Positions 1 to 64,000 of a stretch of 64,000 nt of DNA are shown here, piece after piece. The translations under genes were made by a program, and so were the position numbers. This DNA is from Arthrobacter sp. MA-N2. GTDB taxonomy: Bacteria > Actinomycetota > Actinomycetes > Actinomycetales > Micrococcaceae. A model generated the notes under the pieces. The model had not been told where the DNA came from, searched no databases, and worked only from the letters and a program-made list of their open reading frames with translations. Where the stretch lies: positions 3,088,034 to 3,152,033 of the forward strand of contig NZ_KI912155.1 of assembly GCF_000517125.1 (NCBI RefSeq). The letters run 5' to 3'. Within the stretch, counting starts at the first letter, position 1. Each line of letters opens with the position of its first letter.

Positions 1-26
1 ATTTCGTGATCAAAGGCGAGTACTGA
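1..26 (+). pseudogene. 3' end of a paralogue of the 154-aa protein at 10883-11347 (cut by window edge)
   Basis: The first 26 bases encode FVIKGEY followed by TGA, identical in protein sequence to the last residues of the intact gene at 10883-11347, with one synonymous change (AAA for AAG). The match continues past the stop codon, so this is the end of a duplicated gene rather than chance. Whether the upstream copy is complete cannot be seen because it starts before the window. Confidence 0.75.
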
Positions 27-83
27 AGCCTGAAAACCGGTGGCAGGATACTGGCAACAGGGGTAAATGCATCATCGATGGAT
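1..83 (+). repeat. Direct repeat, copy 1 (partner at 11322-11406)
   Basis: About 83 bp covering the last codons of a gene and some 57 bp of its 3' flank match 11322-11406 with a few substitutions and a 1-bp indel. The similarity stops abruptly after this point. The pair brackets 11.3 kb of decayed genes plus the magnesium locus and points to a duplication that includes the gene at 10883-11347. Confidence 0.8.
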
Positions 84-262
84 GGTTCCGGCAGTATCAG
101 GTACGTCTGCAAGGACGACCGTCACCCGGGTCTCCTGGACTCCTGAGTCGGACGTGAAGGTTCCGATAAGGGAAAGTTCCCCGGCGACGCCCATTTCTTC
201 GTGGAGTTCGGCTTGAGCCGTCGCTAAGGGGTCGGCATTCACGGCGAAGCCGCGTGGCTTCG
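72..262 (-). pseudogene. NUDIX hydrolase remnant
   Basis: On the minus strand the last 60 or so codons read PRGFAVNADPLATAQAEL, then HEEMGVAGELSLIGTF and a VTVVLADVP strand. This resembles the core of a NUDIX domain (G-x5-E-x7-RE-x2-EE-x-G), here degraded to AEL-HEEMG. The expected N-terminal beta strands are absent, and the upstream codons in frame resemble no NUDIX N-terminus. The block appears to be a fragment fused to unrelated sequence. The family assignment is moderately secure from the motif; loss of function is inferred from the missing half. Confidence 0.45.
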
Positions 263-1173
263 CCGTGGTGGCCTCAAATTCTACGTCCTTGGCCCAAAGC
301 GTGAACAGCACGGACAGCCGCACCACGCCAATCAAAGTCACCATCTCGCGAGATGCCTCGCTCAAGGCCTTCTCACCATCGCCGGACTTCCCGGGCGACG
401 ACGGGAACGAGTGCGTCGCATTCGTCCCAGAGAACTTCTCCTGATGATGCCGTGGCCTCGACCCGATTGCGCTGACGAGCTCCCCTCCATGCTGCTGCCG
501 CCCCGGGAGCATGCCCGCCAAACGACGTTCTTCCGGTCTGGGGCAGGTGGCGTAGATCAATGGCTCCATCCCGGCGTTCGTCAATGAACGAGTGACCAGG
601 TGGATGCTGCGGAGCGGGAGTCTGTGTCGTTCAGAACCCAGGCCGTGAAGGTGATGACCTGCCCCGCCATTGCCGTGACCATACCGGCGCCCGATGGTTG
701 ATCCGCTGGTCGGCCTCGTTGCGGGACAGGGCGCCGGTAATTGTCCCGAACCGGCGTCGGCGTGCTGGCGCCGGAAACTAAGGGACTCAGCAAATGTCCA
801 GGAAGCATCCAGCGCGCCGATCCGCGCGGTTGAGTAATCGTGGACGGCGGACGACCTCCTGTCCCGTGTGCCCTTCGGCCCCTCCCGGAGGGCACACTTC
901 CTCCCCAAAGCTGCCGCAGGAAACCGTCGCCGGGGAAACGAAAGAAAGTTTTCGGAATACCGTCACACTCGGGCCCCTCGCCGCTATGCATCAGTGAATC
1001 CCGAGACGGGGAATCACTATGGGGAATCACTGAAGTGGACACGGCTGGCTGAAAGCGCCCTGGGCAAGTCAGCTTCGGCATCGAACTACTCGGAAGCATG
1101 ATCTCGAACGAAACAGGGACCGAATAGGCCAAAAGTGTCGATGTTCAACGCACCAAAACCTAAGGAGGAAACA
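263..1173. other. Non-coding or decayed region upstream of the surface protein
   Basis: No convincing gene is present. Open frames on both strands lack ribosome sites, have arginine- and serine-rich composition typical of out-of-frame high-GC DNA, and resemble no family. The region holds the hairpin repeat at 796-897. The last 40 bases before the next gene carry a strong Shine-Dalgarno sequence (AAGGAGGA, 1163-1170). Confidence 0.6.
796..897. repeat. Hairpin-containing repeat, copy A
   Basis: This block aligns end to end with 1894-1998. Both start GTCCAGGAAGC, share a GTAATCGT/ATAATCGT block, and end in a stable hairpin. Here the stem is GTGTGCCCT (866-874) pairing with AGGGCACAC (889-897). 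Similarity is roughly 65-70 percent by eye, and the stem bases change in a compensated way between copies. The two copies flank the surface-protein gene at 1174-1848. Confidence 0.6.
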
Positions 1174-1848
1174 ATGAGAACCAAACCGAGAATGACAAGC
1201 AAGATTGCCGCAACCACCCTTGCGGTTTCAGCCCTCATGGTGATGGGAACTGTAGGTGCCAATGCCTCGACTACAGCCCCCACGGTCAATGCTGCAAACA
1301 CGATTGCGCCAGGAGCAACGGGTGACGTCGGAGCTACGATTTTGAACGAATGGGGCACCGATGAGACAGGTACCGTAGCGCTCACTCTTACCGCGCCATC
1401 AAATTCGACCTTCAGCACCACCCAAGTGTGGGGTAGCAATTTTGTCCAGGGGGTGCAGTCCAACGCCTCCGCCCCGGTATTCACAAATTGCACCTTGTCG
1501 AACGGCAATAAAACCATGAAGTGCAGTGGGAAGATCACCATTCCAGCGGCTGGAAACAACAAGCTAAGCGGCGTTAAATTCACTACTTCTGTAACCGTCG
1601 ACCCCACCGCACCAGGAAACACGACTTTCACTGACGGTGCGTTCGTTATGACCAACAGCGCAGAACAGGACTCTTCGGGTGCCTCCATTATCAGTGGCGG
1701 TACGACAAATTTGCAGTACTCGACACCGCCAGTGGCGGCGGTCCCGATGGTTGACCCGACGGTCGGCCTCGGTGCCGGAGTCGTTATCGCCGGTGCGGGA
1801 GCCGCAGTGGCCCTGAACCGTCGTCGGCGTGTCGTCGCCGGAATCTAA
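1174..1848 (+). CDS. Secreted, membrane-anchored surface protein of unknown function
   Basis: The 224-aa product starts with a basic n-region (MRTKPRMTSKIAATT), a hydrophobic core and an Ala-rich cleavage site near ANAS, so it is exported by Sec. The mature part is Thr/Ser/Asn-rich with a predicted all-beta character and one Cys pair in NCTLSNGNKTMKCSG. The C-terminus has a glycine/alanine/valine-rich membrane segment followed by RRRR, an arrangement used to hold proteins at the actinobacterial cell surface. The start was chosen at 1174 because AAGGAGGA lies four bases upstream; an in-frame ATG at 1135 has no such site. No enzyme motif was recognised. The gene is intact although its surroundings are decayed, and its GC content is visibly lower than its neighbours. 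Confidence 0.8.
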   Translation: MRTKPRMTSKIAATTLAVSALMVMGTVGANASTTAPTVNAANTIAPGATGDVGATILNEWGTDETGTVALTLTAPSNSTFSTTQVWGSNFVQGVQSNASAPVFTNCTLSNGNKTMKCSGKITIPAAGNNKLSGVKFTTSVTVDPTAPGNTTFTDGAFVMTNSAEQDSSGASIISGGTTNLQYSTPPVAAVPMVDPTVGLGAGVVIAGAGAAVALNRRRRVVAGI

Positions 1849-1893
1849 CACGGTGCAGCTTAGCAAGCGCAGGCCCTCACGGGACTGAACAAC

Positions 1894-1998
1894 GTCCAGG
1901 AAGCCTCAGGCCGTCGGTCGGCACGGTGGAATAATCGTCGACCGCGGGTAAGTTCTCTCGGACTGCGTGCCCTCTGGCCCCGCTGCCGGAGGGCACGC
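1894..1998. repeat. Hairpin-containing repeat, copy B
   Basis: Second copy of the block at 796-897. The terminal stem GCGTGCCCTC (1965-1974) pairs perfectly with GAGGGCACGC (1989-1998), and a further GGC/GCC extends it inward to leave a six-base loop. There is no T-tract after it, so it is not a standard intrinsic terminator, although it lies about 120 bp past the stop codon of the surface protein. Confidence 0.6.
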
Positions 1999-2184
1999 GC
2001 GTACCCCCGCCGCGGGCACCGCTCTCCACGAGCCGGGCAGGCCACCGCTTTGTTCTCCCGCATTCTGAACGTCGGGATGGGCATCAAGCAGCTTCGGCGG
2101 GACAAGACAACGCTGGGCTATCAGCGCCATTTCACGTATGGAAAGCCCGTTCGAGCCGGTGCCCGGCAAGCCAACGGCGGCCCG

Positions 2185-2388
2185 GTATGTCACGTAGCGG
2201 ACCAGAGGGTGGACCCGAACAAGGCCACCGTCTGCGTCACGGACGCAGACGGTCGGCGTCCGGAAGACGCCCTGACCGAGGTGCTGCCCGCTTTCGAGGA
2301 TCCCGACGTCGGGGGTGTCCAGCTGGCCGTGTGCATCCGGAACCGCACCGCGAATTTCCTGCCCCGCCTCCAGGATTACCAGTTCTGA
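2185..2388 (+). pseudogene. Family 2 glycosyltransferase fragment
   Basis: The plus strand encodes CHVADQRVDP, then VCVTDADGR and VGGVQLAVCIRNR, ending QDYQF-stop. This is the part of a processive GT2 enzyme around the DxD-like DAD motif and the GVQ/RIRNR region. Members of the family are normally more than 400 aa; neither the N-terminal GT-A start nor the C-terminal QxxRW and membrane helices is present. The sequence breaks off at the codon after QF and joins the VIT remnant on the other strand, consistent with a rearrangement junction near 2390. Confidence 0.5.
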
Positions 2389-2424
2389 TCCCAGTACCCT
2401 CAGCCACGACTGCGAATCCAGTTG

Positions 2425-2995
2425 CTTAAGTGCAAGGGCACCCCCTACGACGACGCGGACAGTGGCCCGGGCCGGACGGCTGCCGCCGTGCTTCGCGCCC
2501 AGGACTCCGGTAAAGGCCAGGGCGAGCAGGACCACGGCGAACGTCAGCGGCACCCGCAGCTGCTGGGGGGACAACAGGATGGCCGCCAGCGGCAGCACTC
2601 CTCCCGCGGTGAAGGCGACCGCCGATGCCATGGCAGCATTCCAGGGACTGACCACTTCGTCAAAGCTCAGCCAGCTCAGCCTCCGGATTGTCCGTGAGCT
2701 CGGTTTTTTCCTTGTCGATCATGGCACGCTGGCTACTGACCGATACGTATTCTCCCAGCGCCATCGAAATGGCACCGCCCACGAGGACCGCGACGCCGGC
2801 AGTGAGAACCGGGGCAGTCACCGGAGTGGCCCTGGCGACACCCACGACGATCGCGGCCACGGAAACGATCCCGTCGTTCGAGCCCAGCACCCCGGCCCGA
2901 AGCCAGTTCAGCGTTCCGGCCAGGCCACCTTCGGGGCATGGGGTTCATCCGCATGCTGCCGCGGCGGGTCGGACGGCCTCTCCTCGTTTGACGTG
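2425..2995 (-). pseudogene. VIT1/CCC1-family metal transporter, internally deleted
   Basis: Two minus-strand pieces belong to one gene. The first (2660-2940) encodes TLNWLRAGVLGSNDGIVSV and the first helices up to DNPEAELAEL. The second (2426-2655) encodes VVSPWNAAMASAVAF and the last two helices ending VVVGGALAL. About 45 codons of the cytoplasmic metal-binding helices are missing between LAEL and DEVVSP, and the join shifts the frame. A second frame break lies near 2937, between HADEPHA and EGGLAGTLNW. The 3' end is also lost. Intact relatives move Fe2+ or Mn2+ across membranes; this copy cannot be functional. Confidence 0.75.
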
Positions 2996-3103
2996 TCCGA
3001 AGTCAACCACGGCGACCAACCCGGACCTGCCTCGGCCGTGTCGTGGTTACCCCGTTGGGTATACACGGGGAATCCCGGGCCATGAACATGTGCCGGGGTT
3101 GGG

Positions 3104-3760
3104 TCAGTGAACGAGCCCTGAGACGAGGTTTATGACCGTTGCAAGCACGATGGCGCCCAGAACGTAGGAGAGCAATGCCTGGCGGAGGGCCGTATAGCGG
3201 ATCTGGTCCGTTGTAAGGTTTGTGTCCGAGACCTGGAAGGTCATGCCGATGGTGAAGGAAAGGTAGGCAAAATCCATGTACCGGGGCGGCTTCTTCTCGT
3301 TGAAGTCCACACCATCGGCTTCCCTGTAGTAAATGGTTGCGTACCGTAGCGTGAAGAGCGTTTGCACTAGGAGCCAGGACAACGTGACGCTGCCCAGTGC
3401 CAGGGCAATGATGGCCGCCTTCAACCCGCCTTGGGCTGATCCGGCCTCCAGCAGGATCAGGGCGACCCCGCCGAAGCTGCCGATGGTGGCCGCGAGCACC
3501 AGCAGGTCTGAAACAACACGGCCGGGATCCTCACCCCTGGCGCGGGCGTGGGCTTCGGTGCCGGCAGCATCCAGGGTCCCGATGACAGACCAGACCCAGA
3601 TTAGGTAGGTCAGTGACGCGGTCGCCCATCCCAGCGCGGGGGCATAGGCCCAGGACATGAAATTCCCGACCGCAAGCGCTACGGCCAGCCCCACGCCAGC
3701 CATGGCGGTCAGGTGGATGCCCGAGCGGTGGACAGGAGGTTTGAAAGTAGAAATGCTCAT
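3104..3760 (-). CDS. DUF1345-family integral membrane protein
   Basis: The 218-aa protein has about six hydrophobic helices and matches the DUF1345 pattern: paired N-terminal helices, the block TLFTLRYATIYY, then a conserved segment DFAYLSFTIGMTFQVSDT before two final helices. Its function is unknown throughout the family. The ATG at 3760 opens MSISTFKPP; longer readings enter arginine-rich sequence without family similarity. It stands alone between two pseudogenes and appears intact. Confidence 0.85.
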   Translation of the reverse strand: MSISTFKPPVHRSGIHLTAMAGVGLAVALAVGNFMSWAYAPALGWATASLTYLIWVWSVIGTLDAAGTEAHARARGEDPGRVVSDLLVLAATIGSFGGVALILLEAGSAQGGLKAAIIALALGSVTLSWLLVQTLFTLRYATIYYREADGVDFNEKKPPRYMDFAYLSFTIGMTFQVSDTNLTTDQIRYTALRQALLSYVLGAIVLATVINLVSGLVH

Positions 3761-3946
3761 GGCCTGATCATGACACTCCGACCTCGATATGAAGGTGTGC
3801 CTGCTCTGTGCCGCCGCCGCCCTTCGGGACCGCGGCGGCCGTCGTAGCACGATGGCAGGTTCTGCTGGCCGTTTCCGGCGGTGGCGAGGATAATCCGGAC
3901 CACCGGCAACACCGGAAGTCCTCACCAGCGGACCAGAAGGAGCATC

Positions 3947-4760
3947 ATGACCAAACAAAGCTCACCTTCCAAAGGCACGGAACACCGCAAACCGGTAGTG
4001 AAATGGCTGGACGAACCACAAGGACCATCGCATGATCCGGGCCTTCAACAAGCCCGGCAACCAATCGCGCCGGCTTTTCGGTGAGTTCCTCGGGAACTTA
4101 CCTTCTGGTGTTGGCCGCGGCCGGCGCAGACGTGGTAAACACCGCCACGCACGGAGGCCTCGGGCACACGGCCATCACGATGACGCCGGCGTTGACGATC
4201 ATCGCCGTCGTTCTCTTCGTCGGCCCCGTTTCCGGGGCTCATCTGAACCCCGTCGTGACCTTGGCGTTCGCACTGCGTCGGGACTTTCCGTGCCCAAGAG
4301 TCCTGGCTATGTACTCGCCCAGGCTGCCGGAGCCATGCTCGCCTCCGCCACGCTCCTGGCCGAGTTTGGCCACAACGGCAAGGACGGAATGAAGGTTCCA
4401 GGCCCGGAATTCACCGACTTTCAGGCATTCACCGTGCAAGTCCTGCTGACCGCGGGGCTCGTCGGCACCGTCCTCGCCGTTGCCTCCGGGGCGCAGAACG
4501 TGGGCGCGCTGTCTGCATTCGGGATCGCCGCGTACATCGTCATGGCCGGCCTGTGGGGAGGCCCCGTCAGCGGAGCGTCAATGGACCCGATCAGGTCGTT
4601 CGGTCCTGACCTGACCACTGGAGATTTCAGCCGATCCTGGATCTACGCCACCGGCCCGGTCGCTGGCTCCGTCCTCGCAGCGGCCATAGCGCGTGTCCTG
4701 CGGGGCCGGGGCGGCCAGGCCGCCGCCGACGGGGCGGTGGTGCTTGCACCGGTCGCGGGT
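3947..4760 (+). pseudogene. Aquaporin/MIP-family channel with several frameshifts
   Basis: The start at 3947 has an AGAAGGAG site and reads MTKQSSPSKGTEHRKPVVKW with LDEPQGPS in frame 2. Reading then passes to frame 3 (QSRRLFGEFLG), to frame 1 (YLLVLAAAGADVVNT up to GAHLNPVVTLAFALRRDF), and back to frame 3 (KSPGYVLAQAAGAM to the C-terminus). All six helices of a MIP channel are recognisable. The half-helix motifs are HLNPV in place of NPA and SMDPIRS in place of SMNPARS. At least three frame breaks make it non-functional unless they are sequencing errors. It runs into unrelated sequence after about 4735. Confidence 0.75.
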
Positions 4761-4829
4761 TGCGTTGCCGGGGAGATGCCGAAGCCCGTGATCGGCAGAG
4801 TCGGGAAGGAAATGTTTCCTCCGGCCAGC

Positions 4830-5187
4830 GAGGTTGCTTGCTGCGTCTGGCGTCGCGAGCTGCTTGGTATGTGGCGTCATCATCGGCTTTACCGGCGTTG
4901 ATCAGGGAAGTTCTCGCGGCGTCGAACCCGTAGCCGTAGGTTTCCTTGCTCAACTTCGGGACATCCTGGCCGTTCAAAGCGCCCGAACGGTCGAGGTTTG
5001 CGTTGAAACTCAGCGCGGTACCACCCACATACACGACGGCACCAAGGACGAGTGCCGCCACGGCCAGAGCGGCGACGAGGACAATCCTGCGACGGCGGAC
5101 CCTGAGCTCCAGGTCACGTTCCAGGAGTTGCTCATACAGCGACGACGGTGGCTCGTTGTGGGGTTCAGCGATCGGGTGCTTTGTTTC
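4830..5187 (-). pseudogene. Truncated single-helix membrane protein downstream of the mgtE-like gene
   Basis: Directly after the stop of the mgtE-like gene, in the same frame, the minus strand encodes a charged N-terminus (LYEQLLERDLELRVRRRR), one membrane helix (IVLVAALAVAALVLGAVVY) and an outer part ending near QAARDARR. No ATG, GTG or TTG precedes the conserved part, so the start is uncertain. After about 4840 the frame runs antisense into the aquaporin remnant, so the 3' end has been lost. It was probably the third gene of the magnesium operon. The family is not recognised. Confidence 0.45.
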
Positions 5188-6486
5188 CTAGTGGCCGGTG
5201 CGTGTTTCGGACTCGACGTGGTTGCTGCCGGTAGCTGCGCGGTTGTGTTCGCGGCGGGCCCAGTCGTCCGGGATCGCCGCTTCGAGGGCGTCGTCAACGG
5301 TGATAACGCCGAGAATCCGGCGTTCGGCATCCAGTACGGGGAGGGTGAGCAGGTTGAAGTCGGCCATCGTGGTGGTAACTTCGATGATGTCATCGCCGGG
5401 TTGTGCGCTGACAGGTTCGGGGTCGGCCACCTCGCCAAGGGTCTTGCTCGGGCTGGATTGCAGAGCCTGGACCAGGCCGATGACGCCTGCGAGTGTTCCG
5501 TCCGGGTGGAGGGAATAGATAGTTGTCAGTGCTTCCGGCTGTTGGGCGGTGGCAGTTCGGACACTGTTGATCGCCTCCGCGACGGTGGTGGTTGAGGGAA
5601 GGGCCGTGTAGTCGGTTCCCATCAGTCCGCCGGCCGTTGCGTCATGGTAGCCAAGGAGCGCCATGACTTTGGCGTGCTGGGTTGGCGGCAGGAGGGCAAG
5701 GATCGCTTTGCGACGTTCCTGGGGCAGGTCCATGACAGCATCTGCGGCATCGTCGGCGCGCATGTGGGCCAATACGTCCGCGACTTCCTGGTCACTGCGG
5801 TCCTTCAAGATCCGCGACTGGCGGTCGTCATCGAGCTCTTCAAAGACATCCGCCTCAAGCTCGGGATCCTTATGTACCTGTGCCAGGAGTTCGTGCTGTT
5901 CTTTGTCAGAGGAGTCTTCAATGAGGTCAGCGATCTGGGCCGGCTTCATCTTGCGGAAGCGTGCAGAATCCGAGCGCACCTTGCTGGAGTCCTTGTGGCC
6001 GATGAGGGGCAGGAACTGGTTCCAGTCGCGGGAGGCGTGGGGTTTGTGGCTGCGCTCGGTCCGGAACCACCGGGGCTTGTGGACGTCGAGTCCGGTGGCC
6101 TCCCAAGTGTCTGCGTTCTGGGTGAGTTCGATGTCGTAGGCCTTGACCATGATGGTGCGTTCGATGTCGATGAGCCGGTGTCCGAGGACGTCTTCCTGGA
6201 GCAGGACTTCGCCTTCGCGCCGGCTGAAGGGGCGCAGGTCCAGCTTGGTGGTGCGCAGCCGGACGCCGTCAGCCTCGATGCCTGCCACGTCCTCGACTGT
6301 CGTGAAGATCTGGGTGTTGCCCACACTGACGACCAGACCGCTGAGTGTGGGGTAGACCCCGTCGCGAAGACGGACGATCACGTCGGCAAGGACGCCGATC
6401 TGGTTGCCGTTGGAGTCGAGGACGGGCTGGCGCAGGAGGGTTGAAAGCATGAAGCGCGGTGCGCTGGAAGTGCCGCTGGTGCTCAT
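5188..6486 (-). CDS. MgtE-like Mg2+ sensor protein without membrane domain (MgtE N domain plus CBS pair)
   Basis: This 432-aa soluble protein begins with a PRC-barrel-like region (FMLSTLLRQPVLDSNGNQIG, residues about 12-90). An MgtE N-terminal superhelical domain follows, with the repeats LIEDSSDKEQHELLAQV and MRADDAADAVMDLPQERR (about 170-300), then a CBS pair (about 300-410). The five-helix MgtE pore is entirely absent. In MgtE the N and CBS domains bind intracellular Mg2+ and gate the pore. Here they lie 63 bp downstream of an NRAMP-related transporter on the same transcript, behind an M-box, so the protein probably senses Mg2+ for that transporter (inference). A GAAAGG site precedes the ATG. 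Confidence 0.85.
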   Translation of the reverse strand: MSTSGTSSAPRFMLSTLLRQPVLDSNGNQIGVLADVIVRLRDGVYPTLSGLVVSVGNTQIFTTVEDVAGIEADGVRLRTTKLDLRPFSRREGEVLLQEDVLGHRLIDIERTIMVKAYDIELTQNADTWEATGLDVHKPRWFRTERSHKPHASRDWNQFLPLIGHKDSSKVRSDSARFRKMKPAQIADLIEDSSDKEQHELLAQVHKDPELEADVFEELDDDRQSRILKDRSDQEVADVLAHMRADDAADAVMDLPQERRKAILALLPPTQHAKVMALLGYHDATAGGLMGTDYTALPSTTTVAEAINSVRTATAQQPEALTTIYSLHPDGTLAGVIGLVQALQSSPSKTLGEVADPEPVSAQPGDDIIEVTTTMADFNLLTLPVLDAERRILGVITVDDALEAAIPDDWARREHNRAATGSNHVESETRTGH

Positions 6487-6549
6487 CGGTGGGAGCCTTT
6501 CGGGAGAAGGGGATTGACGGGCCTGTTGTGGAATCTACGCCTTGGGCGT

Positions 6550-8223
6550 TCAGCCGCCAATAGCCAGCTGAACCACACGGACAATGACCAGGATCATCGC
6601 GATGAGGAGGTAGGCGCGCAGGACCGTGAGCCCGGCCCTGCGCGCTGTGGACACTTTCGGTGCCTCGAGTAGCGTCAACGGGGGCATCCTCCATTCGCGG
6701 CGCTCGGAGTGGCTGACGGCCTCGCGGGCGGGACCGGGACGGAAGGCACGATAGATCACGTAGGCGATGCAGCCGAGCAGGCATGCACCTGCGCCGATGA
6801 AGATAATCGCGACAATGGTTCCTCCTGTCATGTCCGGGAACAGCACGCTGGAAGTCAGGACCAGGGAAAGGATCACGAGGATCCCAATGATGAACGCGGT
6901 GAAAATGTTCAGGAATTTGCCATTGACCCATGGCCCGAGCACTTGCTTGTCGTTACACAGCAACAGCAGGAACACGGTGGCGGACGGCAGCAGCACACCG
7001 GCAAGCACCTGGACCCCGACGGTGAGCAGGCCAAGTGGCGCTCCCGGAATCAGAACGACGATGGCCGAGATCAGCAGGATGCCGGCGAAGACAGCGTAGA
7101 AACCCTTGGCATCGGAGAACTTGCGGTGCAGAGAGTGTTTCAGACCAAGGACATCACCGAGCGCATACGAAGTGGACAGACCAACGGCGGCGGCGCCGAT
7201 GATCGAAGCATCAATCAGCGCGACGGCGAAGAGCACGCCGGCGGTCTTTCCAACATACTTGCCCAGGCCCTCAGCCACGCCTCCGGCGTCGGTGAAGTTT
7301 CCAAACTCAGGCTGGCCGGCGAACGTCGCGGTTGTGAATCCCATGATCGCCCCCGCGCCGACAATGACGATGGCGATACCGATCCAAAGATCAGCCTTTT
7401 CGTAGTTGATGAAACGCGGAGTGATGCGCTTGTCAATCAAGTAGGACTGCTGGAAGAACAGCTGCCAGGGCGCAATGGTGGTGCCGACGATTCCGATGAT
7501 GAGCAGCGTGACTGTTGACAGATCCGAACCAGCAGGAACACCGGGCACCACGAAGTCATGAGCCATCTGGCCCAGGCCCGGGTGCACCATCACGATGATC
7601 GGAACCAGCAACAGGGACCCTGCCACGAGGATCATGCAGACACGTTCGAAACGCTTGAAGGACCCCGTGGAAGCTGCCCCGATGATGACGGCGGCCGCTA
7701 CGAGAACGCCGACGACTTTCGGGATGCCCAGATAGTCAAGGCCGAGGCTGATACCGATAAATTCCGTCACGATAGTCAGAGCGTTCAAGATGAACAAGTC
7801 GATCACGCTGAACGCGCCCCAGAACTTGCCGAACCGTTCCAGAATGAGGCGTGCGTGCCCAACGCCTGTGACGACGCCGAGCCTGAGCACCATTTCCTGG
7901 TTGACATAGAGAACAGGAACCAGCAGCAGGAGCGTCCACAGGAGGGACGTGCCGTAGTTCTGGCCGGCCTGAGTGTAGGTGCCGAACGCTCCGGCGTCGT
8001 TGTCTCCGACCATCACGATGAGGCCGGGACCGACGACGGCCAGGAGAGTCTTCAGTTTGGCCTTCCAACCGCTGCCGGAACCTTCCTGATCCATCTTGAT
8101 GGTGCCGAAGGCGCCCTTGATGTCGCCGATGTGCGCGCTATCAAGGGATGCCGGTGCTTTGTGTGCCGCAGGCACTGTGGGCTGCGGACCCGTGGGGATG
8201 CTCGTGGGGGTGCTCGTGGGCAT
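6550..8223 (-). CDS. NRAMP-related divalent metal transporter, probable Mg2+ importer (NRMT type)
   Basis: This 557-aa protein has 11-12 membrane helices with the SLC11 fold. Helix 1 reads GDNDAGAFGTYTQAGQNYG where classical NRAMPs have DPGN, and helix 6 reads TTIAPWQLFFQQ where they have MPH. Loss of the methionine ligand is the hallmark of the NRAMP-related Mg2+ transporters described from Eggerthella lenta, which accept hydrated, hard ions. The M-box upstream and the MgtE sensor gene downstream support Mg2+ as substrate. The start at 8223 was preferred over 8265 because GGAAGG lies seven bases before it. A C-terminal extra helix (LLIAMILVIVRVVQLAIGG) follows a cytoplasmic linker. The precise substrate is inferred. 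Confidence 0.88.
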   Translation of the reverse strand: MPTSTPTSIPTGPQPTVPAAHKAPASLDSAHIGDIKGAFGTIKMDQEGSGSGWKAKLKTLLAVVGPGLIVMVGDNDAGAFGTYTQAGQNYGTSLLWTLLLLVPVLYVNQEMVLRLGVVTGVGHARLILERFGKFWGAFSVIDLFILNALTIVTEFIGISLGLDYLGIPKVVGVLVAAAVIIGAASTGSFKRFERVCMILVAGSLLLVPIIVMVHPGLGQMAHDFVVPGVPAGSDLSTVTLLIIGIVGTTIAPWQLFFQQSYLIDKRITPRFINYEKADLWIGIAIVIVGAGAIMGFTTATFAGQPEFGNFTDAGGVAEGLGKYVGKTAGVLFAVALIDASIIGAAAVGLSTSYALGDVLGLKHSLHRKFSDAKGFYAVFAGILLISAIVVLIPGAPLGLLTVGVQVLAGVLLPSATVFLLLLCNDKQVLGPWVNGKFLNIFTAFIIGILVILSLVLTSSVLFPDMTGGTIVAIIFIGAGACLLGCIAYVIYRAFRPGPAREAVSHSERREWRMPPLTLLEAPKVSTARRAGLTVLRAYLLIAMILVIVRVVQLAIGG

Positions 8224-8480
8224 GGGGTGTCCTTCCCGGGACATGAAGACATCCACCCGTGGCATGCGGAGTGCACTGCCCTCGTGGCAGCCGGGTGGAG
8301 TCGCGGGCGACTAGTGGGGGGAACCAGGCGCGGGCTCAAGCCGCGTCAGAAGCTGGATTCAGTGCCGCGCCGAGGCGGCACCGTTGGATCGTTTATGATC
8401 ATCACTCATACGGTGACCACCTCCAATCGGCGCTCTGCACAGCCAGGGAGGAGGCCGGGCATCCCACCCGGCGGTTGCCC

Positions 8481-8645
8481 CTCCTCGTAAGACCTTTGGC
8501 ACTTCGCGGCGTGAACCCGGCGTTCCGGGAGCCAATCGGGGCCACCCCTTAATGCCGGGGCGGCCTGTCCTGACCCGGGGCGTCTCTCGACGTTGGGGGT
8601 CGCTGGCATGTTTCCGCGAAGGAGCCTCAGCTAACGAACGGCACC
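8481..8645 (-). promoter_or_regulatory. M-box (ykoK leader) Mg2+ riboswitch
   Basis: Read on the minus strand, the leader opens CGTTAGCTGAGGCTCC (8636-8621), matching the invariant GTTAGGTGAGGCTCC of M-boxes. It continues with a GCCAGCGACCCC block, the loop AACGTCGAGAGACGCC, and GGGTCAGGACAG. It closes with GAAGTGCCAAAGGTCTTACG (8503-8484), the counterpart of AGUGCUAAAGCUCUACG in the B. subtilis mgtE leader. A GC-rich hairpin (8446-8486) overlaps the last bases and could be the alternative expression structure. It has no U-tract, so the output may be Rho-dependent or translational. The controlled genes are the NRAMP-related transporter and the MgtE-like protein. Confidence 0.88.
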
Positions 8646-8862
8646 TTGCACTCCGATGGTAGAGCACAGGCCAACTCTTGACAAACCGCTTTCCCCGTTT
8701 GTTCCGTGGCTTAAAAACATGCCTTTCGCCGCGCACACGGTCTAGACGATGTGACTGAATTCACCCGTTGGACAAGAAAAGCGCACCCTCTGTCGGGCCT
8801 CGGACGTCATGCCATCGATCGCCCGGGTGGGTACCGCGGCGGGCCTCTCCCGCGTTCCAAAT

Positions 8863-8886
8863 ATTTAGGAGTGCCATAATTCTCTC
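8863..8886 (+). promoter_or_regulatory. Candidate promoter with DtxR/MntR-like operator
   Basis: A CATAAT -10 hexamer (8875-8880) would place transcription start at or next to the ATG at 8887. Overlapping it is an imperfect palindrome, ATTTAGGAGTGCCATAAT, resembling the TTTAGG-N-CCTAAA sites of DtxR/MntR-family metalloregulators but not matching closely. No good -35 is visible. It suggests metal control of the second NRAMP-like operon; the operator is a guess from pattern only. Confidence 0.3.
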
Positions 8887-8991
8887 ATGAGGAATCCCTT
8901 ATTTGCTGTGTCGCATCCCGCGGTCGGTGTCTGGTCAGCGGCAGGGTGTGTCCGTTGCGCGCCCGTTTCGGTCCGCCGGGCCGGATGGTAA
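8887..8991 (+). CDS. Possible 34-aa leaderless leader peptide before the second NRAMP-like gene
   Basis: An ATG seven bases after a CATAAT -10 box opens a 34-codon frame (MRNPLFAVSHPAVGV, later CVRC) whose stop overlaps the ATG at 8985 in the string ATGGTAA. The geometry fits a leaderless mRNA with translational coupling to the transporter. No family is known and the codon use is not decisive. Alternatively the transporter starts at the GTG at 8946 and this frame is not translated. Confidence 0.3.
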   Translation: MRNPLFAVSHPAVGVWSAAGCVRCAPVSVRRAGW

Positions 8992-10337
8992 CCGTCTTGG
9001 ATACCAACGGTCCGTCCCTGGCACGGGAGGATGTTGCCCGGTCCTCTGACCGGGCACGGGTCAGCCGGGCACGGCGGTCCGGCAAGCGGCACCATCTGGT
9101 GTGGTTGCTGACCGGTCCGGGGCTACTGGCCATGCTGGGGGAAAACGACGGACCGAGCATGGTCTCCTACGCCGCGGACGGGGCCAGCTACGGCACCGGG
9201 TTCTTCCTGCCCTTCATCGTTGTCCTTTTCGCGATGGCCTACATCTGCCAGGAAATGGCGATGCGGGTCGGCGCCGTGACGCACCGCGGGTACGGAGAAC
9301 TCGTCCTGCAACGCTACGGCCGTCTCTGGGGATGGTTCGGAGCAGTGGACCTCGTGCTCACCAATCTGGTTACCCTGGTTTCCGAGTTCGTCGCCATCCG
9401 TGTCGGTCTGGCATTCTTCGGTCTGGGAGCGCCGGTCGCTGCCGGTCTGGGGGTTCTTCTGGTGGTCCTCACCCTGACCGGGGGACGGTACCGGCGCTGG
9501 GAGCGGATAGTTTTGGGACTGGCCATGTTCAACGGCCTGTTCCTGGTCGCTGCGATAATGGTCCACCCGGATCCGGGCGCCATCGGCGAAGCGTTCGCCA
9601 CCTGGTCACCCTTACCCGCCGGCGGGCTCACAACGCTTCTCCTTCTACTGACCGCAACCATCGGGGCGACCGTCACACCCTGGATGATTTTCTTCCAGCA
9701 GAGCGCCTCCGCAGATAAAGGAATAACCCACCATGACCTCAAACACGGCCGTCTGGATACGGCGGTCGGGGCGGGACTGGCCGCGGTCTTTGGCTGCGCG
9801 GCCCTCATCGCCGGCGCGGTACTGTTCACCCATGGTGGCGAAGCTATCCAGGGCCTTGCCGGGGCAGGGTTCCCTGCCGCCCTCAGCGCCGTGGCGGGAA
9901 CACCGGTAGGCATCCTCTTCGCCCTGGGCCTGATCGAAGCCGGGGCGGTAGCGATCCTGACCATCTCGGCCAGCACCGCGTACGCCGCCGGGGAATGCAT
10001 CGGGGTCCCGGCCAGCTTTAACAGCTCCCACCGCGGCGCGGCGCTCTTCTACGGGGTCAACGTCACTACGGCCCTGATCTCGGCGGCAGTGATCCTGATC
10101 CCTGGTGCACCGCTGCTGGCCATTGCACTGAACGCGAATGTGCTGGCCACCGTCCTTCTGCCGGTCACGCTGCTCTTCCTGATGATGCTGGCCAATGACA
10201 GTGAGCTGATGGGCAAATGGGCGAACAGGCGCGTGACAAATATTCTCGGGACCCTGGTGATCGTTTTCATTGCCCTCTGTGCGGCCGCCTACGGAATCAT
10301 CTCCTTCCTCCAGACCATCCACCTCATCCCGGCCTAA
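8985..10337 (+). CDS. Second NRAMP-like transporter, divergent metal site
   Basis: About 450 aa with 11 predicted membrane helices and clear similarity to the transporter at 6550-8223. Helix 1 carries GENDGPSMVSYAADG and helix 6 carries ATVTPWMIFFQQS, so neither the DPGN nor the MPH metal motif of classical NRAMP is present. The first acidic position is Glu rather than Asp, and the ligand set differs from that of the M-box-controlled paralogue. The substrate is therefore uncertain. The N-terminus is cytoplasmic and basic. The start is ambiguous between ATG 8985 and GTG 8946; neither has a strong ribosome site. The next gene encodes a one-helix protein 17 bp downstream. Confidence 0.82.
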   Translation: MVTVLDTNGPSLAREDVARSSDRARVSRARRSGKRHHLVWLLTGPGLLAMLGENDGPSMVSYAADGASYGTGFFLPFIVVLFAMAYICQEMAMRVGAVTHRGYGELVLQRYGRLWGWFGAVDLVLTNLVTLVSEFVAIRVGLAFFGLGAPVAAGLGVLLVVLTLTGGRYRRWERIVLGLAMFNGLFLVAAIMVHPDPGAIGEAFATWSPLPAGGLTTLLLLLTATIGATVTPWMIFFQQSASADKGITHHDLKHGRLDTAVGAGLAAVFGCAALIAGAVLFTHGGEAIQGLAGAGFPAALSAVAGTPVGILFALGLIEAGAVAILTISASTAYAAGECIGVPASFNSSHRGAALFYGVNVTTALISAAVILIPGAPLLAIALNANVLATVLLPVTLLFLMMLANDSELMGKWANRRVTNILGTLVIVFIALCAAAYGIISFLQTIHLIPA

Positions 10338-10354
10338 CCTGATAAGGAACCTCG

Positions 10355-10552
10355 ATGAAGCACTTTAAGGACCACAGCGAGGACCCGGCCGCGGTTCTTG
10401 AACCGGGCCAGCTGTCCACCGCAAAGTCCCTCCCGGTCGCCCCGGCCGAGCTGAGCCCCGGCACCCGCAGAGCACTGTGGGCGCTACGGATTTTCGTCGT
10501 AATGCTGGCCATCCTGGTCACCTACACCTTTATCGTCCAGCTCACCCAGTAG
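10355..10552 (+). CDS. 65-aa single-helix membrane protein, probable partner of the NRAMP-like transporter
   Basis: AAGGAACCTCG precedes the ATG. The product has a soluble N-terminal half and one C-terminal membrane helix (LRIFVVMLAILVTYTFIVQL). The block LSPGTRRALWALRIFVVMLA resembles the C-terminal extension of the other NRAMP-like protein (VSTARRAGLTVLRAYLLIAM). It therefore looks like that final helix encoded as a separate gene. It lies 17 bp behind the transporter and is almost certainly cotranscribed. An accessory or stabilising role is inferred. Confidence 0.7.
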   Translation: MKHFKDHSEDPAAVLEPGQLSTAKSLPVAPAELSPGTRRALWALRIFVVMLAILVTYTFIVQLTQ

Positions 10553-10882
10553 AGAACAAACCAAGCAGGTTGAAGTCCCGCCGACCCGTGGAATACAAAG
10601 GACCGGTGCGCAACGGGTTGCCGTTGGTGAACCGGCTCAGGGCCGGGGCAATCTCCGAAAAGCTGTCCTTGCTCTCCGCCCACCGGCTTGCGAAGAGCCT
10701 CGTAGTGGAGCTCACGGGAGCAAGACCGAACGTAAGGATTCCTGGACGGGACCCCGGCATGATTCCCATTTGAAGCTAACTGCCGGGCGGCCGACGCAGC
10801 TGTGAGCCACAAGGGCAGTCGGGCGTCTGTGAAGCACGTAGTCACGTTATCGTTGGTCCAACACATCTAATCAGGAGGGTGC
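10553..10882. other. Intergenic region without a recognisable gene
   Basis: Open frames here resemble no family. A short string around GCATGATTCCCAT (10758-10770) recurs at 12470-12482 with similar flanks, perhaps a relic of a shared sequence. The last 15 bases hold the strong ribosome site AGGAGG of the next gene. Confidence 0.5.
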
Positions 10883-11347
10883 ATGCCGTACGTTGTTGAC
10901 TTCCAGAACGTGTCCACTGCCGGTCTGGAGTCTTCTCCGGTTGCCGATGCGCTTGCCGGGTTGCGCGCCAACGAGGGCCGTTACTACCGGAACAAGTACG
11001 GTCACGTGTTCACTGTGAGCCCTGCGAGCGAGGTTCCGGAAGTAGTCGAGCGGGTGAGCCGGATCCTGAAGGACGAGCGAGACATCGTCATCGGCTCACG
11101 TCCCCTCGAGGCGACCGCCTTCGAAGTGGACGGCTTGCGGATGGCTTATGTGTTCTACGAATCGGGGCTGTCGATCAACGTCATGTACAGCATCGAGGAC
11201 GGCGGGAAACGGGCGGTCGGATTCAAACTCGCCGACGGCATGGAGATTCCGGAGGAACTGGCATCACGTTTCAAGTTCGCACGCCAAAAATCGAAGCTCG
11301 CAGGAGTTATCCGCGGCTCCTATTTCGTGATCAAGGGCGAGTACTGA
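10883..11347 (+). CDS. Conserved hypothetical protein, duplicated at the window start
   Basis: A 154-aa soluble protein with no signal peptide or membrane segment. It opens MPYVVDFQNVSTAGLESS, has a charged mixed alpha/beta central part, and ends FVIKGEY. AGGAGG is spaced seven bases before the ATG. I do not recognise the family. The last codons and 3' flank are repeated at position 1-83, so a paralogue lies immediately upstream of the window. The coding pattern and strong ribosome site make it a real gene. Confidence 0.75.
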   Translation: MPYVVDFQNVSTAGLESSPVADALAGLRANEGRYYRNKYGHVFTVSPASEVPEVVERVSRILKDERDIVIGSRPLEATAFEVDGLRMAYVFYESGLSINVMYSIEDGGKRAVGFKLADGMEIPEELASRFKFARQKSKLAGVIRGSYFVIKGEY

Positions 11348-11406
11348 AGCCTGAAAACCGGTGGCCAGGATACTGGCAATAGGGGTAAATGCGTCGTCGA
11401 CGGGTA
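11322..11406 (+). repeat. Direct repeat, copy 2 (partner at 1-83)
   Basis: Covers the last eight codons of the 154-aa gene and its 3' flank, including GCCTGAAAACCGGTGGC and GATACTGGCAA. Divergence from copy 1 is low, so the duplication is fairly recent compared with the decayed genes lying between the copies. Confidence 0.8.
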
Positions 11407-11471
11407 GTTGGCGAATTTTGCATCAGTGTGTTCTGGCTTCAATTGCCCATAAGAAGGTCGGACGGGAGGCG

Positions 11472-11894
11472 CTAATCGGGGGACGGTCGTTTTCGTTGTC
11501 GTTTCGTCGCCGCCCGCTGCTCCTTTGCGGGTCGGTGACGACGTTTCGAGTTCCTGGTGGGTTTCGTCGCCCGACGGGCAGCAGCTTCCGGAGCAAGACC
11601 CACAGCCACGAGGTGTGAGAGCTTGGCCAGGGCGATCTCGCGATTGCGCAACTGTGACCGCTGCTCGGAGGCAGTCACAGTGATCACCCCGGCTATGAGG
11701 CGTGGCCCAAGACGGATGACCAGCAGCTGCCGCTGGTTATCGGAAAGCGCCGCGGAGCCGGCGACATCCCAGGAGAGTTCGACGCGGCTGTCCGATGTGT
11801 TGACGTGTTGACCGCCTGGCCCTGACGAGCGGGAGAACCGCCAGCTGAGTTCCGAGGTGGGAATCGTGAGCGCGGGCGACACTTCGAGATCCAT
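11472..11894 (-). CDS. arfB: Peptidyl-tRNA hydrolase ArfB (ribosome rescue)
   Basis: The 140-aa protein has the class-I release-factor catalytic loop SSGPGGQHVNTSDSRVEL with the GGQ tripeptide near residue 27. It ends in the long basic tail (KRRHRPAKEQRAATKRQRKR) that inserts into the empty mRNA channel of stalled ribosomes. It lacks the codon-recognition domains of RF1/RF2. Length and architecture match ArfB/YaeJ (also called Pth4). It releases peptides from ribosomes stalled on non-stop mRNA. It is a single gene with no obvious operon partner. Confidence 0.92.
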   Translation of the reverse strand: MDLEVSPALTIPTSELSWRFSRSSGPGGQHVNTSDSRVELSWDVAGSAALSDNQRQLLVIRLGPRLIAGVITVTASEQRSQLRNREIALAKLSHLVAVGLAPEAAARRATKPTRNSKRRHRPAKEQRAATKRQRKRPSPD

Positions 11895-11976
11895 GCTGCA
11901 AGCGTTTCACGATTTGGGGCCCACGCGTACCGAGACCCAGCCCGGGTGGTCCGCAAGTCGTTGGGAAAGGACGCGC

Positions 11977-12390
11977 TCATTCTTGCCCGTCGAACAGGCG
12001 CGTCAGGCAGTCGGTGTAGTTGGTGAGTGTGTCGGCGAAAGTGAGCAGTTGGGGGCCGTCGTAGACGGCGGCCCCCGTTTCGGCGTCTGTTTCGTCGGCG
12101 TGGCAGAGGAGCGGTTCACAGCTGATGCCGTTGGCGGTGAGTGTTGCGATTCCCCACGGATGGTTGGGGTCGGCGACGTTGATGCCCGCAGCGTCGAGTG
12201 TGTCCCGGAGGACGTATCTCGTGACCGTCCGCCATGATTGCAGGAACGGGGGCCGCAGCTGTTCGATGAGTTCATCGTCTTTGCTGTCGTAAGCGAGTCC
12301 CAGATTCGTGGATAGCTCGTCCCACTCCTGTGCGTCACGGACCATCAGGTGTCCTGCGCGAAGGCGGGCAATTGTTTCGTTCAACGTCAT
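11977..12390 (-). CDS. Hypothetical 137-aa protein
   Basis: An acidic soluble protein opening MTLNETIARLRAGHLMVRDA. It has a likely alpha/beta fold, a central RPPFLQSWRTVTRYVLRDTL block, and a conserved-looking PWGIATLTANG turn. There are no signal peptide, membrane segment or catalytic motif I can name. Codon bias and the absence of a better frame support it as real. It lies between arfB and ilvD on the same strand, with gaps that suggest separate transcription. Confidence 0.65.
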   Translation of the reverse strand: MTLNETIARLRAGHLMVRDAQEWDELSTNLGLAYDSKDDELIEQLRPPFLQSWRTVTRYVLRDTLDAAGINVADPNHPWGIATLTANGISCEPLLCHADETDAETGAAVYDGPQLLTFADTLTNYTDCLTRLFDGQE

Positions 12391-12536
12391 GGTCAGTCCC
12401 CAAACTTCCTATCGTTTCCGGTCCCCGCCTACGACGCAGGACTTCATGGAAGAGAACGGACGGGGCCCCCGCATGATTCCCATCTTTAGCCGACTGATCG
12501 GAAACTTCCACCGCAGGGTGGACAGCGTCTGGGGGA

Positions 12537-14405
12537 CTATGCGGTGGTGGCGACCGGCAAAGGTGCGAGCGGGACGTGACGCACGGCCCCTTTGTCAGCC
12601 GAGAGCGCGAAGGCCGCGTAAGCGCGCAGTGCCTGGGATACGGCCCGTTCGCGGTTGGCTGGCTGGTACCCGGTGGTCGCTTCCAGCAGGGCGCGACGGC
12701 GGCCGAGCTCGTCGTCGGACACCTCCACGGTGATGGAACGGGCAGGAATGTCGATGGAAATCGTGTCGCCGTTTTCCACGAGCGCAATCGCTCCTCCCGC
12801 GGCAGCCTCGGGGGAGACGTGGCCGATCGACAGTCCTGACGTCCCGCCGGAGAAACGGCCATCAGTGATGAGCGCGCATTTCGCGCCAAGTCCGAGTCCC
12901 TTGAGGAATGACGTCGGGTAGAGCATTTCCTGCATGCCCGGGCCGCCGCGGGGCCCTTCGTAGCGAATGACCACCACGTCACCTGCGACGATCTGCTTGC
13001 TGAGGATGGCCTCGACTGCGTCGTCCTGTGATTCGAAGACCACAGCGGGGCCGGAGAATCGGAAGATCGATTCGTCGACGCCTGCGGTTTTCACTACGCA
13101 GCCATCGAGCGAGATGTTGCCGCGAAGTACGGCCAGCCCGCCTTCCAAGGTGTGGGCATTGTCGATCGAGCGGACACACCCGTTCTCGTTGTCGGTGTCC
13201 AGGCTGTCCCAGCGCTCCGACTGGGAGAAGGCAGTGGCGGAGCGGACACAGCCGGGGGCCGCATGGAAAAGTTCAATGGCCTCGTCGCTGGCCTTGCCAC
13301 CTCGGATGTCCCAAGTGTCCAGCCAGGAGCGGAGGTCGGGTCCGTGTACGGAACGTACATCGTGGTTGAGCATCCCGCCTCGGTCCAGTTCGCCCAGGAT
13401 GGCCGGGATGCCGCCCGCGCGGTGGACGTCTTCGATCAGGTAAGTGCCGTTCGGGGCGACCTTCGAAAGGCACGGAGTGCGGCGCGAGATGGCGTCGATG
13501 TCCTCGAGCGTGAAGTCGAGTTCGGCTTCCTGGGCGGCGGCGAGCAAGTGCAGGATGGTGTTGGATGAGCCGCCCATGGCGATATCCATCGTCATGGCAT
13601 TCTCGAAGGCGGCGCGGCTGGCAATCGCCCGTGGCAGAACGGATACGTCGTCGTCGAAGTAGTGGGCATTGGTGATATCGACAATGGCCTTGCCTGCGTC
13701 CTGGTACAGCTCGCGGCGGGCGGTGTGGGTGGCGAGCGTGGTGCCGTTGCCCGGCAGCGAGAGGCCGAGTGCCTCGGTGAGGCAGTTCATCGAGTTGGCA
13801 GTGAACATGCCCGAACAGGAACCGCACGTCGGGCATGCGTTCTCTTCAAGGCGCAGCAGATCGGCATCCGAAACGCTCTCGTCCACGGCGTCCGCGATCG
13901 CGGAGATCAGGTTCAGCCGCTTGCGGACTGTGCCGTCGACCAGGACGGCGGTGCCGCCCTCCATGGGGCCTCCGCTGACAAAGACGGTGGGGATGTTGAG
14001 GCGCAGTGCGGCCATCAGCATGCCGGGAGTGATCTTGTCGCAGTTCGAGATGCAGATCAGAGCGTCGGCGCAATGGGCGTTCACCATATACTCGACCGAA
14101 TCCGCGATCAGCTCGCGGGAAGGCAGCGAGTACAGCATTCCTCCGTGGCCCATGGCGATGCCGTCGTCGACGGCGATGGTGTTGAACTCGCGCGGGATGC
14201 CGCCAGCCTCAATGATGGCGTCGGAGACAATACGGCCCACCGGTTGGAGGTGCGTGTGTCCGGGAACGAATTCGGTGAAGCTGTTCGCGACGGCGATGAT
14301 CGGCTTTCCGAAGTCGGAACCGTTGACGCCAGCGGCGCGGAGCAAGGCGCGTGCGCCAACCATGTTGCGGCCGTGTGTGACAGTTCTTGAGCGTAGAGGA
14401 GGCAT
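12537..14405 (-). CDS. ilvD: Dihydroxy-acid dehydratase
   Basis: This 622-aa enzyme catalyses the third common step of valine/isoleucine synthesis, dehydrating 2,3-dihydroxy-3-methylbutanoate or -pentanoate to the keto acid. The iron-sulphur cysteines lie in [12 protein letters not shown] and [17 protein letters not shown]. The signature [12 protein letters not shown] and the C-terminal [18 protein letters not shown] with substrate-binding Ser are present. The length matches the long bacterial IlvD class. The start at 14405 ([15 protein letters not shown]) agrees with the family; the longer reading adds Pro/Ala-rich sequence that overlaps the divergent regulator. There is no other ilv gene nearby. 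Confidence 0.95.
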
Positions 14406-14482
14406 GCAGGCAGTCAACCAGTGGAAGAGCCAAGAGGGGAAGACGGTGCTGCTACTAGTAGTGGGAGTGCTAGATTTTTGGG

Positions 14483-15283
14483 ATGAGTGATGAGCGACGG
14501 CGGGAGCTGGGCCAATTCCTGCGCGACCGGCGCGGGGGACTGGCGCGAGCGGAGCTGGGGCTGCCGCCCATCGGGCGCAACCGCACGCAGGGATTGCGTC
14601 GGGAGGAAGTGGCATCCTTCGCCGCGGTGAGCGTCACGTGGTACACGTGGCTGGAACAGGGGCGGGAGATCAATGCCTCGCGCCAGGTTCTCGAGGCGAT
14701 CGCACGGGTGCTTCGCCTGACGGGCGCCGAGCAGTCATATCTGCTGGCACTGGGCGGTTACGCTTCCGTTCCGCTCGCCGAGGTGGCGGTCATCGAGGAA
14801 GCCCCGGCGCACGTGCAACGTCTGCTCGACTCCTTGGACTTCCCGGCCTTTGCCGTTGCCCCCGATTGGGGGATCGCGGCCTGGAACAGCGCTTACGCCG
14901 AGCTTTACTCACGTATCGCGGCTGTTGACGCCGCCGACAGGAACCTCCTTTGGCTCATCTTCACCGACCCCTACCTGCGCGAGATGCTCCCGGACTGGGA
15001 AGAGACCTCAAGCCATTTCGTGGCTGAATTCAGGGCCGAAGCAGGGGCGCGGCTCGGTTCGGCGGCCCACACGGCGCTCATCTCAAGACTGGCGCAGGCC
15101 AGCCCGGAGTTCGCCCAGCTCTGGGCGGACCACGGCGTGGAGCGCTTCGCCTCCCGGCAACGGGTGTTTCTGCATCCAGTGGCCGGGAGGCTGGTTTTTG
15201 AGCAGCACCGGCTCGTTCCCTCGGACGCGCCGGAACTGCACTTGGTGATGTACGCGCCCGTGTCCGGAACCCGGGCACCTTAG
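14483..15283 (+). CDS. XRE/MmyB-type transcriptional regulator
   Basis: The 266-aa protein has an N-terminal helix-turn-helix ([12 protein letters not shown] through [20 protein letters not shown]). It is followed by the MmyB-like ligand-binding domain with its typical [24 protein letters not shown] and [11 protein letters not shown] blocks. Members of this family usually repress or activate an adjacent divergent gene and bind a hydrophobic ligand. Here the divergent gene is ilvD, separated by 77 bp containing a CTACTAGTAG palindrome at about 14452-14461. Regulation of ilvD is possible but unproven. Confidence 0.85.
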
Positions 15284-15326
15284 TTCCGATCCCTTCCGGC
15301 CCGGCCCCGCGAAGGCTTTCCAGGAA

Positions 15327-16565
15327 CTAGCCTGACGCGTCCTCGGAAAGGTATGACAGTGCCGCAGTGACATGGGCTTGAACACCCAGGCCCAGGGTCG
15401 GATCGATCACGGGGGCGAAGAGAGGGGAGTGGTTGGCGGGGATGTCCTGGGCAACGGTCCCGCGTTCGACGGCGGCCCGGTACGTTTCCGGGTCCACGCC
15501 GCCCAAGAGCCAAAACGTGTAGGGGACGTCGAAGGCGTCAGGGATGCGACTGAAGTCCTCGGACGCTGTTTGCGGTGAGGCGTGGAGCACGGCGTCCGCC
15601 CCGAAGCGGGACGTGAAGGCGGCAGTGACTTTCTCCGTGACGGCGGCGTCGTTGCTGGTCAGCGGGAACTGGTCGTAATACTCGAATTCCGGCTCCCGGG
15701 GTGATCCGGCAGTGACACACTCGCCCTTCACGATCCGCTCAATGGCGGCCAGGACGTTGGCCCGGACCTGGGTGTCGTACGTGCGGATGTTCAGCAGGAG
15801 GGTGGCGCGGTCCGGGATGATGTTCGACGTGGCGCCGGCGTTGATCGCTCCTACCGTGACGACGGCGAAGTTGCCGGGCTTGGTTTCGCGCGACACCACG
15901 GTCTGCAGCCTGAGCACGATGGAGGCCGCCAGCACCACAGGGTCCACGGACATGTGCGGCATCGAGCCGTGTGCGCCCTTCCCGTGAATGGTGATCTTGA
16001 GCGAGTCTCCGGCCGAGAGAACCGGGCCGGCCGTGGTGGCGACCGTCCCCGCCGGGATCGGCATCACATGTTGGGCGAACGCCACGTCGGGCCGCGGGAC
16101 GCGGGTCATGAGCCCGTCGTCGAGCATTGCTTTGGAACCGGCGCCCACCTCCTCGGCGGGCTGGAACAGAGCGATGTACGTCCCGGACCAGGCTCCGCGC
16201 CCGTCGGCCATGAGCTTGGCGGCGCCGAGCAGCGCGGCGACGTGGACGTCGTGCCCGCAAGCATGCATCACGCCGTCCACCTCGGAGGAGTACGGCAGGC
16301 CGGTGGACTCTTTGACGGGTAGGGCGTCCATGTCCGCACGGGCAAGGACTGCCGGGCCGTCACCGTTCTCGAGGACGCCAACGACGCCGGTGCCTCCGAC
16401 GCGGGTCACGGCATAGCCGAACGTGCCGAGTTTCTCCTCGACGAGCTTCGAGGTTCGGTGCTCCTCAAGGCTGAGCTCCGGGTGCCGATGGAGATCCACG
16501 TAGGTATCCCGTATCCAGTCGAGCTCGGCTGCAAGGCCTGCCAGAACTGTTTCATGACCGCTCAT
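15327..16565 (-). CDS. M20-family amidohydrolase (hippurate/N-acyl-amino-acid hydrolase type)
   Basis: A 412-aa zinc-dependent amidohydrolase. Metal-site motifs are HRHPELS near the start, ARADMDALPV, MHACGHDVHVAALLG, and PAEEVGAGSKAML with the catalytic Glu pair. The dimerisation domain carries GKGAHGSMPH, and HSPLFAP near the end provides the last metal ligand. Homologues release free acids from N-acyl amino acids such as hippurate or indole-3-acetyl conjugates; the substrate here cannot be read. The ATG at 16565 is preceded by GAGAGAGG. Confidence 0.88.
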   Translation of the reverse strand: MSGHETVLAGLAAELDWIRDTYVDLHRHPELSLEEHRTSKLVEEKLGTFGYAVTRVGGTGVVGVLENGDGPAVLARADMDALPVKESTGLPYSSEVDGVMHACGHDVHVAALLGAAKLMADGRGAWSGTYIALFQPAEEVGAGSKAMLDDGLMTRVPRPDVAFAQHVMPIPAGTVATTAGPVLSAGDSLKITIHGKGAHGSMPHMSVDPVVLAASIVLRLQTVVSRETKPGNFAVVTVGAINAGATSNIIPDRATLLLNIRTYDTQVRANVLAAIERIVKGECVTAGSPREPEFEYYDQFPLTSNDAAVTEKVTAAFTSRFGADAVLHASPQTASEDFSRIPDAFDVPYTFWLLGGVDPETYRAAVERGTVAQDIPANHSPLFAPVIDPTLGLGVQAHVTAALSYLSEDASG

Positions 16566-16724
16566 GGGTACCTCTCTCTGGTGCAGTCCGGGACGCCTGG
16601 GCGAGCGGGCGCAACTGGCAAAGCCAGCATAGCCCCCTGAAGCGAACCGGGGGAGTACCAACTGGAAACCCGCGAACCGAGAAACGGCCGGACTGAAAAT
16701 AGGGCCAAGGCATAGCTCCGGACT

Positions 16725-18059
16725 TTACTGGGTGGCCAGGGCTTGGCCGTTGGGCGCTTCGAGGGTCAGGCCGTCCAGACCGGGACCCTCCACGCCGGCG
16801 ATCCGCACAGCCCATGCGCCGGCGCCGTTGGCGATGATCTTCCCACCGACCGTCAGCGTTCCGATTGGTCCCTCCAGGTCCACGGTGGCCAGCCCGTCAC
16901 CGTCGGTGGAGATGTCCGCCCCGACGTCCACCACGCCGATGTGCCCGGTTGCTTTGACACTGAGTGCGATGGCCGCCAACGGCATCAGGACGCCTTTGAC
17001 CAAGCTTTCTCCGGCGCCTCCGGAGGTCGACAGACTGCCCTTGATGGTCAGTTTTGGCAGCTCGCGGCTCACTTGCACACCCACGGAACCGTCTCCATGC
17101 GTGGTGATCGAATCGAACACGGCCTCGCGCAGGGAGCCGTCGTAGACGTTGAATCCGCGGGCACCCAGCCCCGTGGTCTCAATTGGCGCCTCCACGGTGA
17201 GCACGCCGATGTCGCCGAAGTTGACGAAACCGATGCCGCTGGGACCGTGCGAGGTGACCTTGGCCTTGGCGGTCCAGTTCTCCACGGCGCCCCAGTTGTC
17301 CAGCACCATGTCGTTCTGGCCGAAGGTGGTAGTGGTGCCCAGGTTCACCACGTTGGCGGCATCCGCGCCGCTGATGATGAAGACACCGCCGCTGATAAGG
17401 TCCGGCGTGCCCGCGGCGATGCCGCCGTCGGAAAAGACGTCCCCGGTGGAGAGCAGCTCGACGGCGACGGTCCCGCCGTCGGCCATGCCCGCCTTGTCGC
17501 CGTGCCCGCCGACGAACACACCTCCGCCGCGCACTGGGGTTCCCGCGCTGCCCGCCGAGATGTTTTCCAGCCGTGCGGTGAGGACCACATCAGCATCGGG
17601 CTGCCTGTTCCAGAGGGTGAACGCCCCCTGCATCGCCTCCACCCCGAACCCGGTGGGGCGGTCCGCACGGCCGCGCGTGTCCGCCTCGGCCACGTGCACG
17701 CCGTCGGCCTCGATACGGCCGGCGCGGATACTGCCCTCAGCGGCGAGGTAGACCTGCCCGTAACTGGTCACATTCTTCAGCCGAAGCGTGCCCAGGTCCT
17801 CCACCGTGGCGTCGTTGTAGATGGCGAGCTCATGCGCCGAGGTGCGCACGGTGATGTTTTCGATCGAGTTATCGCGCGTCAGCCGCAGGCCCTTGGCTCC
17901 GAAGACGAGCTCGCCCCCGCGCAATGCCACCCCGGGAGGTAGCGTCAGCGAGGGCATCCCCCTCAATGTTCCGGAAACCTCGATTTCCGTGGCCCCCTCT
18001 GCCAGCGCCTCACTCAACTGCGCCACATCTGTTACCTGTTTCCAAGGCACGAACATCAC
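16725..18059 (-). CDS. Beta-helix-like repetitive protein of unknown function
   Basis: The 444-aa protein is built of short beta-strand repeats separated by Gly/Asp turns, for example GTLRLKNVTSYGQVYLAAEG, GPIGTLTVGGKIIANGAG and GDIGVLTVEAPIETTGLGA. This is the look of a right-handed parallel beta helix. There is no signal peptide or anchor, so a cytoplasmic location is likely, which is unusual for the fold. No catalytic residues of pectate lyases are recognised. The start is a GTG at 18059 or the adjacent ATG at 18056, with no clear ribosome site. It may be transcribed with the NTF2-like gene 65 bp upstream. Confidence 0.7.
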   Translation of the reverse strand: MMFVPWKQVTDVAQLSEALAEGATEIEVSGTLRGMPSLTLPPGVALRGGELVFGAKGLRLTRDNSIENITVRTSAHELAIYNDATVEDLGTLRLKNVTSYGQVYLAAEGSIRAGRIEADGVHVAEADTRGRADRPTGFGVEAMQGAFTLWNRQPDADVVLTARLENISAGSAGTPVRGGGVFVGGHGDKAGMADGGTVAVELLSTGDVFSDGGIAAGTPDLISGGVFIISGADAANVVNLGTTTTFGQNDMVLDNWGAVENWTAKAKVTSHGPSGIGFVNFGDIGVLTVEAPIETTGLGARGFNVYDGSLREAVFDSITTHGDGSVGVQVSRELPKLTIKGSLSTSGGAGESLVKGVLMPLAAIALSVKATGHIGVVDVGADISTDGDGLATVDLEGPIGTLTVGGKIIANGAGAWAVRIAGVEGPGLDGLTLEAPNGQALATQ

Positions 18060-18124
18060 CGCTATTCATCGGATCGGAACGCGGGCGGCAGCCCCGCGGA
18101 TAGGGCTTCGTATGAGGGGAGGAG

Positions 18125-18472
18125 CTACGCCCAGATGTACTCTTCGGCGATCGCTCCGTCGCGCCATTTTGCGACCGTCACCATGCGGCTCCCATCCGCG
18201 AACTCGCCGATAACGCAGGTCCACTCGCCGGATCCGAACGCGATCGGGTGGGAGGTGATCTGCGGCGGCGTGCCCCCAGCGGAAGCGACGAAGGCTTTCA
18301 TCGCGTCAATGTGTTCGGTGACGCCGCGGGTGGGTTCCTGGCCCTTCCAATCGACGAGGACGTCGTCTGTATGGTGATGGGCGAAGATTCCGTTCCAGTC
18401 GGCCTTATTCCACCCGTCAAAGTCCAGATCGTCCATTCCTTTGAGATTGCGGTCAACCTGCTCATCTTGCAT
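18125..18472 (-). CDS. SnoaL/NTF2-like protein
   Basis: The 115-aa protein has the compact alpha-plus-beta cone fold of the NTF2-like superfamily. An N-terminal helix (LDFDGWNKADWNGIFAHH) is followed by TDDVLVDWKG, a GVTEHIDAMKAF helix and beta strands ending AKWRDGAIAEEYIWA. Relatives are polyketide cyclases, ketosteroid isomerase-like enzymes or ligand-binding proteins. AGAAGGAAG precedes the ATG. The function is not determinable from sequence. Confidence 0.82.
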   Translation of the reverse strand: MQDEQVDRNLKGMDDLDFDGWNKADWNGIFAHHHTDDVLVDWKGQEPTRGVTEHIDAMKAFVASAGGTPPQITSHPIAFGSGEWTCVIGEFADGSRMVTVAKWRDGAIAEEYIWA

Positions 18473-18895
18473 GGTTCTTCCTTCTCTCAGGGCGTCGGCC
18501 TCGGTGCCTGGCCGTGACGCCGTACCAACCGTGAGCTTGACCTGACCAGCGTAAGTGAGTGGTCAGAGCCACACAATGTGGTTTCTTGAACTTTCCGACA
18601 AGAGACCGCGGAAACGGTGGATTTTTCGCGGAAAGCTGCTATTGGCTTGAAGGTTGCACGCCCACCGATAGTCGAATCGCAACAGTGATATGCCGGTAGC
18701 CTATTCTGTGAGTTTGCGCAAGCGTTCCTCCATCAATTTTTTGGGTCTCGATGAGAGACCCTCCACAAGAAGCCGCGTGATTCCACGCAAAATACGTAGG
18801 ATCCGGGGTTGCACCGGCATAGTTAAGTTCTTGGGCTTGCACATATGGGTAAAGTCACCGCATGAAAGCAGCATGGAAACGAACAGGGGCTTGAC
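18473..18895. other. Intergenic region before the ole operon
   Basis: No gene is supported; short frames lack ribosome sites. A small hairpin GGGTCTC-GATGA-GAGACCC lies at 18747-18765. The region must contain the promoters of the divergent NTF2-like gene and of oleA, but no consensus -35/-10 pair stands out. Confidence 0.5.
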
Positions 18896-19918
18896 TTGGC
18901 AGGGAATGCAACCTTCCGGCACAGCAACACCGCACTGCTCTCGGTGAGCTGTATCGAGGCTCCGAGGATCGTGAGTTCCACGGATTTCGACCGTAGCTTG
19001 GCTTCGACCCTGCGGCGGCTGAAGTTTCCCCCGCGGCTGCTTGAACGCGTAGCCGGCGTCACGCACCGCCGCTGGTGGGCCGCCGGGACATCGTTCGATG
19101 ATGCTGCGGTCGAAGCGGGAGCCAAGGCCCTGGCCGAGGCCGGCGTCGAAGCGTCCGAAATCGGTCTGCTGATCAATACTTCGGTCACGAGGCGTAATCT
19201 CGAACCGTCCGTGGCGGTGAAGATCCACCACGAACTCGGCCTACCGTCGTCGGCGATGAACTTCGATCTGGCCAACGCGTGCCTCGGATTCGTGAACGGC
19301 TTGATCCTGGCGGCGAACATGATCGACTCCGGCCAGATCCGGTACGCGGTAATCGTCAACGGCGAGGACGCCCAGGTTACCCAGGAAGCCACACTGGCAC
19401 GACTGCAGCGGCCTGAGACCACGCGAGAAGACTTCAGCAGGGAGTTCGCCACCCTCACACTTGGATCCGGGGCCGCCGCAGCCGTCCTTGGCCCCGCAGA
19501 CGAGCACCCCTGGGCGCATCGGCTTATCGGCGGCGTGATGCGTGCCGGCACAGAACACCACGAATTGTGCGTGGGAGGCATTGACGGGATGACCACCGAC
19601 ACGAAAGGCCTGCTCGACGGCGGGCTTCAGCTCGTCGTCGATGCTTGGCAGGAAGCCCAGCCAGAGTGGGACTGGGCTGCCATGGACCGCTATGTCACGC
19701 ATCAAGTCAGCAATGCCTATACTCAGGCGATCATTAATGCCATTGACCTGGACCCGGACAAGGTTCCGATCACGTTCCCTCACTGGGGCAACGTGGGTCC
19801 TGCCTCGCTCCCCATGACACTGGCAGCCGAGGCCCAGTCACTGACTTCCGGGGACCGTGTCCTGTGCATGGGTGTCGGTTCCGGGCTGAACGCGGGGATG
19901 GTGGAAATCGTTTGGTAG
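18896..19918 (+). CDS. oleA: OleA, head-to-head fatty acyl condensing thiolase
   Basis: This 340-aa member of the ketosynthase III group condenses two long-chain acyl-CoAs to a 2-alkyl-3-ketoalkanoic acid. The catalytic Cys sits in NFDLANACLGFVNG, the His in YVTHQVSN and the Asn in HWGNVGPASLP, a complete thiolase triad. The MAGNATFRH-NTALLSV opening is the usual actinobacterial OleA N-terminus and fixes the TTG start at 18896. The stop overlaps the next gene, and oleBC and oleD follow, giving the complete pathway to internal long-chain alkenes. Confidence 0.93.
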   Translation: MAGNATFRHSNTALLSVSCIEAPRIVSSTDFDRSLASTLRRLKFPPRLLERVAGVTHRRWWAAGTSFDDAAVEAGAKALAEAGVEASEIGLLINTSVTRRNLEPSVAVKIHHELGLPSSAMNFDLANACLGFVNGLILAANMIDSGQIRYAVIVNGEDAQVTQEATLARLQRPETTREDFSREFATLTLGSGAAAAVLGPADEHPWAHRLIGGVMRAGTEHHELCVGGIDGMTTDTKGLLDGGLQLVVDAWQEAQPEWDWAAMDRYVTHQVSNAYTQAIINAIDLDPDKVPITFPHWGNVGPASLPMTLAAEAQSLTSGDRVLCMGVGSGLNAGMVEIVW

Positions 19919-22608
19919 TCACCAACTGGCCCGGGGTCAACCCGGAATGGTCCCGGATGATAGACGTGAGGTCCACATCGGCCGTCGAGGAGCCAGGCAC
20001 AGTGCGCCGCTGGCACCTGTTGGACAACGGCTCCCAGCTCTCCCGTCGTGGTGTGGCTCCCGTCGGTACCCTGCTGTGCGTGCACGGCAACCCCACTTGG
20101 TCATATCTGTGGCGGACACTGCTGGCCGCCGGATCCGACGCGGCACATCCGTGGCGCGTCGTGGCGGTGGACCAACTTGACATGGGCTACTCGGAACGCG
20201 GCGGCACGTTCCGGCGCTTGGCGGACCGAATCAACGACCTGGGCGACCTCACCGACGCACTGGGCCTGGAGGGGCCGGTGGTTACGGTGGGCCACGACTG
20301 GGGCGGAGTTATCAGCCTAGGCTGGGCCTTGGCGCACCCACGGCACGTCACCGGGGTGGTGCTGACCAACACAGCCGTGCACCAGCCCTCCGATTCGGCG
20401 GTCCCGCCAGCCCTACGGCTTGCCTTGCACCCCGTCGTGCACCGGTGGGGCACGACGACGTCGGACGCCTTTCTGCGAGTGACGCACTCGCTGGCGAACC
20501 CGCCGCTGCCCGCCGACATTCGAAAGGCCTACATGGCCCCGTATCGCGGTGCCCGCCGCCGGGACGGGGTGGGAAACTTTGTTGCGGATATTCCCGCAGA
20601 CGCTTCCCATCCCAGCTTCCCGGCGCTTAACCGGGTAGCGGAAGGGTTGCGCGGGCTGAAGGTCCCGGCCCTGATGCTCTGGGGTCCCCGGGACCCCATC
20701 TTTTCCGATCGATACCTCAAGGACCTGATCAGCCGGCTTCCGCACGCGGACGTGCATCGCTTCGAAGGCGCCGGACACCTCGTGGCGGAAGACCGAGACA
20801 TTGCCACACCTGTCTTCCAGTGGCTCGCCGTGCACGGGGGCGTGAGCGGAAGCGAGTCTCCGGCAGCCGAGGCGACAGCGAGCGGTGGCCAGGGGTTGAA
20901 CGATGCGGCCGAGCCGCCGTCGGCGGGATTCCGGCCCCTTTGGGACTTGCTCGGCGAGCTGGCGGCAGGGCCGGCGAAGGCGGATATAGCCGTTGCGGAA
21001 ATGGCGCAGGATGGCACAGTCAGCCGCTCGCTCAGCTGGCAGCAGCTGGACCGGAATATCCTTGACCTTGCCGCGGGGCTGCGGGAAGCCGGAGTGGGGA
21101 GCGGCAGCCGGGTGAGCCTGATGGTTCCGCCCGGAGTGGACCTGACCGTAGCCCTCTACGCCTGCCTGCGGCTGGGCGCGGTGGTGGTCGTCGCCGACGC
21201 CGGGTTGGGAACCAAGGGCATGAGCCGCGCGCTGAAGGGCGCCACCCCCGATTTCCTCATAGGAATCGACAGGGCGCTTGCGGCGGCCTCCGTGCTCGGC
21301 TGGCCGGGACGGCGGATCAGCGTCCGGGAACTCCCGGCTGCCCGCCGCCGAATCCTGGGCGTCGAAACCTCCCTTGCCGCGCTGGCCGGGCGCGGCGCCG
21401 GACGCCCTTCAGAGCGGCCCGCGCACACTGTGGACCCGGCTGCGCTGGCCGCCGTGCTCTTCACATCCGGCTCCACCGGTCCAGCCAAAGGCGTGCTCTA
21501 TACGCACCGGCAGCTGGCCGCGATGCGGGATACGCTGGCCGAAACTTTCGGGATCAGTTCCGGTGCCCGGCTCGTGGCGGGTTTCGCCCCGTTCGCCTTG
21601 CTGGGGCCGGCGCTCGGAGCGGTCTCGGTGACGCCGGCCATGGACGTTACCGCGCCCCGCACTTTGACGGCCCGCGCGCTGGCGGACGCGGCCCTGGCTA
21701 TAGAAGCTACCGTGGTCTTCGCCTCCCCGGCGGCGTTGCGCAACGTCCTTGCCACCCAGGATGCGGTGAGCAGGGCAGGTCATAAAGCCCTGGAAGGGAT
21801 CGAGTTGCTTCTGTCTGCCGGCGCGCCCGTCCCGGAACCGCTCCTGGCGCGGGTGCAACGGTTGCTGCCCAACGCCTCACTACATACCCCATACGGGATG
21901 ACCGAGGCGCTCCCGGTCACCGACATCAGCCTCGAACAAATCCAGGCAGCCGATGCCGATTCTGCTGCCGGCGCCGTTGCGGGAGCAGGCAATGGCGTGT
22001 GCGTGGGGAAGCCCGTGCATGGCGCGCGCGTGGCCGTCGTCCCGCTGGCTGCGGATGGCACCGCACCAGGAGCCCACGTGGTGACGGAGGCTGGCGTGAC
22101 CGGCGAGATTCTGGTGAAGGCCGCACACGTCAAGGAATCCTATGACAGGCTCTGGCTGACCCAGCGGGAAAGCATCAGCGTGCCCGGATGGCACCGCACC
22201 GGCGACGTGGGGCATTTCGACGCCGTCGGCCGGCTCTGGGTGGAGGGACGTCTTACCCACGTCGTCACGGCGCCCGGGGCCGTCGTGACGCCCGTGGGCG
22301 CCGAACAGGCCATCGAACGCCTGGACTGCGTCCGGCTGGCTGCCATCACCGGGGTCGGGCCGGCAGGGACGCAGGCCGTCGTCGCCGTCGTCGAGACCGT
22401 TCCTCCCTCCCGCAAAGCCGGCCTTGCTACGCCGCGGCTCGCCGGGCGCGTCCGCGGGGCGGCCCTTGACGCTGGCGTCAATGTCTCCGCCGTGCTCGCA
22501 GTCCCTGCGCAGCCCACCGACATCCGACACAACGCCAAGATCGACAGGACCCGCCTGTCCCGCTGGGCTTCACGAGTGCTCGCCGGTGGCCGTCCGGGGG
22601 AGCCATGA
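19912..22608 (+). CDS. oleBC: OleBC fusion: beta-lactone decarboxylase plus beta-lactone synthetase
   Basis: This protein of roughly 898 aa has two enzymes in one chain. Residues about 1-310 are OleB, an alpha/beta hydrolase of the haloalkane-dehalogenase type with the nucleophile in GHDWGG and the His in GAGHLVAED. It decarboxylates the beta-lactone to a cis-olefin. Residues about 350-898 are OleC, an AMP-forming ligase with LFTSGSTGPAKGVLYTH, PYGMTEALPVTD and WHRTGDVGHFDAVGRLW, which closes the beta-hydroxy acid to the beta-lactone. The natural fusion is characteristic of actinobacterial ole clusters. The TTG start at 19912 overlaps the oleA stop; it retains the conserved NWPGVNPEWSR segment that an ATG at 19957 would lose. 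Confidence 0.93.
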   Translation: MVVTNWPGVNPEWSRMIDVRSTSAVEEPGTVRRWHLLDNGSQLSRRGVAPVGTLLCVHGNPTWSYLWRTLLAAGSDAAHPWRVVAVDQLDMGYSERGGTFRRLADRINDLGDLTDALGLEGPVVTVGHDWGGVISLGWALAHPRHVTGVVLTNTAVHQPSDSAVPPALRLALHPVVHRWGTTTSDAFLRVTHSLANPPLPADIRKAYMAPYRGARRRDGVGNFVADIPADASHPSFPALNRVAEGLRGLKVPALMLWGPRDPIFSDRYLKDLISRLPHADVHRFEGAGHLVAEDRDIATPVFQWLAVHGGVSGSESPAAEATASGGQGLNDAAEPPSAGFRPLWDLLGELAAGPAKADIAVAEMAQDGTVSRSLSWQQLDRNILDLAAGLREAGVGSGSRVSLMVPPGVDLTVALYACLRLGAVVVVADAGLGTKGMSRALKGATPDFLIGIDRALAAASVLGWPGRRISVRELPAARRRILGVETSLAALAGRGAGRPSERPAHTVDPAALAAVLFTSGSTGPAKGVLYTHRQLAAMRDTLAETFGISSGARLVAGFAPFALLGPALGAVSVTPAMDVTAPRTLTARALADAALAIEATVVFASPAALRNVLATQDAVSRAGHKALEGIELLLSAGAPVPEPLLARVQRLLPNASLHTPYGMTEALPVTDISLEQIQAADADSAAGAVAGAGNGVCVGKPVHGARVAVVPLAADGTAPGAHVVTEAGVTGEILVKAAHVKESYDRLWLTQRESISVPGWHRTGDVGHFDAVGRLWVEGRLTHVVTAPGAVVTPVGAEQAIERLDCVRLAAITGVGPAGTQAVVAVVETVPPSRKAGLATPRLAGRVRGAALDAGVNVSAVLAVPAQPTDIRHNAKIDRTRLSRWASRVLAGGRPGEP

Positions 22609-23600
22609 GGGTCCTCGTCACCGGCGCAAGCGGGCTGCTCGGACGGGAAGTGGCCCGTCTGCTGGTCCGCCAGGGCCATGCCGTGACCACGTTCCAGCGC
22701 CGTCCCTCAGGAGTCGACGGCGCGGTAGACTTCGGCAGTTCCGTAACGGACGATGCAGCGCTCCGGGGAGCAGTCGAGGGGTCAGATGGAATCATCCACC
22801 TGGCCGCGAAGGTTTCTTTTACTGGCCGTGCCGTGGAGTTCGACGAGGTGAATGTTGAAGGAACCCGCCGTCTGCTCCATTCCGCCCGTGCGGCGGGGGT
22901 ACGGGACATGGTGTTCGTCTCCTCCCCGTCCGTGGCAAACGCCGGCACTGCCATCGTCGGGCTGGGCGCGGAGCCGGCTGATCCGCAGCATGCGCACGGC
23001 AATTACTCCCGGACCAAGGCCGAGGCGGAGTTGCTGGCGCTGGCAGCGGACACTCCGGAATTCCGGGTCGCGGCGGTGCGCCCCCACATCGTGTGGGGCC
23101 CCGGCGACACCCAACTCGTGGAACGGGTCCTGGCCCGCGCCAGCCGCGGTCGCCTGCCGCTGCTCGACGCGGGTGCGGCACTCATTGACACCACCTATGT
23201 GGACAACGCCGCCTCGGCCATTGTCGCTGCGCTGCACCGCATGGAACACGTCCGTGGCAGGGCCCTGGTTGTGACCAACGGCGAGCCGCGTCCGGTCGGT
23301 GAGCTGCTGGCGGGAATATGCGCTGCAGCGGGCGTCCCCGTGCCGTCGTGGACTATGCCTGGTGGGGTGGCGCGGGCCGGGGGAGCGGTGGTGGAAAAGC
23401 TCTGGACCTGGGCAGGGCGGAAAGAGGAACCGCCGATGACCAGATTCCTCGCCGAGCAGCTCTCCACCGCCCACTGGTTCGACCAGCGCGAGACCCGAAA
23501 ACTCCTCGACTGGACACCCGCGGTTTCCCTGGATGAGGGACTGGCACGGCTGGCCGAGCACTATGGTTCCTGGTCAGCTGCGCGGGTTCACCGATCGTGA
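22605..23600 (+). CDS. oleD: OleD, 2-alkyl-3-ketoalkanoic acid reductase
   Basis: A 331-aa extended short-chain dehydrogenase. The nucleotide site is VLVTGASGLLGREVARLL and the catalytic Tyr/Lys pair is in GNYSRTKAEAELL, with Ser in VSSPSVANAG. It reduces the OleA product to the beta-hydroxy acid that OleC closes. The ATG overlaps the oleBC stop as ATGA, so the three genes are translationally coupled. Functionally it acts between OleA and OleC even though it is last in gene order. Confidence 0.92.
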   Translation: MRVLVTGASGLLGREVARLLVRQGHAVTTFQRRPSGVDGAVDFGSSVTDDAALRGAVEGSDGIIHLAAKVSFTGRAVEFDEVNVEGTRRLLHSARAAGVRDMVFVSSPSVANAGTAIVGLGAEPADPQHAHGNYSRTKAEAELLALAADTPEFRVAAVRPHIVWGPGDTQLVERVLARASRGRLPLLDAGAALIDTTYVDNAASAIVAALHRMEHVRGRALVVTNGEPRPVGELLAGICAAAGVPVPSWTMPGGVARAGGAVVEKLWTWAGRKEEPPMTRFLAEQLSTAHWFDQRETRKLLDWTPAVSLDEGLARLAEHYGSWSAARVHRS

Positions 23601-23639
23601 GCGCTAAGCGGACGTTACCCTTTGACCCCACCACCGTCA

Positions 23640-23931
23640 GCATGGGCGACTTCTTGAGAATCGTTATCAAAAGCTAGAGAGTCGCGCGGCGGGGGACACC
23701 GGCATTTTCCTGAAAGGGCTCAGAGGAGTGGGCAAGACCGCACTCCTGAACGAACTCTCAGAAATGGCGCGTCGTCATGGGTGGCTCATGATCCGGCTTG
23801 AGGCCGAGCCGGGAAATCAGCGATATCCATCGGATGCCATTGTCGGGAAACTCACGCGTGAATTCCTAGAATCTTTCGTCGGACCGCTCACTGCTAGCAC
23901 TAAACCATGGAGACATGCATTAGATTGTTAG
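23640..23931 (+). pseudogene. AAA-type ATPase, N-terminal stump
   Basis: The plus strand encodes RYQKLESRAAGDTGIFL, then KGLRGVGKTALLNELSEMAR with an intact Walker A motif. The frame continues RLEAEPGNQRYPSD and FLESFVGPL before entering the IS21 end and stopping at 23931. Relatives are archaeal-type AAA ATPases of 350-450 aa; the Walker B and later parts are gone. It marks the left border of the mobile island. Confidence 0.6.
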
Positions 23932-24020
23932 CGGCCATGAAAAACTGCCCGGAGGCGGCCACGAAAGTGCCCACTGACGGCCAGTAAAACTGCCCGACGG
24001 TGGCCATGAGATCTGCCCAC
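23931..24020 (+). repeat. IS21 left-end transposase-binding repeats
   Basis: Four related units start near 23931, 23955, 23977 and 24000: GGCCATGAAAAACTGCCC, GGCCACGAAAGTGCCC, GGCCAGTAAAACTGCCC and GGCCATGAGATCTGCCC. IS21-family ends typically carry such multiple direct repeats where IstA binds. Confidence 0.75.
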
Positions 24021-24121
24021 TTCCTTACTGAACCTGCCGCGTCTTAAGCGGCGGGGGCCTCTCCCCGGGATTTGATGACGGTGTCTAGTCGCATCAAATG
24101 TCGCCCAGGAAGAGGCCCTGT

Positions 24122-25651
24122 ATGAAGCATGACGGAGAAATCATGGAAATTCTTGCTACCTACGATCTGACCGGATCGTTGCGCGCCACGGCCGAGCTCA
24201 CGGGATGCTCGCACCACACCGTTGCCAAACACGTCCAGGCCCGGGACGCCGGCCGGCCCATCGGCGAACCCGCGGCCCGCGGCCGGGTCACGGACGCGTA
24301 CCTGCCCAAGATCGAGGAGTGGGTCGAAGGATCGAAGGGGCGGATCCGCGCCGACAAGGCCCACGAGAAGCTCCTCGCCCTGGGCTATGCGGGGTCGGAG
24401 CGGTCCACCCGCCGTGCGATCGCGCAGGTCAAGGCCGCGTGGCGGCTGGGACACACCCGCGTCCACCGGCCCTGGATCACCGAGCCGGGGATGTGGCTGC
24501 AGTATGACTTCGGCGACGGGCCACGCGTCGGCGGGGTGAAGACCATCCTGTTCGTGGCCTGGCTGGCGTTCTCCCGGTTCCGGATCGTGATCCCGTTGCG
24601 GGACCGGACCGCGCCGAGCGTGTTCGCCGCCTTGGACCGCTGCTTCCGGATCCTGGGCGGGGCACCGACCTATGTTCTGACGGACAACGAGAAAACCGTC
24701 ACCACCGCGCATGTCGCCGGGGTCCCGGTGCGGAACCAGCAGACCCTGGACTTCGCCCGGCACTACGGGATCACCGTGCTGACCTGCCAGCCCGCGGACC
24801 CTGCCACGAAGGGTGGAGTCGAAGCGTCCGTGAAACTGGCCAAGGCCGACCTCGTGCCGAAGGACACTAACCTCCGGCCTGAGTACGGTTCTTTCGCCGA
24901 GCTCGAGGCCGCCTGCCAGGCGTTCATGGACGAAGTAAACAACCGTGAGCACCGCACCACTCGGCGTAAACCGGCCGCGGTGCTGGCAGAGGAGGCATCC
25001 CGCCTGCACCGGATCCCGGAGACCGCGCACACGGTCGCGTTCGGACTGGCCCGCACCGTTCCGGAGAACACCCCGATGGTCACCTTCGAAAACGCCCAAT
25101 ACTCCGTGCCCGCGCACCTGCTCGGAGCCCGGGTGTTCGTCCGCTGCCACGGCACCGGGCCCGACGAACAGATCGTCATCGTCCACCACGGCCCGTCCGG
25201 TCCGATCGAGGCCGCACGCCACGGCCGGGCCAGGCCCGGCAGCCCCGCGATCATCGATGAGCACTTCCCCGGGACCAGGACCAGGATCCCGGGCGACTAT
25301 GCCGTGAAGGCCCGCAACGCCGGCGAGGCCGAGTTCCTGGCCATCGGCGAGGGCGCCAAGACCTGGCTTCTGGAGGCCGCGGCAGCCGGCACTGCCAGGA
25401 TGAACGTGAAGATGGCCGAGGCCGTGACCCTGGCCAAAATCGCTGGGACCGCTGAAGTTGATAAAGCCCTGGGCAACGCAGCAGTCCACGGCCGATTCGC
25501 CCACCCGGACCTCGCCTCGATACTGAACGCCAATATCCAACGCACCACCGCCCACTCCGCGGACGAGACCCGGTCCCTGACCCAGGGCACCGGCGCCTGG
25601 GCAGCTATGGGCGCCGGACCGTTCGCTACGCCGAAGGAGCAGAACCGATGA
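24122..25651 (+). CDS. istA: IS21-family transposase IstA
   Basis: About 509 aa. The N-terminal helix-turn-helix reads LTGSLRATAELTGCSHHTVA. The DDE integrase core has Asp in QYDFGDGPRV, Asp in YVLTDNEKT and Glu in KGGVEASVKLAK. A basic C-terminal region follows. AGGAAGAGG lies before the ATG at 24122; an in-frame ATG at 24098 is the alternative. The stop overlaps the start of istB. The frame appears intact, so the protein could still act on related elements if an IstB is supplied elsewhere. Confidence 0.92.
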   Translation: MKHDGEIMEILATYDLTGSLRATAELTGCSHHTVAKHVQARDAGRPIGEPAARGRVTDAYLPKIEEWVEGSKGRIRADKAHEKLLALGYAGSERSTRRAIAQVKAAWRLGHTRVHRPWITEPGMWLQYDFGDGPRVGGVKTILFVAWLAFSRFRIVIPLRDRTAPSVFAALDRCFRILGGAPTYVLTDNEKTVTTAHVAGVPVRNQQTLDFARHYGITVLTCQPADPATKGGVEASVKLAKADLVPKDTNLRPEYGSFAELEAACQAFMDEVNNREHRTTRRKPAAVLAEEASRLHRIPETAHTVAFGLARTVPENTPMVTFENAQYSVPAHLLGARVFVRCHGTGPDEQIVIVHHGPSGPIEAARHGRARPGSPAIIDEHFPGTRTRIPGDYAVKARNAGEAEFLAIGEGAKTWLLEAAAAGTARMNVKMAEAVTLAKIAGTAEVDKALGNAAVHGRFAHPDLASILNANIQRTTAHSADETRSLTQGTGAWAAMGAGPFATPKEQNR

Positions 25652-25818
25652 GCCCGGTCACCACCACGAACACCACCGCCCCGGCACTGCCGGCAGGCCT
25701 CGAAGCGCTCATGCGCCAGCTGAAGATGCCCCACGCCCGGGCCCTCGCCCCGGAACTCATCGCCACCGCACGAGCCCAGCGCTGGGAACCGGCCGAGGTC
25801 ATCAAGGCCCTGTTCCCT
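25648..25818 (+). pseudogene. IstB helper ATPase, N-terminal fragment
   Basis: Starts ATGA-overlapped with istA and reads LEALMRQLKMPHARALAPEL and AQRWEPAEVIKALF before similarity ends. IstB is normally about 250 aa with a AAA+ domain; only some 56 residues remain. The frame continues into foreign sequence to 26133. Confidence 0.85.
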
Positions 25819-25949
25819 AGCTCTCGAGGAAACGCTAAAAAATGTCTACCACGTTTAGGGTTGAACACAGCTTTACATAGCGCCGCCCATCAGTTTCGTT
25901 CAGTGTCCCGGTATGCGAAGAGTGCAGCCAAATCATGGACCAAGATCCC

Positions 25950-26133
25950 GGTTCCCACCGCCGTAACAGTTTTCCCCCGCGACCTCGTCAACGCGCCCGC
26001 GAGTTCGCCGAGCGGTTCTTCAATGTGCGGCACTGGCAGGAGTTCTCCTCTTGGCGGTCACTTCGCTGCATGGGAGCGGCCAGAGGACTATGTTCAAGTT
26101 GTTCGCACAGCCGTGGCACTTGCGACAGGTTGA
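25950..26133 (+). pseudogene. Epoxide hydrolase C-terminal remnant
   Basis: Two plus-strand frames together give PTAVTVFPRDLV, then REFAERFFNVRHWQEF and finally GGHFAAWERPEDYVQVVRTA. This is the C-terminal end of an alpha/beta hydrolase of the epoxide hydrolase type, where GGHFAAWE carries the catalytic His. Frameshifts separate the blocks and everything N-terminal is missing, so it is dead. It lies between the cut IS21 copy and the Tn7-like transposon. Confidence 0.65.
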
Positions 26134-26230
26134 TCCTATTCTCGGTTCTGCTGGTCAACATATGCAGGTACACACCACGCATAAAGGGAAAGTCGGGCGG
26201 CCGCCGGTCCCGATCGCACATGAACCCAGC

Positions 26231-26325
26231 TGTCCGTTCTCAATGTAGTTGTCAGTAGCGACGTGGGAACTGACAGGTTGGATGAGAAAAATTCAGGCGG
26301 ATATTTCTCGTTCATGTTGTCAGTT
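26231..26325 (+). repeat. Tn7-like left end: terminal repeat and subterminal transposase sites
   Basis: The terminal 12 bases TGTCCGTTCTCA match the right end perfectly, and TGTCAGT follows at 26250-26256. Internal sites AACTGACAGGTTGGATGAGA (26269-26288) and TTCTCGTTCATGTTGTCAG (26305-26323, inverted) match the right-end sites. Confidence 0.8.
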
Positions 26326-26369
26326 CCGTAATTCGGCAGCTCGATGCCCGCTAGATACACATGAGTGTC

Positions 26370-26813
26370 CTATTTCTCCCAGGCTTCTGTTATGTGCCGG
26401 TGGGAAAGTACTGCAAAGGCGCCACCCACCAGGGCGCCAGTGATCACCGCGACCACCAATGGGTTCCCTGTGTTTGTAGCGCTGGCGATTCCAAGGGCCA
26501 ACACGCCTGAAACTGCGAAGGCCACAACGCCCGAGAGAATCGCTCGCGCCCGGCGGGTTGCTTCCTTGGCCATTCCCGACCGTGCAGCGATCACTGCTCC
26601 CGCGACTAACGCTCCAAGAATCGTCATAAAGAGGACTTCAGGGAATAGGTAGAACAGATACCAAGGGACAAATACCGGATTGAAAGTGGGAAGCGTGGTG
26701 CTGAGAAGGTGAACTATTGCTGCCACGAAGCCGAAGCCAACACCGAGCCAGACAAATCTCGCCCATAACCTTCCCCTGCGCCACCAGCCGGGTTCAGCGC
26801 TACTTTTCGCCAT
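26370..26813 (-). CDS. Four-helix membrane protein, transposon cargo
   Basis: The 147-aa protein starts MAKSSAEPGWWRRGR and has about four hydrophobic segments, including FVWLGVGFGFVAAIVHLL, LFMTILGALVAGAVIAA and LVVAVITGALVGGAFAVL. There is no recognised family or motif. It lies between the transposon left end and tniQ, the normal place for cargo in this element class. The spacing from tniQ (270 bp) suggests its own promoter. Confidence 0.65.
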   Translation of the reverse strand: MAKSSAEPGWWRRGRLWARFVWLGVGFGFVAAIVHLLSTTLPTFNPVFVPWYLFYLFPEVLFMTILGALVAGAVIAARSGMAKEATRRARAILSGVVAFAVSGVLALGIASATNTGNPLVVAVITGALVGGAFAVLSHRHITEAWEK

Positions 26814-27083
26814 ATTTCAGTACCGCCTGTGTGAGATTTTCCGTCTGTTTTGGTCCATGCGATTCTCTGGAGACCCGCGAGATTAATGCCGCCGGCAACC
26901 GTGATGTCCACGCCGGTCGCGGTGGCAGTCTGATCAAGGCTGCCAGTCCCTCGTTTCACTATGTCAGCTCTGATACTGGAGCCTATGGCTCATCCCTTTG
27001 AAGTCTGGAAGACACGGCGAGACAAACTGATTGACATCTAGCTTGATGCGGTACGGATCCTCCGCAGGCGTCGCAGGGGACCC

Positions 27084-27857
27084 TTAGATCAGCCATTCGA
27101 TGTCGCGGCGGGAGAGTCTTCGGAGTGTGTTTTCGATTCGCTGGGCGGCCCGGCGTCGGTGGCTTTCGCCGGTGGGGATGAGAACACGCGCCATTTCGTT
27201 GGCAATCCGGTCGCGTCTCTGTTCTGCCGGGTAGGCCGGGTTCTGAATCCGGTCTTTGAAGGCGGGTCGGGTTATGAGTCGGGCGATGTTCACTGTTTCC
27301 GGATAGATCAGCATTTCGTGCTCGTGTCTTCCGGCGCGGGCGGCGCGTTCTTCGAGGGTGGAGAGTGCGATGCCGGCACTTGCGCATTCGCTCGCGGCTT
27401 GCATCGCGGGCGTTCCGATGTGGATTTGGCGGGAGACCAGTGTGGACCTGAATCGGCGTTCTGCGGCAACGAGTTCAGGCAGTTGCCTGATGTCGAGCTG
27501 ATTGCGGCCGATCCATCGCCGGTGCGCGACGCAAACCCAGCCGATGGCCGGAATCCTGCCGATTCGCGGATTTCCGTTGCCGCATCGCAGACACAGGACC
27601 CGCTCGATGACGGGGTGGCCGCCGATCGACAGCCGCTGGTCGAAAACCCGATCGTGGAGTCGGCCGAGTTGTCTCCATGCTTGAAGGCGTTCTGGGTGCC
27701 GTCGGGCCCGGGATTTGGGCATGATGCCGGCCTCACGGAGGGCATTCTCGATTTGTTCGACGCTGGTGCCGTTTCGTCGGGCGTGGCGGGTGGCGTAGTT
27801 CTCGATGCCTTCGCCGTGGGTGAGGCGGGTCGAGACCGGGAGAGGCTCAAGGATCAC
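27084..27857 (-). CDS. tniQ: TniQ target-selection protein
   Basis: A short TniQ/TnsD-family protein of about 257 aa. The N-terminal PLPVSTRLTHGEGIENYATR and a zinc finger (CLRCGNGNPRIGRIPAIGW then VCVAHRRW) are typical. The GTG start at 27857 overlaps the tniB stop as GTGA. TniQ recognises the target and recruits TniB. Its small size resembles Tn5053/Tn6022-type TniQ more than the long site-specific TnsD of Tn7. Confidence 0.85.
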   Translation of the reverse strand: MILEPLPVSTRLTHGEGIENYATRHARRNGTSVEQIENALREAGIMPKSRARRHPERLQAWRQLGRLHDRVFDQRLSIGGHPVIERVLCLRCGNGNPRIGRIPAIGWVCVAHRRWIGRNQLDIRQLPELVAAERRFRSTLVSRQIHIGTPAMQAASECASAGIALSTLEERAARAGRHEHEMLIYPETVNIARLITRPAFKDRIQNPAYPAEQRRDRIANEMARVLIPTGESHRRRAAQRIENTLRRLSRRDIEWLI

Positions 27858-28816
27858 TGCGCCATCCTGAGTCCAGGTTTCTTGGACTTTGAGGCACCGG
27901 CGCTGTTGTGTGATCGATGGCGCTCCTGGGCTGCATAGTCGGTGGCTGTTGCTTCGAGCCTGCGCCGGTCGATCTTTTCGATGCCTTCGAGGATCGCGCC
28001 GATGGCTGCGTCCGAAAGAAGGCCGCGAAGGGCGCCAATGCTCCCGCCGGTCCGGTCCCAGAGGTAGAGAGACTCTTCTGCAAGGGATCCTGGGATGTGC
28101 GCAGCGAGCGGTAGGAGGTTTTCGACTCCGAGCACCAGATCGGCCCACGATTCACGGTCTGCTTTCGTCCCGCTGGAGTACGGGGTCATCTCGTGCAGGA
28201 TCATGCGGGCTTTGATCTGGCGGCCCATCTCACCGGCGAAAAGATCGGTTGTCGGAAGATCAATTCCGGCGTAGAGAAAGGTCGCGTCCAAACGGTCCGC
28301 GAACTGCTTGAGCGTGCTTGCGGCTTCGGCTCCGGCCTGCCGGTTCGTTCTGAGGTTGTGCACTTCGTCGACGGTCACTAAAGACGTGGCCATGGTGCGC
28401 AAAACGGCTACGACCTGTTCGGTGAGCGCCGGTGCGGTGGCTCTCGGTAGCACCGGTAGTCCAAGCCACTGTGCGAAGGCCTGCATGAGCATTTTCGGCG
28501 TCGTGGCAGGCGGTACGACTGTGTAGACCACGGGCGCGAACCCCCGGTCGTCCTGGCGTCCGAGTGGTTTGCGCTCAGATCTCTCCTGGCGTTTGCCAAG
28601 AAGCAGAGCCGCCGTCGATTTCCCCATGCCTGCGGCGCCTGAGATGGCAAGGCCCCGCCTGGCGGTCGCCGTGCTGGCCGCGTTGCGTGCTATCGCGATT
28701 CGGGCTTGCCGGGAGAGTGCCTGCGTGTCCATGGTTTCCAGGACCGTGTCTGCCGCGAGCCATGCGAACCGGGCACGGTCATAGGCTGACTTCGCCTCAG
28801 CGGAGAGCCCGCGCAC
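27854..28816 (-). CDS. tniB: TniB/TnsC AAA+ transposition regulator
   Basis: About 320 aa from the GTG at 28816. Walker A is ISGAAGMGKSTAALLLGK, Walker B is SLVTVDEVHNL, and sensor and arginine-finger regions follow (DATFLYAGIDLP). It links the TniQ-marked target to the TniA transposase. Conserved sequence (LTTWRDFVAHSPEEPP, LTRREVRG) continues upstream in frame to the tniA stop without a standard start codon. True initiation may therefore use an ATC/ATT near 28903 or coupling to tniA. Confidence 0.88.
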   Translation of the reverse strand: MRGLSAEAKSAYDRARFAWLAADTVLETMDTQALSRQARIAIARNAASTATARRGLAISGAAGMGKSTAALLLGKRQERSERKPLGRQDDRGFAPVVYTVVPPATTPKMLMQAFAQWLGLPVLPRATAPALTEQVVAVLRTMATSLVTVDEVHNLRTNRQAGAEAASTLKQFADRLDATFLYAGIDLPTTDLFAGEMGRQIKARMILHEMTPYSSGTKADRESWADLVLGVENLLPLAAHIPGSLAEESLYLWDRTGGSIGALRGLLSDAAIGAILEGIEKIDRRRLEATATDYAAQERHRSHNSAGASKSKKPGLRMAQ

Positions 28817-28903
28817 CTCTCGCCGCGTCAGGCTTGGAGGCTCTTCGGGGGAGTGCGCGACAAAATCGCGCCATGTGGTCAGGCTGTCCGGAATGGCGAT
28901 GTC

Positions 28904-30931
28904 TCAGTCCTCCAGAAGATCGATGCGCTGGCCATGGCGGCGCCGGGGAAACTCGATGATGACTGGGTCCGCCGCCGGGATCGGCGTAGGTTCCGTAGCA
29001 GCGGGTTCGGTGATCGGGTCCGGCGCGGCTGCCGGTTCCGGGACGGCCGACGGTGTTGCGTGTGTGCGTTGTGCAGCCTGACGCTCGGCGCGTCCGGTGG
29101 GAGCGGTCAGGATCCGATTGATCTCGGCAAGAAGATCCCCGCCGGGCACCGTCCCTCCTCGCCGGTCGATGGCCTTCTTCGCAGCCGCAAGGACGTCTCG
29201 GGAAAAGGGTCCCACAAGGTGCGTGGACAGGGTCCACTTCGCCTCGATCCACTGACCTTTCTCATGGTCACGGACGTAGATCGACTGAAGCCTATACGGG
29301 TCATACCGAACTTCCCAGCGTCCGTCCGCCGGGGAAGGGAGTCCGGAAGGGACTCCCCGGTATGGGTGAAAGCCCGGATTGTCGTAGTGGAGACCATGGA
29401 AATTGATCCCGTACGGCTGGATGCGCCGCCATTCCATTGGCAGGAGCGCGAGGTAGTCATCGCGGCTCAGGGCCACGGGGACCTGCAGTGCAACACTGGA
29501 CAGGGCAGCGAACGCCTCGTTGGGCGTGAGGTCCTTCTTCGGCATGGCCGGGTGGCGAAGGCCCCGGTGGGGACGGTTCTGCCAGACCGCTACAAGCCAC
29601 CAGTCCAGAAGGTTCTGCACTTCCGCGAGGGTGAAACTGGCCTCGGCGGCTGGGGCCTTGCCCCGCCGGACCACGTTCGGGCCGGTGTAGCCGGCCAGGT
29701 ACTGGGTGAATCCTGTGTTGACGCCGGCAAAGAACCGTTCGACGTGTGGTTTGTCCGTGGGCGTCCGAGGGGCGGCTTTCGTGATGCTGATCTGCAGACG
29801 CTCACAAGCTGCCGTGAAAGTCGAGCCGACAAAGACCTTGCCGCGGTCAACCGTGATGGATTCGGGCACGATGACCGGCTTGGCAGCAATCGCGGCGCGC
29901 ACTTCCTCATCACCCGGAAGCATCCCGGGCGGGAGCACGGAGCGCGTATAGCTCAGCGATGCATCCCATCCCGGCTGCATCGGCAGGGGAGTCATGGCAC
30001 GGGCAAGCAGCACGGCCGGGTCCACTGCCTTCGTTGCCACCGGCCGCAGGATGGCGGCCAATGGAGTACGCGTGGCGATGTCCAGTGCGACGGTCAGGTC
30101 CACCCGGCCGCTGCTGCCGTCCGGATAAACAACCATGAGGTCCATCGGCGTCGAGTCGATCTCCACAAGCTCGCCGGGGCGTGACGGGGCTTGGCGTCCC
30201 CAGGGCCTGTCCGGTCGGTTTCCTTGGGTCCGGCGCGTGGTCGCGTTCCCGAACGGGTGCCTTGAACCCTCGATTTTCTTCAAAATGCGGTAGAGCGTTG
30301 CATCCGACGGCACGGCGAGATCTGCCTTGGCTGCCACCGCCCGGACCCGAGCAATGACGCGGGATCGCGTGCCCGTTGAAGCATCCTTCTGCCCGGACAC
30401 CTCGGCCTCGACCAGGGCAAGAACTCTGGGATCGGTTCGCCCGGCCAAGCGCACCTCGCGGGTGGCCCTGCCGTCCGCGAGGCCCCCGATGCCATGCGCA
30501 CGGTAATCGGCGATATGACGGAACATTGTCCGCTCAGTCATGGCCATCCCACGGGCAGCGAGCTCCGTCAACTTGGCCTCGATCCGGACCTGCAAGGGGT
30601 TGGCCAGGTCGTATTCGGGCCTCGGGTTCGTGCCGGGCGGTGACCCTGGAGGAATCCCATGGAGCACTTCATGCACGTGCCGGTGCAGGGACATGACCCA
30701 GTCACGGGCGCCGGGGGAGAGCCTCTCCAACGCAGCCGCATTGTCCAGCGAGGGGAGGGCCGGGGGATCATCCGGCAAGTACGAATCATCGATCAACAGA
30801 TCGGCCACCCGAACCCGTCGGATGCGATTGGTAGCAAGATTCTTCAAGGCCAGCTCGGGCCCGTCCTGGGCTACAACCTGCCAGGATCCTCCGTCGAACT
30901 GGATGAAATCGAAAAGGCGGACGGACTTCAC
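28904..30931 (-). CDS. tniA: TniA/TnsB DDE transposase
   Basis: This 675-aa transposase has an N-terminal winged-helix/HTH region. Its RNase-H core has Asp in ELVEIDSTPMDLM, Asp in ESITVDRGKVF and Glu in DKPHVERFFAGVN, followed by a Mu-C-type beta barrel and a Pro/Ala/Glu-rich tail ending RQRIDLLED-like. It binds the terminal repeats and joins the 3' ends. The GTG start at 30931 overlaps the tnsA stop (GTGA). The longer in-frame reading to 31204 is antisense-like and unrelated. Confidence 0.9.
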   Translation of the reverse strand: MKSVRLFDFIQFDGGSWQVVAQDGPELALKNLATNRIRRVRVADLLIDDSYLPDDPPALPSLDNAAALERLSPGARDWVMSLHRHVHEVLHGIPPGSPPGTNPRPEYDLANPLQVRIEAKLTELAARGMAMTERTMFRHIADYRAHGIGGLADGRATREVRLAGRTDPRVLALVEAEVSGQKDASTGTRSRVIARVRAVAAKADLAVPSDATLYRILKKIEGSRHPFGNATTRRTQGNRPDRPWGRQAPSRPGELVEIDSTPMDLMVVYPDGSSGRVDLTVALDIATRTPLAAILRPVATKAVDPAVLLARAMTPLPMQPGWDASLSYTRSVLPPGMLPGDEEVRAAIAAKPVIVPESITVDRGKVFVGSTFTAACERLQISITKAAPRTPTDKPHVERFFAGVNTGFTQYLAGYTGPNVVRRGKAPAAEASFTLAEVQNLLDWWLVAVWQNRPHRGLRHPAMPKKDLTPNEAFAALSSVALQVPVALSRDDYLALLPMEWRRIQPYGINFHGLHYDNPGFHPYRGVPSGLPSPADGRWEVRYDPYRLQSIYVRDHEKGQWIEAKWTLSTHLVGPFSRDVLAAAKKAIDRRGGTVPGGDLLAEINRILTAPTGRAERQAAQRTHATPSAVPEPAAAPDPITEPAATEPTPIPAADPVIIEFPRRRHGQRIDLLED

Positions 30932-31728
30932 GACGCAGCCGCCAGTCTCGGCATCGGCGACTTTTCCTGGGCCGGGGCGATCCAAGTCTCCATCGACAAT
31001 GGCTCGTCCAGGCCGACTTGGAGGACCCCGATGAAGGCCAAATGCAGCAGATGGGCCTGAACGGTGGAAGGTTCGAGCCGCAGCATTCGCGAAGCGCGCC
31101 GCACACCAGCGGACACGGAGACACCCGAACCGACTGCATCCATGATCGCGGGCACGATCGTGCTGCCCGGGGCATATCTGTGAAGACGGTATCCCGAGAG
31201 CCACCGAAGGTTCGAAGCCGCCGGCTCGGCAACCCCGGAGAACACCTCATAGTCCCATCCGGCCTCCTCGCACAACGCCCGGGTCAAGGAAAACTGACGG
31301 CGGCCGGCCTCCAGATGGTCCGGATGCCGCACATCCACAACGCGTCCACCGCCATCGCTCAGCCGCACAAAGAAATCAGGCACATGACCACGGGCACCCT
31401 CAGTCCCTCTAGGCCACAGCACGGCAAACGGCTGGGACGCAATGCCGACAATGTCCTCGTCGTAATCGGCAAGCATCAGGAAATCCCTCTCCAGCAGACT
31501 CTCAAAACCCACATGCGATCCGGTTGTACTGGACCACCATAAACCCTCGTAATTCCGCTTACCAGGCCAGGAAAAGAACGAACGAACAGGCAGTGCAGAC
31601 TCCAGACGCAGCGATGCCCAAGCCGCCAACACCGGCTCATCCAGCATGCGCTCATCCAACCGAGCGAGAATCCGAACCGAGTCAGTCGCATTCGCTGGCA
31701 GGGAGCTCAAAGCCTCACATTCAGCCAC
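30928..31728 (-). CDS. tnsA: TnsA-like endonuclease subunit
   Basis: This 266-aa protein has the TnsA core GFESLLERDFLMLADYDE, IVGIASQPFAVLW, GHVPDFFVRLSDGGGRVVDV, which is the type II restriction-like active site (Glu, Asp, then a beta-strand pair). The last catalytic position reads VDVR rather than the more usual V-K, a conservative change. A C-terminal helix-turn-helix part (ASRMLRLEPSTVQAHLLHL) follows. TnsA cuts the 5' ends, so with TniA the element should move by cut-and-paste. The GTG start follows the right-end repeats closely. Confidence 0.85.
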   Translation of the reverse strand: MAECEALSSLPANATDSVRILARLDERMLDEPVLAAWASLRLESALPVRSFFSWPGKRNYEGLWWSSTTGSHVGFESLLERDFLMLADYDEDIVGIASQPFAVLWPRGTEGARGHVPDFFVRLSDGGGRVVDVRHPDHLEAGRRQFSLTRALCEEAGWDYEVFSGVAEPAASNLRWLSGYRLHRYAPGSTIVPAIMDAVGSGVSVSAGVRRASRMLRLEPSTVQAHLLHLAFIGVLQVGLDEPLSMETWIAPAQEKSPMPRLAAAS

Positions 31729-31764
31729 CCTGACAACTTAACTGAGAATCACCCGGAATCCGTC

Positions 31765-31812
31765 AACTGACACGTTGAATGCGAAAACTGACATCTGGAA
31801 TGAGAACGGACA
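31765..31812 (-). repeat. Tn7-like right end: terminal repeat and subterminal transposase sites
   Basis: AACTGACACGTTGAATGCGA (31765-31784) and AACTGACATCTGGAATGAGA (31786-31805) are direct repeats running into the terminal GAGAACGGACA. They share the consensus of the left-end sites and sit directly upstream of tnsA, so transposase binding could also repress the operon. Confidence 0.8.
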
Positions 31813-32141
31813 ACGAGTTATCTCATCTAGTTCTACTCGTCCCACTCAAGCGCCGATAATCTACATTATGTCAAGTAGAAGTGATCCAATTGCAGATTTT
31901 GCAGATTAGGACCCGGTGATACGTACTCCCCGGTTTCGGCCACCTGGACGTCGAAGTCCGCGCCGTTACAGGGATCCGGGGCCGTCCGGCGGCGCGCCGG
32001 GCAACAGCCCGGGCGTGTAGAGGTCACCGGGTTCGAGGTACCGTGCAGCCGGGTAATTCCGCTGATTTCCGGGGTTTCCTTGACAGTGATTCGCATTTTA
32101 TGCATTCTAAGAGCATTATTTGCAGACGCAGCGGAGGCGTG
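31813..32141. other. Intergenic region between transposon end and recombinase cassette 1
   Basis: No gene is supported. The first 100 bases are AT-richer than their surroundings and contain a tandem TTGCAGATT TTGCAGATT at about 31889-31906. The last 70 bases carry the cassette promoter. Confidence 0.5.
32080..32120 (+). promoter_or_regulatory. Promoter and possible operator of recombinase cassette 1
   Basis: A consensus TTGACA (32080-32085) is followed about 17 bases later by CATTCTA as a candidate -10. Three spaced GCATT motifs (near 32092, 32101 and 32112) fall across it and could bind the cassette's own XRE protein. Cassette 2 has a related block, TTGATTCAAATTATG with ATGATTCTGG, at the same distance before its start codon. 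Confidence 0.4.
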
Positions 32142-33248
32142 ATGGACCCCCTGGAGGGCCGGCTGATCAGGCTTCCGCTGCGTCAGGGAGCACTCTCCGC
32201 GGACGCGGTGTTCGAGGACATGCTCACGGGCTGGAAGCGGCAGCAGCTGGCACGGAACTTCACGGCCGGCACGATCCGTGGACGGGAGAGCCTGGTCCGC
32301 CGGTTCGTGGATCACACCGGGCATTTTCCGTGGGACTGGACCGTCGGTGATGCCGATGAGTTCTTCGCCCATGAGCGCTCGATCCTGAATCTGGCGTTCG
32401 CCACCATCCGGGCCTATCAGACGCATCTGAAGGTGTTCTGCGACTTTTTGACCGATCCGGTCTATGAATGGGACCGGGTCTGCCTCCAGGGGTTCGGCCG
32501 CTCCCCCGCCCAGATCATCACCGAATTCAACCGGGCCCGGCACGCCCAGAACAACGAACAGGCACCCACCAAACGGCCCTTCACCCGGGCCGAGCTGCAA
32601 GGCTTCTTCGACCTGGCCGACCTCGAAGTCGAACGGGTCCTGGCCTCCGGGCGCAAGGGCGCCGTCGCCGCCTACCGGGACGCCACCGTGTTCAAGACCG
32701 CCTACGCCTGGGGGCTGCGGGCCAACGAGGTCACGCACCTGCAGACCGTGGACTTTTCCCGGAACCGCCGGGCCCCGCAGTTCGGCGAGTTCGGGGTCCT
32801 GCAGGTCAGATACGGCAAGGCACAGCGCGGCTCGCCGCCCAAGAGACGCTCCGTGCTGACGGTCTTTGACTGGTCCCCCGCCGTCCTGGACAGCTGGATC
32901 CGGAACGGACTGCCCTGGCTGGCCCCGGCCGTGTCAGAAATCTTCCCCACTGCCAACGGACTGCCGGTGCCCAAGTCCAACCTGCACCGCCGCTTCCGCG
33001 ACTACATCGACGAACTTGGCTATCCGCCGGGCCTGGACATCCATTCGCTGCGCCGGTCCTACGTCACCCACCTCTTCGAGCACTTCGGCTTCGACCACAC
33101 CTTCGTCCAGCGGCAGGTCGGCCACGAACACGCCTCGACGACCTCCCTCTACACATCGGTCTCCAGCGACTACCAGACCAGCGAGCTCAACCGCGTGCTC
33201 GAGGACATGATCGAGAAGGCCGTCAGGCCGAAGGAGGAACGAGAATGA
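32142..33248 (+). CDS. Cassette 1 tyrosine recombinase (intact)
   Basis: A 368-aa tyrosine recombinase. The N-terminal SAM-like domain covers about residues 25-130. The catalytic domain has Arg in YAWGLRANEVTHLQ, His-x-x-Arg in LDIHSLRRSYVTHLF, His in QVGHEHASTTSLYTSV and the Tyr nucleophile in the same block, so all key residues are present. GGAGG precedes ATG 32142. The stop overlaps the XRE gene (ATGA), and the third gene overlaps in turn, so the three are translationally coupled. It is 368 codons long, exactly matching the reconstructed cassette 2 gene. Confidence 0.9.
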   Translation: MDPLEGRLIRLPLRQGALSADAVFEDMLTGWKRQQLARNFTAGTIRGRESLVRRFVDHTGHFPWDWTVGDADEFFAHERSILNLAFATIRAYQTHLKVFCDFLTDPVYEWDRVCLQGFGRSPAQIITEFNRARHAQNNEQAPTKRPFTRAELQGFFDLADLEVERVLASGRKGAVAAYRDATVFKTAYAWGLRANEVTHLQTVDFSRNRRAPQFGEFGVLQVRYGKAQRGSPPKRRSVLTVFDWSPAVLDSWIRNGLPWLAPAVSEIFPTANGLPVPKSNLHRRFRDYIDELGYPPGLDIHSLRRSYVTHLFEHFGFDHTFVQRQVGHEHASTTSLYTSVSSDYQTSELNRVLEDMIEKAVRPKEERE

Positions 33249-33586
33249 AACGGGACATCGAATACCGGTGGCGGGCCCGGGAACTCATGGCACGGAACGG
33301 CATGCGCAACACCCGCGAACTCGTCGAACCGCTGCGGGAACGCGGCATCACCCTCTCCGAGTCACAGATCTACCGCATGGTCAGCCAGAACCCCGAACGG
33401 ATCTCCTTCCAGCTCCTGGCCGCCCTCTGCGACATCTTCGGCGTCGAAGCGAACGAACTCTTCACCTTCACCGCCGCCGATGCCAGGTCCAAACGCCAAA
33501 AGCATGCCGCCGCCTCCGGGGAGAACGTCGTCCGGTTCGCTGACGCCTACAAACCGGTCAGGGCCAGGATCCTTGACGACGACTAA
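33245..33586 (+). CDS. Cassette 1 small XRE-type DNA-binding protein
   Basis: The 113-aa protein has a Cro/CI-like helix-turn-helix (ELMARNGMRNTRELVEPLRE, then LSESQIYRMVSQNPERISF and LLAALCDIFGVEANELFTF). A variable basic tail ends VRARILDDD. It overlaps both neighbours and is conserved in position and sequence in cassette 2. It may repress the cassette or act as a recombination directionality/architectural factor (inference). Confidence 0.85.
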   Translation: MKRDIEYRWRARELMARNGMRNTRELVEPLRERGITLSESQIYRMVSQNPERISFQLLAALCDIFGVEANELFTFTAADARSKRQKHAAASGENVVRFADAYKPVRARILDDD

Positions 33587-35060
33587 GCCCGGCACCCGCG
33601 GCCGGCCCCGGTCCGAGGGCGGATACCGGTGCACCCGATGCGGGCGCATGGCCGCGAAAATCCGCGTGACCTGGCCCGACGGGGCCATCTGCGGGATCTG
33701 CTTCACCACAGCACTGCGCACCCGCGGATCCTGCCCCTGCTGCGGTGAAGAAAGGTTGCTCCCCGGCAGGACCACCGACGGCACCGACATCTGCCGGGAC
33801 TGCGCGGGCATCACCACCAACATGACCTGCGAGGACTGCGGCAGCGAAACCGAACGATTCCGCGCCGGCCGCTGCATCCGCTGCGTCCTCCGTACCGACC
33901 TGGAGGGGCTGCTCCACCCCCACACTCCCCCGGACCTGAGCCTCAAACGCCTCATCGGAGTACTCGCCGCCGCGGGCAGGCCCGAGAGCGTCTACACCTG
34001 GATGCGCGGGGCCAACACCAAGGACCTCCTCACCGGGCTCGGCACCCGCACCATCGCGCTCACCCATGAGTCCTTTGACGCTCTTCCTGCGTCACGATCA
34101 GTGGAATACCTTCGCGAGCTGCTCGTCCATCACGGCATGCTCCCGGACCGGGACCGCCAACTCGCCGCCTTCGAACAATGGCTGGCGGTCCGCATCCATG
34201 ACCTCGCCAAAACACCTCACATCCAGGCTCCCATCGAACGGTTCGCCCGCTGGCACCACCTCAAACGCCTCCGCCAAATGGCCAGCCCCGGAAAGTCGCT
34301 GAACACGGCCGTCCGCTCCGCCAAACAGGAAATCACCGAAACCGGAAAATTCCTCGCCTGGCTTCACGCGGAGCACGGACTCACCATCCACGGCCTCAGG
34401 CAGGCACACCTGAACCAATACCTGAGCGAAGGACCCTCGACCCGGTACGCCATCCGCACCTTCATCGTCTGGCTCATCAAGAACAAGGAGATCGCCAGGC
34501 TCGAAATACCGCACCGCTACGCCGCCACTAAACCGCTGATCACCCAGCAACAGCGCATAGAACTCATCCGCCAGTGCATCGAGTCCAACGAAGCACCCCT
34601 GACATTCCGCGTCGCTGCCCTAATCCTGCTGCTCTTCGGCCAGCCCATTGGCAAGATCGCCGCATTGAAATGCGCGGACCTGCAGGCCCTGCCCGAGGGG
34701 CTGCACCTGGGCCTGGGGAACATCCCCGTTTTGGTTCCTGCCCAGATCGCCCCGATGTTCTGGGAACACCTGCACCACCGGCCCAACCAGCAGACCGGCA
34801 ACGGCGGGAGCCAGTGGCTCTTCCCCGGCACCCTGCCGGGCCAGCACATCCACGCCGACGCGATGATGGGCCAACTCCGCGCACTGGGCGTCGACCTCGG
34901 CGGCGCAAGGAACACCGCCCTGCGCAGCCTCGTCGAGGAACTGCCGCCAACCCTGGTCGCAAACGCACTCGGCTACAGCTACCAGGTCATCCACAAACAC
35001 GCCGCCGACGCCGGCACCCCAATGGCCGGCTACGCAGGGAAAGGCGCCCTGCCCCGCTGA
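33573..35060 (+). CDS. Cassette 1 zinc-ribbon protein with degenerate tyrosine-recombinase fold
   Basis: A 495-aa protein from TTG 33573, which overlaps the XRE stop. The first 120 residues hold at least three CxxC pairs: CTRCGR, CGICF, CPCCGEE, CRDC, CEDCGSE and CIRCVLR. The rest follows a recombinase layout: a core-binding SAM-like part (AKQEITETGKFLAWLHAEHG), RVAALILLLFGQPIGKIAALK, LFPGT, then GARNTALRSLVEELPPTLVA and ALGYSYQVIHKHA. The catalytic Arg, HxxR, and GH...Y are not conserved, so strand cleavage is unlikely. It probably works as a structural partner of the active recombinase. Confidence 0.75.
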   Translation: MTTTKPGTRGRPRSEGGYRCTRCGRMAAKIRVTWPDGAICGICFTTALRTRGSCPCCGEERLLPGRTTDGTDICRDCAGITTNMTCEDCGSETERFRAGRCIRCVLRTDLEGLLHPHTPPDLSLKRLIGVLAAAGRPESVYTWMRGANTKDLLTGLGTRTIALTHESFDALPASRSVEYLRELLVHHGMLPDRDRQLAAFEQWLAVRIHDLAKTPHIQAPIERFARWHHLKRLRQMASPGKSLNTAVRSAKQEITETGKFLAWLHAEHGLTIHGLRQAHLNQYLSEGPSTRYAIRTFIVWLIKNKEIARLEIPHRYAATKPLITQQQRIELIRQCIESNEAPLTFRVAALILLLFGQPIGKIAALKCADLQALPEGLHLGLGNIPVLVPAQIAPMFWEHLHHRPNQQTGNGGSQWLFPGTLPGQHIHADAMMGQLRALGVDLGGARNTALRSLVEELPPTLVANALGYSYQVIHKHAADAGTPMAGYAGKGALPR

Positions 35061-35408
35061 AGCCGATCAGAACGCGGCCCCCGAACCAACCGCCGGAACC
35101 GGAATGGCCGGAATAGGACTCCGAGCGATAAGTGCAGTTCCCGCTTGTACTCTGCGTATCTCATCGGATGAATCAATTCGCCCGAATCCCCTGGATCCGC
35201 CGGGACGGGCTCACTCACCCCGGGATTTCGCGGATTCTTGCACCCCTGCAACCCTGACGGGCAGCTCCCCGGACGATCCAGACGGCCGCGTGTGGTTGTC
35301 TGTGACGGCGTGAGACGCGCCTCTGACCTGCGGTTTTGTCGTGATGATGCGTTTGATGAATCATTGATTCAAATTATGAACATGATTCTGGCGTGATTTG
35401 GAGGCGAA
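35061..35408. other. Spacer between recombinase cassettes 1 and 2
   Basis: No gene is supported. The last 80 bases are AT-rich (TTGATTCAAATTATG at about 35362-35376) and contain the presumed cassette 2 promoter; GGAGG at 35399-35403 is its ribosome site. Confidence 0.5.
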
Positions 35409-36375
35409 ATGGCGGTCGATGGGTCCGGGCGCGTGCTGCAACTGAGTGCTGTTCGGCTGCTGCATCCCGAGGAACAGACGCTCGAGGACATGCTTACGGG
35501 CTGGCGCAACCAGCAGCTCTCCAGGAACCTTCAGTTCGACACCATTGATAAGGGCATCGGATGTGTCCGAAGGTTCGTGAACCATGTGAACGAGTTCCCG
35601 TGGAACTGGTCACCGGTCCATGTCGAGGAGTATTTCGGTGACCTGCGCTCGATCCATCAACTGAAGCACTCCACGATCCGCGGTTACCAGTCCGCCCTAC
35701 GCCGGTTCACGTCCTACGTATCCAATCCCGACTATGGCTGGGACCAGGTCTGTGAGGAGCGCTTTGGCACGCACCCGTCCCAGGTCTTCTTTGACTGGAA
35801 CACCGCTGCGCACACTCAAGAGTACGAAGGGCGTCCTTCGAAGCGGCCGTTCACCAAGGCTGAACTGCAGATGCTGTTCGACCATGCGGATGACCAGGTC
35901 GAACTCATCGCGGCCTCAGGCAAGAAAGGCTGGAAAGCAGCCTACCGCGACGCGGTCATGCTGAAAGTCACCTACTCGTACGGGCTCAGGTTCAACGAAC
36001 TCCGGCACCTGCAGACCATCGATTTCGCGACCAACCCGCAGGCGCGAAGGTTCGGAAAAACAGGCGTCTGCAAGGTCCGCTTCGGCAAGTCACGCAAGGG
36101 CTCCCCTCACAAACCCCGCAGCGTCCTGACGGTCTTCGACTGGACGGCCGGGGTCATCGAGGACTGGCTCGCCAACGGGCGGGGAACGCTTGAAACACTG
36201 GACCTGTTCCCCAGCGAACGCGGCGGTCTGATCTGCGAATCCACCCTGCTGCGCCGGCTCCGGCGTTACCTGGACGAGCTGGGACTGCCGCTGGATGGCC
36301 TGGACCTGCACTCACTGCGACGCTCCTACGCAACACACCTCCTGGAGGGCGGATGGGATCCTAGATTCGTGCAAT
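35409..36375 (+). pseudogene. Cassette 2 tyrosine recombinase, 5' part (split by insertion)
   Basis: Aligned throughout with the cassette 1 recombinase: EDMLTGWRNQQLSRNL, YSYGLRFNELRHLQTIDF with the catalytic Arg, and LDLHSLRRSYATHLLEGGWD with HxxR. At DPRFVQ the frame enters a Tn554-like element and stops at 36536, giving a 375-aa chimera without the final GH...Y box. The missing 46 codons lie at 40371-40510. Joining 35409-36375 to 40371-40510 gives 1,107 bp, 368 codons, identical in length to the intact copy. Excision would restore the gene. Confidence 0.92.
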
Positions 36376-36495
36376 TTATCTGGGGCCGGAACCGGGGTGT
36401 CTTTGACGTGCAGCACGAGGCCCGTAACCGCACATTTCCGCGTGATGGAGGTGCTTATCTGAAGCTGTCCATCACACGGGATCGCGGGAGGGTTA

Positions 36496-37602
36496 ATGCA
36501 GGTTCAACGAGTTTTGGTGTCCGGTTCGCCGCTTGAGTCGTGGACTGTGCTTGATGATCATGGTGTCGTCGAGCCGGTGGAGCGGTTCCTGGCTTACCTG
36601 ACCGACGTCGAGCGGTCGCCGAACACGCTCAAGGCGTATGCGCATGATCTCAAGGACTGGTTCGTCTTTCTCAGGTACCGCGATCTTGATTGGCGTCAGG
36701 TGAGGCTGGAGAACGTGGGCGAGTTCGTGGCCTGGCTGCGGCTTCCGCCTGCCGGGCGCGCCGCTGACGTGACGTTATTGCCGTCGGCTTCCCATTATTG
36801 TGGGCCGGGCGCGGTGAACCGCAAGCTCGCGGCGGTCAGCGGCCTCTACGTGTTCCACTCCCGTCATGGGGTCCCGCTGGGCGACCTTGTCACCGAGTTC
36901 GAAACTGTCCGGCATCGAAGAACCGGGTGGAGACCGTTCCTTGCCCACCTTGCCGGGGACAGGCCGCAGCGGCGCCGGATCGTGAAACTGCGTGAGCCCA
37001 AGAGGTTGCCCACGGTACTGCCTGCGGCGAAGGCCCAGGCAGTGCTGGATGCGTGCACGCGGCTGCGGGACCGGTTCCTGTTCGTCCTGCTGTGGGAGTC
37101 GGGAATCCGCATTGGCGAAGCGCTCGGGCTGCGGCACGAGGACATTGCAGTCGCCGAGGGCGAGCTGACGATCCGCCGACGGGTGAACGCCAACCGGGCA
37201 CGGGCGAAGTCCATTTCGCCGCGCACGATACCGATTGGCGCGGATGTTGTGCGGCTCTACGGCGATTACCTCCATGAGGAATACGGCGATCTCGACAGCG
37301 ACTATGTGTTCGTGAATCTGTGGGCCGGCACCCACGGCCGGCCAATGAGCTACGCGGGAGTCTATGACCTGGTGCAACGCTTGCGGCGAAATACAGGGGT
37401 GGATTTTGACCCGCACTGGTTCCGCCACACCTATGCCACCCGATTGCTACGGGCCGGAACGCCCATCGAGGTGATCAGCAGCCTGCTTGGCCACGCATCG
37501 GTAGCGACCACCATCGACGTCTACGGCCACCTCAGTGTCGAGGACGCCCGCCGGGCCCTTGAGAAGGCAGGGCTGCTGACCGGAAAAGAGGTTAGCTGGT
37601 GA
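36496..37602 (+). CDS. tnpA: TnpA-type tyrosine recombinase
   Basis: A 368-aa recombinase with the Tn554 TnpA layout. The N-terminal DNA-binding helices are in VERFLAYLTDVERSPNTLKA. The catalytic Arg is in LLWESGIRIGEALGLR, HxxR in PHWFRHTYATRLLRAG, and LLGHASVATTIDVYGHL supplies the second His and the Tyr. GGGAGGG precedes the ATG. The stop overlaps the GTG of tnpB. All catalytic residues are present, so it should be active. Confidence 0.9.
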   Translation: MQVQRVLVSGSPLESWTVLDDHGVVEPVERFLAYLTDVERSPNTLKAYAHDLKDWFVFLRYRDLDWRQVRLENVGEFVAWLRLPPAGRAADVTLLPSASHYCGPGAVNRKLAAVSGLYVFHSRHGVPLGDLVTEFETVRHRRTGWRPFLAHLAGDRPQRRRIVKLREPKRLPTVLPAAKAQAVLDACTRLRDRFLFVLLWESGIRIGEALGLRHEDIAVAEGELTIRRRVNANRARAKSISPRTIPIGADVVRLYGDYLHEEYGDLDSDYVFVNLWAGTHGRPMSYAGVYDLVQRLRRNTGVDFDPHWFRHTYATRLLRAGTPIEVISSLLGHASVATTIDVYGHLSVEDARRALEKAGLLTGKEVSW

Positions 37603-39842
37603 GCTCCCCCGCACTGAACAACCAACACGCCGGTCTTGGACTGCTTGCCAAGCTGATGGCAACGGTCCGGCCCGAGTTCAGACCGAGAATCGTAATCCCG
37701 GCCCCGGGCTCCCTCGTCTTCAACACCGAGCCCTGCCGGATCGACGGGTGTGAAAGACAACGCACGGTGAAGGGGTTCTGCAAGGGCCACTACAAGCGCT
37801 GGCTCGACCAAGGACGCCCGGAACTGGAGTCATTCCTTGCCAACCCCGGCCCGTTGCCCTCAGGCGCTGGCCCCTTGGCGGCGTGCACCGTCACCTGGTG
37901 CCGCTTCGGTTCGGCCAGACGCGGCCTCTGCGTCCGCCATCACGGGTTCTTCGCACGCTCCGGCGAGACCGACATGACCAGATGGCTCACTACCCTCTCC
38001 CCCGAGCCGGCCACCGAACGGCCCGAATGCCGGCTCGCGTTCTGTGACCTCTGGGCACAAGGCAACTCGCCGTTGTGTCTGAACCACAAATCCCGCTGGC
38101 ACGCCATCGGCGCACCGGACATCGGCGAGTTCGTCACCCGGTGCGAAAGCGTCGGCCTGGACCGCTTCGATTTCCGATGCCTGGACGATCGGCCCCAGCT
38201 ACGGCTGGAGCTCCAGCACGCCCTGCAATGCCGCCATGACGAACGCCGGGCCAGTACCCATTCGTCCGCCGTGACGCCCGTGATCCGGCTCGTCACCGAC
38301 AGCGGCGTCACCTCGCTACTGGACTGGGATCTTGACCGGTGGGCAACGTTCTACGGCGCCGGCCGCGCAGGCCGCAGCCACCGCCACAACGGGCAACTCG
38401 CGTTCCTGCGCTTTGCCTACACCCGGCTCGAAGACCTCGCTGCCGGCACCGGCTGGGAGTCCGAGTTTGCCCGCGACGCCTGGGCCCTGCACCGGCTCGG
38501 CCACACCGACACCCGCGGCACCCTCCGCTTCGACAAGATCCCCCAACCGTGGCTACGTGCCTTGGCAAAACGCTTCATCCGATGGCGGCTGACCAGCGGT
38601 AGGGAAATCATCCAGGCCCGCGTCGACATCCTCGCCCTGAACCGATTCGCCGCGTTCCTGGCACACACGATCCCAGACTCCGACGGCCCGGACTGCATCG
38701 ACCGCGGCATCCTGGAACGCTTCCTCGCCGAGCTGGCCCGGGACAAACGGGCAGTGACTTCCCGGGGCCGCGACGTCAGCTCCCTGAACGCCTTCTTCGC
38801 CGCGGTCCGCCGCCACGGCTGGACCGAGGACCTGCCAACGTCGGCGAACTTCTACCCTGAAGACTTCCCACGACCGGCCAAACGACTGCCCAGGGCCCTG
38901 GCCGATCACATCATGGCGCAACTGGATCAAGCCGAAAACCTCGGCAAATGGACCAGACCCGACAGCCGGCTACTCACCCTGATCCTGATGCGCTGCGGAC
39001 TGCGCGTCGGGGACGCCTGCAACCTCGCTACCGACTGCGTGGTCCGTGACGGTGACGGCGCCCCCTATCTGCGGTATATGAACCGAAAGATGAAACGCGA
39101 AGCCCTCGTTCCTCTCGACGAGGAAGTCCACGCCGCCATCCTCGACCAGCAACAACGCGTCCGTGAACGGTTCCCCGACGGCAGCAACTGGCTGTTCCCG
39201 GCCCCGAAGATGAACCCTGACGGAGCAAAACCGCTGACCACACACTCCTACCGCGGACAGCTTGAAGACTGGCTGGAACGCTGCGACATCCAGGACGAAC
39301 ACGGGCAAGAGGCGCGCCTGACCCCACATCAGTGGCGCCATACCTTCGGGACAACACTGATCAACCGCGACGTCCCACAGGAAGTAGTCCGGGTCCTCCT
39401 CGACCACACCTCAGCCGAAATGACCGCCCACTACGCCCGGCTGCACGACACAACCGTGCGCCGCCACTGGGAGAAAGCCCGCAAGGTCAACATCAACGGC
39501 GACACCATCACTATTGACCCGCAAGGACCACTCGCCGAAGCCAGCTGGGCCAAACAACGACTCGGCCGCGCAACACAGAGCCTGCCGAACGGATTCTGCG
39601 GGCTCCCGGTCCAGAAATCCTGCCCGCACGCCAATGCCTGCCTGACGTGTCCCATGTTCGTCACCACCGCCGAGTTCCTCCCCCAGCACCGCGAGCAGCA
39701 CCGCCAGACCGTCCAGATCCTCTCCGCCGCCGAAGCCCGCGGACAGACCCGGCTCATCGAGATGAACCAAGCAGTACTGCACAACCTGGACCGCATCATC
39801 GGCTCCCTCGGTGACACCGCATCAGCCGGAGCGGCCGGATGA
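37599..39842 (+). CDS. tnpB: TnpB-type large tyrosine recombinase with zinc fingers
   Basis: A 747-aa protein. The first 200 residues contain three C-x4-C-x8/9-C-x2-H fingers (CRIDGCERQRTVKGFCKGH; CTVTWCRFGSARRGLCVRH; CRLAFCDLWAQGNSPLCLNH). The recombinase domain has Arg in RCGLRVGDACNLA, HxxR in PHQWRHTFGTTL and DHTSAEMTAHYARL with the Tyr. A C-terminal Cys cluster (GFCGLPVQKSCPHANACLTC) follows. It is larger than Tn554 TnpB (about 630 aa) because of the N-terminal fingers. It overlaps tnpA and tnpC by 4 bp each. Confidence 0.9.
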   Translation: MSSPALNNQHAGLGLLAKLMATVRPEFRPRIVIPAPGSLVFNTEPCRIDGCERQRTVKGFCKGHYKRWLDQGRPELESFLANPGPLPSGAGPLAACTVTWCRFGSARRGLCVRHHGFFARSGETDMTRWLTTLSPEPATERPECRLAFCDLWAQGNSPLCLNHKSRWHAIGAPDIGEFVTRCESVGLDRFDFRCLDDRPQLRLELQHALQCRHDERRASTHSSAVTPVIRLVTDSGVTSLLDWDLDRWATFYGAGRAGRSHRHNGQLAFLRFAYTRLEDLAAGTGWESEFARDAWALHRLGHTDTRGTLRFDKIPQPWLRALAKRFIRWRLTSGREIIQARVDILALNRFAAFLAHTIPDSDGPDCIDRGILERFLAELARDKRAVTSRGRDVSSLNAFFAAVRRHGWTEDLPTSANFYPEDFPRPAKRLPRALADHIMAQLDQAENLGKWTRPDSRLLTLILMRCGLRVGDACNLATDCVVRDGDGAPYLRYMNRKMKREALVPLDEEVHAAILDQQQRVRERFPDGSNWLFPAPKMNPDGAKPLTTHSYRGQLEDWLERCDIQDEHGQEARLTPHQWRHTFGTTLINRDVPQEVVRVLLDHTSAEMTAHYARLHDTTVRRHWEKARKVNINGDTITIDPQGPLAEASWAKQRLGRATQSLPNGFCGLPVQKSCPHANACLTCPMFVTTAEFLPQHREQHRQTVQILSAAEARGQTRLIEMNQAVLHNLDRIIGSLGDTASAGAAG

Positions 39843-40251
39843 ACCGCCCCGACAACAGCCGGCACCTGATCAAAGCTGCACAGCAGCGCGCCGCCCTCAC
39901 CCGGTCCAAAGCTGTCCAAGCGCTCCGAACCCTGCACGCGGACGGCCGTCCGGTCACCTTCGATGCCGTCGCCAAATACGCCCGAGTCTCCCGGTCCTGG
40001 CTTTACACCCAGCCCGACCTCCGAGCCGAAATCGAACACCTCCGTCAAATACAAGCCGCGGCGGAGCCACACCGGAATCCCGGTCACAGCGGGCAAGCGA
40101 GGCTTCTCTACGGCAACGACTCGAAGCCGCCAACGACAGAATCAGACGACTCAACGACGAGAATCAACGCCTGCGGCAGCAACTCGCACACGCCCTCGGA
40201 CAACGCCGCCAAAGTCCATCACCAGACCCCGCGACCATCCCGAATCTATAA
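39839..40251 (+). pseudogene. tnpC: TnpC-type protein (DUF6262-like) with frameshift
   Basis: The N-terminal part (RAALTRSKAVQALRTLHADG, VSRSWLYTQPDLRAEI) has the helix-turn-helix of TnpC. The C-terminal coiled coil (SEASLRQRLEAANDRI, RRLNDENQRLRQQLAHAL) is in another frame and ends at 40251. A one-base loss between about 40045 and 40070 separates them; restoring it gives about 137 aa, close to Tn554 TnpC (125 aa). In Tn554 TnpC sets orientation and efficiency and is not essential, so the element may still move. The unshifted frame reads on across the right boundary into the recombinase tail. Confidence 0.75.
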
Positions 40252-40370
40252 CGGATCCACGAGAATGAAAGGACAGCCAATGCCACCGTCATGCACGTCC
40301 CGGACACACCCACCAACACAAAACCGCAGGCCAGAGGCACATCTACCTGACGGGCTAAAGATAATGCAAT

Positions 40371-40510
40371 ATCAAATGGGCCACGAACACGCCTCTACCA
40401 CCGGGATCTATCAATTCGTCAGCGATGACTTCCGCAACTCCACCCTCCGTGCGGCCCTGGACCGCACCATGGACGAAGTTCTGGGCGTGCAGATCAGGGG
40501 CCAATGGTGA
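40371..40510 (+). pseudogene. Cassette 2 tyrosine recombinase, 3' part
   Basis: Encodes YQMGHEHASTTGIYQFVSDD and FRNSTLRAALDRTMDEVLGV, ending RGQW-stop. This supplies the second catalytic His and the Tyr nucleophile missing from 35409-36375. The stop overlaps the ATG of the next gene (ATGGTGA), as in cassette 1. The coding sequence shows no decay, so the insertion is recent or the element can excise. Confidence 0.92.
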
Positions 40511-40842
40511 GACGCGAAGTCGAATACAAATGGCGGCTTTCCGAGCTCATGGCAGCACGGGGACTACACAACACGACCGACCTCATCCCCCTGCTGGCCG
40601 AGCGCGGCATCTCCTTGTCCCGGCCGCAGGTCTACCGGCTCGTCAACCAGAAGCCCGAACGCGTCGCGCTGCAACTCATCGCCGCGATCTGTGACATCTT
40701 CTCCTGCGGCCCCGAAGACCTCATCACGGTGACAGCCGCCGATGCCCGGACCCGGAAGACCGGCACCAGCGCTCCCAATGTCGTTGACCTGAACCGCACC
40801 GTCCGCCCGCGGCGGGCCCGCATCATCGACGATGGGCACTGA
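40504..40842 (+). CDS. Cassette 2 small XRE-type DNA-binding protein
   Basis: A 112-aa homologue of the protein at 33245-33586. The shared blocks are EYKWRLSELMAARGLHNTTD, ISLSRPQVYRLVNQKPERVA and LIAAICDIFSCGPEDLITV. The C-terminal tail again ends in an RARIIDD-like motif. Downstream translation overlaps by 11 bp. With the upstream recombinase split, its expression may now depend on read-through or a promoter inside the Tn554-like element. Confidence 0.85.
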   Translation: MVRREVEYKWRLSELMAARGLHNTTDLIPLLAERGISLSRPQVYRLVNQKPERVALQLIAAICDIFSCGPEDLITVTAADARTRKTGTSAPNVVDLNRTVRPRRARIIDDGH

Positions 40843-42349
40843 GGCTCCAGAGGGGCTGACTCCCCGCAACACCAGCCGCGGCCGGCCGCGCACCACCGGG
40901 ACCGCCACTTGCGTCCGATGCGGCCGAAACGCCGGCCGAACACGCGCCACCTGGCCCGAAGGCAAAATCTGCGGACCTTGCTTCACCACCGCCACCCGCA
41001 CCCACGGGACCTGCCCTGACTGCGGCCAGCACCGGCTGCTCCCGGGCCCGCCCGAGACCATCGGTGGGCCGCGATGCGCACCCTGCGCAGGCATCCCCCA
41101 CGACTTCCACTGCGGCCGCTGCGGTGTTGAGGGCGAGTTCTACCGACTGGGTATCTGTGCCCGCTGCGCTCTCCGGGACGACCTCAACGATTTACTGCTC
41201 ACAGACCCTGCCGATTCAGGAATGGCGGGCAGAATCGTCGAGGTCCTCTGCAAGGCAGACCGGCCCGAGAGCATCATCACCTGGAAGCGCTCCCCCAAAG
41301 TCCAAGCCCTCCTGTCCTCACTTTCAAACGGGACAACACCTTTGACCCACGAAGGACTCAACGCCCAGGCCAAGTCAGCGGAACGAGAAACCAACCACCT
41401 GCGGGCACTGTTCGTCCACCACGGACTCCTCCCCTACCAAGACCCGCACCTGGCCCGGTTCGAGTCCTGGATCGAAGACAAGCTCCGCCCGTTGCCCGAA
41501 CAGGTCGCAAGACCTGTCGAGCACTTTGCCACATGGCACCACCTACGGCGCATCCGGTCCACGACAACACCGGAAACAAGCGCCCGCGGCCCGGTGCACT
41601 CGGCCAAACAAGAGATCACCGAAACCGTCAAATTCCTGGACTGGCTCTGGCAAACCCACCAAAGAACCGCAGCCACCTGCACCCAGCAAGACATCGAAAC
41701 CTGGCTCGCCACCGGACCCACGACGAGGAAGGCCATCCGCACCTTCATCGTCTTCATCAACAACACCGGAACAAACACCCGCGTGGAAATGGGCCATTAC
41801 ACCGCCAAAAACCGCCCGGCAATCACCCAGGACCAACGCCTGGCCTGGCTGCGGGAACTGCTCACCGGCACCAGCGAATCGCTGCCCTACAGAGTCGCCG
41901 GGATCCTGCTGCTTCTCTACGCCCAACCGCTCGTGCGGGTAGCCAAACTCCGCGTCGAGGCCGTCGAGGCCAACGAAGGCAGCGCGAACATGAAGATCGC
42001 CTTCGGCACGCATCCGGTCCCCGTGCCCCAGCCCGTCGCGGAACTACTTCAAGAACACCTGCGAAACCGGCCGAACCTCAGAACCGGATCGGACACCCGA
42101 AGCCCCTGGCTCTTCCCCGGAACCCGAGCCGGACAGCCACTTCACCCAAACACCATCATGGACAGACTCCGCAACCTCGGCATCGACCTGCGCGGCGCAC
42201 GAAACACCGCCCTCGACGAACACCTCACCCTTTCCCCGCCACCACTGGTCGCGGACGCACTCGGCTACAGCCACCAAGTCGCATTCCTTCACGCCGACGC
42301 GGCAGGCGACGCATGGTCCCGCTACGTCAACATGAGGACCGCACCCTGA
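40832..42349 (+). CDS. Cassette 2 zinc-ribbon protein with degenerate tyrosine-recombinase fold
   Basis: A 505-aa homologue of 33573-35060. Zinc-ribbon pairs are CVRCGR, CGPCF, CPDCGQH, CAPCAG, CGRCGV and CARCALR. The recombinase-like half contains AKQEITETVKFLDWLWQTHQ, RVAGILLLLYAQPLVRVAKL, WLFPGTRAGQ, GARNTALDEHL and ADALGYSHQVAFLHADAAG. The HxxR and GH...Y boxes are absent, as in the paralogue. The two copies differ at many positions but keep the same gaps in catalytic residues, so loss of catalysis is old and shared. Confidence 0.75.
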   Translation: MGTEAPEGLTPRNTSRGRPRTTGTATCVRCGRNAGRTRATWPEGKICGPCFTTATRTHGTCPDCGQHRLLPGPPETIGGPRCAPCAGIPHDFHCGRCGVEGEFYRLGICARCALRDDLNDLLLTDPADSGMAGRIVEVLCKADRPESIITWKRSPKVQALLSSLSNGTTPLTHEGLNAQAKSAERETNHLRALFVHHGLLPYQDPHLARFESWIEDKLRPLPEQVARPVEHFATWHHLRRIRSTTTPETSARGPVHSAKQEITETVKFLDWLWQTHQRTAATCTQQDIETWLATGPTTRKAIRTFIVFINNTGTNTRVEMGHYTAKNRPAITQDQRLAWLRELLTGTSESLPYRVAGILLLLYAQPLVRVAKLRVEAVEANEGSANMKIAFGTHPVPVPQPVAELLQEHLRNRPNLRTGSDTRSPWLFPGTRAGQPLHPNTIMDRLRNLGIDLRGARNTALDEHLTLSPPPLVADALGYSHQVAFLHADAAGDAWSRYVNMRTAP

Positions 42350-42473
42350 AGGAAGCCTTCGTCCACAAAACGAGGTTCGCCGGCCCATTGCCTGGACCCG
42401 GTTCGCGGCGGCACGCGCCTCGTCGCCACTTTCCCTTCCGCGCCCCCATTCCAGCAAGGCCTACACTGACCCC

Positions 42474-42869
42474 ATGCGGGACACTGACGGTGGGATCTTT
42501 GACGCGGCACTGAGGCGTGAGTTCACGGGCGGCGCCTACTGCAACTACAAAGTCAAAGCAGGCCCGCCATTGATTCGCCTCGTCGTCACGCCGCAGCAAG
42601 TTGAGTTCCGCGGCCGTGGACTACTACGCCTCTTCCGCCGCGGCCCGTGGATGGTGCCACGCGAACAGGTCAAAGCGGTTTTCGCCAAGCAACGAAAGAA
42701 CCTGCTCCCGCCCAGAGTCTGGAATATCGAGATCGTCACAACGGATCCGTCAGTTTGGTGGACCTTCTGGTCACCGCAACGCCCCGAACCCATTCTGCTC
42801 TCGATGGAAGAATGCGGCTATCCCGTCGATTGGACCCCGCACAACTGGGCAGGAGCCCCCGTCGAGTGA
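42474..42869 (+). CDS. Hypothetical 131-aa protein, probable leaderless transcript
   Basis: The soluble protein MRDTDGGIFDAALRREF contains a beta-rich core (LIRLVVTPQQVEFRGRGLL, WNIEIVTTDPSVWWTFWS) and could be a small PH-like domain. A TACACT -10 hexamer lies eight bases before the ATG (42461-42466) and no ribosome site is present, as expected for leaderless actinobacterial mRNA. Its coding pattern is normal. It is the first non-mobile gene to the right of cassette 2. Confidence 0.65.
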   Translation: MRDTDGGIFDAALRREFTGGAYCNYKVKAGPPLIRLVVTPQQVEFRGRGLLRLFRRGPWMVPREQVKAVFAKQRKNLLPPRVWNIEIVTTDPSVWWTFWSPQRPEPILLSMEECGYPVDWTPHNWAGAPVE

Positions 42870-43353
42870 GAGCCAGCGGGTGTCGCCTGCCGGCACTCAG
42901 CGGAAGAGCTTCCGCCGAGAGCGCGTCACCTTGAAATTGACGGAAAACTGGCGACGGCTGAACAAGAGAATACGCCCGGATTCAATCCGCAGGGATGCCA
43001 CTAGAACGGATCCGATGGCAGAATCTGCAGCTTGAGACCTAGTGAAACGCCCTCCCGCGCCTTTCGGGTGCTTGGATTCTGAGTTCCTTTGCCACTGCGG
43101 GCAAATGCCCGGCTTCTAGTCTGCAGTGGCGTGCACGTGTGCACGCCACTGAATCCATGGTGGAAGCGGTTTGAGCACGGGACCGGGCTGAAGTTACTCC
43201 TCATCCAACTTGTGGGCCACATCCTATAGGGGAAACGGAGAATTACGATGCTTCCCTCTCCCCCGTCGCTGGCGACAGAGCCGCACGTTCGACGGCGTCG
43301 GCCGCCATCGCGTGGCCGATCGCCTCGGATGGGTCCCCGTCGCGCTCGAACCA
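42870..43353. other. Intergenic region with a long palindrome
   Basis: No gene is supported. The stretch contains the 28-bp palindrome at 43124-43151. Confidence 0.5.
43124..43151. repeat. 28-bp near-perfect palindrome
   Basis: CAGTGGCGTGCAC and its exact complement GTGCACGCCACTG flank a two-base centre. With no loop and no T-tract it is unlikely to be a terminator. It could be a dimeric-protein operator, a cruciform, or the relic of an attachment or terminal site at the island's right border. Confidence 0.7.
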
Positions 43354-43953
43354 TTAGCTCGCCCGGAGGTGCAATTTAGCGACCCAGCCAGGAGGTTCGT
43401 CCATCAACCGCGCCTGCAGCACATCAGCGAAGAGATGGTGGTGCCGGTACCACGTGCGGTAGTCATCAAGTGTTACGAGGAACATGTTCCCGCATTCAAG
43501 GACCTCGAGCATTGCCTTGCCTCCGGCCTGCCCGGTGACGGCATCGCAAAGTGAGCCGCCCAGCCGGCTCGGGATAAAAGTCTGCAGCAGGAACCTCGGG
43601 ACCGGTTCGGGCTGACGCTTCAGAACCTCTTCAACCAGATAGTCCACGATGTAGCGGTCGTCACCGGTAAAGCCTGCGATGAAACCGGCGATGTCGTTGC
43701 GCCCCTGCACCGAGAGGGCTGCCTGCTGAAGAGCGGCGACCCACCCTTCCGTGCGTGCCTCCAGGGCAGCGACATCCTGCGCCTTGAGCGCCGCTTCCAT
43801 CACCTCGTTGAAGTTGACCGCGGTCTCCTCGGCAGTAAAGCGCAGATCGGCGGCACGGATCTCGATGAGCTCCCCACGTGCTCGCAACCGCGCCAGCGGG
43901 AACGGCGGGTCGGCGGGGCTGGGCTTCGTCTCAAGCAGCGGACCTGCCATCAC
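43354..43953 (-). pseudogene. LuxR/MalT-type (LAL) regulator, internal fragment
   Basis: About 190 codons match the segment after the ATPase domain of large ATP-dependent LuxR regulators: PPFPLARLRARGELIEIRA, AALEARTEGWVAALQQAAL, DDRYIVDYLVEEVLKRQPEP and WYRHHHLFADVLQARL. Intact proteins have about 900 aa with a Walker ATPase before and an HTH after this segment; both are missing. Upstream codons are unrelated. It marks the end of the disturbed region. Confidence 0.75.
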
Positions 43954-44264
43954 CGACTCCCGTCAGCAGTGAGATTCACGTGCGATCAGCAAGCTATGGG
44001 AGCCTGCCATATCGCGCTGCCTCACGGAACTCATCGTGCAACAGCAGCGCTGGCCCCGCCACAAGCCGGGGACCTCCCCCGCGCGCTGTGTTAGCTATTT
44101 ATGGCCCTCGGTCGGGATTGAAACTGGGCGGAAGAGGGAGTCGCCCGGCCCAGGCTGCCGCGGGGCGCTGACTGCAGACGAGAGCTCGCGGACGCAGATC
44201 GCGCCACTATGCTAAGTATGCTTACAGTAGGATGATGATCTGACTGCCCGTACTGGAGGAAGTA
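43954..44264. other. Intergenic region before the acyl-CoA dehydrogenase operon
   Basis: No gene is supported. Near the operon, CTATGCTAAGTATGCTTAC (about 44205-44226) contains a repeated TATGCT and may include the -10 element. GGAGG at 44255-44259 is the ribosome site. Confidence 0.45.
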
Positions 44265-45416
44265 TTGAACGCCGTTGCCAGCGATCCCCGGATAGTGAAC
44301 GCCGGACCACGGCCAGTACGGATCAGCTCTCCGCCCGAACGGCTCGAAGCAACTGTCCCGCTGCTCGAATCAGTGGGTGACGCCGTGGGAGACGTTCCGG
44401 CAATTTTGGCGCTGGCCCTGAAGATTGGACGGACGGCTCCGCGCACAGGTGAAGGCGATACCGCGCACTTATGGGAACTGTTGGCGTCCGTTACGGCCGT
44501 AGACGTGGCTGCCGGACGGGTGCTCGAACCGCACCTTGACGCGATTTCCATCCTCGCACAGGCCGAATTCAACCCGAGAGCCGGCGCCGGGCCCCACGCT
44601 CTTGAGCAAGCCCGCGACACGGAGGACCAAACGTGGGGCGTTTTCGCAGCCGAAGCATCCGGTCTGCGCCTCGAAGCCGCGCAAGACGGAGCAGGAGGCT
44701 ATGTCCTGAACGGATCCAAGCCGTGGTGTTCGCTTGCTGCGCAACTGGACCGGGCCATCGTGACTGCCCATCTTGCGAGCGGAGGCTCCGGGGACCCCGG
44801 AGGAGGCGCCCGGGCGGCATTCGCCGTCCGGCTGCATGACCCAGGGGTTTCCTGCGAGACGCCTCAGTGGTCTAGCCGCGGCCTGCGGGAAATTCCTAGC
44901 GGAACCGTGCGCTTTGAGGGAGTTTGCGCAGTTCCGGTGGGAGGAACGGGCTGGTATCTCGAGCGTCCGGGCTTCGCCTGGGGCGGCATGGGCGTGGCCG
45001 CATGCTGGCTGGGTGGGGCCATTGCCGTGGCACGTGATTTCCGCTCCGCACTGGCCACAGCTGCAAAGGGTGGTCGCGAACCGGATCAGATTTCCCTTGC
45101 CCATCTGGGCGAAACAGACCGGACCATCACGTCCCTGATCGGCTGTCTCGCCCGGGCAGCTACCCGGATCGACGCCGGGGACCTGTCGGGGCCCGAGGCA
45201 TGGAGCGAAGCGCTGCGCGTGCGCGGCGCCGTTGCCGCCGGCGTCGAACGCATTCAGGCCATGGTGGTCCAGGACTTGGGGCCGGGGCCACTGGCCTTCA
45301 ACGAAACGTACGGAAAACGGATGGCGGACCTGTCGCTCTATATCCGCCAGCACCACGCCATGCGGGACGACGCCCAATTAGGCGCCCTGACCCTGAAAGG
45401 CGACAGCTCATGGTGA
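44265..45416 (+). CDS. Acyl-CoA dehydrogenase family protein
   Basis: The 383-aa protein starts at a TTG six bases after GGAGG. Typical ACAD features are the central beta domain (WGVFAAEASGLRLEAAQDGA, YVLNGSKPWCSLAAQLDRAI) and a C-terminal helical bundle (WGGMGVAACWLGGAIAVARD, YIRQHHAMRDDAQLGA). Normal members keep a catalytic Glu in the last third, and its presence is unclear here. It is the first gene of a coupled set with a deacetylase-methyltransferase and a glycosyltransferase, so it probably acts on a lipid or acyl conjugate rather than in beta-oxidation. Confidence 0.82.
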   Translation: MNAVASDPRIVNAGPRPVRISSPPERLEATVPLLESVGDAVGDVPAILALALKIGRTAPRTGEGDTAHLWELLASVTAVDVAAGRVLEPHLDAISILAQAEFNPRAGAGPHALEQARDTEDQTWGVFAAEASGLRLEAAQDGAGGYVLNGSKPWCSLAAQLDRAIVTAHLASGGSGDPGGGARAAFAVRLHDPGVSCETPQWSSRGLREIPSGTVRFEGVCAVPVGGTGWYLERPGFAWGGMGVAACWLGGAIAVARDFRSALATAAKGGREPDQISLAHLGETDRTITSLIGCLARAATRIDAGDLSGPEAWSEALRVRGAVAAGVERIQAMVVQDLGPGPLAFNETYGKRMADLSLYIRQHHAMRDDAQLGALTLKGDSSW

Positions 45417-46855
45417 GCTTTTCCCGCACTGACACCGGCACGGCCGAGAGCGAATGGGAAGCCAGCGAGCTGCCCACCCTGCCGGAGCTTCCGCTCAGTG
45501 CGGCCGAACTCGCCGCCCTGACGGTCATTGTGCTGGCGGCTCATCCCGATGACGAAACGTTGGGCGCGGGAGGATTGCTCGCCCAGCTGCACACCGCGGG
45601 TGCCTATATTGAGGTGCTGCTGTGCACTGCAGGTGAGGCATCCCATCCAGAGTCGAGGACCACGACGTCGGAGCAGCTCGCCGCCGTGCGCCTCCGCGAG
45701 TTCGGCGCCGCTGTGTCCGAGCTTGCGCCCGGTTCCACGTTGCGGTTCCTACAGCTTTCGGACGGGCAGCTGGCAGCAGGAAGTGACCGCGTCGCTGCGG
45801 CGGTCCGGGAGTCGATAGCGGCGTCAGGCTGTCCGGCGAACCGGGTGGTTATCGTGGCACCCTACCGCTCAGACGGGCACACTGACCACGACGCCCTGGG
45901 TTCCGTGGCGGCCGAGATTGCCGCAACCGGAGGTCACGGGCTCCTCGAATATCCCGTCTGGTACTGGCTGTGGGCCGCCCCGGCGGACACTGCCTGGCGG
46001 TCGTGGGTGCGGGTACCGCTGACGCTCGAGGCACAGGACGCCAAGGCCGCGGCTATGCGGTCCCATGCCTCGCAGACGGAACCGCTATCCGCGCAGCCCG
46101 GCGACGAGGTGCTGCTCGCCGGGAGCTTCCTCGAGCACTTTTCGCGGCCGTGGGAAACGTTCGCATGGCACGCTCCCGCTGGAGGGTCGAATAGCGCTCG
46201 CGACGCCGAGCGAATCTTCGACGCCGTGCACAGTCGGGATGATGACCCATGGAGCTATGCGACGAGCTGGTACGAACGGCGCAAACGAGCGCTGACACTG
46301 GCTATCCTGCCAGCGGAGCACTACGAGTCCGGGCTGGAAGTGGGGTGTTCCATCGGGACACTCAGCGTGGACTTGGCCCGGCGCTGCACGCATTTCCTGG
46401 CAGTCGATGCCAGCGGTGCCGCGGTGGTCCGGGCGGCAGATCGCTTGTCCAGCCACCCCTCCGCGCAGACGCGGCACCTCACCGTTCCGCGAGAGTGGCC
46501 CGAAGGACGCTTCGAGCTGATCGCCGTTTCCGAGCTGGGGTACTACTTGACTCCCTCGGAATTAGGCGGGTTGTTCACTCGCATCCAAGCCTCCCTCAGC
46601 CCGGGCGGAACCCTGGTCCTCTGCCATTGGCGGCACCCGGTGGAGGGCTGGGAACTCGACGGCGACACGGTCCACGAACGTGCCCGCCGGCAGCTTGGCT
46701 GGCCAACGGCCGGCCTCCTTCGTGAGAAGGATTTCATCCTGGAAGTGCTGCTGGCACCGGAAAAGACCCCGGCTGTTCGAAGGAGCCCGGCGACAGAGCA
46801 GGAACCCGCGTGGGTCCGGAAACCGCCCCGCGGCCAAGGGAGTCCGCCAGCATGA
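45410..46855 (+). CDS. Bifunctional PIG-L deacetylase / SAM methyltransferase
   Basis: The 481-aa protein starts at ATG 45410, overlapping the previous stop (ATGGTGA). Residues about 35-240 form a PIG-L/LmbE zinc deacetylase with VLAAHPDDETLGAGG and SDGHTDHDALGS, which supply the metal ligands and base. Residues about 290-450 form a class I methyltransferase with GLEVGCSIGTLSVDLARR and an acidic VDASG second motif. PIG-L enzymes remove N-acetyl groups from sugars (GlcNAc-inositol, GlcNAc-PI). The fusion suggests deacetylation followed by methylation of one substrate. Confidence 0.87.
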   Translation: MVSFSRTDTGTAESEWEASELPTLPELPLSAAELAALTVIVLAAHPDDETLGAGGLLAQLHTAGAYIEVLLCTAGEASHPESRTTTSEQLAAVRLREFGAAVSELAPGSTLRFLQLSDGQLAAGSDRVAAAVRESIAASGCPANRVVIVAPYRSDGHTDHDALGSVAAEIAATGGHGLLEYPVWYWLWAAPADTAWRSWVRVPLTLEAQDAKAAAMRSHASQTEPLSAQPGDEVLLAGSFLEHFSRPWETFAWHAPAGGSNSARDAERIFDAVHSRDDDPWSYATSWYERRKRALTLAILPAEHYESGLEVGCSIGTLSVDLARRCTHFLAVDASGAAVVRAADRLSSHPSAQTRHLTVPREWPEGRFELIAVSELGYYLTPSELGGLFTRIQASLSPGGTLVLCHWRHPVEGWELDGDTVHERARRQLGWPTAGLLREKDFILEVLLAPEKTPAVRRSPATEQEPAWVRKPPRGQGSPPA

Positions 46856-47658
46856 CCGAATCCGTACAGCATGCCCCAGGGGAGGCCCTTCCCGCTCCCC
46901 TTCGGCCGGGAGTCAGCCGGATAGTGGTGGTGATGCCGGCTCACAATGAGGACGAGCACCTCCCCCGAGCGCTGGCTGCGTTGGGTGCGGCCGCCGATGC
47001 GTTGCACAAGGAAAGGCCTGACGTGGCCACTACCGTCATGGTCGTCCTCGACAGCTGCACGGACCAATCGGCGGAGATCACGGCCGGGTACGTATCCGCC
47101 GACTTACGCTTTTCGGCGGTCGACGTCGGCCTGGGCAGCATCGGCGCCAGCCGCGCTGTCGGCGTGGCGACCGCCCTTGCCGCTTCCGGCCCCGTCCCCC
47201 ACCGTAACGCCGAGCGGATCTGGCTGGCCAATACCGATGCCGACTCGGCCGTTCCAGAACACTGGCTGGTTCGCCAGCTTGAAATGGCCGATGCCGGGGC
47301 AGACGTCATCCTGGGCTCCGTACAACCGGACCCGATCGGGATGGACCCCTTGGTCCTGAGCCGCTGGCTGGCGCGGCACCCGTTCCGGGAGGACCACCCC
47401 CACATCTACGGGGCCAATTTTGGCGTTCGTGGGTCTGCCTACCTCGCGGTCGGGGGGTTTCCGCGGCTTCCCGTGCACGAGGATCGGAGCCTTGTGGAAC
47501 AGTTGCGCCGGCACGGTTTTGCCGTGGTGGCAACGGACAGGATCCGGGTCTTGACGTCCGGTCGCACACATGCCCGCGCTCCACAGGGGTTCGGCTCCTA
47601 CCTGCGGGCCCTTGGAAGGGAACTGCCCGCCGCAGCCTGCAATTTCACGTCGGCCTAG
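46852..47658 (+). CDS. Family 2 glycosyltransferase
   Basis: A 268-aa GT-A protein. VVVMPAHNEDEHLPRALAAL starts the nucleotide-binding fold, WLANTDADSAVP holds the DxD metal motif, and HIYGANFGVRGSAYLAVGGF with LPVHEDRSLVEQL is the acceptor region. There are no membrane helices. The ATG overlaps the previous stop by 4 bp. The three coupled genes probably build or modify a small glycoside or glycolipid. The stop overlaps the stop of the convergent IclR gene at CTAG. Confidence 0.87.
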   Translation: MTESVQHAPGEALPAPLRPGVSRIVVVMPAHNEDEHLPRALAALGAAADALHKERPDVATTVMVVLDSCTDQSAEITAGYVSADLRFSAVDVGLGSIGASRAVGVATALAASGPVPHRNAERIWLANTDADSAVPEHWLVRQLEMADAGADVILGSVQPDPIGMDPLVLSRWLARHPFREDHPHIYGANFGVRGSAYLAVGGFPRLPVHEDRSLVEQLRRHGFAVVATDRIRVLTSGRTHARAPQGFGSYLRALGRELPAAACNFTSA

Positions 47659-48413
47659 AGTTGGCTCTCCTTGAGTTCGGCCGCCGTGAGGATGAGGTGG
47701 TCCGAAATACGTTTGGCGTCTCCGGAACCGAACCGGGCAATCGGCATGGCGATACTGAAGGCGGCATGTTCGCCGTCGATCACACCGAGGGAGACGGCGA
47801 AGGCCGCCACGCCCTCCTCACTCTCCTGGAAGTTCATGCCGACCCTGTGCCGACGGGTCTCATCCAGATCGCGGTAGAGCTTGTCGAAGTCTATTTCCGC
47901 AGCAGGTCCATTGCTACCGGACAACGCTATCCGGTAGCGGGCGTCCACTTCGTGCAGAGGCAAGTCGGCGAGCATCGCCTTGCCGGACGAGGTCACGTGG
48001 GCTGGCAGTATGACACCGACCCGCAATCCAAACCGCAGTGCATGTGTCGCTGCTTCGATGCCGTCGATGTGGTGGACTTTTGTGCCGACGAGCGTCGCGA
48101 GGTGTGCGGTTTCCCCGACGCGCTCGAAAAGGCGCTCCAGATGGGGCCGGGCGCGAACCCGTAACGGTGGAACCGCTCGCGTCACGCCGGGGCGCAGAAG
48201 CTCGGGACCAGGTCCATAGCGGCGCTGCTCCCCCTGCTCGGCAAAGCCGTCACCGGCCAGGGTGGCCAGAAGGCGTTGGGCGGTCGAGGGGTCGACGTCG
48301 AGCGCCTTGGCCGCCTCTGTCACGCTGAGCGAACCCTCCTGGGCCATGAGCTTCAAGAGCACCAGCGCGCGGTGGACGGACTCAACCCGCGGGGCATTAT
48401 TATTGCGTATCAC
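47655..48413 (-). CDS. IclR-family transcriptional regulator
   Basis: A 252-aa protein. The N-terminal winged helix-turn-helix is VESVHRALVLLKLMAQEG, LSVTEAAKALDVDPSTAQRL. The effector domain has LPAHVTSSGKAMLADLPLHE and GVAAFAVSLGVIDGEHAAFS. It is divergent from the permease operon at 48584 and is the likely regulator of that operon. The GTG start at 48413 lies inside a perfect palindrome (48402-48418), which suggests autoregulation. Confidence 0.9.
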   Translation of the reverse strand: MIRNNNAPRVESVHRALVLLKLMAQEGSLSVTEAAKALDVDPSTAQRLLATLAGDGFAEQGEQRRYGPGPELLRPGVTRAVPPLRVRARPHLERLFERVGETAHLATLVGTKVHHIDGIEAATHALRFGLRVGVILPAHVTSSGKAMLADLPLHEVDARYRIALSGSNGPAAEIDFDKLYRDLDETRRHRVGMNFQESEEGVAAFAVSLGVIDGEHAAFSIAMPIARFGSGDAKRISDHLILTAAELKESQL

Positions 48414-48447
48414 GCAATTACTCTATCAATTATTGCGCATTGCACAA
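48402..48447. promoter_or_regulatory. Likely IclR operator pair
   Basis: ATTGCGT-ATC-ACGCAAT (48402-48418) is a perfect palindrome covering the iclR start codon. A second, imperfect copy, TTGCGCATTGCACAA (48433-48447), follows three helical turns later. The shared TTGCG(T/C) half-sites are typical in size for IclR dimers. Both lie between the regulator and the operon it faces. Confidence 0.65.
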
Positions 48448-48583
48448 GCTCGTGTCTAAGATCACTTCACTACCGGGTGTGAAGCCCTAGAGGAATGGGG
48501 CGCGTCCTTTCGGGCAATCGCCGCGCTCTTCAGCCCTTCCCCACCGCACCGTCCGTCCCACTGCATCCGACAAAGGAGTCCCG

Positions 48584-49993
48584 ATGAGCCAGTCCCCCTC
48601 GATCCAACCCGTCAAACGCCCACTGCGGCCGTCCACGCCCGCACCTCCCGAGGCCAGGCGCGCTGTCCTCAGCGGAACTTTCGGCTCCGCACTGGAATGG
48701 TTCGACTTCGCCGTTTACGGGGCGATGGCAGCGACCGTTTTCCCTGTCGTGTTCTTCAACGAGCTCACCCCGGCCATCGGCCTGTTGGCCTCATTCGCCA
48801 CGTTTGGTGTGGGCTTCTTCGCCCGGCCGCTGGGAGGGATCCTCTTCGGCCATCTGGGAGACCGGTTCGGTCGGCGCAAGATCCTGCTGACCACCTTCAT
48901 CATGATGGGCTTGGCCTCGATGATCATCGGGCTACTGCCGGCCTACTCCACCATCGGGTTCATCGCACCGCTGGCATTGGTCCTCATGCGATTCATTCAG
49001 GGAATCGCACTGGGTGGCGAGGCCACCGGCGCCCAGCTCATGACCATGGAACATGCCCCGGCAGACCGGCGATCGTTCTACGGGGCCCTCATGGCCATGG
49101 GCTCCCCCATCAGCCAGGTCATGGCCAACTTGCTGCTCGCGGTGCTCTCCGGCGTGCTGAGCAAGGACGATTTCCTCGCCTGGGGCTGGCGCCTGCCGTT
49201 CCTGCTGAGCATCGTGCTGGTCGCCGTGGGCATCTACATCCGCCTCAAAGTCGAAGAGACCCCGGTGTTCAAGCAGGGGATGCAGGAACTAGGCGCGGAG
49301 TCGACAAACCCCGCGATCGTGATCAGGACTCACGGTGTGACCATCCTCCGGCTGATGCTGGCCTACGCCCCGATCGTCGTCACCTTCTACATTGTCAGTG
49401 TCTTCGGCATTAGCTACCTCACCACTCACGGATACACCCAAAGCCAGACCTTCACCATCATCATGATCTCCAACTTCCTGTCCGTGATCGCCATCTGGTG
49501 GGGCGGCCGCCTCTCCGACGTCTACGGGCGCCGCAAAATTCTCATGATCGGTTCGTTCTTCACCCTTATCGCCGCCGTCGTCTTCTTCCAGGTGGTGGAC
49601 CTGCATAGCTTCCCGCTGACGCTCGCGGTCGTCGCATTCGCGCTGGTCTCAGCCCAATTCGGCAACGCTGGACAGGGCGCGCTCTTCGCCGAGGCCTTCC
49701 CCACCCACATGCGCTACACAGGATCGGCGTTGGCGCTCACGGGTTCGAACCTGGTCTTTGCAGCCCCCGCGCCCTTCCTCGCCTCGTGGTTGATGAGCAT
49801 CAGCGGCGGTAGCACCGTTTCAATCACAGTTACGTGGGTTGTGATCATCGCCGCAGCCCTGGTCAACATGCTGCTCATGGGCGACGGCAGGACCCTCGAG
49901 GGTCAGAGGCAGCAGTTCGGACGCTACGCACCGGCCCTGCGAACAGCCGCCGATCCCGAGACCGCGACCGCGGTTGACCCGGCTGTGAGATGA
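48584..49993 (+). CDS. MHS-family (MFS) carboxylate/proton symporter
   Basis: A 469-aa permease with 12 helices. It has the metabolite-H+ symporter signature GTFGSALEWFDFAVYG at the first helix and GHLGDRFGRRKILL in the first loop. The second half carries WWGGRLSDVYGRRKILM, and GEATGAQLMTMEHAP is also typical. Relatives carry shikimate, alpha-ketoglutarate, citrate or aromatic acids. It opens an operon of oxidoreductases and likely imports their substrate, a small organic acid. Confidence 0.9.
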   Translation: MSQSPSIQPVKRPLRPSTPAPPEARRAVLSGTFGSALEWFDFAVYGAMAATVFPVVFFNELTPAIGLLASFATFGVGFFARPLGGILFGHLGDRFGRRKILLTTFIMMGLASMIIGLLPAYSTIGFIAPLALVLMRFIQGIALGGEATGAQLMTMEHAPADRRSFYGALMAMGSPISQVMANLLLAVLSGVLSKDDFLAWGWRLPFLLSIVLVAVGIYIRLKVEETPVFKQGMQELGAESTNPAIVIRTHGVTILRLMLAYAPIVVTFYIVSVFGISYLTTHGYTQSQTFTIIMISNFLSVIAIWWGGRLSDVYGRRKILMIGSFFTLIAAVVFFQVVDLHSFPLTLAVVAFALVSAQFGNAGQGALFAEAFPTHMRYTGSALALTGSNLVFAAPAPFLASWLMSISGGSTVSITVTWVVIIAAALVNMLLMGDGRTLEGQRQQFGRYAPALRTAADPETATAVDPAVR

Positions 49994-49996
49994 CCC

Positions 49997-50371
49997 GTGA
50001 TCGTTGAACAACGCACGTATGTCCTGCATACCGGAGCCAGCCTCGCAGACTACCTGTCGGCATATGAACAGATAGGGCTGCCGGCACAGAAGCCGATCCT
50101 CGGGGGCTTCCTTGGCTACTTCGTTACCGAGTTCGGCCGCCAGAATGAACTGAACCACCTCTGGGCCTACACGGACCTTGAGGACCGCCGGGCGCGTCGT
50201 GCCGAGCTCGCCGGGAATGAGCAGTGGCAGGAATGCCTTGCCATCATCCGTCCCATGATCATGACGATGGAAAACAAGATCATGTATCCCACCTCCTTTT
50301 CGCCGATCCGCTCGCTGCCCGTTTCCAGCACAGACACCCACACGGCGTTCGCCGGAAAACCGAGAGGCTGA
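49997..50371 (+). CDS. NIPSNAP-family protein
   Basis: The 124-aa protein has a ferredoxin-like alpha/beta dimer pattern: IVEQRTYVLHTGASLADYL, GGFLGYFVTEFGRQNELNHL, WAYTDLEDRRARRAELAG. Bacterial NIPSNAP genes are often found in catabolic operons without a defined role. The GTG start lies 3 bp after the permease stop, so it is coupled to transport. The C-terminal 25 residues are extra compared with the family core. Confidence 0.85.
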   Translation: MIVEQRTYVLHTGASLADYLSAYEQIGLPAQKPILGGFLGYFVTEFGRQNELNHLWAYTDLEDRRARRAELAGNEQWQECLAIIRPMIMTMENKIMYPTSFSPIRSLPVSSTDTHTAFAGKPRG

Positions 50372-50373
50372 CA

Positions 50374-51207
50374 ATGGGAATCATCCAGACCGGGTTTCCC
50401 CGCCAAACGGGCCCGACACGGCCGCCCCTTACCCCGACGGCGATCGTCACGGGAGGGGCCGGCGGGATCGGCCAAGCGATCAGCCACCGCCTGGCCAGCG
50501 AAGGCTACGCCGTCGTCGTCGCCGATCTTGACAAGGCCGCGGCTGACCGAACTGCGGCGGGCCTGCCCCGAATTGACGGGGCGGATCACCGGGGATTCGC
50601 CGGGGATCTGACCAGCAGCAAAGCGAACCGCGAACTGGCGGCCTTCGCGGCCGGGATCGCACCCATCGGCGTCCTGGTCAACGCTGTCGGCATCTCGCCG
50701 AAACGGAACGGCCGGAAGATTCAATTCTTCGAACTGAGCGACGAAGACTGGGACCAGGTGATGGCGGTCAACGTCACTGCCCCGTTCTTCCTCGTCCGCG
50801 AGGCGTACCGGCACATGCCTACGGACGGCAGCGCGAGCATCGTGAACCTGCTCTCCATTACGTCCAAGCTGGGTACGGGCGGTCCGCCAGAAGCAGACTT
50901 CGGACCGTTCCTGCCCAGCTCCGTAGCGTACGGGGCTTCGAAGGCAGCCCTGCAAAATCTCACCGCGAGCCTCTCCCAAGAGCTGGCCGGCCAGCGGATC
51001 CGTGTCAACGGCGTAGCCCCGGGCTTCGTCCAGACTCCGATGATGGCCGGCGTATCTCTCGAGGAGAAGCTCCTGGACCAGGTGCCGATGAAGCGCCCCG
51101 CGCGGCCGGAAGAGATCGCCGACGCCGTCGCCTTCCTCATTAGCAGCCGAGCGAGCTACATCACCGGCATCAGCCTCGACGTCAACGGCGGCTGGCTCAC
51201 CTGTTGA
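50374..51207 (+). CDS. Short-chain dehydrogenase/reductase
   Basis: A 277-aa classical SDR. The cofactor site is AIVTGGAGGIGQAISHRLAS with Asp in VVADLDKAA, which favours NAD(H). VNAVGISPKRNG is the NAG-like motif, Ser is in VNLLSITSKLG, and Tyr-x-x-x-Lys is in VAYGASKAALQNL. It ends YITGISLDVNGGWLTC. It probably oxidises a hydroxyl of the transported acid. It starts two bases after the NIPSNAP stop. Confidence 0.9.
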   Translation: MGIIQTGFPRQTGPTRPPLTPTAIVTGGAGGIGQAISHRLASEGYAVVVADLDKAAADRTAAGLPRIDGADHRGFAGDLTSSKANRELAAFAAGIAPIGVLVNAVGISPKRNGRKIQFFELSDEDWDQVMAVNVTAPFFLVREAYRHMPTDGSASIVNLLSITSKLGTGGPPEADFGPFLPSSVAYGASKAALQNLTASLSQELAGQRIRVNGVAPGFVQTPMMAGVSLEEKLLDQVPMKRPARPEEIADAVAFLISSRASYITGISLDVNGGWLTC

Positions 51208-51298
51208 CTACCAGGGCCGTGTGCCCTGCGGACACACCGGGACACCATCCCACAGAGTTCGACTCCTGCGAAACCTTGAAAGCGAGAACCTGATTTCC

Positions 51299-52684
51299 AT
51301 GCCCGAAAATACCTATGACCTGGTCGTGATCGGCTCCGGCATCGCCGGACAGACCACCGCCGCCTCCGCAGCGGAGGCCGGCCTCAGCGTCGTCCTTCTG
51401 GAAAAGACCGGGAGTCTCGGCGGTTCCACTGCGATGAGCGGAGGCTTCTTCGCCTTCTCCGGGACGGATGAGCAAGCAGCAGCGAATGTCGACGACTCGG
51501 CCGAACTGTTCTTGAAGGACATGCAGGAGTCGGGAGGCGGTGCCAGCGACCCGGCTTTGCTTGTGACCTACCTGGCGCAACAGAGCGAGACCTACAACTG
51601 GCTCAAGCACCAAGGGGTGGAATTTCGGGCCCTGGAGATCAGCTCCGGACAGTCCGCTCCCCGCAGCCACAATTCGTCCATCACCGACGTCTTGGCCATC
51701 CTGCACCGGAACTTCACCTCCCACGGCGGGGAAACCCGGCTGAACCACCGCGCCACCGGGCTGGTCCGCGAGGACTCGGGAAGGGTGACCGCCGTCGTCG
51801 TCCAATCCCCCGACGGCGAGGCCGTCTTCCGGTCGCGCGGCGGTGTTGTGTTGGCCACCGGCGGGTTCAGCCGGGGCGCGGACCTGCTGCGTACCTTCGC
51901 GCCGGAAGCCCTTGCAGCTATCCCGTACGGAGGAAAGGGCAACACCGGTGACGGCCTGAAAATGGCGTGGAAGCTTGGAGCCGGCATGGCTGACATGGCC
52001 TATGTCACCGCCACTTACGGTTCGCATCCTGACACCGGTGAGGAGTTCCATGAGCTGCTCACGGCTTACTACATGGGCGCGATCGTCGTGAACAAAGCCG
52101 GCAAACGTTTCATGGACGAATCCCAGTCCTACAAGGTCCTCGGCCGGGAAGTGCTCAAAGAAGCCGACGGTCTTGGTTTCCAGATCTTCGACGCGAAGAT
52201 CCGGGCGAAATCACACCCCGGGATCCCGCTCAACGACATCGACATGCTCGAGAGCATCGGACACGTACACAAGGCGGACACCCTGGAAGAACTCGCCGTG
52301 ATGGCGGGCATCGACCCATCCGCACTGATGGAAACGGTGGCCCGGTATAACTCTTCCATCGCCTCCGGACAGGCTGACGACGCCGGCCGCACCAACCTGT
52401 GCAACGGCGTCGGGGAGCTGCTGCCCCTGGACCAGGCCCCGTTTTACGCCTACCCGGCCAAGGCGCTGATGACCACGACCTACTGCGGGGTCACTATCAA
52501 CACCGACGGCCAGGTAGTAGACATCGACGGGGATGTCATTGACGGCCTCTATGCCATAGGTGAGGTTACCGGCGGGTTCCACGGGGCGGCCTACATGACG
52601 GGAACCTCGCTGGGAAAGGGAGCGGTCTTCGGCCGCATCGTCGCCCGGCACGCCGCAACCACCCTGCCACTCGTCCGGGCCTGA
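51299..52684 (+). CDS. FAD-dependent fumarate-reductase-type flavoprotein 1
   Basis: A 461-aa flavoprotein. The FAD site is YDLVVIGSGIAGQTTAASAA, with EKTGSLGGSTAMSGG contacting the flavin and GVVLATGGFSRG and YAIGEVTGGFHGAAYMTGTS closing the domain. The capping domain between them resembles fumarate reductase and ketosteroid dehydrogenase flavoproteins. There is no signal peptide or haem domain, so it is cytoplasmic. It is the first of three non-identical paralogues in one operon. Confidence 0.9.
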   Translation: MPENTYDLVVIGSGIAGQTTAASAAEAGLSVVLLEKTGSLGGSTAMSGGFFAFSGTDEQAAANVDDSAELFLKDMQESGGGASDPALLVTYLAQQSETYNWLKHQGVEFRALEISSGQSAPRSHNSSITDVLAILHRNFTSHGGETRLNHRATGLVREDSGRVTAVVVQSPDGEAVFRSRGGVVLATGGFSRGADLLRTFAPEALAAIPYGGKGNTGDGLKMAWKLGAGMADMAYVTATYGSHPDTGEEFHELLTAYYMGAIVVNKAGKRFMDESQSYKVLGREVLKEADGLGFQIFDAKIRAKSHPGIPLNDIDMLESIGHVHKADTLEELAVMAGIDPSALMETVARYNSSIASGQADDAGRTNLCNGVGELLPLDQAPFYAYPAKALMTTTYCGVTINTDGQVVDIDGDVIDGLYAIGEVTGGFHGAAYMTGTSLGKGAVFGRIVARHAATTLPLVRA

Positions 52685-52713
52685 ACGCCCCACTAGCTCA
52701 GAGGAGCACTGCA

Positions 52714-54162
52714 ATGTCTTATTCAGGAAGCGTTGACCAGACCCGTCAGGTGGACGTTCTCGTCGTCGGCTCCGGCATCAGCGGCTCGGCCGCTGCCATG
52801 ACTGCTGCCCGGCAAGGTGCCAAGGTCGCGTTGTTGGAGAAGCAACAGACCTTTGGCGGTTCGGCCGCCCTCTCAGCCGGCATGTTCTGGACCGCGCCGA
52901 CGATTGACGCATACCGCGCACGGATCCCGCTGGGTAATCTTGAGCTGGGTGCTCGCCTGGTGGGTGACTATGAGGAAGCGCTGGCGGAATTGCGGGCCTC
53001 GGGAGCCAGAGTAGCTGCCGAGCCCAAGCGGGACATCATGACGTTCGGCATCGGGTACTCCACCGACATTCACGCCATTCTGTCCTGGTGTCGGAAGGAA
53101 ATCCTCGCCGCAGGCGGTGAAACGCACGTCGGGCTTGCCGTCATCGAACTGCTGCGCGACGGCCGCTCCGTCACCGGGGCGGTGGCGCGCGACGCCGACG
53201 GCCGCCTCATCCGCTACGACGCACCCGCCGTCGTCCTGACCACCGGCGGATTCCAGGGCGCCCGCGACGAACTCACCCGCCACATCGGCCCGAATGCGGA
53301 CCGGCTGCTGCTGCGCTCGAACCCCGGCAGCGTCGGGGACGGACTGCGGCTCGCCCGCGCCGCTGGCACCGGCGGGACCACCGCCATGAGCACGTTCTAC
53401 GGCCATCTGTTGCCCTACCCGGTCCGCCGCTTCGAAACAGAGGACTACCTGCCCTACTCCCAGTACTACTCCGGTTCGACCGTGATGGTGAACCTGCGCG
53501 GCGAACGGTTCGCCGACGAGACCAAGGGCGACGAACTGCTCAACCAGGACGTGGCCTTCCAGCCCGACGCCCGCGGCATCCTGATCTTCGACGAGCACGT
53601 CCGCACCACCGAGGTAATCGAAGAGCCGTTCCCTGGGCTCGGCTCCATCGACCGCTTCGCCGCCGCCATCGACGCCGGCGGTACCCATGCGCAGGCGCAG
53701 ACCTTGGCCGGGCTCGTCGAAAAGATCTCGGCGTGGGGCGTCGACAGGGAAAACCTCAACGCAACGCTCGAGCAGTACGCACTTGCGGCCGCCCAAGGCG
53801 GTGGCGCGACCCGGGGGGTCCCGGTCTCCGCGGGCGCCCGGGCCCCGGGCACGGGTCCCTTCTATGCCCTCATGGTCCAGCCCTCCATCACCTTCACGTT
53901 CGGCGGTGTGCGCACCAACTGCCACGGCGAGGTACTGGACCATGACGGCCGGCCCATCCCCGGCCTCTACGCCGCCGGTGCCGACATTGGCGGACTGTCC
54001 AACTACGGCTACGCCGGAGGTCTGGCGCCGGCATACATCACCGGACGCTGGGCAGGCCGCTCCGCTACGGAACGCGCCATTGCGGCCCGTATGGTGGTCC
54101 GCGACAACACCCGGGTACTGGTAAATGCAGACCAATCGACGACAGGCACGGAGACTTCATGA
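52714..54162 (+). CDS. FAD-dependent fumarate-reductase-type flavoprotein 2
   Basis: A 482-aa flavoprotein. FAD motifs are VDVLVVGSGISGSAAAMTAA, EKQQTFGGSAALSAGMFW and AVVLTTGGFQGARDEL, and PGLYAAGADIGGLSNYGYAGG sits at the end. The GGLSNYGYAGGLA terminus resembles ketosteroid-1-dehydrogenase-like enzymes. AGAGGAG precedes the ATG. It is about 35 percent similar by eye to its neighbours, so the three enzymes probably have different substrates or successive steps. Confidence 0.9.
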   Translation: MSYSGSVDQTRQVDVLVVGSGISGSAAAMTAARQGAKVALLEKQQTFGGSAALSAGMFWTAPTIDAYRARIPLGNLELGARLVGDYEEALAELRASGARVAAEPKRDIMTFGIGYSTDIHAILSWCRKEILAAGGETHVGLAVIELLRDGRSVTGAVARDADGRLIRYDAPAVVLTTGGFQGARDELTRHIGPNADRLLLRSNPGSVGDGLRLARAAGTGGTTAMSTFYGHLLPYPVRRFETEDYLPYSQYYSGSTVMVNLRGERFADETKGDELLNQDVAFQPDARGILIFDEHVRTTEVIEEPFPGLGSIDRFAAAIDAGGTHAQAQTLAGLVEKISAWGVDRENLNATLEQYALAAAQGGGATRGVPVSAGARAPGTGPFYALMVQPSITFTFGGVRTNCHGEVLDHDGRPIPGLYAAGADIGGLSNYGYAGGLAPAYITGRWAGRSATERAIAARMVVRDNTRVLVNADQSTTGTETS

Positions 54163-55700
54163 GCATGACTACCGCAGACGTCCTTGTTATCGGAGGCGGC
54201 GGCTCCGGAATGAGCGCGGCCATCTCCGCGGCGACCAGCGGAGCCAGCACGATTGTGCTCGAAAAAGCTGCCAAGGTGGGCGGCAGCACCGCAATGTCTG
54301 TCGGGTCGTTCACTGCGGCCAACACCTCCTACCAGTACCGGGCCGGAGTCAACGACAGCATCGAGCTGTTCATCGACGACATGAAAGTGGCCAACGGCGA
54401 ATTCGAGGAAAGGGAGAACAAGGAGCTGCGCCGCGTTCTGGCCGAGAACGCGGGAGCGACCGTGGAGTGGCTCTCCAGCATCGGCGTGCAGTTCCTCGGC
54501 CCCACCCCCGAACCGCCGTACGAGAAGCCGCGCATGCACAATGTCCTCCCTAATTCCTCCGCGTATGCATCGGCGCTGCTGCGTGAATGCCGGAAGCGCG
54601 GCGTCGAGGTGCGCACGTCCATGCGCGTGGACAAACTCCTGTGCAACGCCGCGGGGGATGTCATCGGGGCCCGGGCTAATGGCACTGACTTCTTCGGCCG
54701 GCGCGGCGTCATCCTGGCCACCGGAGACTACTCCGCCTCCACCGAGATGAAAGCCGAGTTCGTCGGGGAAGCCGCTTCCAAGATACCGCCGGTCAACCCC
54801 AACAACACCGGAGACGGATTCAAACTGGGAACCGGAGTGGGCGGAATCATGCTGCAGATGGACCGACTCTACGAGGGGCTGCGGTTCGCGCCCTCAAAGC
54901 GGCCGGACCCCATTAAGATCCTGCCCTCGCACCCCTTGCTGTCCAAAGCCATGCGCCTCGTTGTCGAGCGTCTCCCAAAGAACCTGCTCGCATACGTCAT
55001 CCGGGGTGCCCTGACGAGCTGGGTAGGCCCGAACAACACGATGTACCAGGCAGGAGCCTTGCTCGTGGGGCATTCCGGGAAACGGATAGCCAACGAGGAC
55101 TCCGACAAGTTGATGGCACGCGCCGCGGCCGCGGATGAGAAGAACACCGCCTTCATGATCTTCGACGGCCGGGTCGCCAGGAAGTTCTCTGCCTGGCCGA
55201 ACCCTGTCTCAACCTTTCCGGGTGTGGCTTACGCCTATGTTGACGACTACAAGAGGTACCGCCCCGACGTTTACCACCGGGCTAACACCATCGCTGAGCT
55301 AGCCCTGAGTATCGGTGTGGAACCCTCCGTCCTGCAGTCCAGCGTCGAGGAGTGGAACGCAGACGTCGCCGCCGGAAAGGACTCCCGGTTCGACCGGCAG
55401 CATCTCGGGGGCGGAGTCAGTGAGGGACCGTTCTACGCGTTGGGCCCGATGAACGCCTATGTCACTTTGGCCGATGGCGGCCTGGCCGTCGACACCCAGC
55501 TGCGCGTGACAACAGCCGACGGCGAGGCGATCCCCGGACTGTGGGCCGCAGGATCAACGGGCCAGGGAGGCCTGCAGCTACTTAACCACGGACTGCACAT
55601 CGGCTGGGCGATGGTATCCGGACGGCTGGCAGGCCGCCACGCAGCCCGGTCTCAGAGCCGGCCGGATCTCAAACCGGTTGGAGACATTACAGTCACCTGA
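54159..55700 (+). CDS. FAD-dependent fumarate-reductase-type flavoprotein 3
   Basis: A 513-aa flavoprotein overlapping the previous gene by 4 bp. TADVLVIGGGGSGMSAAISA and EKAAKVGGSTAMSVGSF form the FAD site. GVILATGDYSASTEMKAEF and GLWAAGSTGQGGLQLLNHGL close the fold. A long insert around residues 240-330 (LRLVVERLPKNLLAYVIRGA) sets it apart from the other two. It is the last gene of the operon. Confidence 0.9.
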   Translation: MSMTTADVLVIGGGGSGMSAAISAATSGASTIVLEKAAKVGGSTAMSVGSFTAANTSYQYRAGVNDSIELFIDDMKVANGEFEERENKELRRVLAENAGATVEWLSSIGVQFLGPTPEPPYEKPRMHNVLPNSSAYASALLRECRKRGVEVRTSMRVDKLLCNAAGDVIGARANGTDFFGRRGVILATGDYSASTEMKAEFVGEAASKIPPVNPNNTGDGFKLGTGVGGIMLQMDRLYEGLRFAPSKRPDPIKILPSHPLLSKAMRLVVERLPKNLLAYVIRGALTSWVGPNNTMYQAGALLVGHSGKRIANEDSDKLMARAAAADEKNTAFMIFDGRVARKFSAWPNPVSTFPGVAYAYVDDYKRYRPDVYHRANTIAELALSIGVEPSVLQSSVEEWNADVAAGKDSRFDRQHLGGGVSEGPFYALGPMNAYVTLADGGLAVDTQLRVTTADGEAIPGLWAAGSTGQGGLQLLNHGLHIGWAMVSGRLAGRHAARSQSRPDLKPVGDITVT

Positions 55701-56017
55701 CCGGGAGCGATTGCAGTTGACGGTTGTTCCACCGCGGCATCCTTCCACGGCCTGCGCTCTGTTCGGGGCCAGCTTGATCTTTGTCAAGCAACGTACAGAC
55801 GGCCACGGCAGTCGCTCCAAGCCGGCCTGATGGACGCGACGCTATGAAATCTCGCCCGAAATACTTTTTTGTAATCTTCGTCACAGTAAGCAGTTTCACG
55901 ACTATTTACGCGTGTGACACCCAAGGTCAAGTGATTTGGTCTGGTCGTCACACCAACCTTTTACCCACAGGCGTCGCCGCCCCAAAAAGGCATCGGTGCT
56001 TTTTCTAAAGGAGACTA
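55701..56017. other. Intergenic region, AT-richer
   Basis: A 54-codon frame from 55844 (MKSRPKYFFVIFVTVSSFTT) has a hydrophobic stretch ending in a Cys. It lacks a ribosome site and may be chance. No terminator hairpin was found after the flavoprotein operon. AAAGGAG (56007-56013) is the next gene's ribosome site. Confidence 0.4.
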
Positions 56018-57106
56018 GTGTTGAAACTACTAACTAACCTTTCCGCGGTGGGGGCCGCATGTTTACTGCTCGCGGGAATGGGAGCCTCGGCCAATGCGGC
56101 GCCGTTGCACGGATCCCATCATCCCGTTTCGCACCGAGCCTTGGATATCCACGATGGAACTGCCCAGATCAAGGCTCAGCGCCAGGCCGGACACGGTGCA
56201 TCTTCTGCGCCGCAAACGCAATCCGGTTCCAGCGCGTTCAGTGCCACGGGTCTGCAGCGGTGGACCACTACGAATACTGATTCCACGACAGGCATCAATT
56301 ACTCTTCCACTTATATTGGGGCGGATCCGGCGCTTGGCACCACAAGCACAATCAATGTCTATTTGGTTCCGTTGAACATGGATCTGGATAATGGCGACGG
56401 CACCTCAACCAGCATTGACGCCACCACGGCCGTCAATGACGCGGCGAAAAGTCCTATCTTCGAAAATATGGCCCAAAAGCCCAGCGGCGAAAACACGCAA
56501 TACATAGATGCATACATGCGCGCCAACTTCAACCAGCCAGCTGGATACCACGTCAAGCTGAACCCTGTGGTCAAGCCCGCCGTGACCTTGGCTGTTGGGA
56601 CAGATCAGTACTGGGATTACGGCAGCATCATTGGCGTTAAAGACACCTTGATTTCCGGCCAGGTATCGCAGTCCGCCGCCTATCCCTCGGACGGCATAGT
56701 CATGTACGTCACGCCGGGGGTCTTTGGTGACGACGGAACCGGCAAAGGCTTCGGCGGCTACCATTCCTACGACGGAACCAAGGCACTTGGCTTCTCCAAC
56801 ATCGAAGGCGCCTCGAACGATAACCTGCAAGCGCTCTCCCATGAACTTTCCGAATGGGCGTTTGACCCGACGGTGAACAACGCGACAGGCGGGAACGCCT
56901 CCACGGCAGGCTACGGCTGCCAGACGGACCTTGAGGTCGGTGATCCCGTGAACAACCAGAACTTCACGTTGACAGATGCCTCCGCCAAGACGTGGACGGT
57001 TGAGGACGAGGTCTTTGTTCCGTGGTTCTTCCACACAAACCCGGCCGGGACGTCCAATGGCAAGTACAGCATCCTGGGCTTGGCCAATTACGGCGCCAGC
57101 TGCTGA
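56018..57106 (+). CDS. Secreted protein with HExxE motif, possible metal-dependent hydrolase
   Basis: The 362-aa precursor has a signal peptide (LLTNLSAVGAACLLLAGMG, cleavage near ANA-AP), a low-complexity linker (GHGASSAPQTQSGSSAF), and a globular part from about residue 80. The block LQALSHELSEWAFDPTVNN contains HExxE followed by DP. This pattern recurs in secreted zincin-like proteins, but a third ligand cannot be assigned. Two late Cys (YGCQTD and the final C) may form a disulphide. It starts at GTG 56018 or the adjacent TTG. Its GC content is lower than its surroundings. Confidence 0.75.
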   Translation: MLKLLTNLSAVGAACLLLAGMGASANAAPLHGSHHPVSHRALDIHDGTAQIKAQRQAGHGASSAPQTQSGSSAFSATGLQRWTTTNTDSTTGINYSSTYIGADPALGTTSTINVYLVPLNMDLDNGDGTSTSIDATTAVNDAAKSPIFENMAQKPSGENTQYIDAYMRANFNQPAGYHVKLNPVVKPAVTLAVGTDQYWDYGSIIGVKDTLISGQVSQSAAYPSDGIVMYVTPGVFGDDGTGKGFGGYHSYDGTKALGFSNIEGASNDNLQALSHELSEWAFDPTVNNATGGNASTAGYGCQTDLEVGDPVNNQNFTLTDASAKTWTVEDEVFVPWFFHTNPAGTSNGKYSILGLANYGASC

Positions 57107-57261
57107 CGGTTCCACGCCGCGTGTCCGAAGTTTGCGCGGTAGGAGTGAAAGGGCCGGCCTGCGCTAGTGAACCGCACCCCGAAAATCGGGGCCACAAGTG
57201 AGTGGCCGCTCTAGCCTCGGCCGCTTGTAGCTCCGGATGTATCGCCGGTGCTCCTGCAAAG

Positions 57262-57302
57262 GGAGGTCTCCGTCCATTATTGGACGGAGACCTCCTGTTT
57301 TT
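57262..57302 (+). terminator. Rho-independent terminator
   Basis: A perfect 14-bp stem (GGAGGTCTCCGTCC / GGACGGAGACCTCC) with loop ATTATT is followed by TGTTTTT. It lies 156 bp after the secreted protein gene and separates it from the MarR operon. Confidence 0.92.
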
Positions 57303-57368
57303 CATGGAAGCAGGTGACCGCCCTGTGGATTTATTGGATGTTCAACGCAGGCGTCTACATAGCCAAAG

Positions 57369-57404
57369 GATAGTAAGGCAATCTTTTCAGTTTGCCTTAC
57401 TATC
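57369..57404. promoter_or_regulatory. MarR-family operator
   Basis: GATAGTAAGGCAA and its exact complement TTGCCTTACTATC are separated by 10 bases and end 16 bp before the marR start. Such inverted repeats overlapping the promoter are standard for self-repressing MarR proteins controlling an adjacent efflux gene. Confidence 0.85.
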
Positions 57405-57420
57405 TGATAGCGTCAGAACT

Positions 57421-57870
57421 ATGATTTCTGGCCCCGGACCGGACGCGGCACGGTCGTTCGAAGTCGCCGCTGAACTTCGTGTGCTCATTGGCCAGTTCAC
57501 CCGGCGCCTGCGCGAACATTCGCAGGTGGACAACCTGAGCAATGCGCAAAAGGCCGTGCTGATCCATTTGGAACGCGACGGCAGTGCCACCATGTCCGCC
57601 CTGGCCCGCGTCGAGGGCATGAGACCGCAATCCATGGGTCCCATCATTTCAGCCCTTGCCGGGGCCGGATTGGTCGAGAGCGGTCCGGACCCGGCCGATG
57701 GCCGCCGCAGGATCCTTTCCCTCACCGCTAAAGCCAGAGAGAGCATCAGCGCCAGCCGGGCGGCCAAGGCCGATTGGCTTCACCGCACTATCCAGTCGAA
57801 ACTCACGCCGGACGAGCAGGAACGACTGCCCGGTGCCATCCACCTACTCAAACGCCTTTTGGAGCCGTGA
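57421..57870 (+). CDS. MarR-family transcriptional regulator
   Basis: A 149-aa protein with the MarR winged helix (SNAQKAVLIHLERDGSATMS, LARVEGMRPQSMGPIISALA, GLVESGPDPADGRRRILSLT) and N- and C-terminal dimerisation helices. ATG 57421 was chosen because upstream codons run through the operator. It is the first gene of an operon with a hydrolase and an MFS exporter. Release from the palindrome by a small ligand would induce all three. Confidence 0.9.
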   Translation: MISGPGPDAARSFEVAAELRVLIGQFTRRLREHSQVDNLSNAQKAVLIHLERDGSATMSALARVEGMRPQSMGPIISALAGAGLVESGPDPADGRRRILSLTAKARESISASRAAKADWLHRTIQSKLTPDEQERLPGAIHLLKRLLEP

Positions 57871-57873
57871 CAC

Positions 57874-58440
57874 ATGACCATCACCACGTTGGATCCGCAG
57901 ACCGCCCTGATCATTGTTGACCTCCAGCGGGGAATAGCTGCGTCCCCGAAGGCTCATCCGCTGGAACCGATCGTTAAGAATTCCGCGATGCTGGCGGACG
58001 CTTTCCGTAGCCACGGACTGCCTGTGGTCCTGGTCAACGTCACCGGCGGCGCACCTGGCCGGACAGATCAAAGCAGTAACGGGGCCAGGACGTTTCCCGC
58101 CGACTTTGCCGAGCTGCTACCCGAACTGAACCAGCAGCCAGGCGACCACCTCGTGACGAAGAAGACTTGGGGCGCCTTCACTGGCACTGGATTGGGCGCC
58201 CTGTTGGAAGACTTGGGTGTCACCCAGGTTGTGCTGACCGGCGTCGCCACAAGCATCGGCGTGGAATCTACGGCCCGGAGCGCTCACGAAGCCGGACTCA
58301 ACGTCACCCTCGCCCTCGACGCCATGACCGATTTGAACATGAATGCCCATGAAAACTCCGTGACGACGATCTTCCCGCGACTGGGCGAAACCGGAACGAC
58401 GCAGGAAATCCTGGACGTGCTCAACGCCACCCGATCGTGA
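57874..58440 (+). CDS. Isochorismatase-fold hydrolase, EntB/PhzD-like residue set
   Basis: The 188-aa protein has the catalytic Asp in TALIIVDLQRGI and Lys in LVTKKTWGAF. The position normally occupied by the cysteine nucleophile is Gly in VATSIGVESTAR. True isochorismatases such as EntB and PhzD also lack this Cys and cleave a vinyl ether with Asp alone, so the protein is not necessarily inactive. It starts three bases after the marR stop and overlaps the exporter gene by 4 bp. Its substrate may be the compound that MarR senses. Confidence 0.85.
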   Translation: MTITTLDPQTALIIVDLQRGIAASPKAHPLEPIVKNSAMLADAFRSHGLPVVLVNVTGGAPGRTDQSSNGARTFPADFAELLPELNQQPGDHLVTKKTWGAFTGTGLGALLEDLGVTQVVLTGVATSIGVESTARSAHEAGLNVTLALDAMTDLNMNAHENSVTTIFPRLGETGTTQEILDVLNATRS

Positions 58441-59843
58441 CCGCACCGAACTCGATCGGTGTACCGCCTTCGGTAGGATCCCCCAGCCCACTGGGCTGGA
58501 GGTTCACGGCACCGCTGCTGCTCGGTTCCACGCTGAATCCGATCAACAGCTCGATGATCGCTACCGCACTGGTGGGTATCGGGATTGATTTCAAGTCTGG
58601 TCCGGAGGCCACTGCCAGCCTCATTTCCGTCCTGTATGTATGCAGCGCAGTGGCCCAGCCGACCATGGGAAAACTCTCTGTCATCTTCGGCCCCAGACGT
58701 GTTTTTCTCTCCGGGGTAGCTATCCTCCTGTTGGCTGGAGTGGTCGGAGTGCTGGCGCCCAGCCTGGAAGTGCTGCTCGTTTCGCGGGCGCTGATCGGCA
58801 TCGGGACTTCCGCGTGCTACCCGACGGCGATGGCATTGGTGCGCAGGCGTGCGGACGAGGCCGGCATAGGCGTACCGGGCCGGGTCTTAGGTAATTTTTC
58901 GATCGCAGCGCAAGTGACCGCCGTCGTCGGCCTGCCCTTGGGCGGCGTGCTGGCGGGCTACTTGGGTTGGCGGGCCCTCTTCGCGGTGAATATACCGTTG
59001 GCGGTGCTGGCGTTCTCTTTCACGCTGCTCGGCGTGGCCAAAGACGCGCCCGCGCAAAGGCAGGGCCGCGGAACCCTGCTCAGAATGCTTGACCTGCCGG
59101 GAATCGCGCTTTTCACCGGGGCGGTCACCTCGTTGCTGGTGTTCCTTTCCTCGCTTACGACGCCGGTCTGGTGGCTTGCCGTGCTGGCCCTGGTGCTGGC
59201 CGGGCTGCTGATGTGGCGAGAGCGCCACGCGCGCAGTCCGCTGATCGACGTCCGGATGCTCGGAAGGAACCGACCACTGCAACGGACATACCTTCGCTCG
59301 ATCTTGGCTGCACTGGCTACATACACCGCGATGTACGGGTCCAGCCAGTGGATGGAACAAAGCGTGGGGCTCAACGCCGCAACTGTAGGGCTGATCCTGA
59401 TCCCGCTGAGCCTGACGAGCATTGTGGTTGCGAGGCTCGTCTCCGGCCGGGGCTGGATCCGCTGGCCGCTGATTCTTGCGGGCCTGGCACTGACGCTGTC
59501 CGCGACGGTGATGCTGCTGGCCAACCAGGGCTCCGGCGTGGTGCTGCTGATCGGAATGACCTTGTTGCTGGGCCTGACCAACGGCTTCAGTAGTTTCGCC
59601 AATCAAGCAGCGTTGTACCTGCAAACGTCAGTCGCGGAGATTGCCGTGGCCTCGGGGCTGCTGCGGACCTCCATGTATCTTGGTGCCATCGGGTCCTCCA
59701 GCCTCATCGCGATCGCCTTCGGGCCGACGGCCACTGACGCAGGTTTCCACACCTTGGCGTGGATTCAGCTTGCGATCGGGGCCATGATGGTGGCGCTGAC
59801 CGTGGTGGACCGCAGCGTGCCGGCGGTCGCTGCGGAGCATTGA
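58437..59843 (+). CDS. MFS drug/proton antiporter
   Basis: A 468-aa protein with about 14 hydrophobic segments, resembling the DHA2 group. The first helix (PLLLGSTLNPINSSMIATAL) and motif A variant (QPTMGKLSVIFGPRRVFL) are typical, as is GIGTSACYPTAMALVRRRA for motif C. The GTG start overlaps the hydrolase stop (GTGA). With MarR and a hydrolase in the same operon it is probably an inducible exporter of an antimicrobial or aromatic compound. Confidence 0.88.
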   Translation: MTAPNSIGVPPSVGSPSPLGWRFTAPLLLGSTLNPINSSMIATALVGIGIDFKSGPEATASLISVLYVCSAVAQPTMGKLSVIFGPRRVFLSGVAILLLAGVVGVLAPSLEVLLVSRALIGIGTSACYPTAMALVRRRADEAGIGVPGRVLGNFSIAAQVTAVVGLPLGGVLAGYLGWRALFAVNIPLAVLAFSFTLLGVAKDAPAQRQGRGTLLRMLDLPGIALFTGAVTSLLVFLSSLTTPVWWLAVLALVLAGLLMWRERHARSPLIDVRMLGRNRPLQRTYLRSILAALATYTAMYGSSQWMEQSVGLNAATVGLILIPLSLTSIVVARLVSGRGWIRWPLILAGLALTLSATVMLLANQGSGVVLLIGMTLLLGLTNGFSSFANQAALYLQTSVAEIAVASGLLRTSMYLGAIGSSSLIAIAFGPTATDAGFHTLAWIQLAIGAMMVALTVVDRSVPAVAAEH

Positions 59844-60007
59844 GCCCGACGGCGGTGGCCGGAAGTGGTCCTGGCGCGTCATAGGAGCTCCGCGAGTTGT
59901 CCCCTTTTGGGTGAATTCTGCCTGGTACCGCGGGCCTCACGGATCCTTCACAGGGGCCCCCGCTACAATAGGGCCGTCCGTATTTTCCCTGGAGAGGTAG
60001 TTCCCTT

Positions 60008-61534
60008 TTGGTCACTCGCCACGATGCACCCAGCCCTGAGCCGGGCAACTCGCCGCCTGCCGCCTACCCGGGCCAAGGAAAACTGGCTGTTCGTAGCCGA
60101 AGGTTCAGTTTTCGCCGTGCGCCTCGCTGGTTCAAGATCACCAGCGCCGCAGTGACGGTATTACTGGTCGCAGTCATCGCGTTTGGAGGCTATTGGGTAT
60201 GGCGCCTTCAGTCCAATATTTCATCATCGGCACTCGGGGCCGGAGGCCTTAGAACAGAAGGCCCGGTCGACGACAGCAAGGACCGGCTCCAAATTCTCGT
60301 ACTGGGTACTGACACCCGGAGCGGGAAGAATGGGCAGTTCGGCACAGCCGACCAGTCATCCGGCTACGGACAATCGGACGTCATGATGCTGTTGGACATT
60401 TCGGCGGACAATAACCACGTCAACGTCATCAGTCTCCCCCGCGACTTGCTGGTCGATATCCCGGCTTGCACCGACAACAAAACCGGCCAGCACTATGCCG
60501 CACGGCCCGGCGCCATGATCAATAGTGCAATGGCCGAGGCGGGCATCGGCTGTGCTGTTGACACTGTCAACAAGCTCACGGGTTTGGAAGTTGACCACTT
60601 CATGATGGCCGACTTCAACGCCGTGACCGAATTGTCCAAGGCCGTCGGCGGCGTCGATGTCTGCGTGAGCTCGGCAGTCAACGATCCTGACTCCGGACTG
60701 CACTTGCCCAAAGGCACCTCGCAGGTGGAAGGCGATCAAGCGCTGGCCTTCCTACGGACCCGCCATGCATTCTCGGACGGCGGGGACCTCGGACGGATCA
60801 AGGCACAGCAATCATTCCTCGGTTCCCTCGTGCGCAAGCTCAAGGCTGACGGCACGCTCGGAAATCCCCAGAAGTTGCTCGGCATCGCCGATACGGTGAC
60901 AAAGAACCTTACCGTTGATGACGGGCTCGCCTCGGTTCCGGCCCTCCTGACCATCGCGGGCAGGCTCAAGAACATCGATCCGGCCAAGGTTAATTTCATC
61001 ACGGTGCCGAATGTCCCGGCCGCATCAGATCCGAACAGGCTCGATCTCGACCAACCAGCTGCCAGCACCTTCTTCGCGGCGCTGAAACAGAGCGCCGATC
61101 TCAGCCAGCCTGCAACTGGCGCCGCACCGTCGGCTGCCCCCTCTACAGAGACTCCGAAAGCCGCTTACGACAAGGCGCTCCAGCCGATCACCGTCGCCAA
61201 CGGAACAGGCGTGACCGGCAGGAGCCAGGAGATCGGGACGCTCCTCTCCTCCGGCGGTTTCACGAAGCTAGCCCGGATTCAGGCCGATGTCAGGCCCGAA
61301 ACCATGGTTTACTACGGTGCCGGGTTTGCCGACGTCGCAGCGGACGTTGCCGCAATGTTTGGTTTGCCAGCGACAAGTATCCAGCAAGTTGCGAGCGTGC
61401 AAGGCGTCCAGCTCTACGCCGGGCAGGACTTTGCCACAGGGAACAAACCGACACTTCCGGCTCCCAAGCCGAATGATGTGGTTTCCCAGACCGCACAAGA
61501 CCAGACCTGCCAGACAACCAACCCGGCCGGATAG
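60008..61534 (+). CDS. LytR-CpsA-Psr family cell-wall ligase
   Basis: A 508-aa protein. A cytoplasmic basic region is followed by one membrane helix (ITSAAVTVLLVAVIAFGGYW). The LCP domain has LQILVLGTDTRSG, DVMMLLDISADNNHVNVISL, PRDLLVDIP and ALAFLRTRHAFSDGGDLGRI, with the Arg/Asp residues that hold the polyprenyl pyrophosphate. A LytR_C domain follows (ITVANGTGVTGRSQEIG). LCP proteins transfer wall polymers to peptidoglycan; in actinobacteria this is arabinogalactan or teichoic-type polymer. The TTG start at 60008 follows GGAGAGG by ten bases. A TACAAT -10 lies near 59963. Confidence 0.9.
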   Translation: MVTRHDAPSPEPGNSPPAAYPGQGKLAVRSRRFSFRRAPRWFKITSAAVTVLLVAVIAFGGYWVWRLQSNISSSALGAGGLRTEGPVDDSKDRLQILVLGTDTRSGKNGQFGTADQSSGYGQSDVMMLLDISADNNHVNVISLPRDLLVDIPACTDNKTGQHYAARPGAMINSAMAEAGIGCAVDTVNKLTGLEVDHFMMADFNAVTELSKAVGGVDVCVSSAVNDPDSGLHLPKGTSQVEGDQALAFLRTRHAFSDGGDLGRIKAQQSFLGSLVRKLKADGTLGNPQKLLGIADTVTKNLTVDDGLASVPALLTIAGRLKNIDPAKVNFITVPNVPAASDPNRLDLDQPAASTFFAALKQSADLSQPATGAAPSAAPSTETPKAAYDKALQPITVANGTGVTGRSQEIGTLLSSGGFTKLARIQADVRPETMVYYGAGFADVAADVAAMFGLPATSIQQVASVQGVQLYAGQDFATGNKPTLPAPKPNDVVSQTAQDQTCQTTNPAG

Positions 61535-61545
61535 CTGAAAGACCG

Positions 61546-61585
61546 AGCGCCCTCCGCCTTGCTTTTCGCGACGGAGGGCGCTTTG
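61546..61585. terminator. Bidirectional terminator between convergent genes
   Basis: AGCGCCCTCCG (61546-61556) pairs with CGGAGGGCGCT (61572-61582), then TTTG. On the other strand the stem is followed by CGGTCTTTC. It lies between the convergent LCP and permease genes. Confidence 0.8.
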
Positions 61586-61614
61586 CTGGTTTCCGGCACT
61601 GACTGAAGACCCGG

Positions 61615-63591
61615 CTAACCGACGTGGACCCATGGACGACGGGTGACTTCCGGCTCGGCCTGGCGCAGGACTTCCCGCGTCACGGGCGCTATCTCGCCTT
61701 CCCCCAAAAAGAGGAACTTGAGGAGATTGATGACCGGGTTTCCCTCCGTCCAACGGAAGTAGATATGCGGCATCAATCCGGTGACGTCGCGGATGTGCAG
61801 CAGAACCGAGGCAATGGTGTTCGGGACAACCGGGCCGTGGACTTCCAGCACTGAATAGCCGTGCCTGTAGTGGCCACGGACTTCCAATGCCGTTTCGAAG
61901 TCGGAGGAATCATCCACCGTGACCTCAAGGAAGATGGCCGGGTAGTCCTCGGGAAGATGGCTGACCGCCATGGCAGAGTCCAGTTTTTCCCGGTAGTCGG
62001 CAGCGGACATCCGGAGGGGCTCGTGTGCGATGATCCCGATCGACCCGGTGTCGTTGGCCGTAATGAATTCGAGTGCCTTCGCGTCGAGTCTGACATGGGT
62101 TGCGTGGAGTTCGAACGAACGCAAGATCCTTGAGAGCAAGGAGATCAGGACAATGCCGGCAATGAAGAACGTGGCGATCCTGATCCCCTCAGGCCGTTCG
62201 AAGATATTGGCAACTGTGGTGTAGATGAAAACCACCGCGATGATCCCGAATCCCAAGGTTCGCTTGTGTTGTTGGTGGCGGCGGGCCGACAACGTCACCG
62301 CGATCGCTGCCGAAGTCATCAACACCAGGACGCCGGTTGCATACGCGCCGCCTTGGGCGTCGACGTCGGCGTTGAAGAGGTAGGTGACAAGGAACCCGAT
62401 GAGGGTGAAGACCAGCACCAGGGGGCGTACTGCTCTGGCCCATTCCGGGGCCATACCGTAGCGGGGCAGGTAGCGCGGAACAAGGTTCAAGAGCCCGGCC
62501 ATGGCTGAGGCGCCCGCGAACCAGAGGATGGCGATGGTGCTGATGTCGTACACGGTACCGAACCCGGAACCGAGATACTCGTGGGCCAGGAAAGCGAGAG
62601 CGCGGCCGTTGGCTTGCCCGCCAGCTTGGAATTCCTGCTCCGGGATGAGTACCACCGTCGTGAAACTGGTGGTGATAAGGAAGCAGCTCATGATTACGGC
62701 TGCCGTCGTCAACAGCCTCCGGGCCCCCTGGATCCGTCCGGTGGGGTGTTCTTCGGTGTCGGACCCATAACCCCGGATTTGTGGCATGACGGCCACGCCG
62801 GTTTCGAAGCCTGATAAACCCAATGCGAGTTTCGGGAAGACGATCAACGCGATGCCGACTGCCATGAGCGGGTTGCCGTGGGACGTTGAGAGGGCTGTCC
62901 ACCAGTCACCAATCGCCGCGGGTCGAGCGAGTACCTCAAGGATGCTCGAGACAACAACGACGACGTTCAGCCCCAGATAGATAGCCACCAGCGCTACGGC
63001 AACTCCGATCGCCTCCTTGAATCCCCGGAGGAATACTGCTGCCAAAAGCCCCAGAAGGATGAGGGTGATCATGAGGTTCTGACCCTGCAGCCATCCCGGG
63101 GCGAACGGATTCTGAACGAGGTGGGCGGTGGCGTCTGCCGCGGAGAGCGTCATCGTGATCAGGAAATCCGTTGCCGCGAAGCCTAAGAGAACCAGCACGA
63201 AGAGCTTCCCTCCCCATCGGGGAAGCAAACGTTCAAGCATGGCGATGGAACCTTCGCCCCGATGGCTTTCTTCTGCCACACGGCGGTAGACCGGAAGCGC
63301 GCCCAATAGGGTGACCGCGACCAGAACCAAGGTAGCCAAAGGGGAAATCACTCCAGCTGCAAGAGCCGCAATTGCGGGTTGGTAGCCCAGCGTGGAGAAA
63401 TAGTCGACGCCTGTCAGGCACATGACGCGCCACCATGAGTGTGGCTTCTCCTTGGAGGCCAAGACACCGCCAGGACCCTGGTGAGAACCCTTGGAATCCT
63501 GCAAGCCCAGCAGCAGCCACTTCCTCAGGGCTTCCTTGGTTCCCGGCGGAGGCGTGGACGGATCCGCCGGCGGCCTGCTCATGGTGGTCAT
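61615..63591 (-). CDS. APC-superfamily amino acid/cation permease with cytoplasmic C-terminal domain
   Basis: A 658-aa protein. After a 55-residue cytoplasmic N-terminus, about 12 helices begin with [40 protein letters not shown] and [20 protein letters not shown] are typical of the group. A C-terminal soluble region of some 150 residues ([20 protein letters not shown] onward) ends RRPWVHVG. The whole is similar to large APC permeases of actinobacteria whose substrate is unknown. The start at 63591 ([11 protein letters not shown]) is preceded by GAAAGGGCACAC. Confidence 0.85.
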
Positions 63592-63717
63592 GTGTGCCCT
63601 TTCGCCAAATGCGACGACGCGCTGCCCGATTAAGGCAGACGCTAGCACTGGGCGTCCGTGGGAGGTCCCAAACCGTGGCGATCTTGACGGAATCTTAGCG
63701 GCGGCCCGCAGTGCGTG

Positions 63718-64000
63718 TTACTGGGGGTGCTCCCCGGAAACGTTGACCAGCCAGGCGATGCCGAACTTATCCGTCAGCATGCCGAAGATGTCGCCCCAGG
63801 GCGCCTTCTCCATCGGCACGGTGACGGAGCCGCCGTCGGCGAGTTCGTCCCAGTAGCCGCGCAGCTCTGCTTCGTTGTCTCCACTCAGCGACACCGAAAT
63901 ATTGTTGCCGGGGTTGTAATCCATGCTGTTGGGGGTGTCTGCGGCCATGAGCAGCATTCCCTTGTCGGTCGTGAGTGCCGAGTGCATGATTTTGTCGCCT
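63718..64000 (-). CDS. VOC-family (PhnB-like) protein, 5' end outside window
   Basis: The visible 93 residues (GDKIMHSALTTDKGMLLMAA, NPGNNISVSLSGDNEAELRG, MLTDKFGIAWLVNVSGEHPQ) form the C-terminal half of a PhnB/glyoxalase-like VOC domain. The gene continues beyond the right edge. The MEKAPWGDIFGMLTDKFGI stretch is the conserved signature. PhnB-like proteins are usually annotated without a verified substrate. Confidence 0.85.
   Translation of the reverse strand, partial: GDKIMHSALTTDKGMLLMAADTPNSMDYNPGNNISVSLSGDNEAELRGYWDELADGGSVTVPMEKAPWGDIFGMLTDKFGIAWLVNVSGEHPQ

Follow-up and report, generated by a model that had tools for sequence, protein, structure and literature searches.

We analysed 64,000 nucleotides of the genome of Arthrobacter sp. 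MA-N2 (hereafter: the window). The window contains two neighbouring elements beside the predicted chromosomal dif that are built on the same three genes: T, for a tyrosine recombinase, X, for a small XRE/HTH_26 protein, and D, for a protein that combines three zinc ribbons with what is predicted to be a dead recombinase fold. The features are, in window coordinates:

31790..31848, strand not assigned: remnant of a XerC-side element end (by-eye similarity)
31849..31876, +: chromosomal dif, predicted XerCD site, AGCGCCGATAATCTACATTATGTCAAGT
31878..35146, +: element 1, trio intact; left edge abuts dif, right edge placed, by inference, where element 2 starts
32142..33248, +: T1, tyrosine recombinase, 368 aa
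33245..33586, +: X1, XRE/HTH_26 protein, 113 aa
33573..35060, +: D1, three zinc ribbons and predicted dead recombinase fold, 495 aa
35147..43003, +: element 2, interrupted by a Tn554-like element
35409..~36375, +: T2 5' part, broken recombinase gene
36376..40364, +: Tn554-like insert, ~3,996 bp, with two recombinase genes plus a small third ORF
~40365..40510, +: T2 3' part
40504..40842, +: X2, XRE/HTH_26 protein, 112 aa
40832..42349, +: D2, zinc-ribbon protein with predicted dead recombinase fold, 505 aa
42474..42869, +: possible cargo ORF of element 2, 131 aa
43004..43060, +: remnant, further element-1-type left end past element 2 (by-eye likeness)

dif is the site used by cells to separate replicated chromosomes. 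Its position was predicted from the motif CGATAATNNNNNTTATGT, which is present in 108 of 119 genomes, usually once (the reversed control gave 1 match in all), from the agreement with the dif proposed for Frankia alni at 24 of 28 bases (the mismatches are at positions 1 and 2 and at two positions in the centre) and from the cumulative GC skew of the window, which peaks at 28-30 kb. Element 1 starts one base past the XerD-arm edge of dif. The left (GTACTCTGCG) and right (GGGATGCCACTA) ends of element 2 are like the ends of mobile copies in other genomes, and its possible cargo ORF gave no Pfam match at E 0.01. By eye, the remnant on the other side of dif resembles the XerC-side element ends of loci L072, L153 and L154, and the one past element 2 resembles 31878-31930 and the dif-right flank in L126. 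The span 32142-42349, which an earlier sequence-only reading took as the unit, is too short, since it takes in neither dif nor the ends of the elements (31849-43003).

That reading also saw the trio twice in the same order. This holds for the overlapping genes T1-X1-D1 and X2-D2 and for the size of the XRE proteins (113 and 112 aa), but the second cassette is without an intact recombinase. The 5' part of T2 has 87.5% DNA identity to an intact T gene up to 36374, its open frame continuing into the insert to 36536, and from 40365 onwards this intact gene and the DNA downstream of it are matched again at 86% identity. The insert in between encodes a 368-aa recombinase (36496-37602), a 747-aa recombinase (37599-39842), both PF00589 proteins, and a small ORF (39811-40251); TGCAAT is found at both of its borders, which leaves the edges uncertain by this 6-bp repeat. 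The 368-aa recombinase that had been counted as a cassette gene is the TnpA of the Tn554-like insert, and element 2 is broken, with T2 split by this insert. T1 is XerD-like and has a complete active site, its catalytic residues R193, K226, H301, R304, H328 and Y337 being invariant across 22 aligned rows.

The co-occurrence of the three genes, proposed earlier as a check, was found in the neighbourhood search: X and T lie upstream of D on the same strand in 57 of 59 distinct full-length D ORFs, counting those with at least 1.3 kb of upstream sequence and using profiles of T, X and D that were partly built from those same loci. The trio is a small transposon of soil Actinobacteria; it is a mobile element, with a length of 3.3-4.7 kb among the copies that were compared, whose genes travel as a single unit that can stack in tandem. 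A copy of 3,323 bp occurs with 100% identity on both the chromosome and a 353-kb replicon of the window's genome, and in two other genomes copies are 99.7-99.9% identical with differing dif centres, from which it follows that dif belongs to the target; a dif motif carried by the element was rejected on the same grounds. Some genomes hold two or three near-identical copies, and less alike multi-copy sets occur in G022 (98-99%; no dif-like site at these copies) and G093 (92-96% over the main pieces). The suggested comparison of occupied and empty sites could be made for an insertion in a gene, where the junction was spanned uninterrupted in 4 of the 6 relative loci examined (the other two, L172 and L173, do not span it), and for a dif-like site on a plasmid, of which three relatives are empty and where two bases next to the junction read GC when occupied and AA when empty. 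At both kinds of site the insertion is clean, no target DNA having been removed. A look at the junctions by eye for a 6-bp footprint as in SE and Tn554 revealed none for certain. The circular record NZ_CP094493.1 (4,712 bp) corresponds to a single unit of a tandem pair except for 2 bp that are lacking at the junction; it may have arisen from the tandem repeat during assembly. That the window holds just two degenerate relics beside dif, without present activity, would suit the broken state of element 2 and the remnants on both sides, but the genes of element 1 are intact, the window's genome has an identical pair and the dN/dS of D is low, so that we consider this explanation very improbable.

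The exact dif motif was found 0-9 kb upstream in 33 of 56 D loci (genomes G000-G072, separate fragments of one D merged, minor fragments not counted, such as G068 C42:93947, E 7e-35, and G025 C14:81580, E 3e-18), where 0.2 were expected; 6 further D loci begin at a contig edge within that range, and in 2 of the 33 (window copy 2 and G040 C2:99002) the element is the outer one of a stack. Likewise, 40 of the 67 testable T rows have a dif-like score of at least 18/22 within 300 nt versus 4 of 1500 random windows (from 95 rows, 23 with too little upstream DNA and 5 with misplaced starts were dropped; the rows include overlapping loci of one element). In two T clades, most members lie exactly at an outer border of dif, or of a dif-like site on a plasmid, and leave it whole. 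One clade occupies the XerD-arm edge and the other the XerC-arm edge, and a single change on the T tree separates XerC-side from XerD-side rows. Of 61 T rows, 19 gave no dif-like site by the cut-off; 11 of these belong to a third clade, of which three loci have an umuDC-like neighbourhood. Three further plasmid loci gave none either. One copy, C1:2098095, sits at a half-site inside a gene, and thus a full dif is not required. A crossover in the dif centre was rejected, as the junction lies outside dif and the centre stays that of the target. An integration by the host XerC/XerD in the style of IMEX elements, with T, X and D as accessory genes, would agree with the insertion at dif and has a known precedent (PMC9765430, in the part available), but the junction is outside the 28-bp dif and away from its centre, arms and centre remain those of the target, one copy is at the half-site in a gene and the active site of T is complete; we regard this explanation as improbable. 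IMEX elements likewise land at dif, yet according to the same text the host Xer acts at dif itself, whereas the trios bring their own T. For elements with their own recombinase, dif here serves as an address rather than a substrate, the dimer-resolution site staying whole.

D1 and D2 are ~45% identical, as divergent as the sequence-only reading had it, and its three zinc-ribbon pairs are borne out by 12 Cys that are all invariant in a 25-row alignment (A2). With respect to the catalytic residues that were said to be lost, a 46-row alignment (a few rows broken) shows that D has no conserved Arg at the position of T's first catalytic Arg and lacks the His of HxxR, the His of GH and the Tyr at the expected spacing; the Arg of HxxR, however, persists in the majority of D proteins (R446, with hardly any variation in A2) and HxxR is therefore only half lost. 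The dN/dS values of 0.13-0.30 (5 pairs) indicate purifying selection, in agreement with the claim that the dead partner is under selection. Structure prediction, proposed as a test, yielded a modest model (pTM 0.38; pLDDT 72 in the best of five models and 51-65 in the remaining four) with a predicted tyrosine recombinase fold comprising core-binding and catalytic domains. This modest model matched XerA in Foldseek (E 6.9e-5, TM-score 0.26-0.43) and aligned to XerA (VIA) with Z 13.1 (rmsd 3.1, 150 aligned) and to XerH with Z 12.9 (rmsd 8.2, 250 aligned); the best PDB sequence match of D is XerD (E 8e-4). Direct profile-profile comparison of D and T gave no match, so the evidence for a kinship of D with recombinases consists of the predicted fold and the match to XerD. 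Also among the structural matches (Z 7.9-9.3) are the recombinase-fold phage regulators MrpR, YopR and SroF, which are inactive recombinases. A trio in Variovorax has a D that fits the A2 profile (hhalign E 5.5e-24) and single trios also occur on one Betaproteobacteria plasmid and one Bacillota plasmid; the weakest matches in further phyla may be ordinary recombinases. The viral contigs contained no stretch matching the D2 patterns and the phage records no match to D1.

We think it quite probable that the trio is a site-specific tyrosine-recombinase transposon akin to Tsy, in which D places T at dif and T cuts. T, being XerD-like with a complete active site, would cut and join via a circular intermediate, D would position T by binding the dif arm, the element end or both, like TnsF does at comM, X would be a small HTH accessory as in Tsy, and the dif edge would offer a landing place on chromosomes and plasmids that is harmless to the host. 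By this analogy D probably helps to find the landing site. Since TnsF catalysis is essential in ZooTsy and D has none, the mechanism must differ in part. A real but lesser possibility is that D is architectural or regulatory (DNA bending, end binding, repressor) and that T alone reads the dif arm and cuts, in which case the split of the clades by dif arm is a property of T. The XerC-/XerD-side preference does track the T tree, T itself is XerD-like and the phage regulators are among the matches of D; but T and D travel together, so that the T tree cannot separate their roles, and a zinc-finger/recombinase protein binds and selects the target in Tsy and Tn6022 (PMC10293859, available part). The two clades on opposite dif arms make the target-reading subunit testable by protein swap.

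Somewhat doubtful, in our view, is an exchange of one strand pair by a T2D2 synapse, with strand-biased circles and copy-out as proposed for the SE elements. The single active recombinase, the two or three near-identical copies per genome, the tandem copies and circular record in one strain and the SE precedent with its dead Tfp point that way, but SE elements carry two active recombinases (both in the available text of PMC10214605), a T tetramer could perform both exchanges and the SE/Tn554 footprint was not seen for certain. Comparably speculative is the extension of the Tsy-like reading to a cross-phylum transposon family with one live recombinase and a dead zinc-ribbon recombinase as replaceable target reader, in which clades would have been retargeted (XerD edge, XerC edge, umuDC/radC neighbourhoods) and the half-dead synapse would exchange a single strand pair and copy out without an empty site.

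The term undescribed, applied earlier to the system, is too strong, and that the cassettes are transposons located at dif had been overlooked. A literature search at the level of titles and abstract starts, with subscription papers and bioRxiv outside it, retrieved no description of trios at the dif edge, but the kind is not wholly new: Tsy shares the gene order, and SE and GInt elements share dead recombinase-fold partners (Tfp and GinC; the consulted parts of PMC10293859 and PMC10214605). In Zoogloea Tsy the order is recombinase, small HTH protein and zinc-finger/recombinase TnsF, as in the 57 of 59 D loci here, and TnsF is the target selector, the attachment site lying no more than 40 bp upstream of where insertion occurs. 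Insertion is beside a recognised site in both. Tsy has a circular intermediate, where we have the 4,712-bp record that is possibly an assembly product, and its end2 (...AATCCCAGTC) resembles the trio right ends (...CCAGT[AT]). What is new with respect to Tsy is the dead D, the catalytic domain of TnsF being active and essential in ZooTsy, and the dif target, two trio clades using the dif edge where Tsy uses comM; one Tsy branch has a GIY-YIG nuclease (all in the same part of PMC10293859). D is likened to TnsF by description, and the TnsF homologue list of that paper could include relatives of D. The TnsF of Tn6022 is alike in its 498 aa, N-terminal zinc fingers, inactivated recombinase domain and role as target selector, but works with TniQ in a Tn7-like transposon without a partner tyrosine recombinase (ibid.). 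The SE elements likewise encode a dead recombinase-fold protein, Tfp, in one operon together with active recombinases and an additional small protein of accessory function, but this operon (intA-tfp-intB-srap) has two active recombinases, IntA and IntB, versus the single active T, and they have imperfect inverted repeats and occur in Gammaproteobacteria; the word zinc is absent from the SE paper's text as available (PMC10214605). GInts (ginABCD) also combine an incomplete recombinase, GinC, with a small GinD, but have the complete recombinases GinA and GinB, where the trio has T only, and other targets (PMC5385486, in part). The dead D carries this TnsF/Tfp/GinC theme into Actinobacteria. That the arrangement is neither RIT nor Tn554 was rightly stated for the trio: RIT has three recombinases (RitA, RitB, RitC) versus one active T, one dead D and one HTH protein, and Tn554, although also a tyrosine-recombinase transposon with a small third protein, has two recombinases plus TnpC without a dead zinc-ribbon partner (PMC10214605, same part).

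The gene set of the sequence-only reading is present in the window, in part twice: a tyrosine recombinase (T), a small XRE/HTH_26 protein (X) and a protein with three zinc ribbons and a predicted, catalytically dead recombinase fold (D) are followed by a second X and D pair. The window lies within a 3.72-Mb contig, and the elements stand beside a predicted XerCD site (dif); "XerD-side" and "XerC-side" denote elements at the outer edge of the respective dif arm.

Features of the trio region (window coordinates)
31790-31848: XerC-side end, remnant
31849-31876: dif (predicted)
31878-35146: element 1
32142-35060: overlapping T-X-D genes of element 1 (T 368 aa, PF00589; X 113 aa, HTH_26; D 495 aa)
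35147-43003: element 2
36376-40364: Tn554-like insert inside the T gene of element 2
40504-42349: second X and D pair
43004 on: remnant, element-1-type left end

The co-occurrence of the three genes was borne out, with X and T upstream in 57 of 59 D ORFs; the exceptions were the window's own second copy on a short locus and a decayed one (L038). The 368-aa recombinase at 36496-37602, earlier assigned to the second cassette, belongs instead to an insert. The T gene of element 2 itself begins at 35409 but is split: its alignment with an intact relative extends to 36374 and picks up again at 40365, and the landmarks flanking the break are 3,996 bp apart. The insert encodes recombinases of 368 and 747 aa (both PF00589), has a small third ORF and TGCAAT at each border, and reads as Tn554-like. 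Related inserts (about 90-93% identical over long translated stretches) break three more T genes, in locus L155 and on both strands of L161, XerD-side as well as XerC-side. The four genes are broken at a corresponding position, in L155 and L161 no more than some 10 nt upstream of the codons for Q[MV]GH, and this may be a Tn554-like transposon specialising in another transposon's recombinase gene.

In T, residues R193, K226, H301, R304, H328 and Y337 were invariant (22 rows) and the top PDB sequence match was XerD (E 2.8e-24). In D, whose closest named matches are from Paenarthrobacter, Arthrobacter, Pseudarthrobacter and Nesterenkonia, 12 Cys were invariant in 25 rows. The claimed loss of Arg, HxxR and GH...Y held for the first Arg, both His and the Tyr, but the HxxR Arg is kept in most. 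AlphaFold2 models of D (7 sequences; best pLDDT 72.2, other four 51-65; pTM 0.38) agreed with the predicted recombinase fold: residues about 214-489 resemble XerA (Foldseek E 6.9e-5, TM 0.26/0.43; VIA Z 13.1, rmsd 3.1 over 150), XerH (Z 12.9, rmsd 8.2 over 250) and the Tn1549 integrase. The top PDB sequence match of the D profile was also XerD (E 8e-4), and zinc-binding ribosomal or RING proteins made up almost all remaining matches up to E 1. The dN/dS was 0.13-0.30 for D (5 pairs), 0.06-0.07 for T (3 pairs) and 0.08 for X (1 pair).

The trio is mobile. A 3,323-bp segment is 100% identical at two places in the window's genome (C1:2098095-2101417 and C3:273235-276557, the latter on a 353-kb contig); in another genome, copies of about 3.7 kb at two sites on the chromosome and on a second contig show 99.7-99.9% identity, and those of a third genome agree at 99.8-99.9% over about 4.0 kb. 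The C1 copy interrupts a gene whose joined flanks are continuous in four of six relative loci (L170, L171, L174, L175), bar 3 nt, which are explained if the target was ...GTGCT^GTCGA..., the L170 sequence. An occupied plasmid site reads TTATGTCAACTA^GTACTC...GCCAGTA^GCGTTGC (^, junction), and the empty one (L070, L181, L182) reads TTATGTCAACTAAAGTTGC, differing in two bases after the junction. The conjugative plasmid pA of P. ureafaciens AT (NZ_CP094490.1, L167) carries two direct trio copies behind a dif-like site, and its "plasmid pD" (NZ_CP094493.1, L166; circular, 4,712 bp) corresponds to one pA unit minus 2 bp at the junction and represents either an excised circle or an artefact of assembly.

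Of 119 genomes from the order, 108 carry the motif CGATAATNNNNNTTATGT, mostly once; the reversed control gave 1 match overall. The window's dif shares 24 of its 28 bases with the proposed Frankia alni dif, and the cumulative GC skew of the window peaks at 28-30 kb; according to Kono et al. (PMC3025954), no actinobacterial dif had been experimentally confirmed. XerD-side elements start directly past ...TTATGTNAAGT plus one base, and since near-identical copies differ in the dif centre, dif belongs to the target. The exact motif lies 0-9 kb upstream in 33 of 56 D loci (24 XerD-side, 9 XerC-side) versus 0.2 expected, and 6 further loci begin at a contig edge. A dif-like score of at least 18/22 was reached within 300 nt in 40 of 67 testable T rows, and 4 times in 1,500 random windows of 450 nt. 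In a quick tree of 61 T proteins one change parts the XerC-side (9) from the XerD-side (23) rows; 10 are undecided and 19 fall below the cut-off for a dif-like site, among them 11 rows of a third clade and element 2 of the window, which stands behind element 1. Two further plasmid loci from Streptomyces and one from Rhodococcus showed no dif-like site, so that dif targeting is a clade trait, not a family trait. In the window stack the dif-adjacent element 1 is intact and the outer element 2 broken, as would be expected if new arrivals insert at dif and displace older ones outward.

At L222:4107, L152 and L161 one dif-like site is flanked on both sides by trio elements, with transcription pointing away. 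TnsA-like (just below the Pfam cut-off), Mu-C/rve transposase and TniB genes (27854-31728, minus strand) end about 120 bp left of the window's dif, and TnsA-like and Mu-C genes on pJ349-116 (L182:1-1314) lie about 155 bp from a plasmid dif-like site, where a XerC-side element ends next to them. Homing on dif or on trio-element ends may also be a habit of a Tn7-like transposon. A further transposase gene (rve domain; 24098-25651, plus strand) lies near the terminus. Third-clade elements (L217, L218, L220; translations read by eye) stand directly after a umuD-like gene or within a umuC-like gene.

Relatives of D were present in 67 of 199 relatives and in 245 plasmid records, chiefly from Streptomyces (110) and Rhodococcus (58); none were found in phage records. 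A profile search across 396 genomes of the phylum gave matches in 33, the weakest of them doubtful. The trio also occurs on one Variovorax and one Cytobacillus plasmid, where D, by eye, is without the first Arg, the HxxR His and GH. The Cytobacillus trio (Bacillota; L229:4314-7638) comprises a recombinase, an HTH_26 protein and a recombinase-like protein with one zinc-ribbon-like motif, and stands after a JAB-domain (radC-like) gene.

To call the system undescribed goes too far: according to PMC10293859, Tsy encodes a recombinase, an HTH protein and then TnsF with N-terminal zinc fingers, forms a circular intermediate and inserts no more than 40 bp downstream of its attachment site. Its end ...CCCAGTC closely resembles the ...CCAGT[AT] ends of the trio elements, and Tsy is the closest known system. 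ZooTsy requires TnsF catalysis, whereas in Tn6022 an inactivated TnsF serves as target selector (same source); the trio D is inactivated like the latter, yet still paired with a live recombinase. Tfp of SE and GinC of GInt are further dead or incomplete recombinase-fold partners. The trio element was therefore filed as a variant of the Tsy/TnsF kind, not a member of Tsy. By these parallels with Tsy, Tn6022 TnsF, Tfp and GinC, D would read or position the target and T would be the enzyme.

Elsewhere in the window, an M-box magnesium riboswitch lies at 8474-8645 (minus strand).
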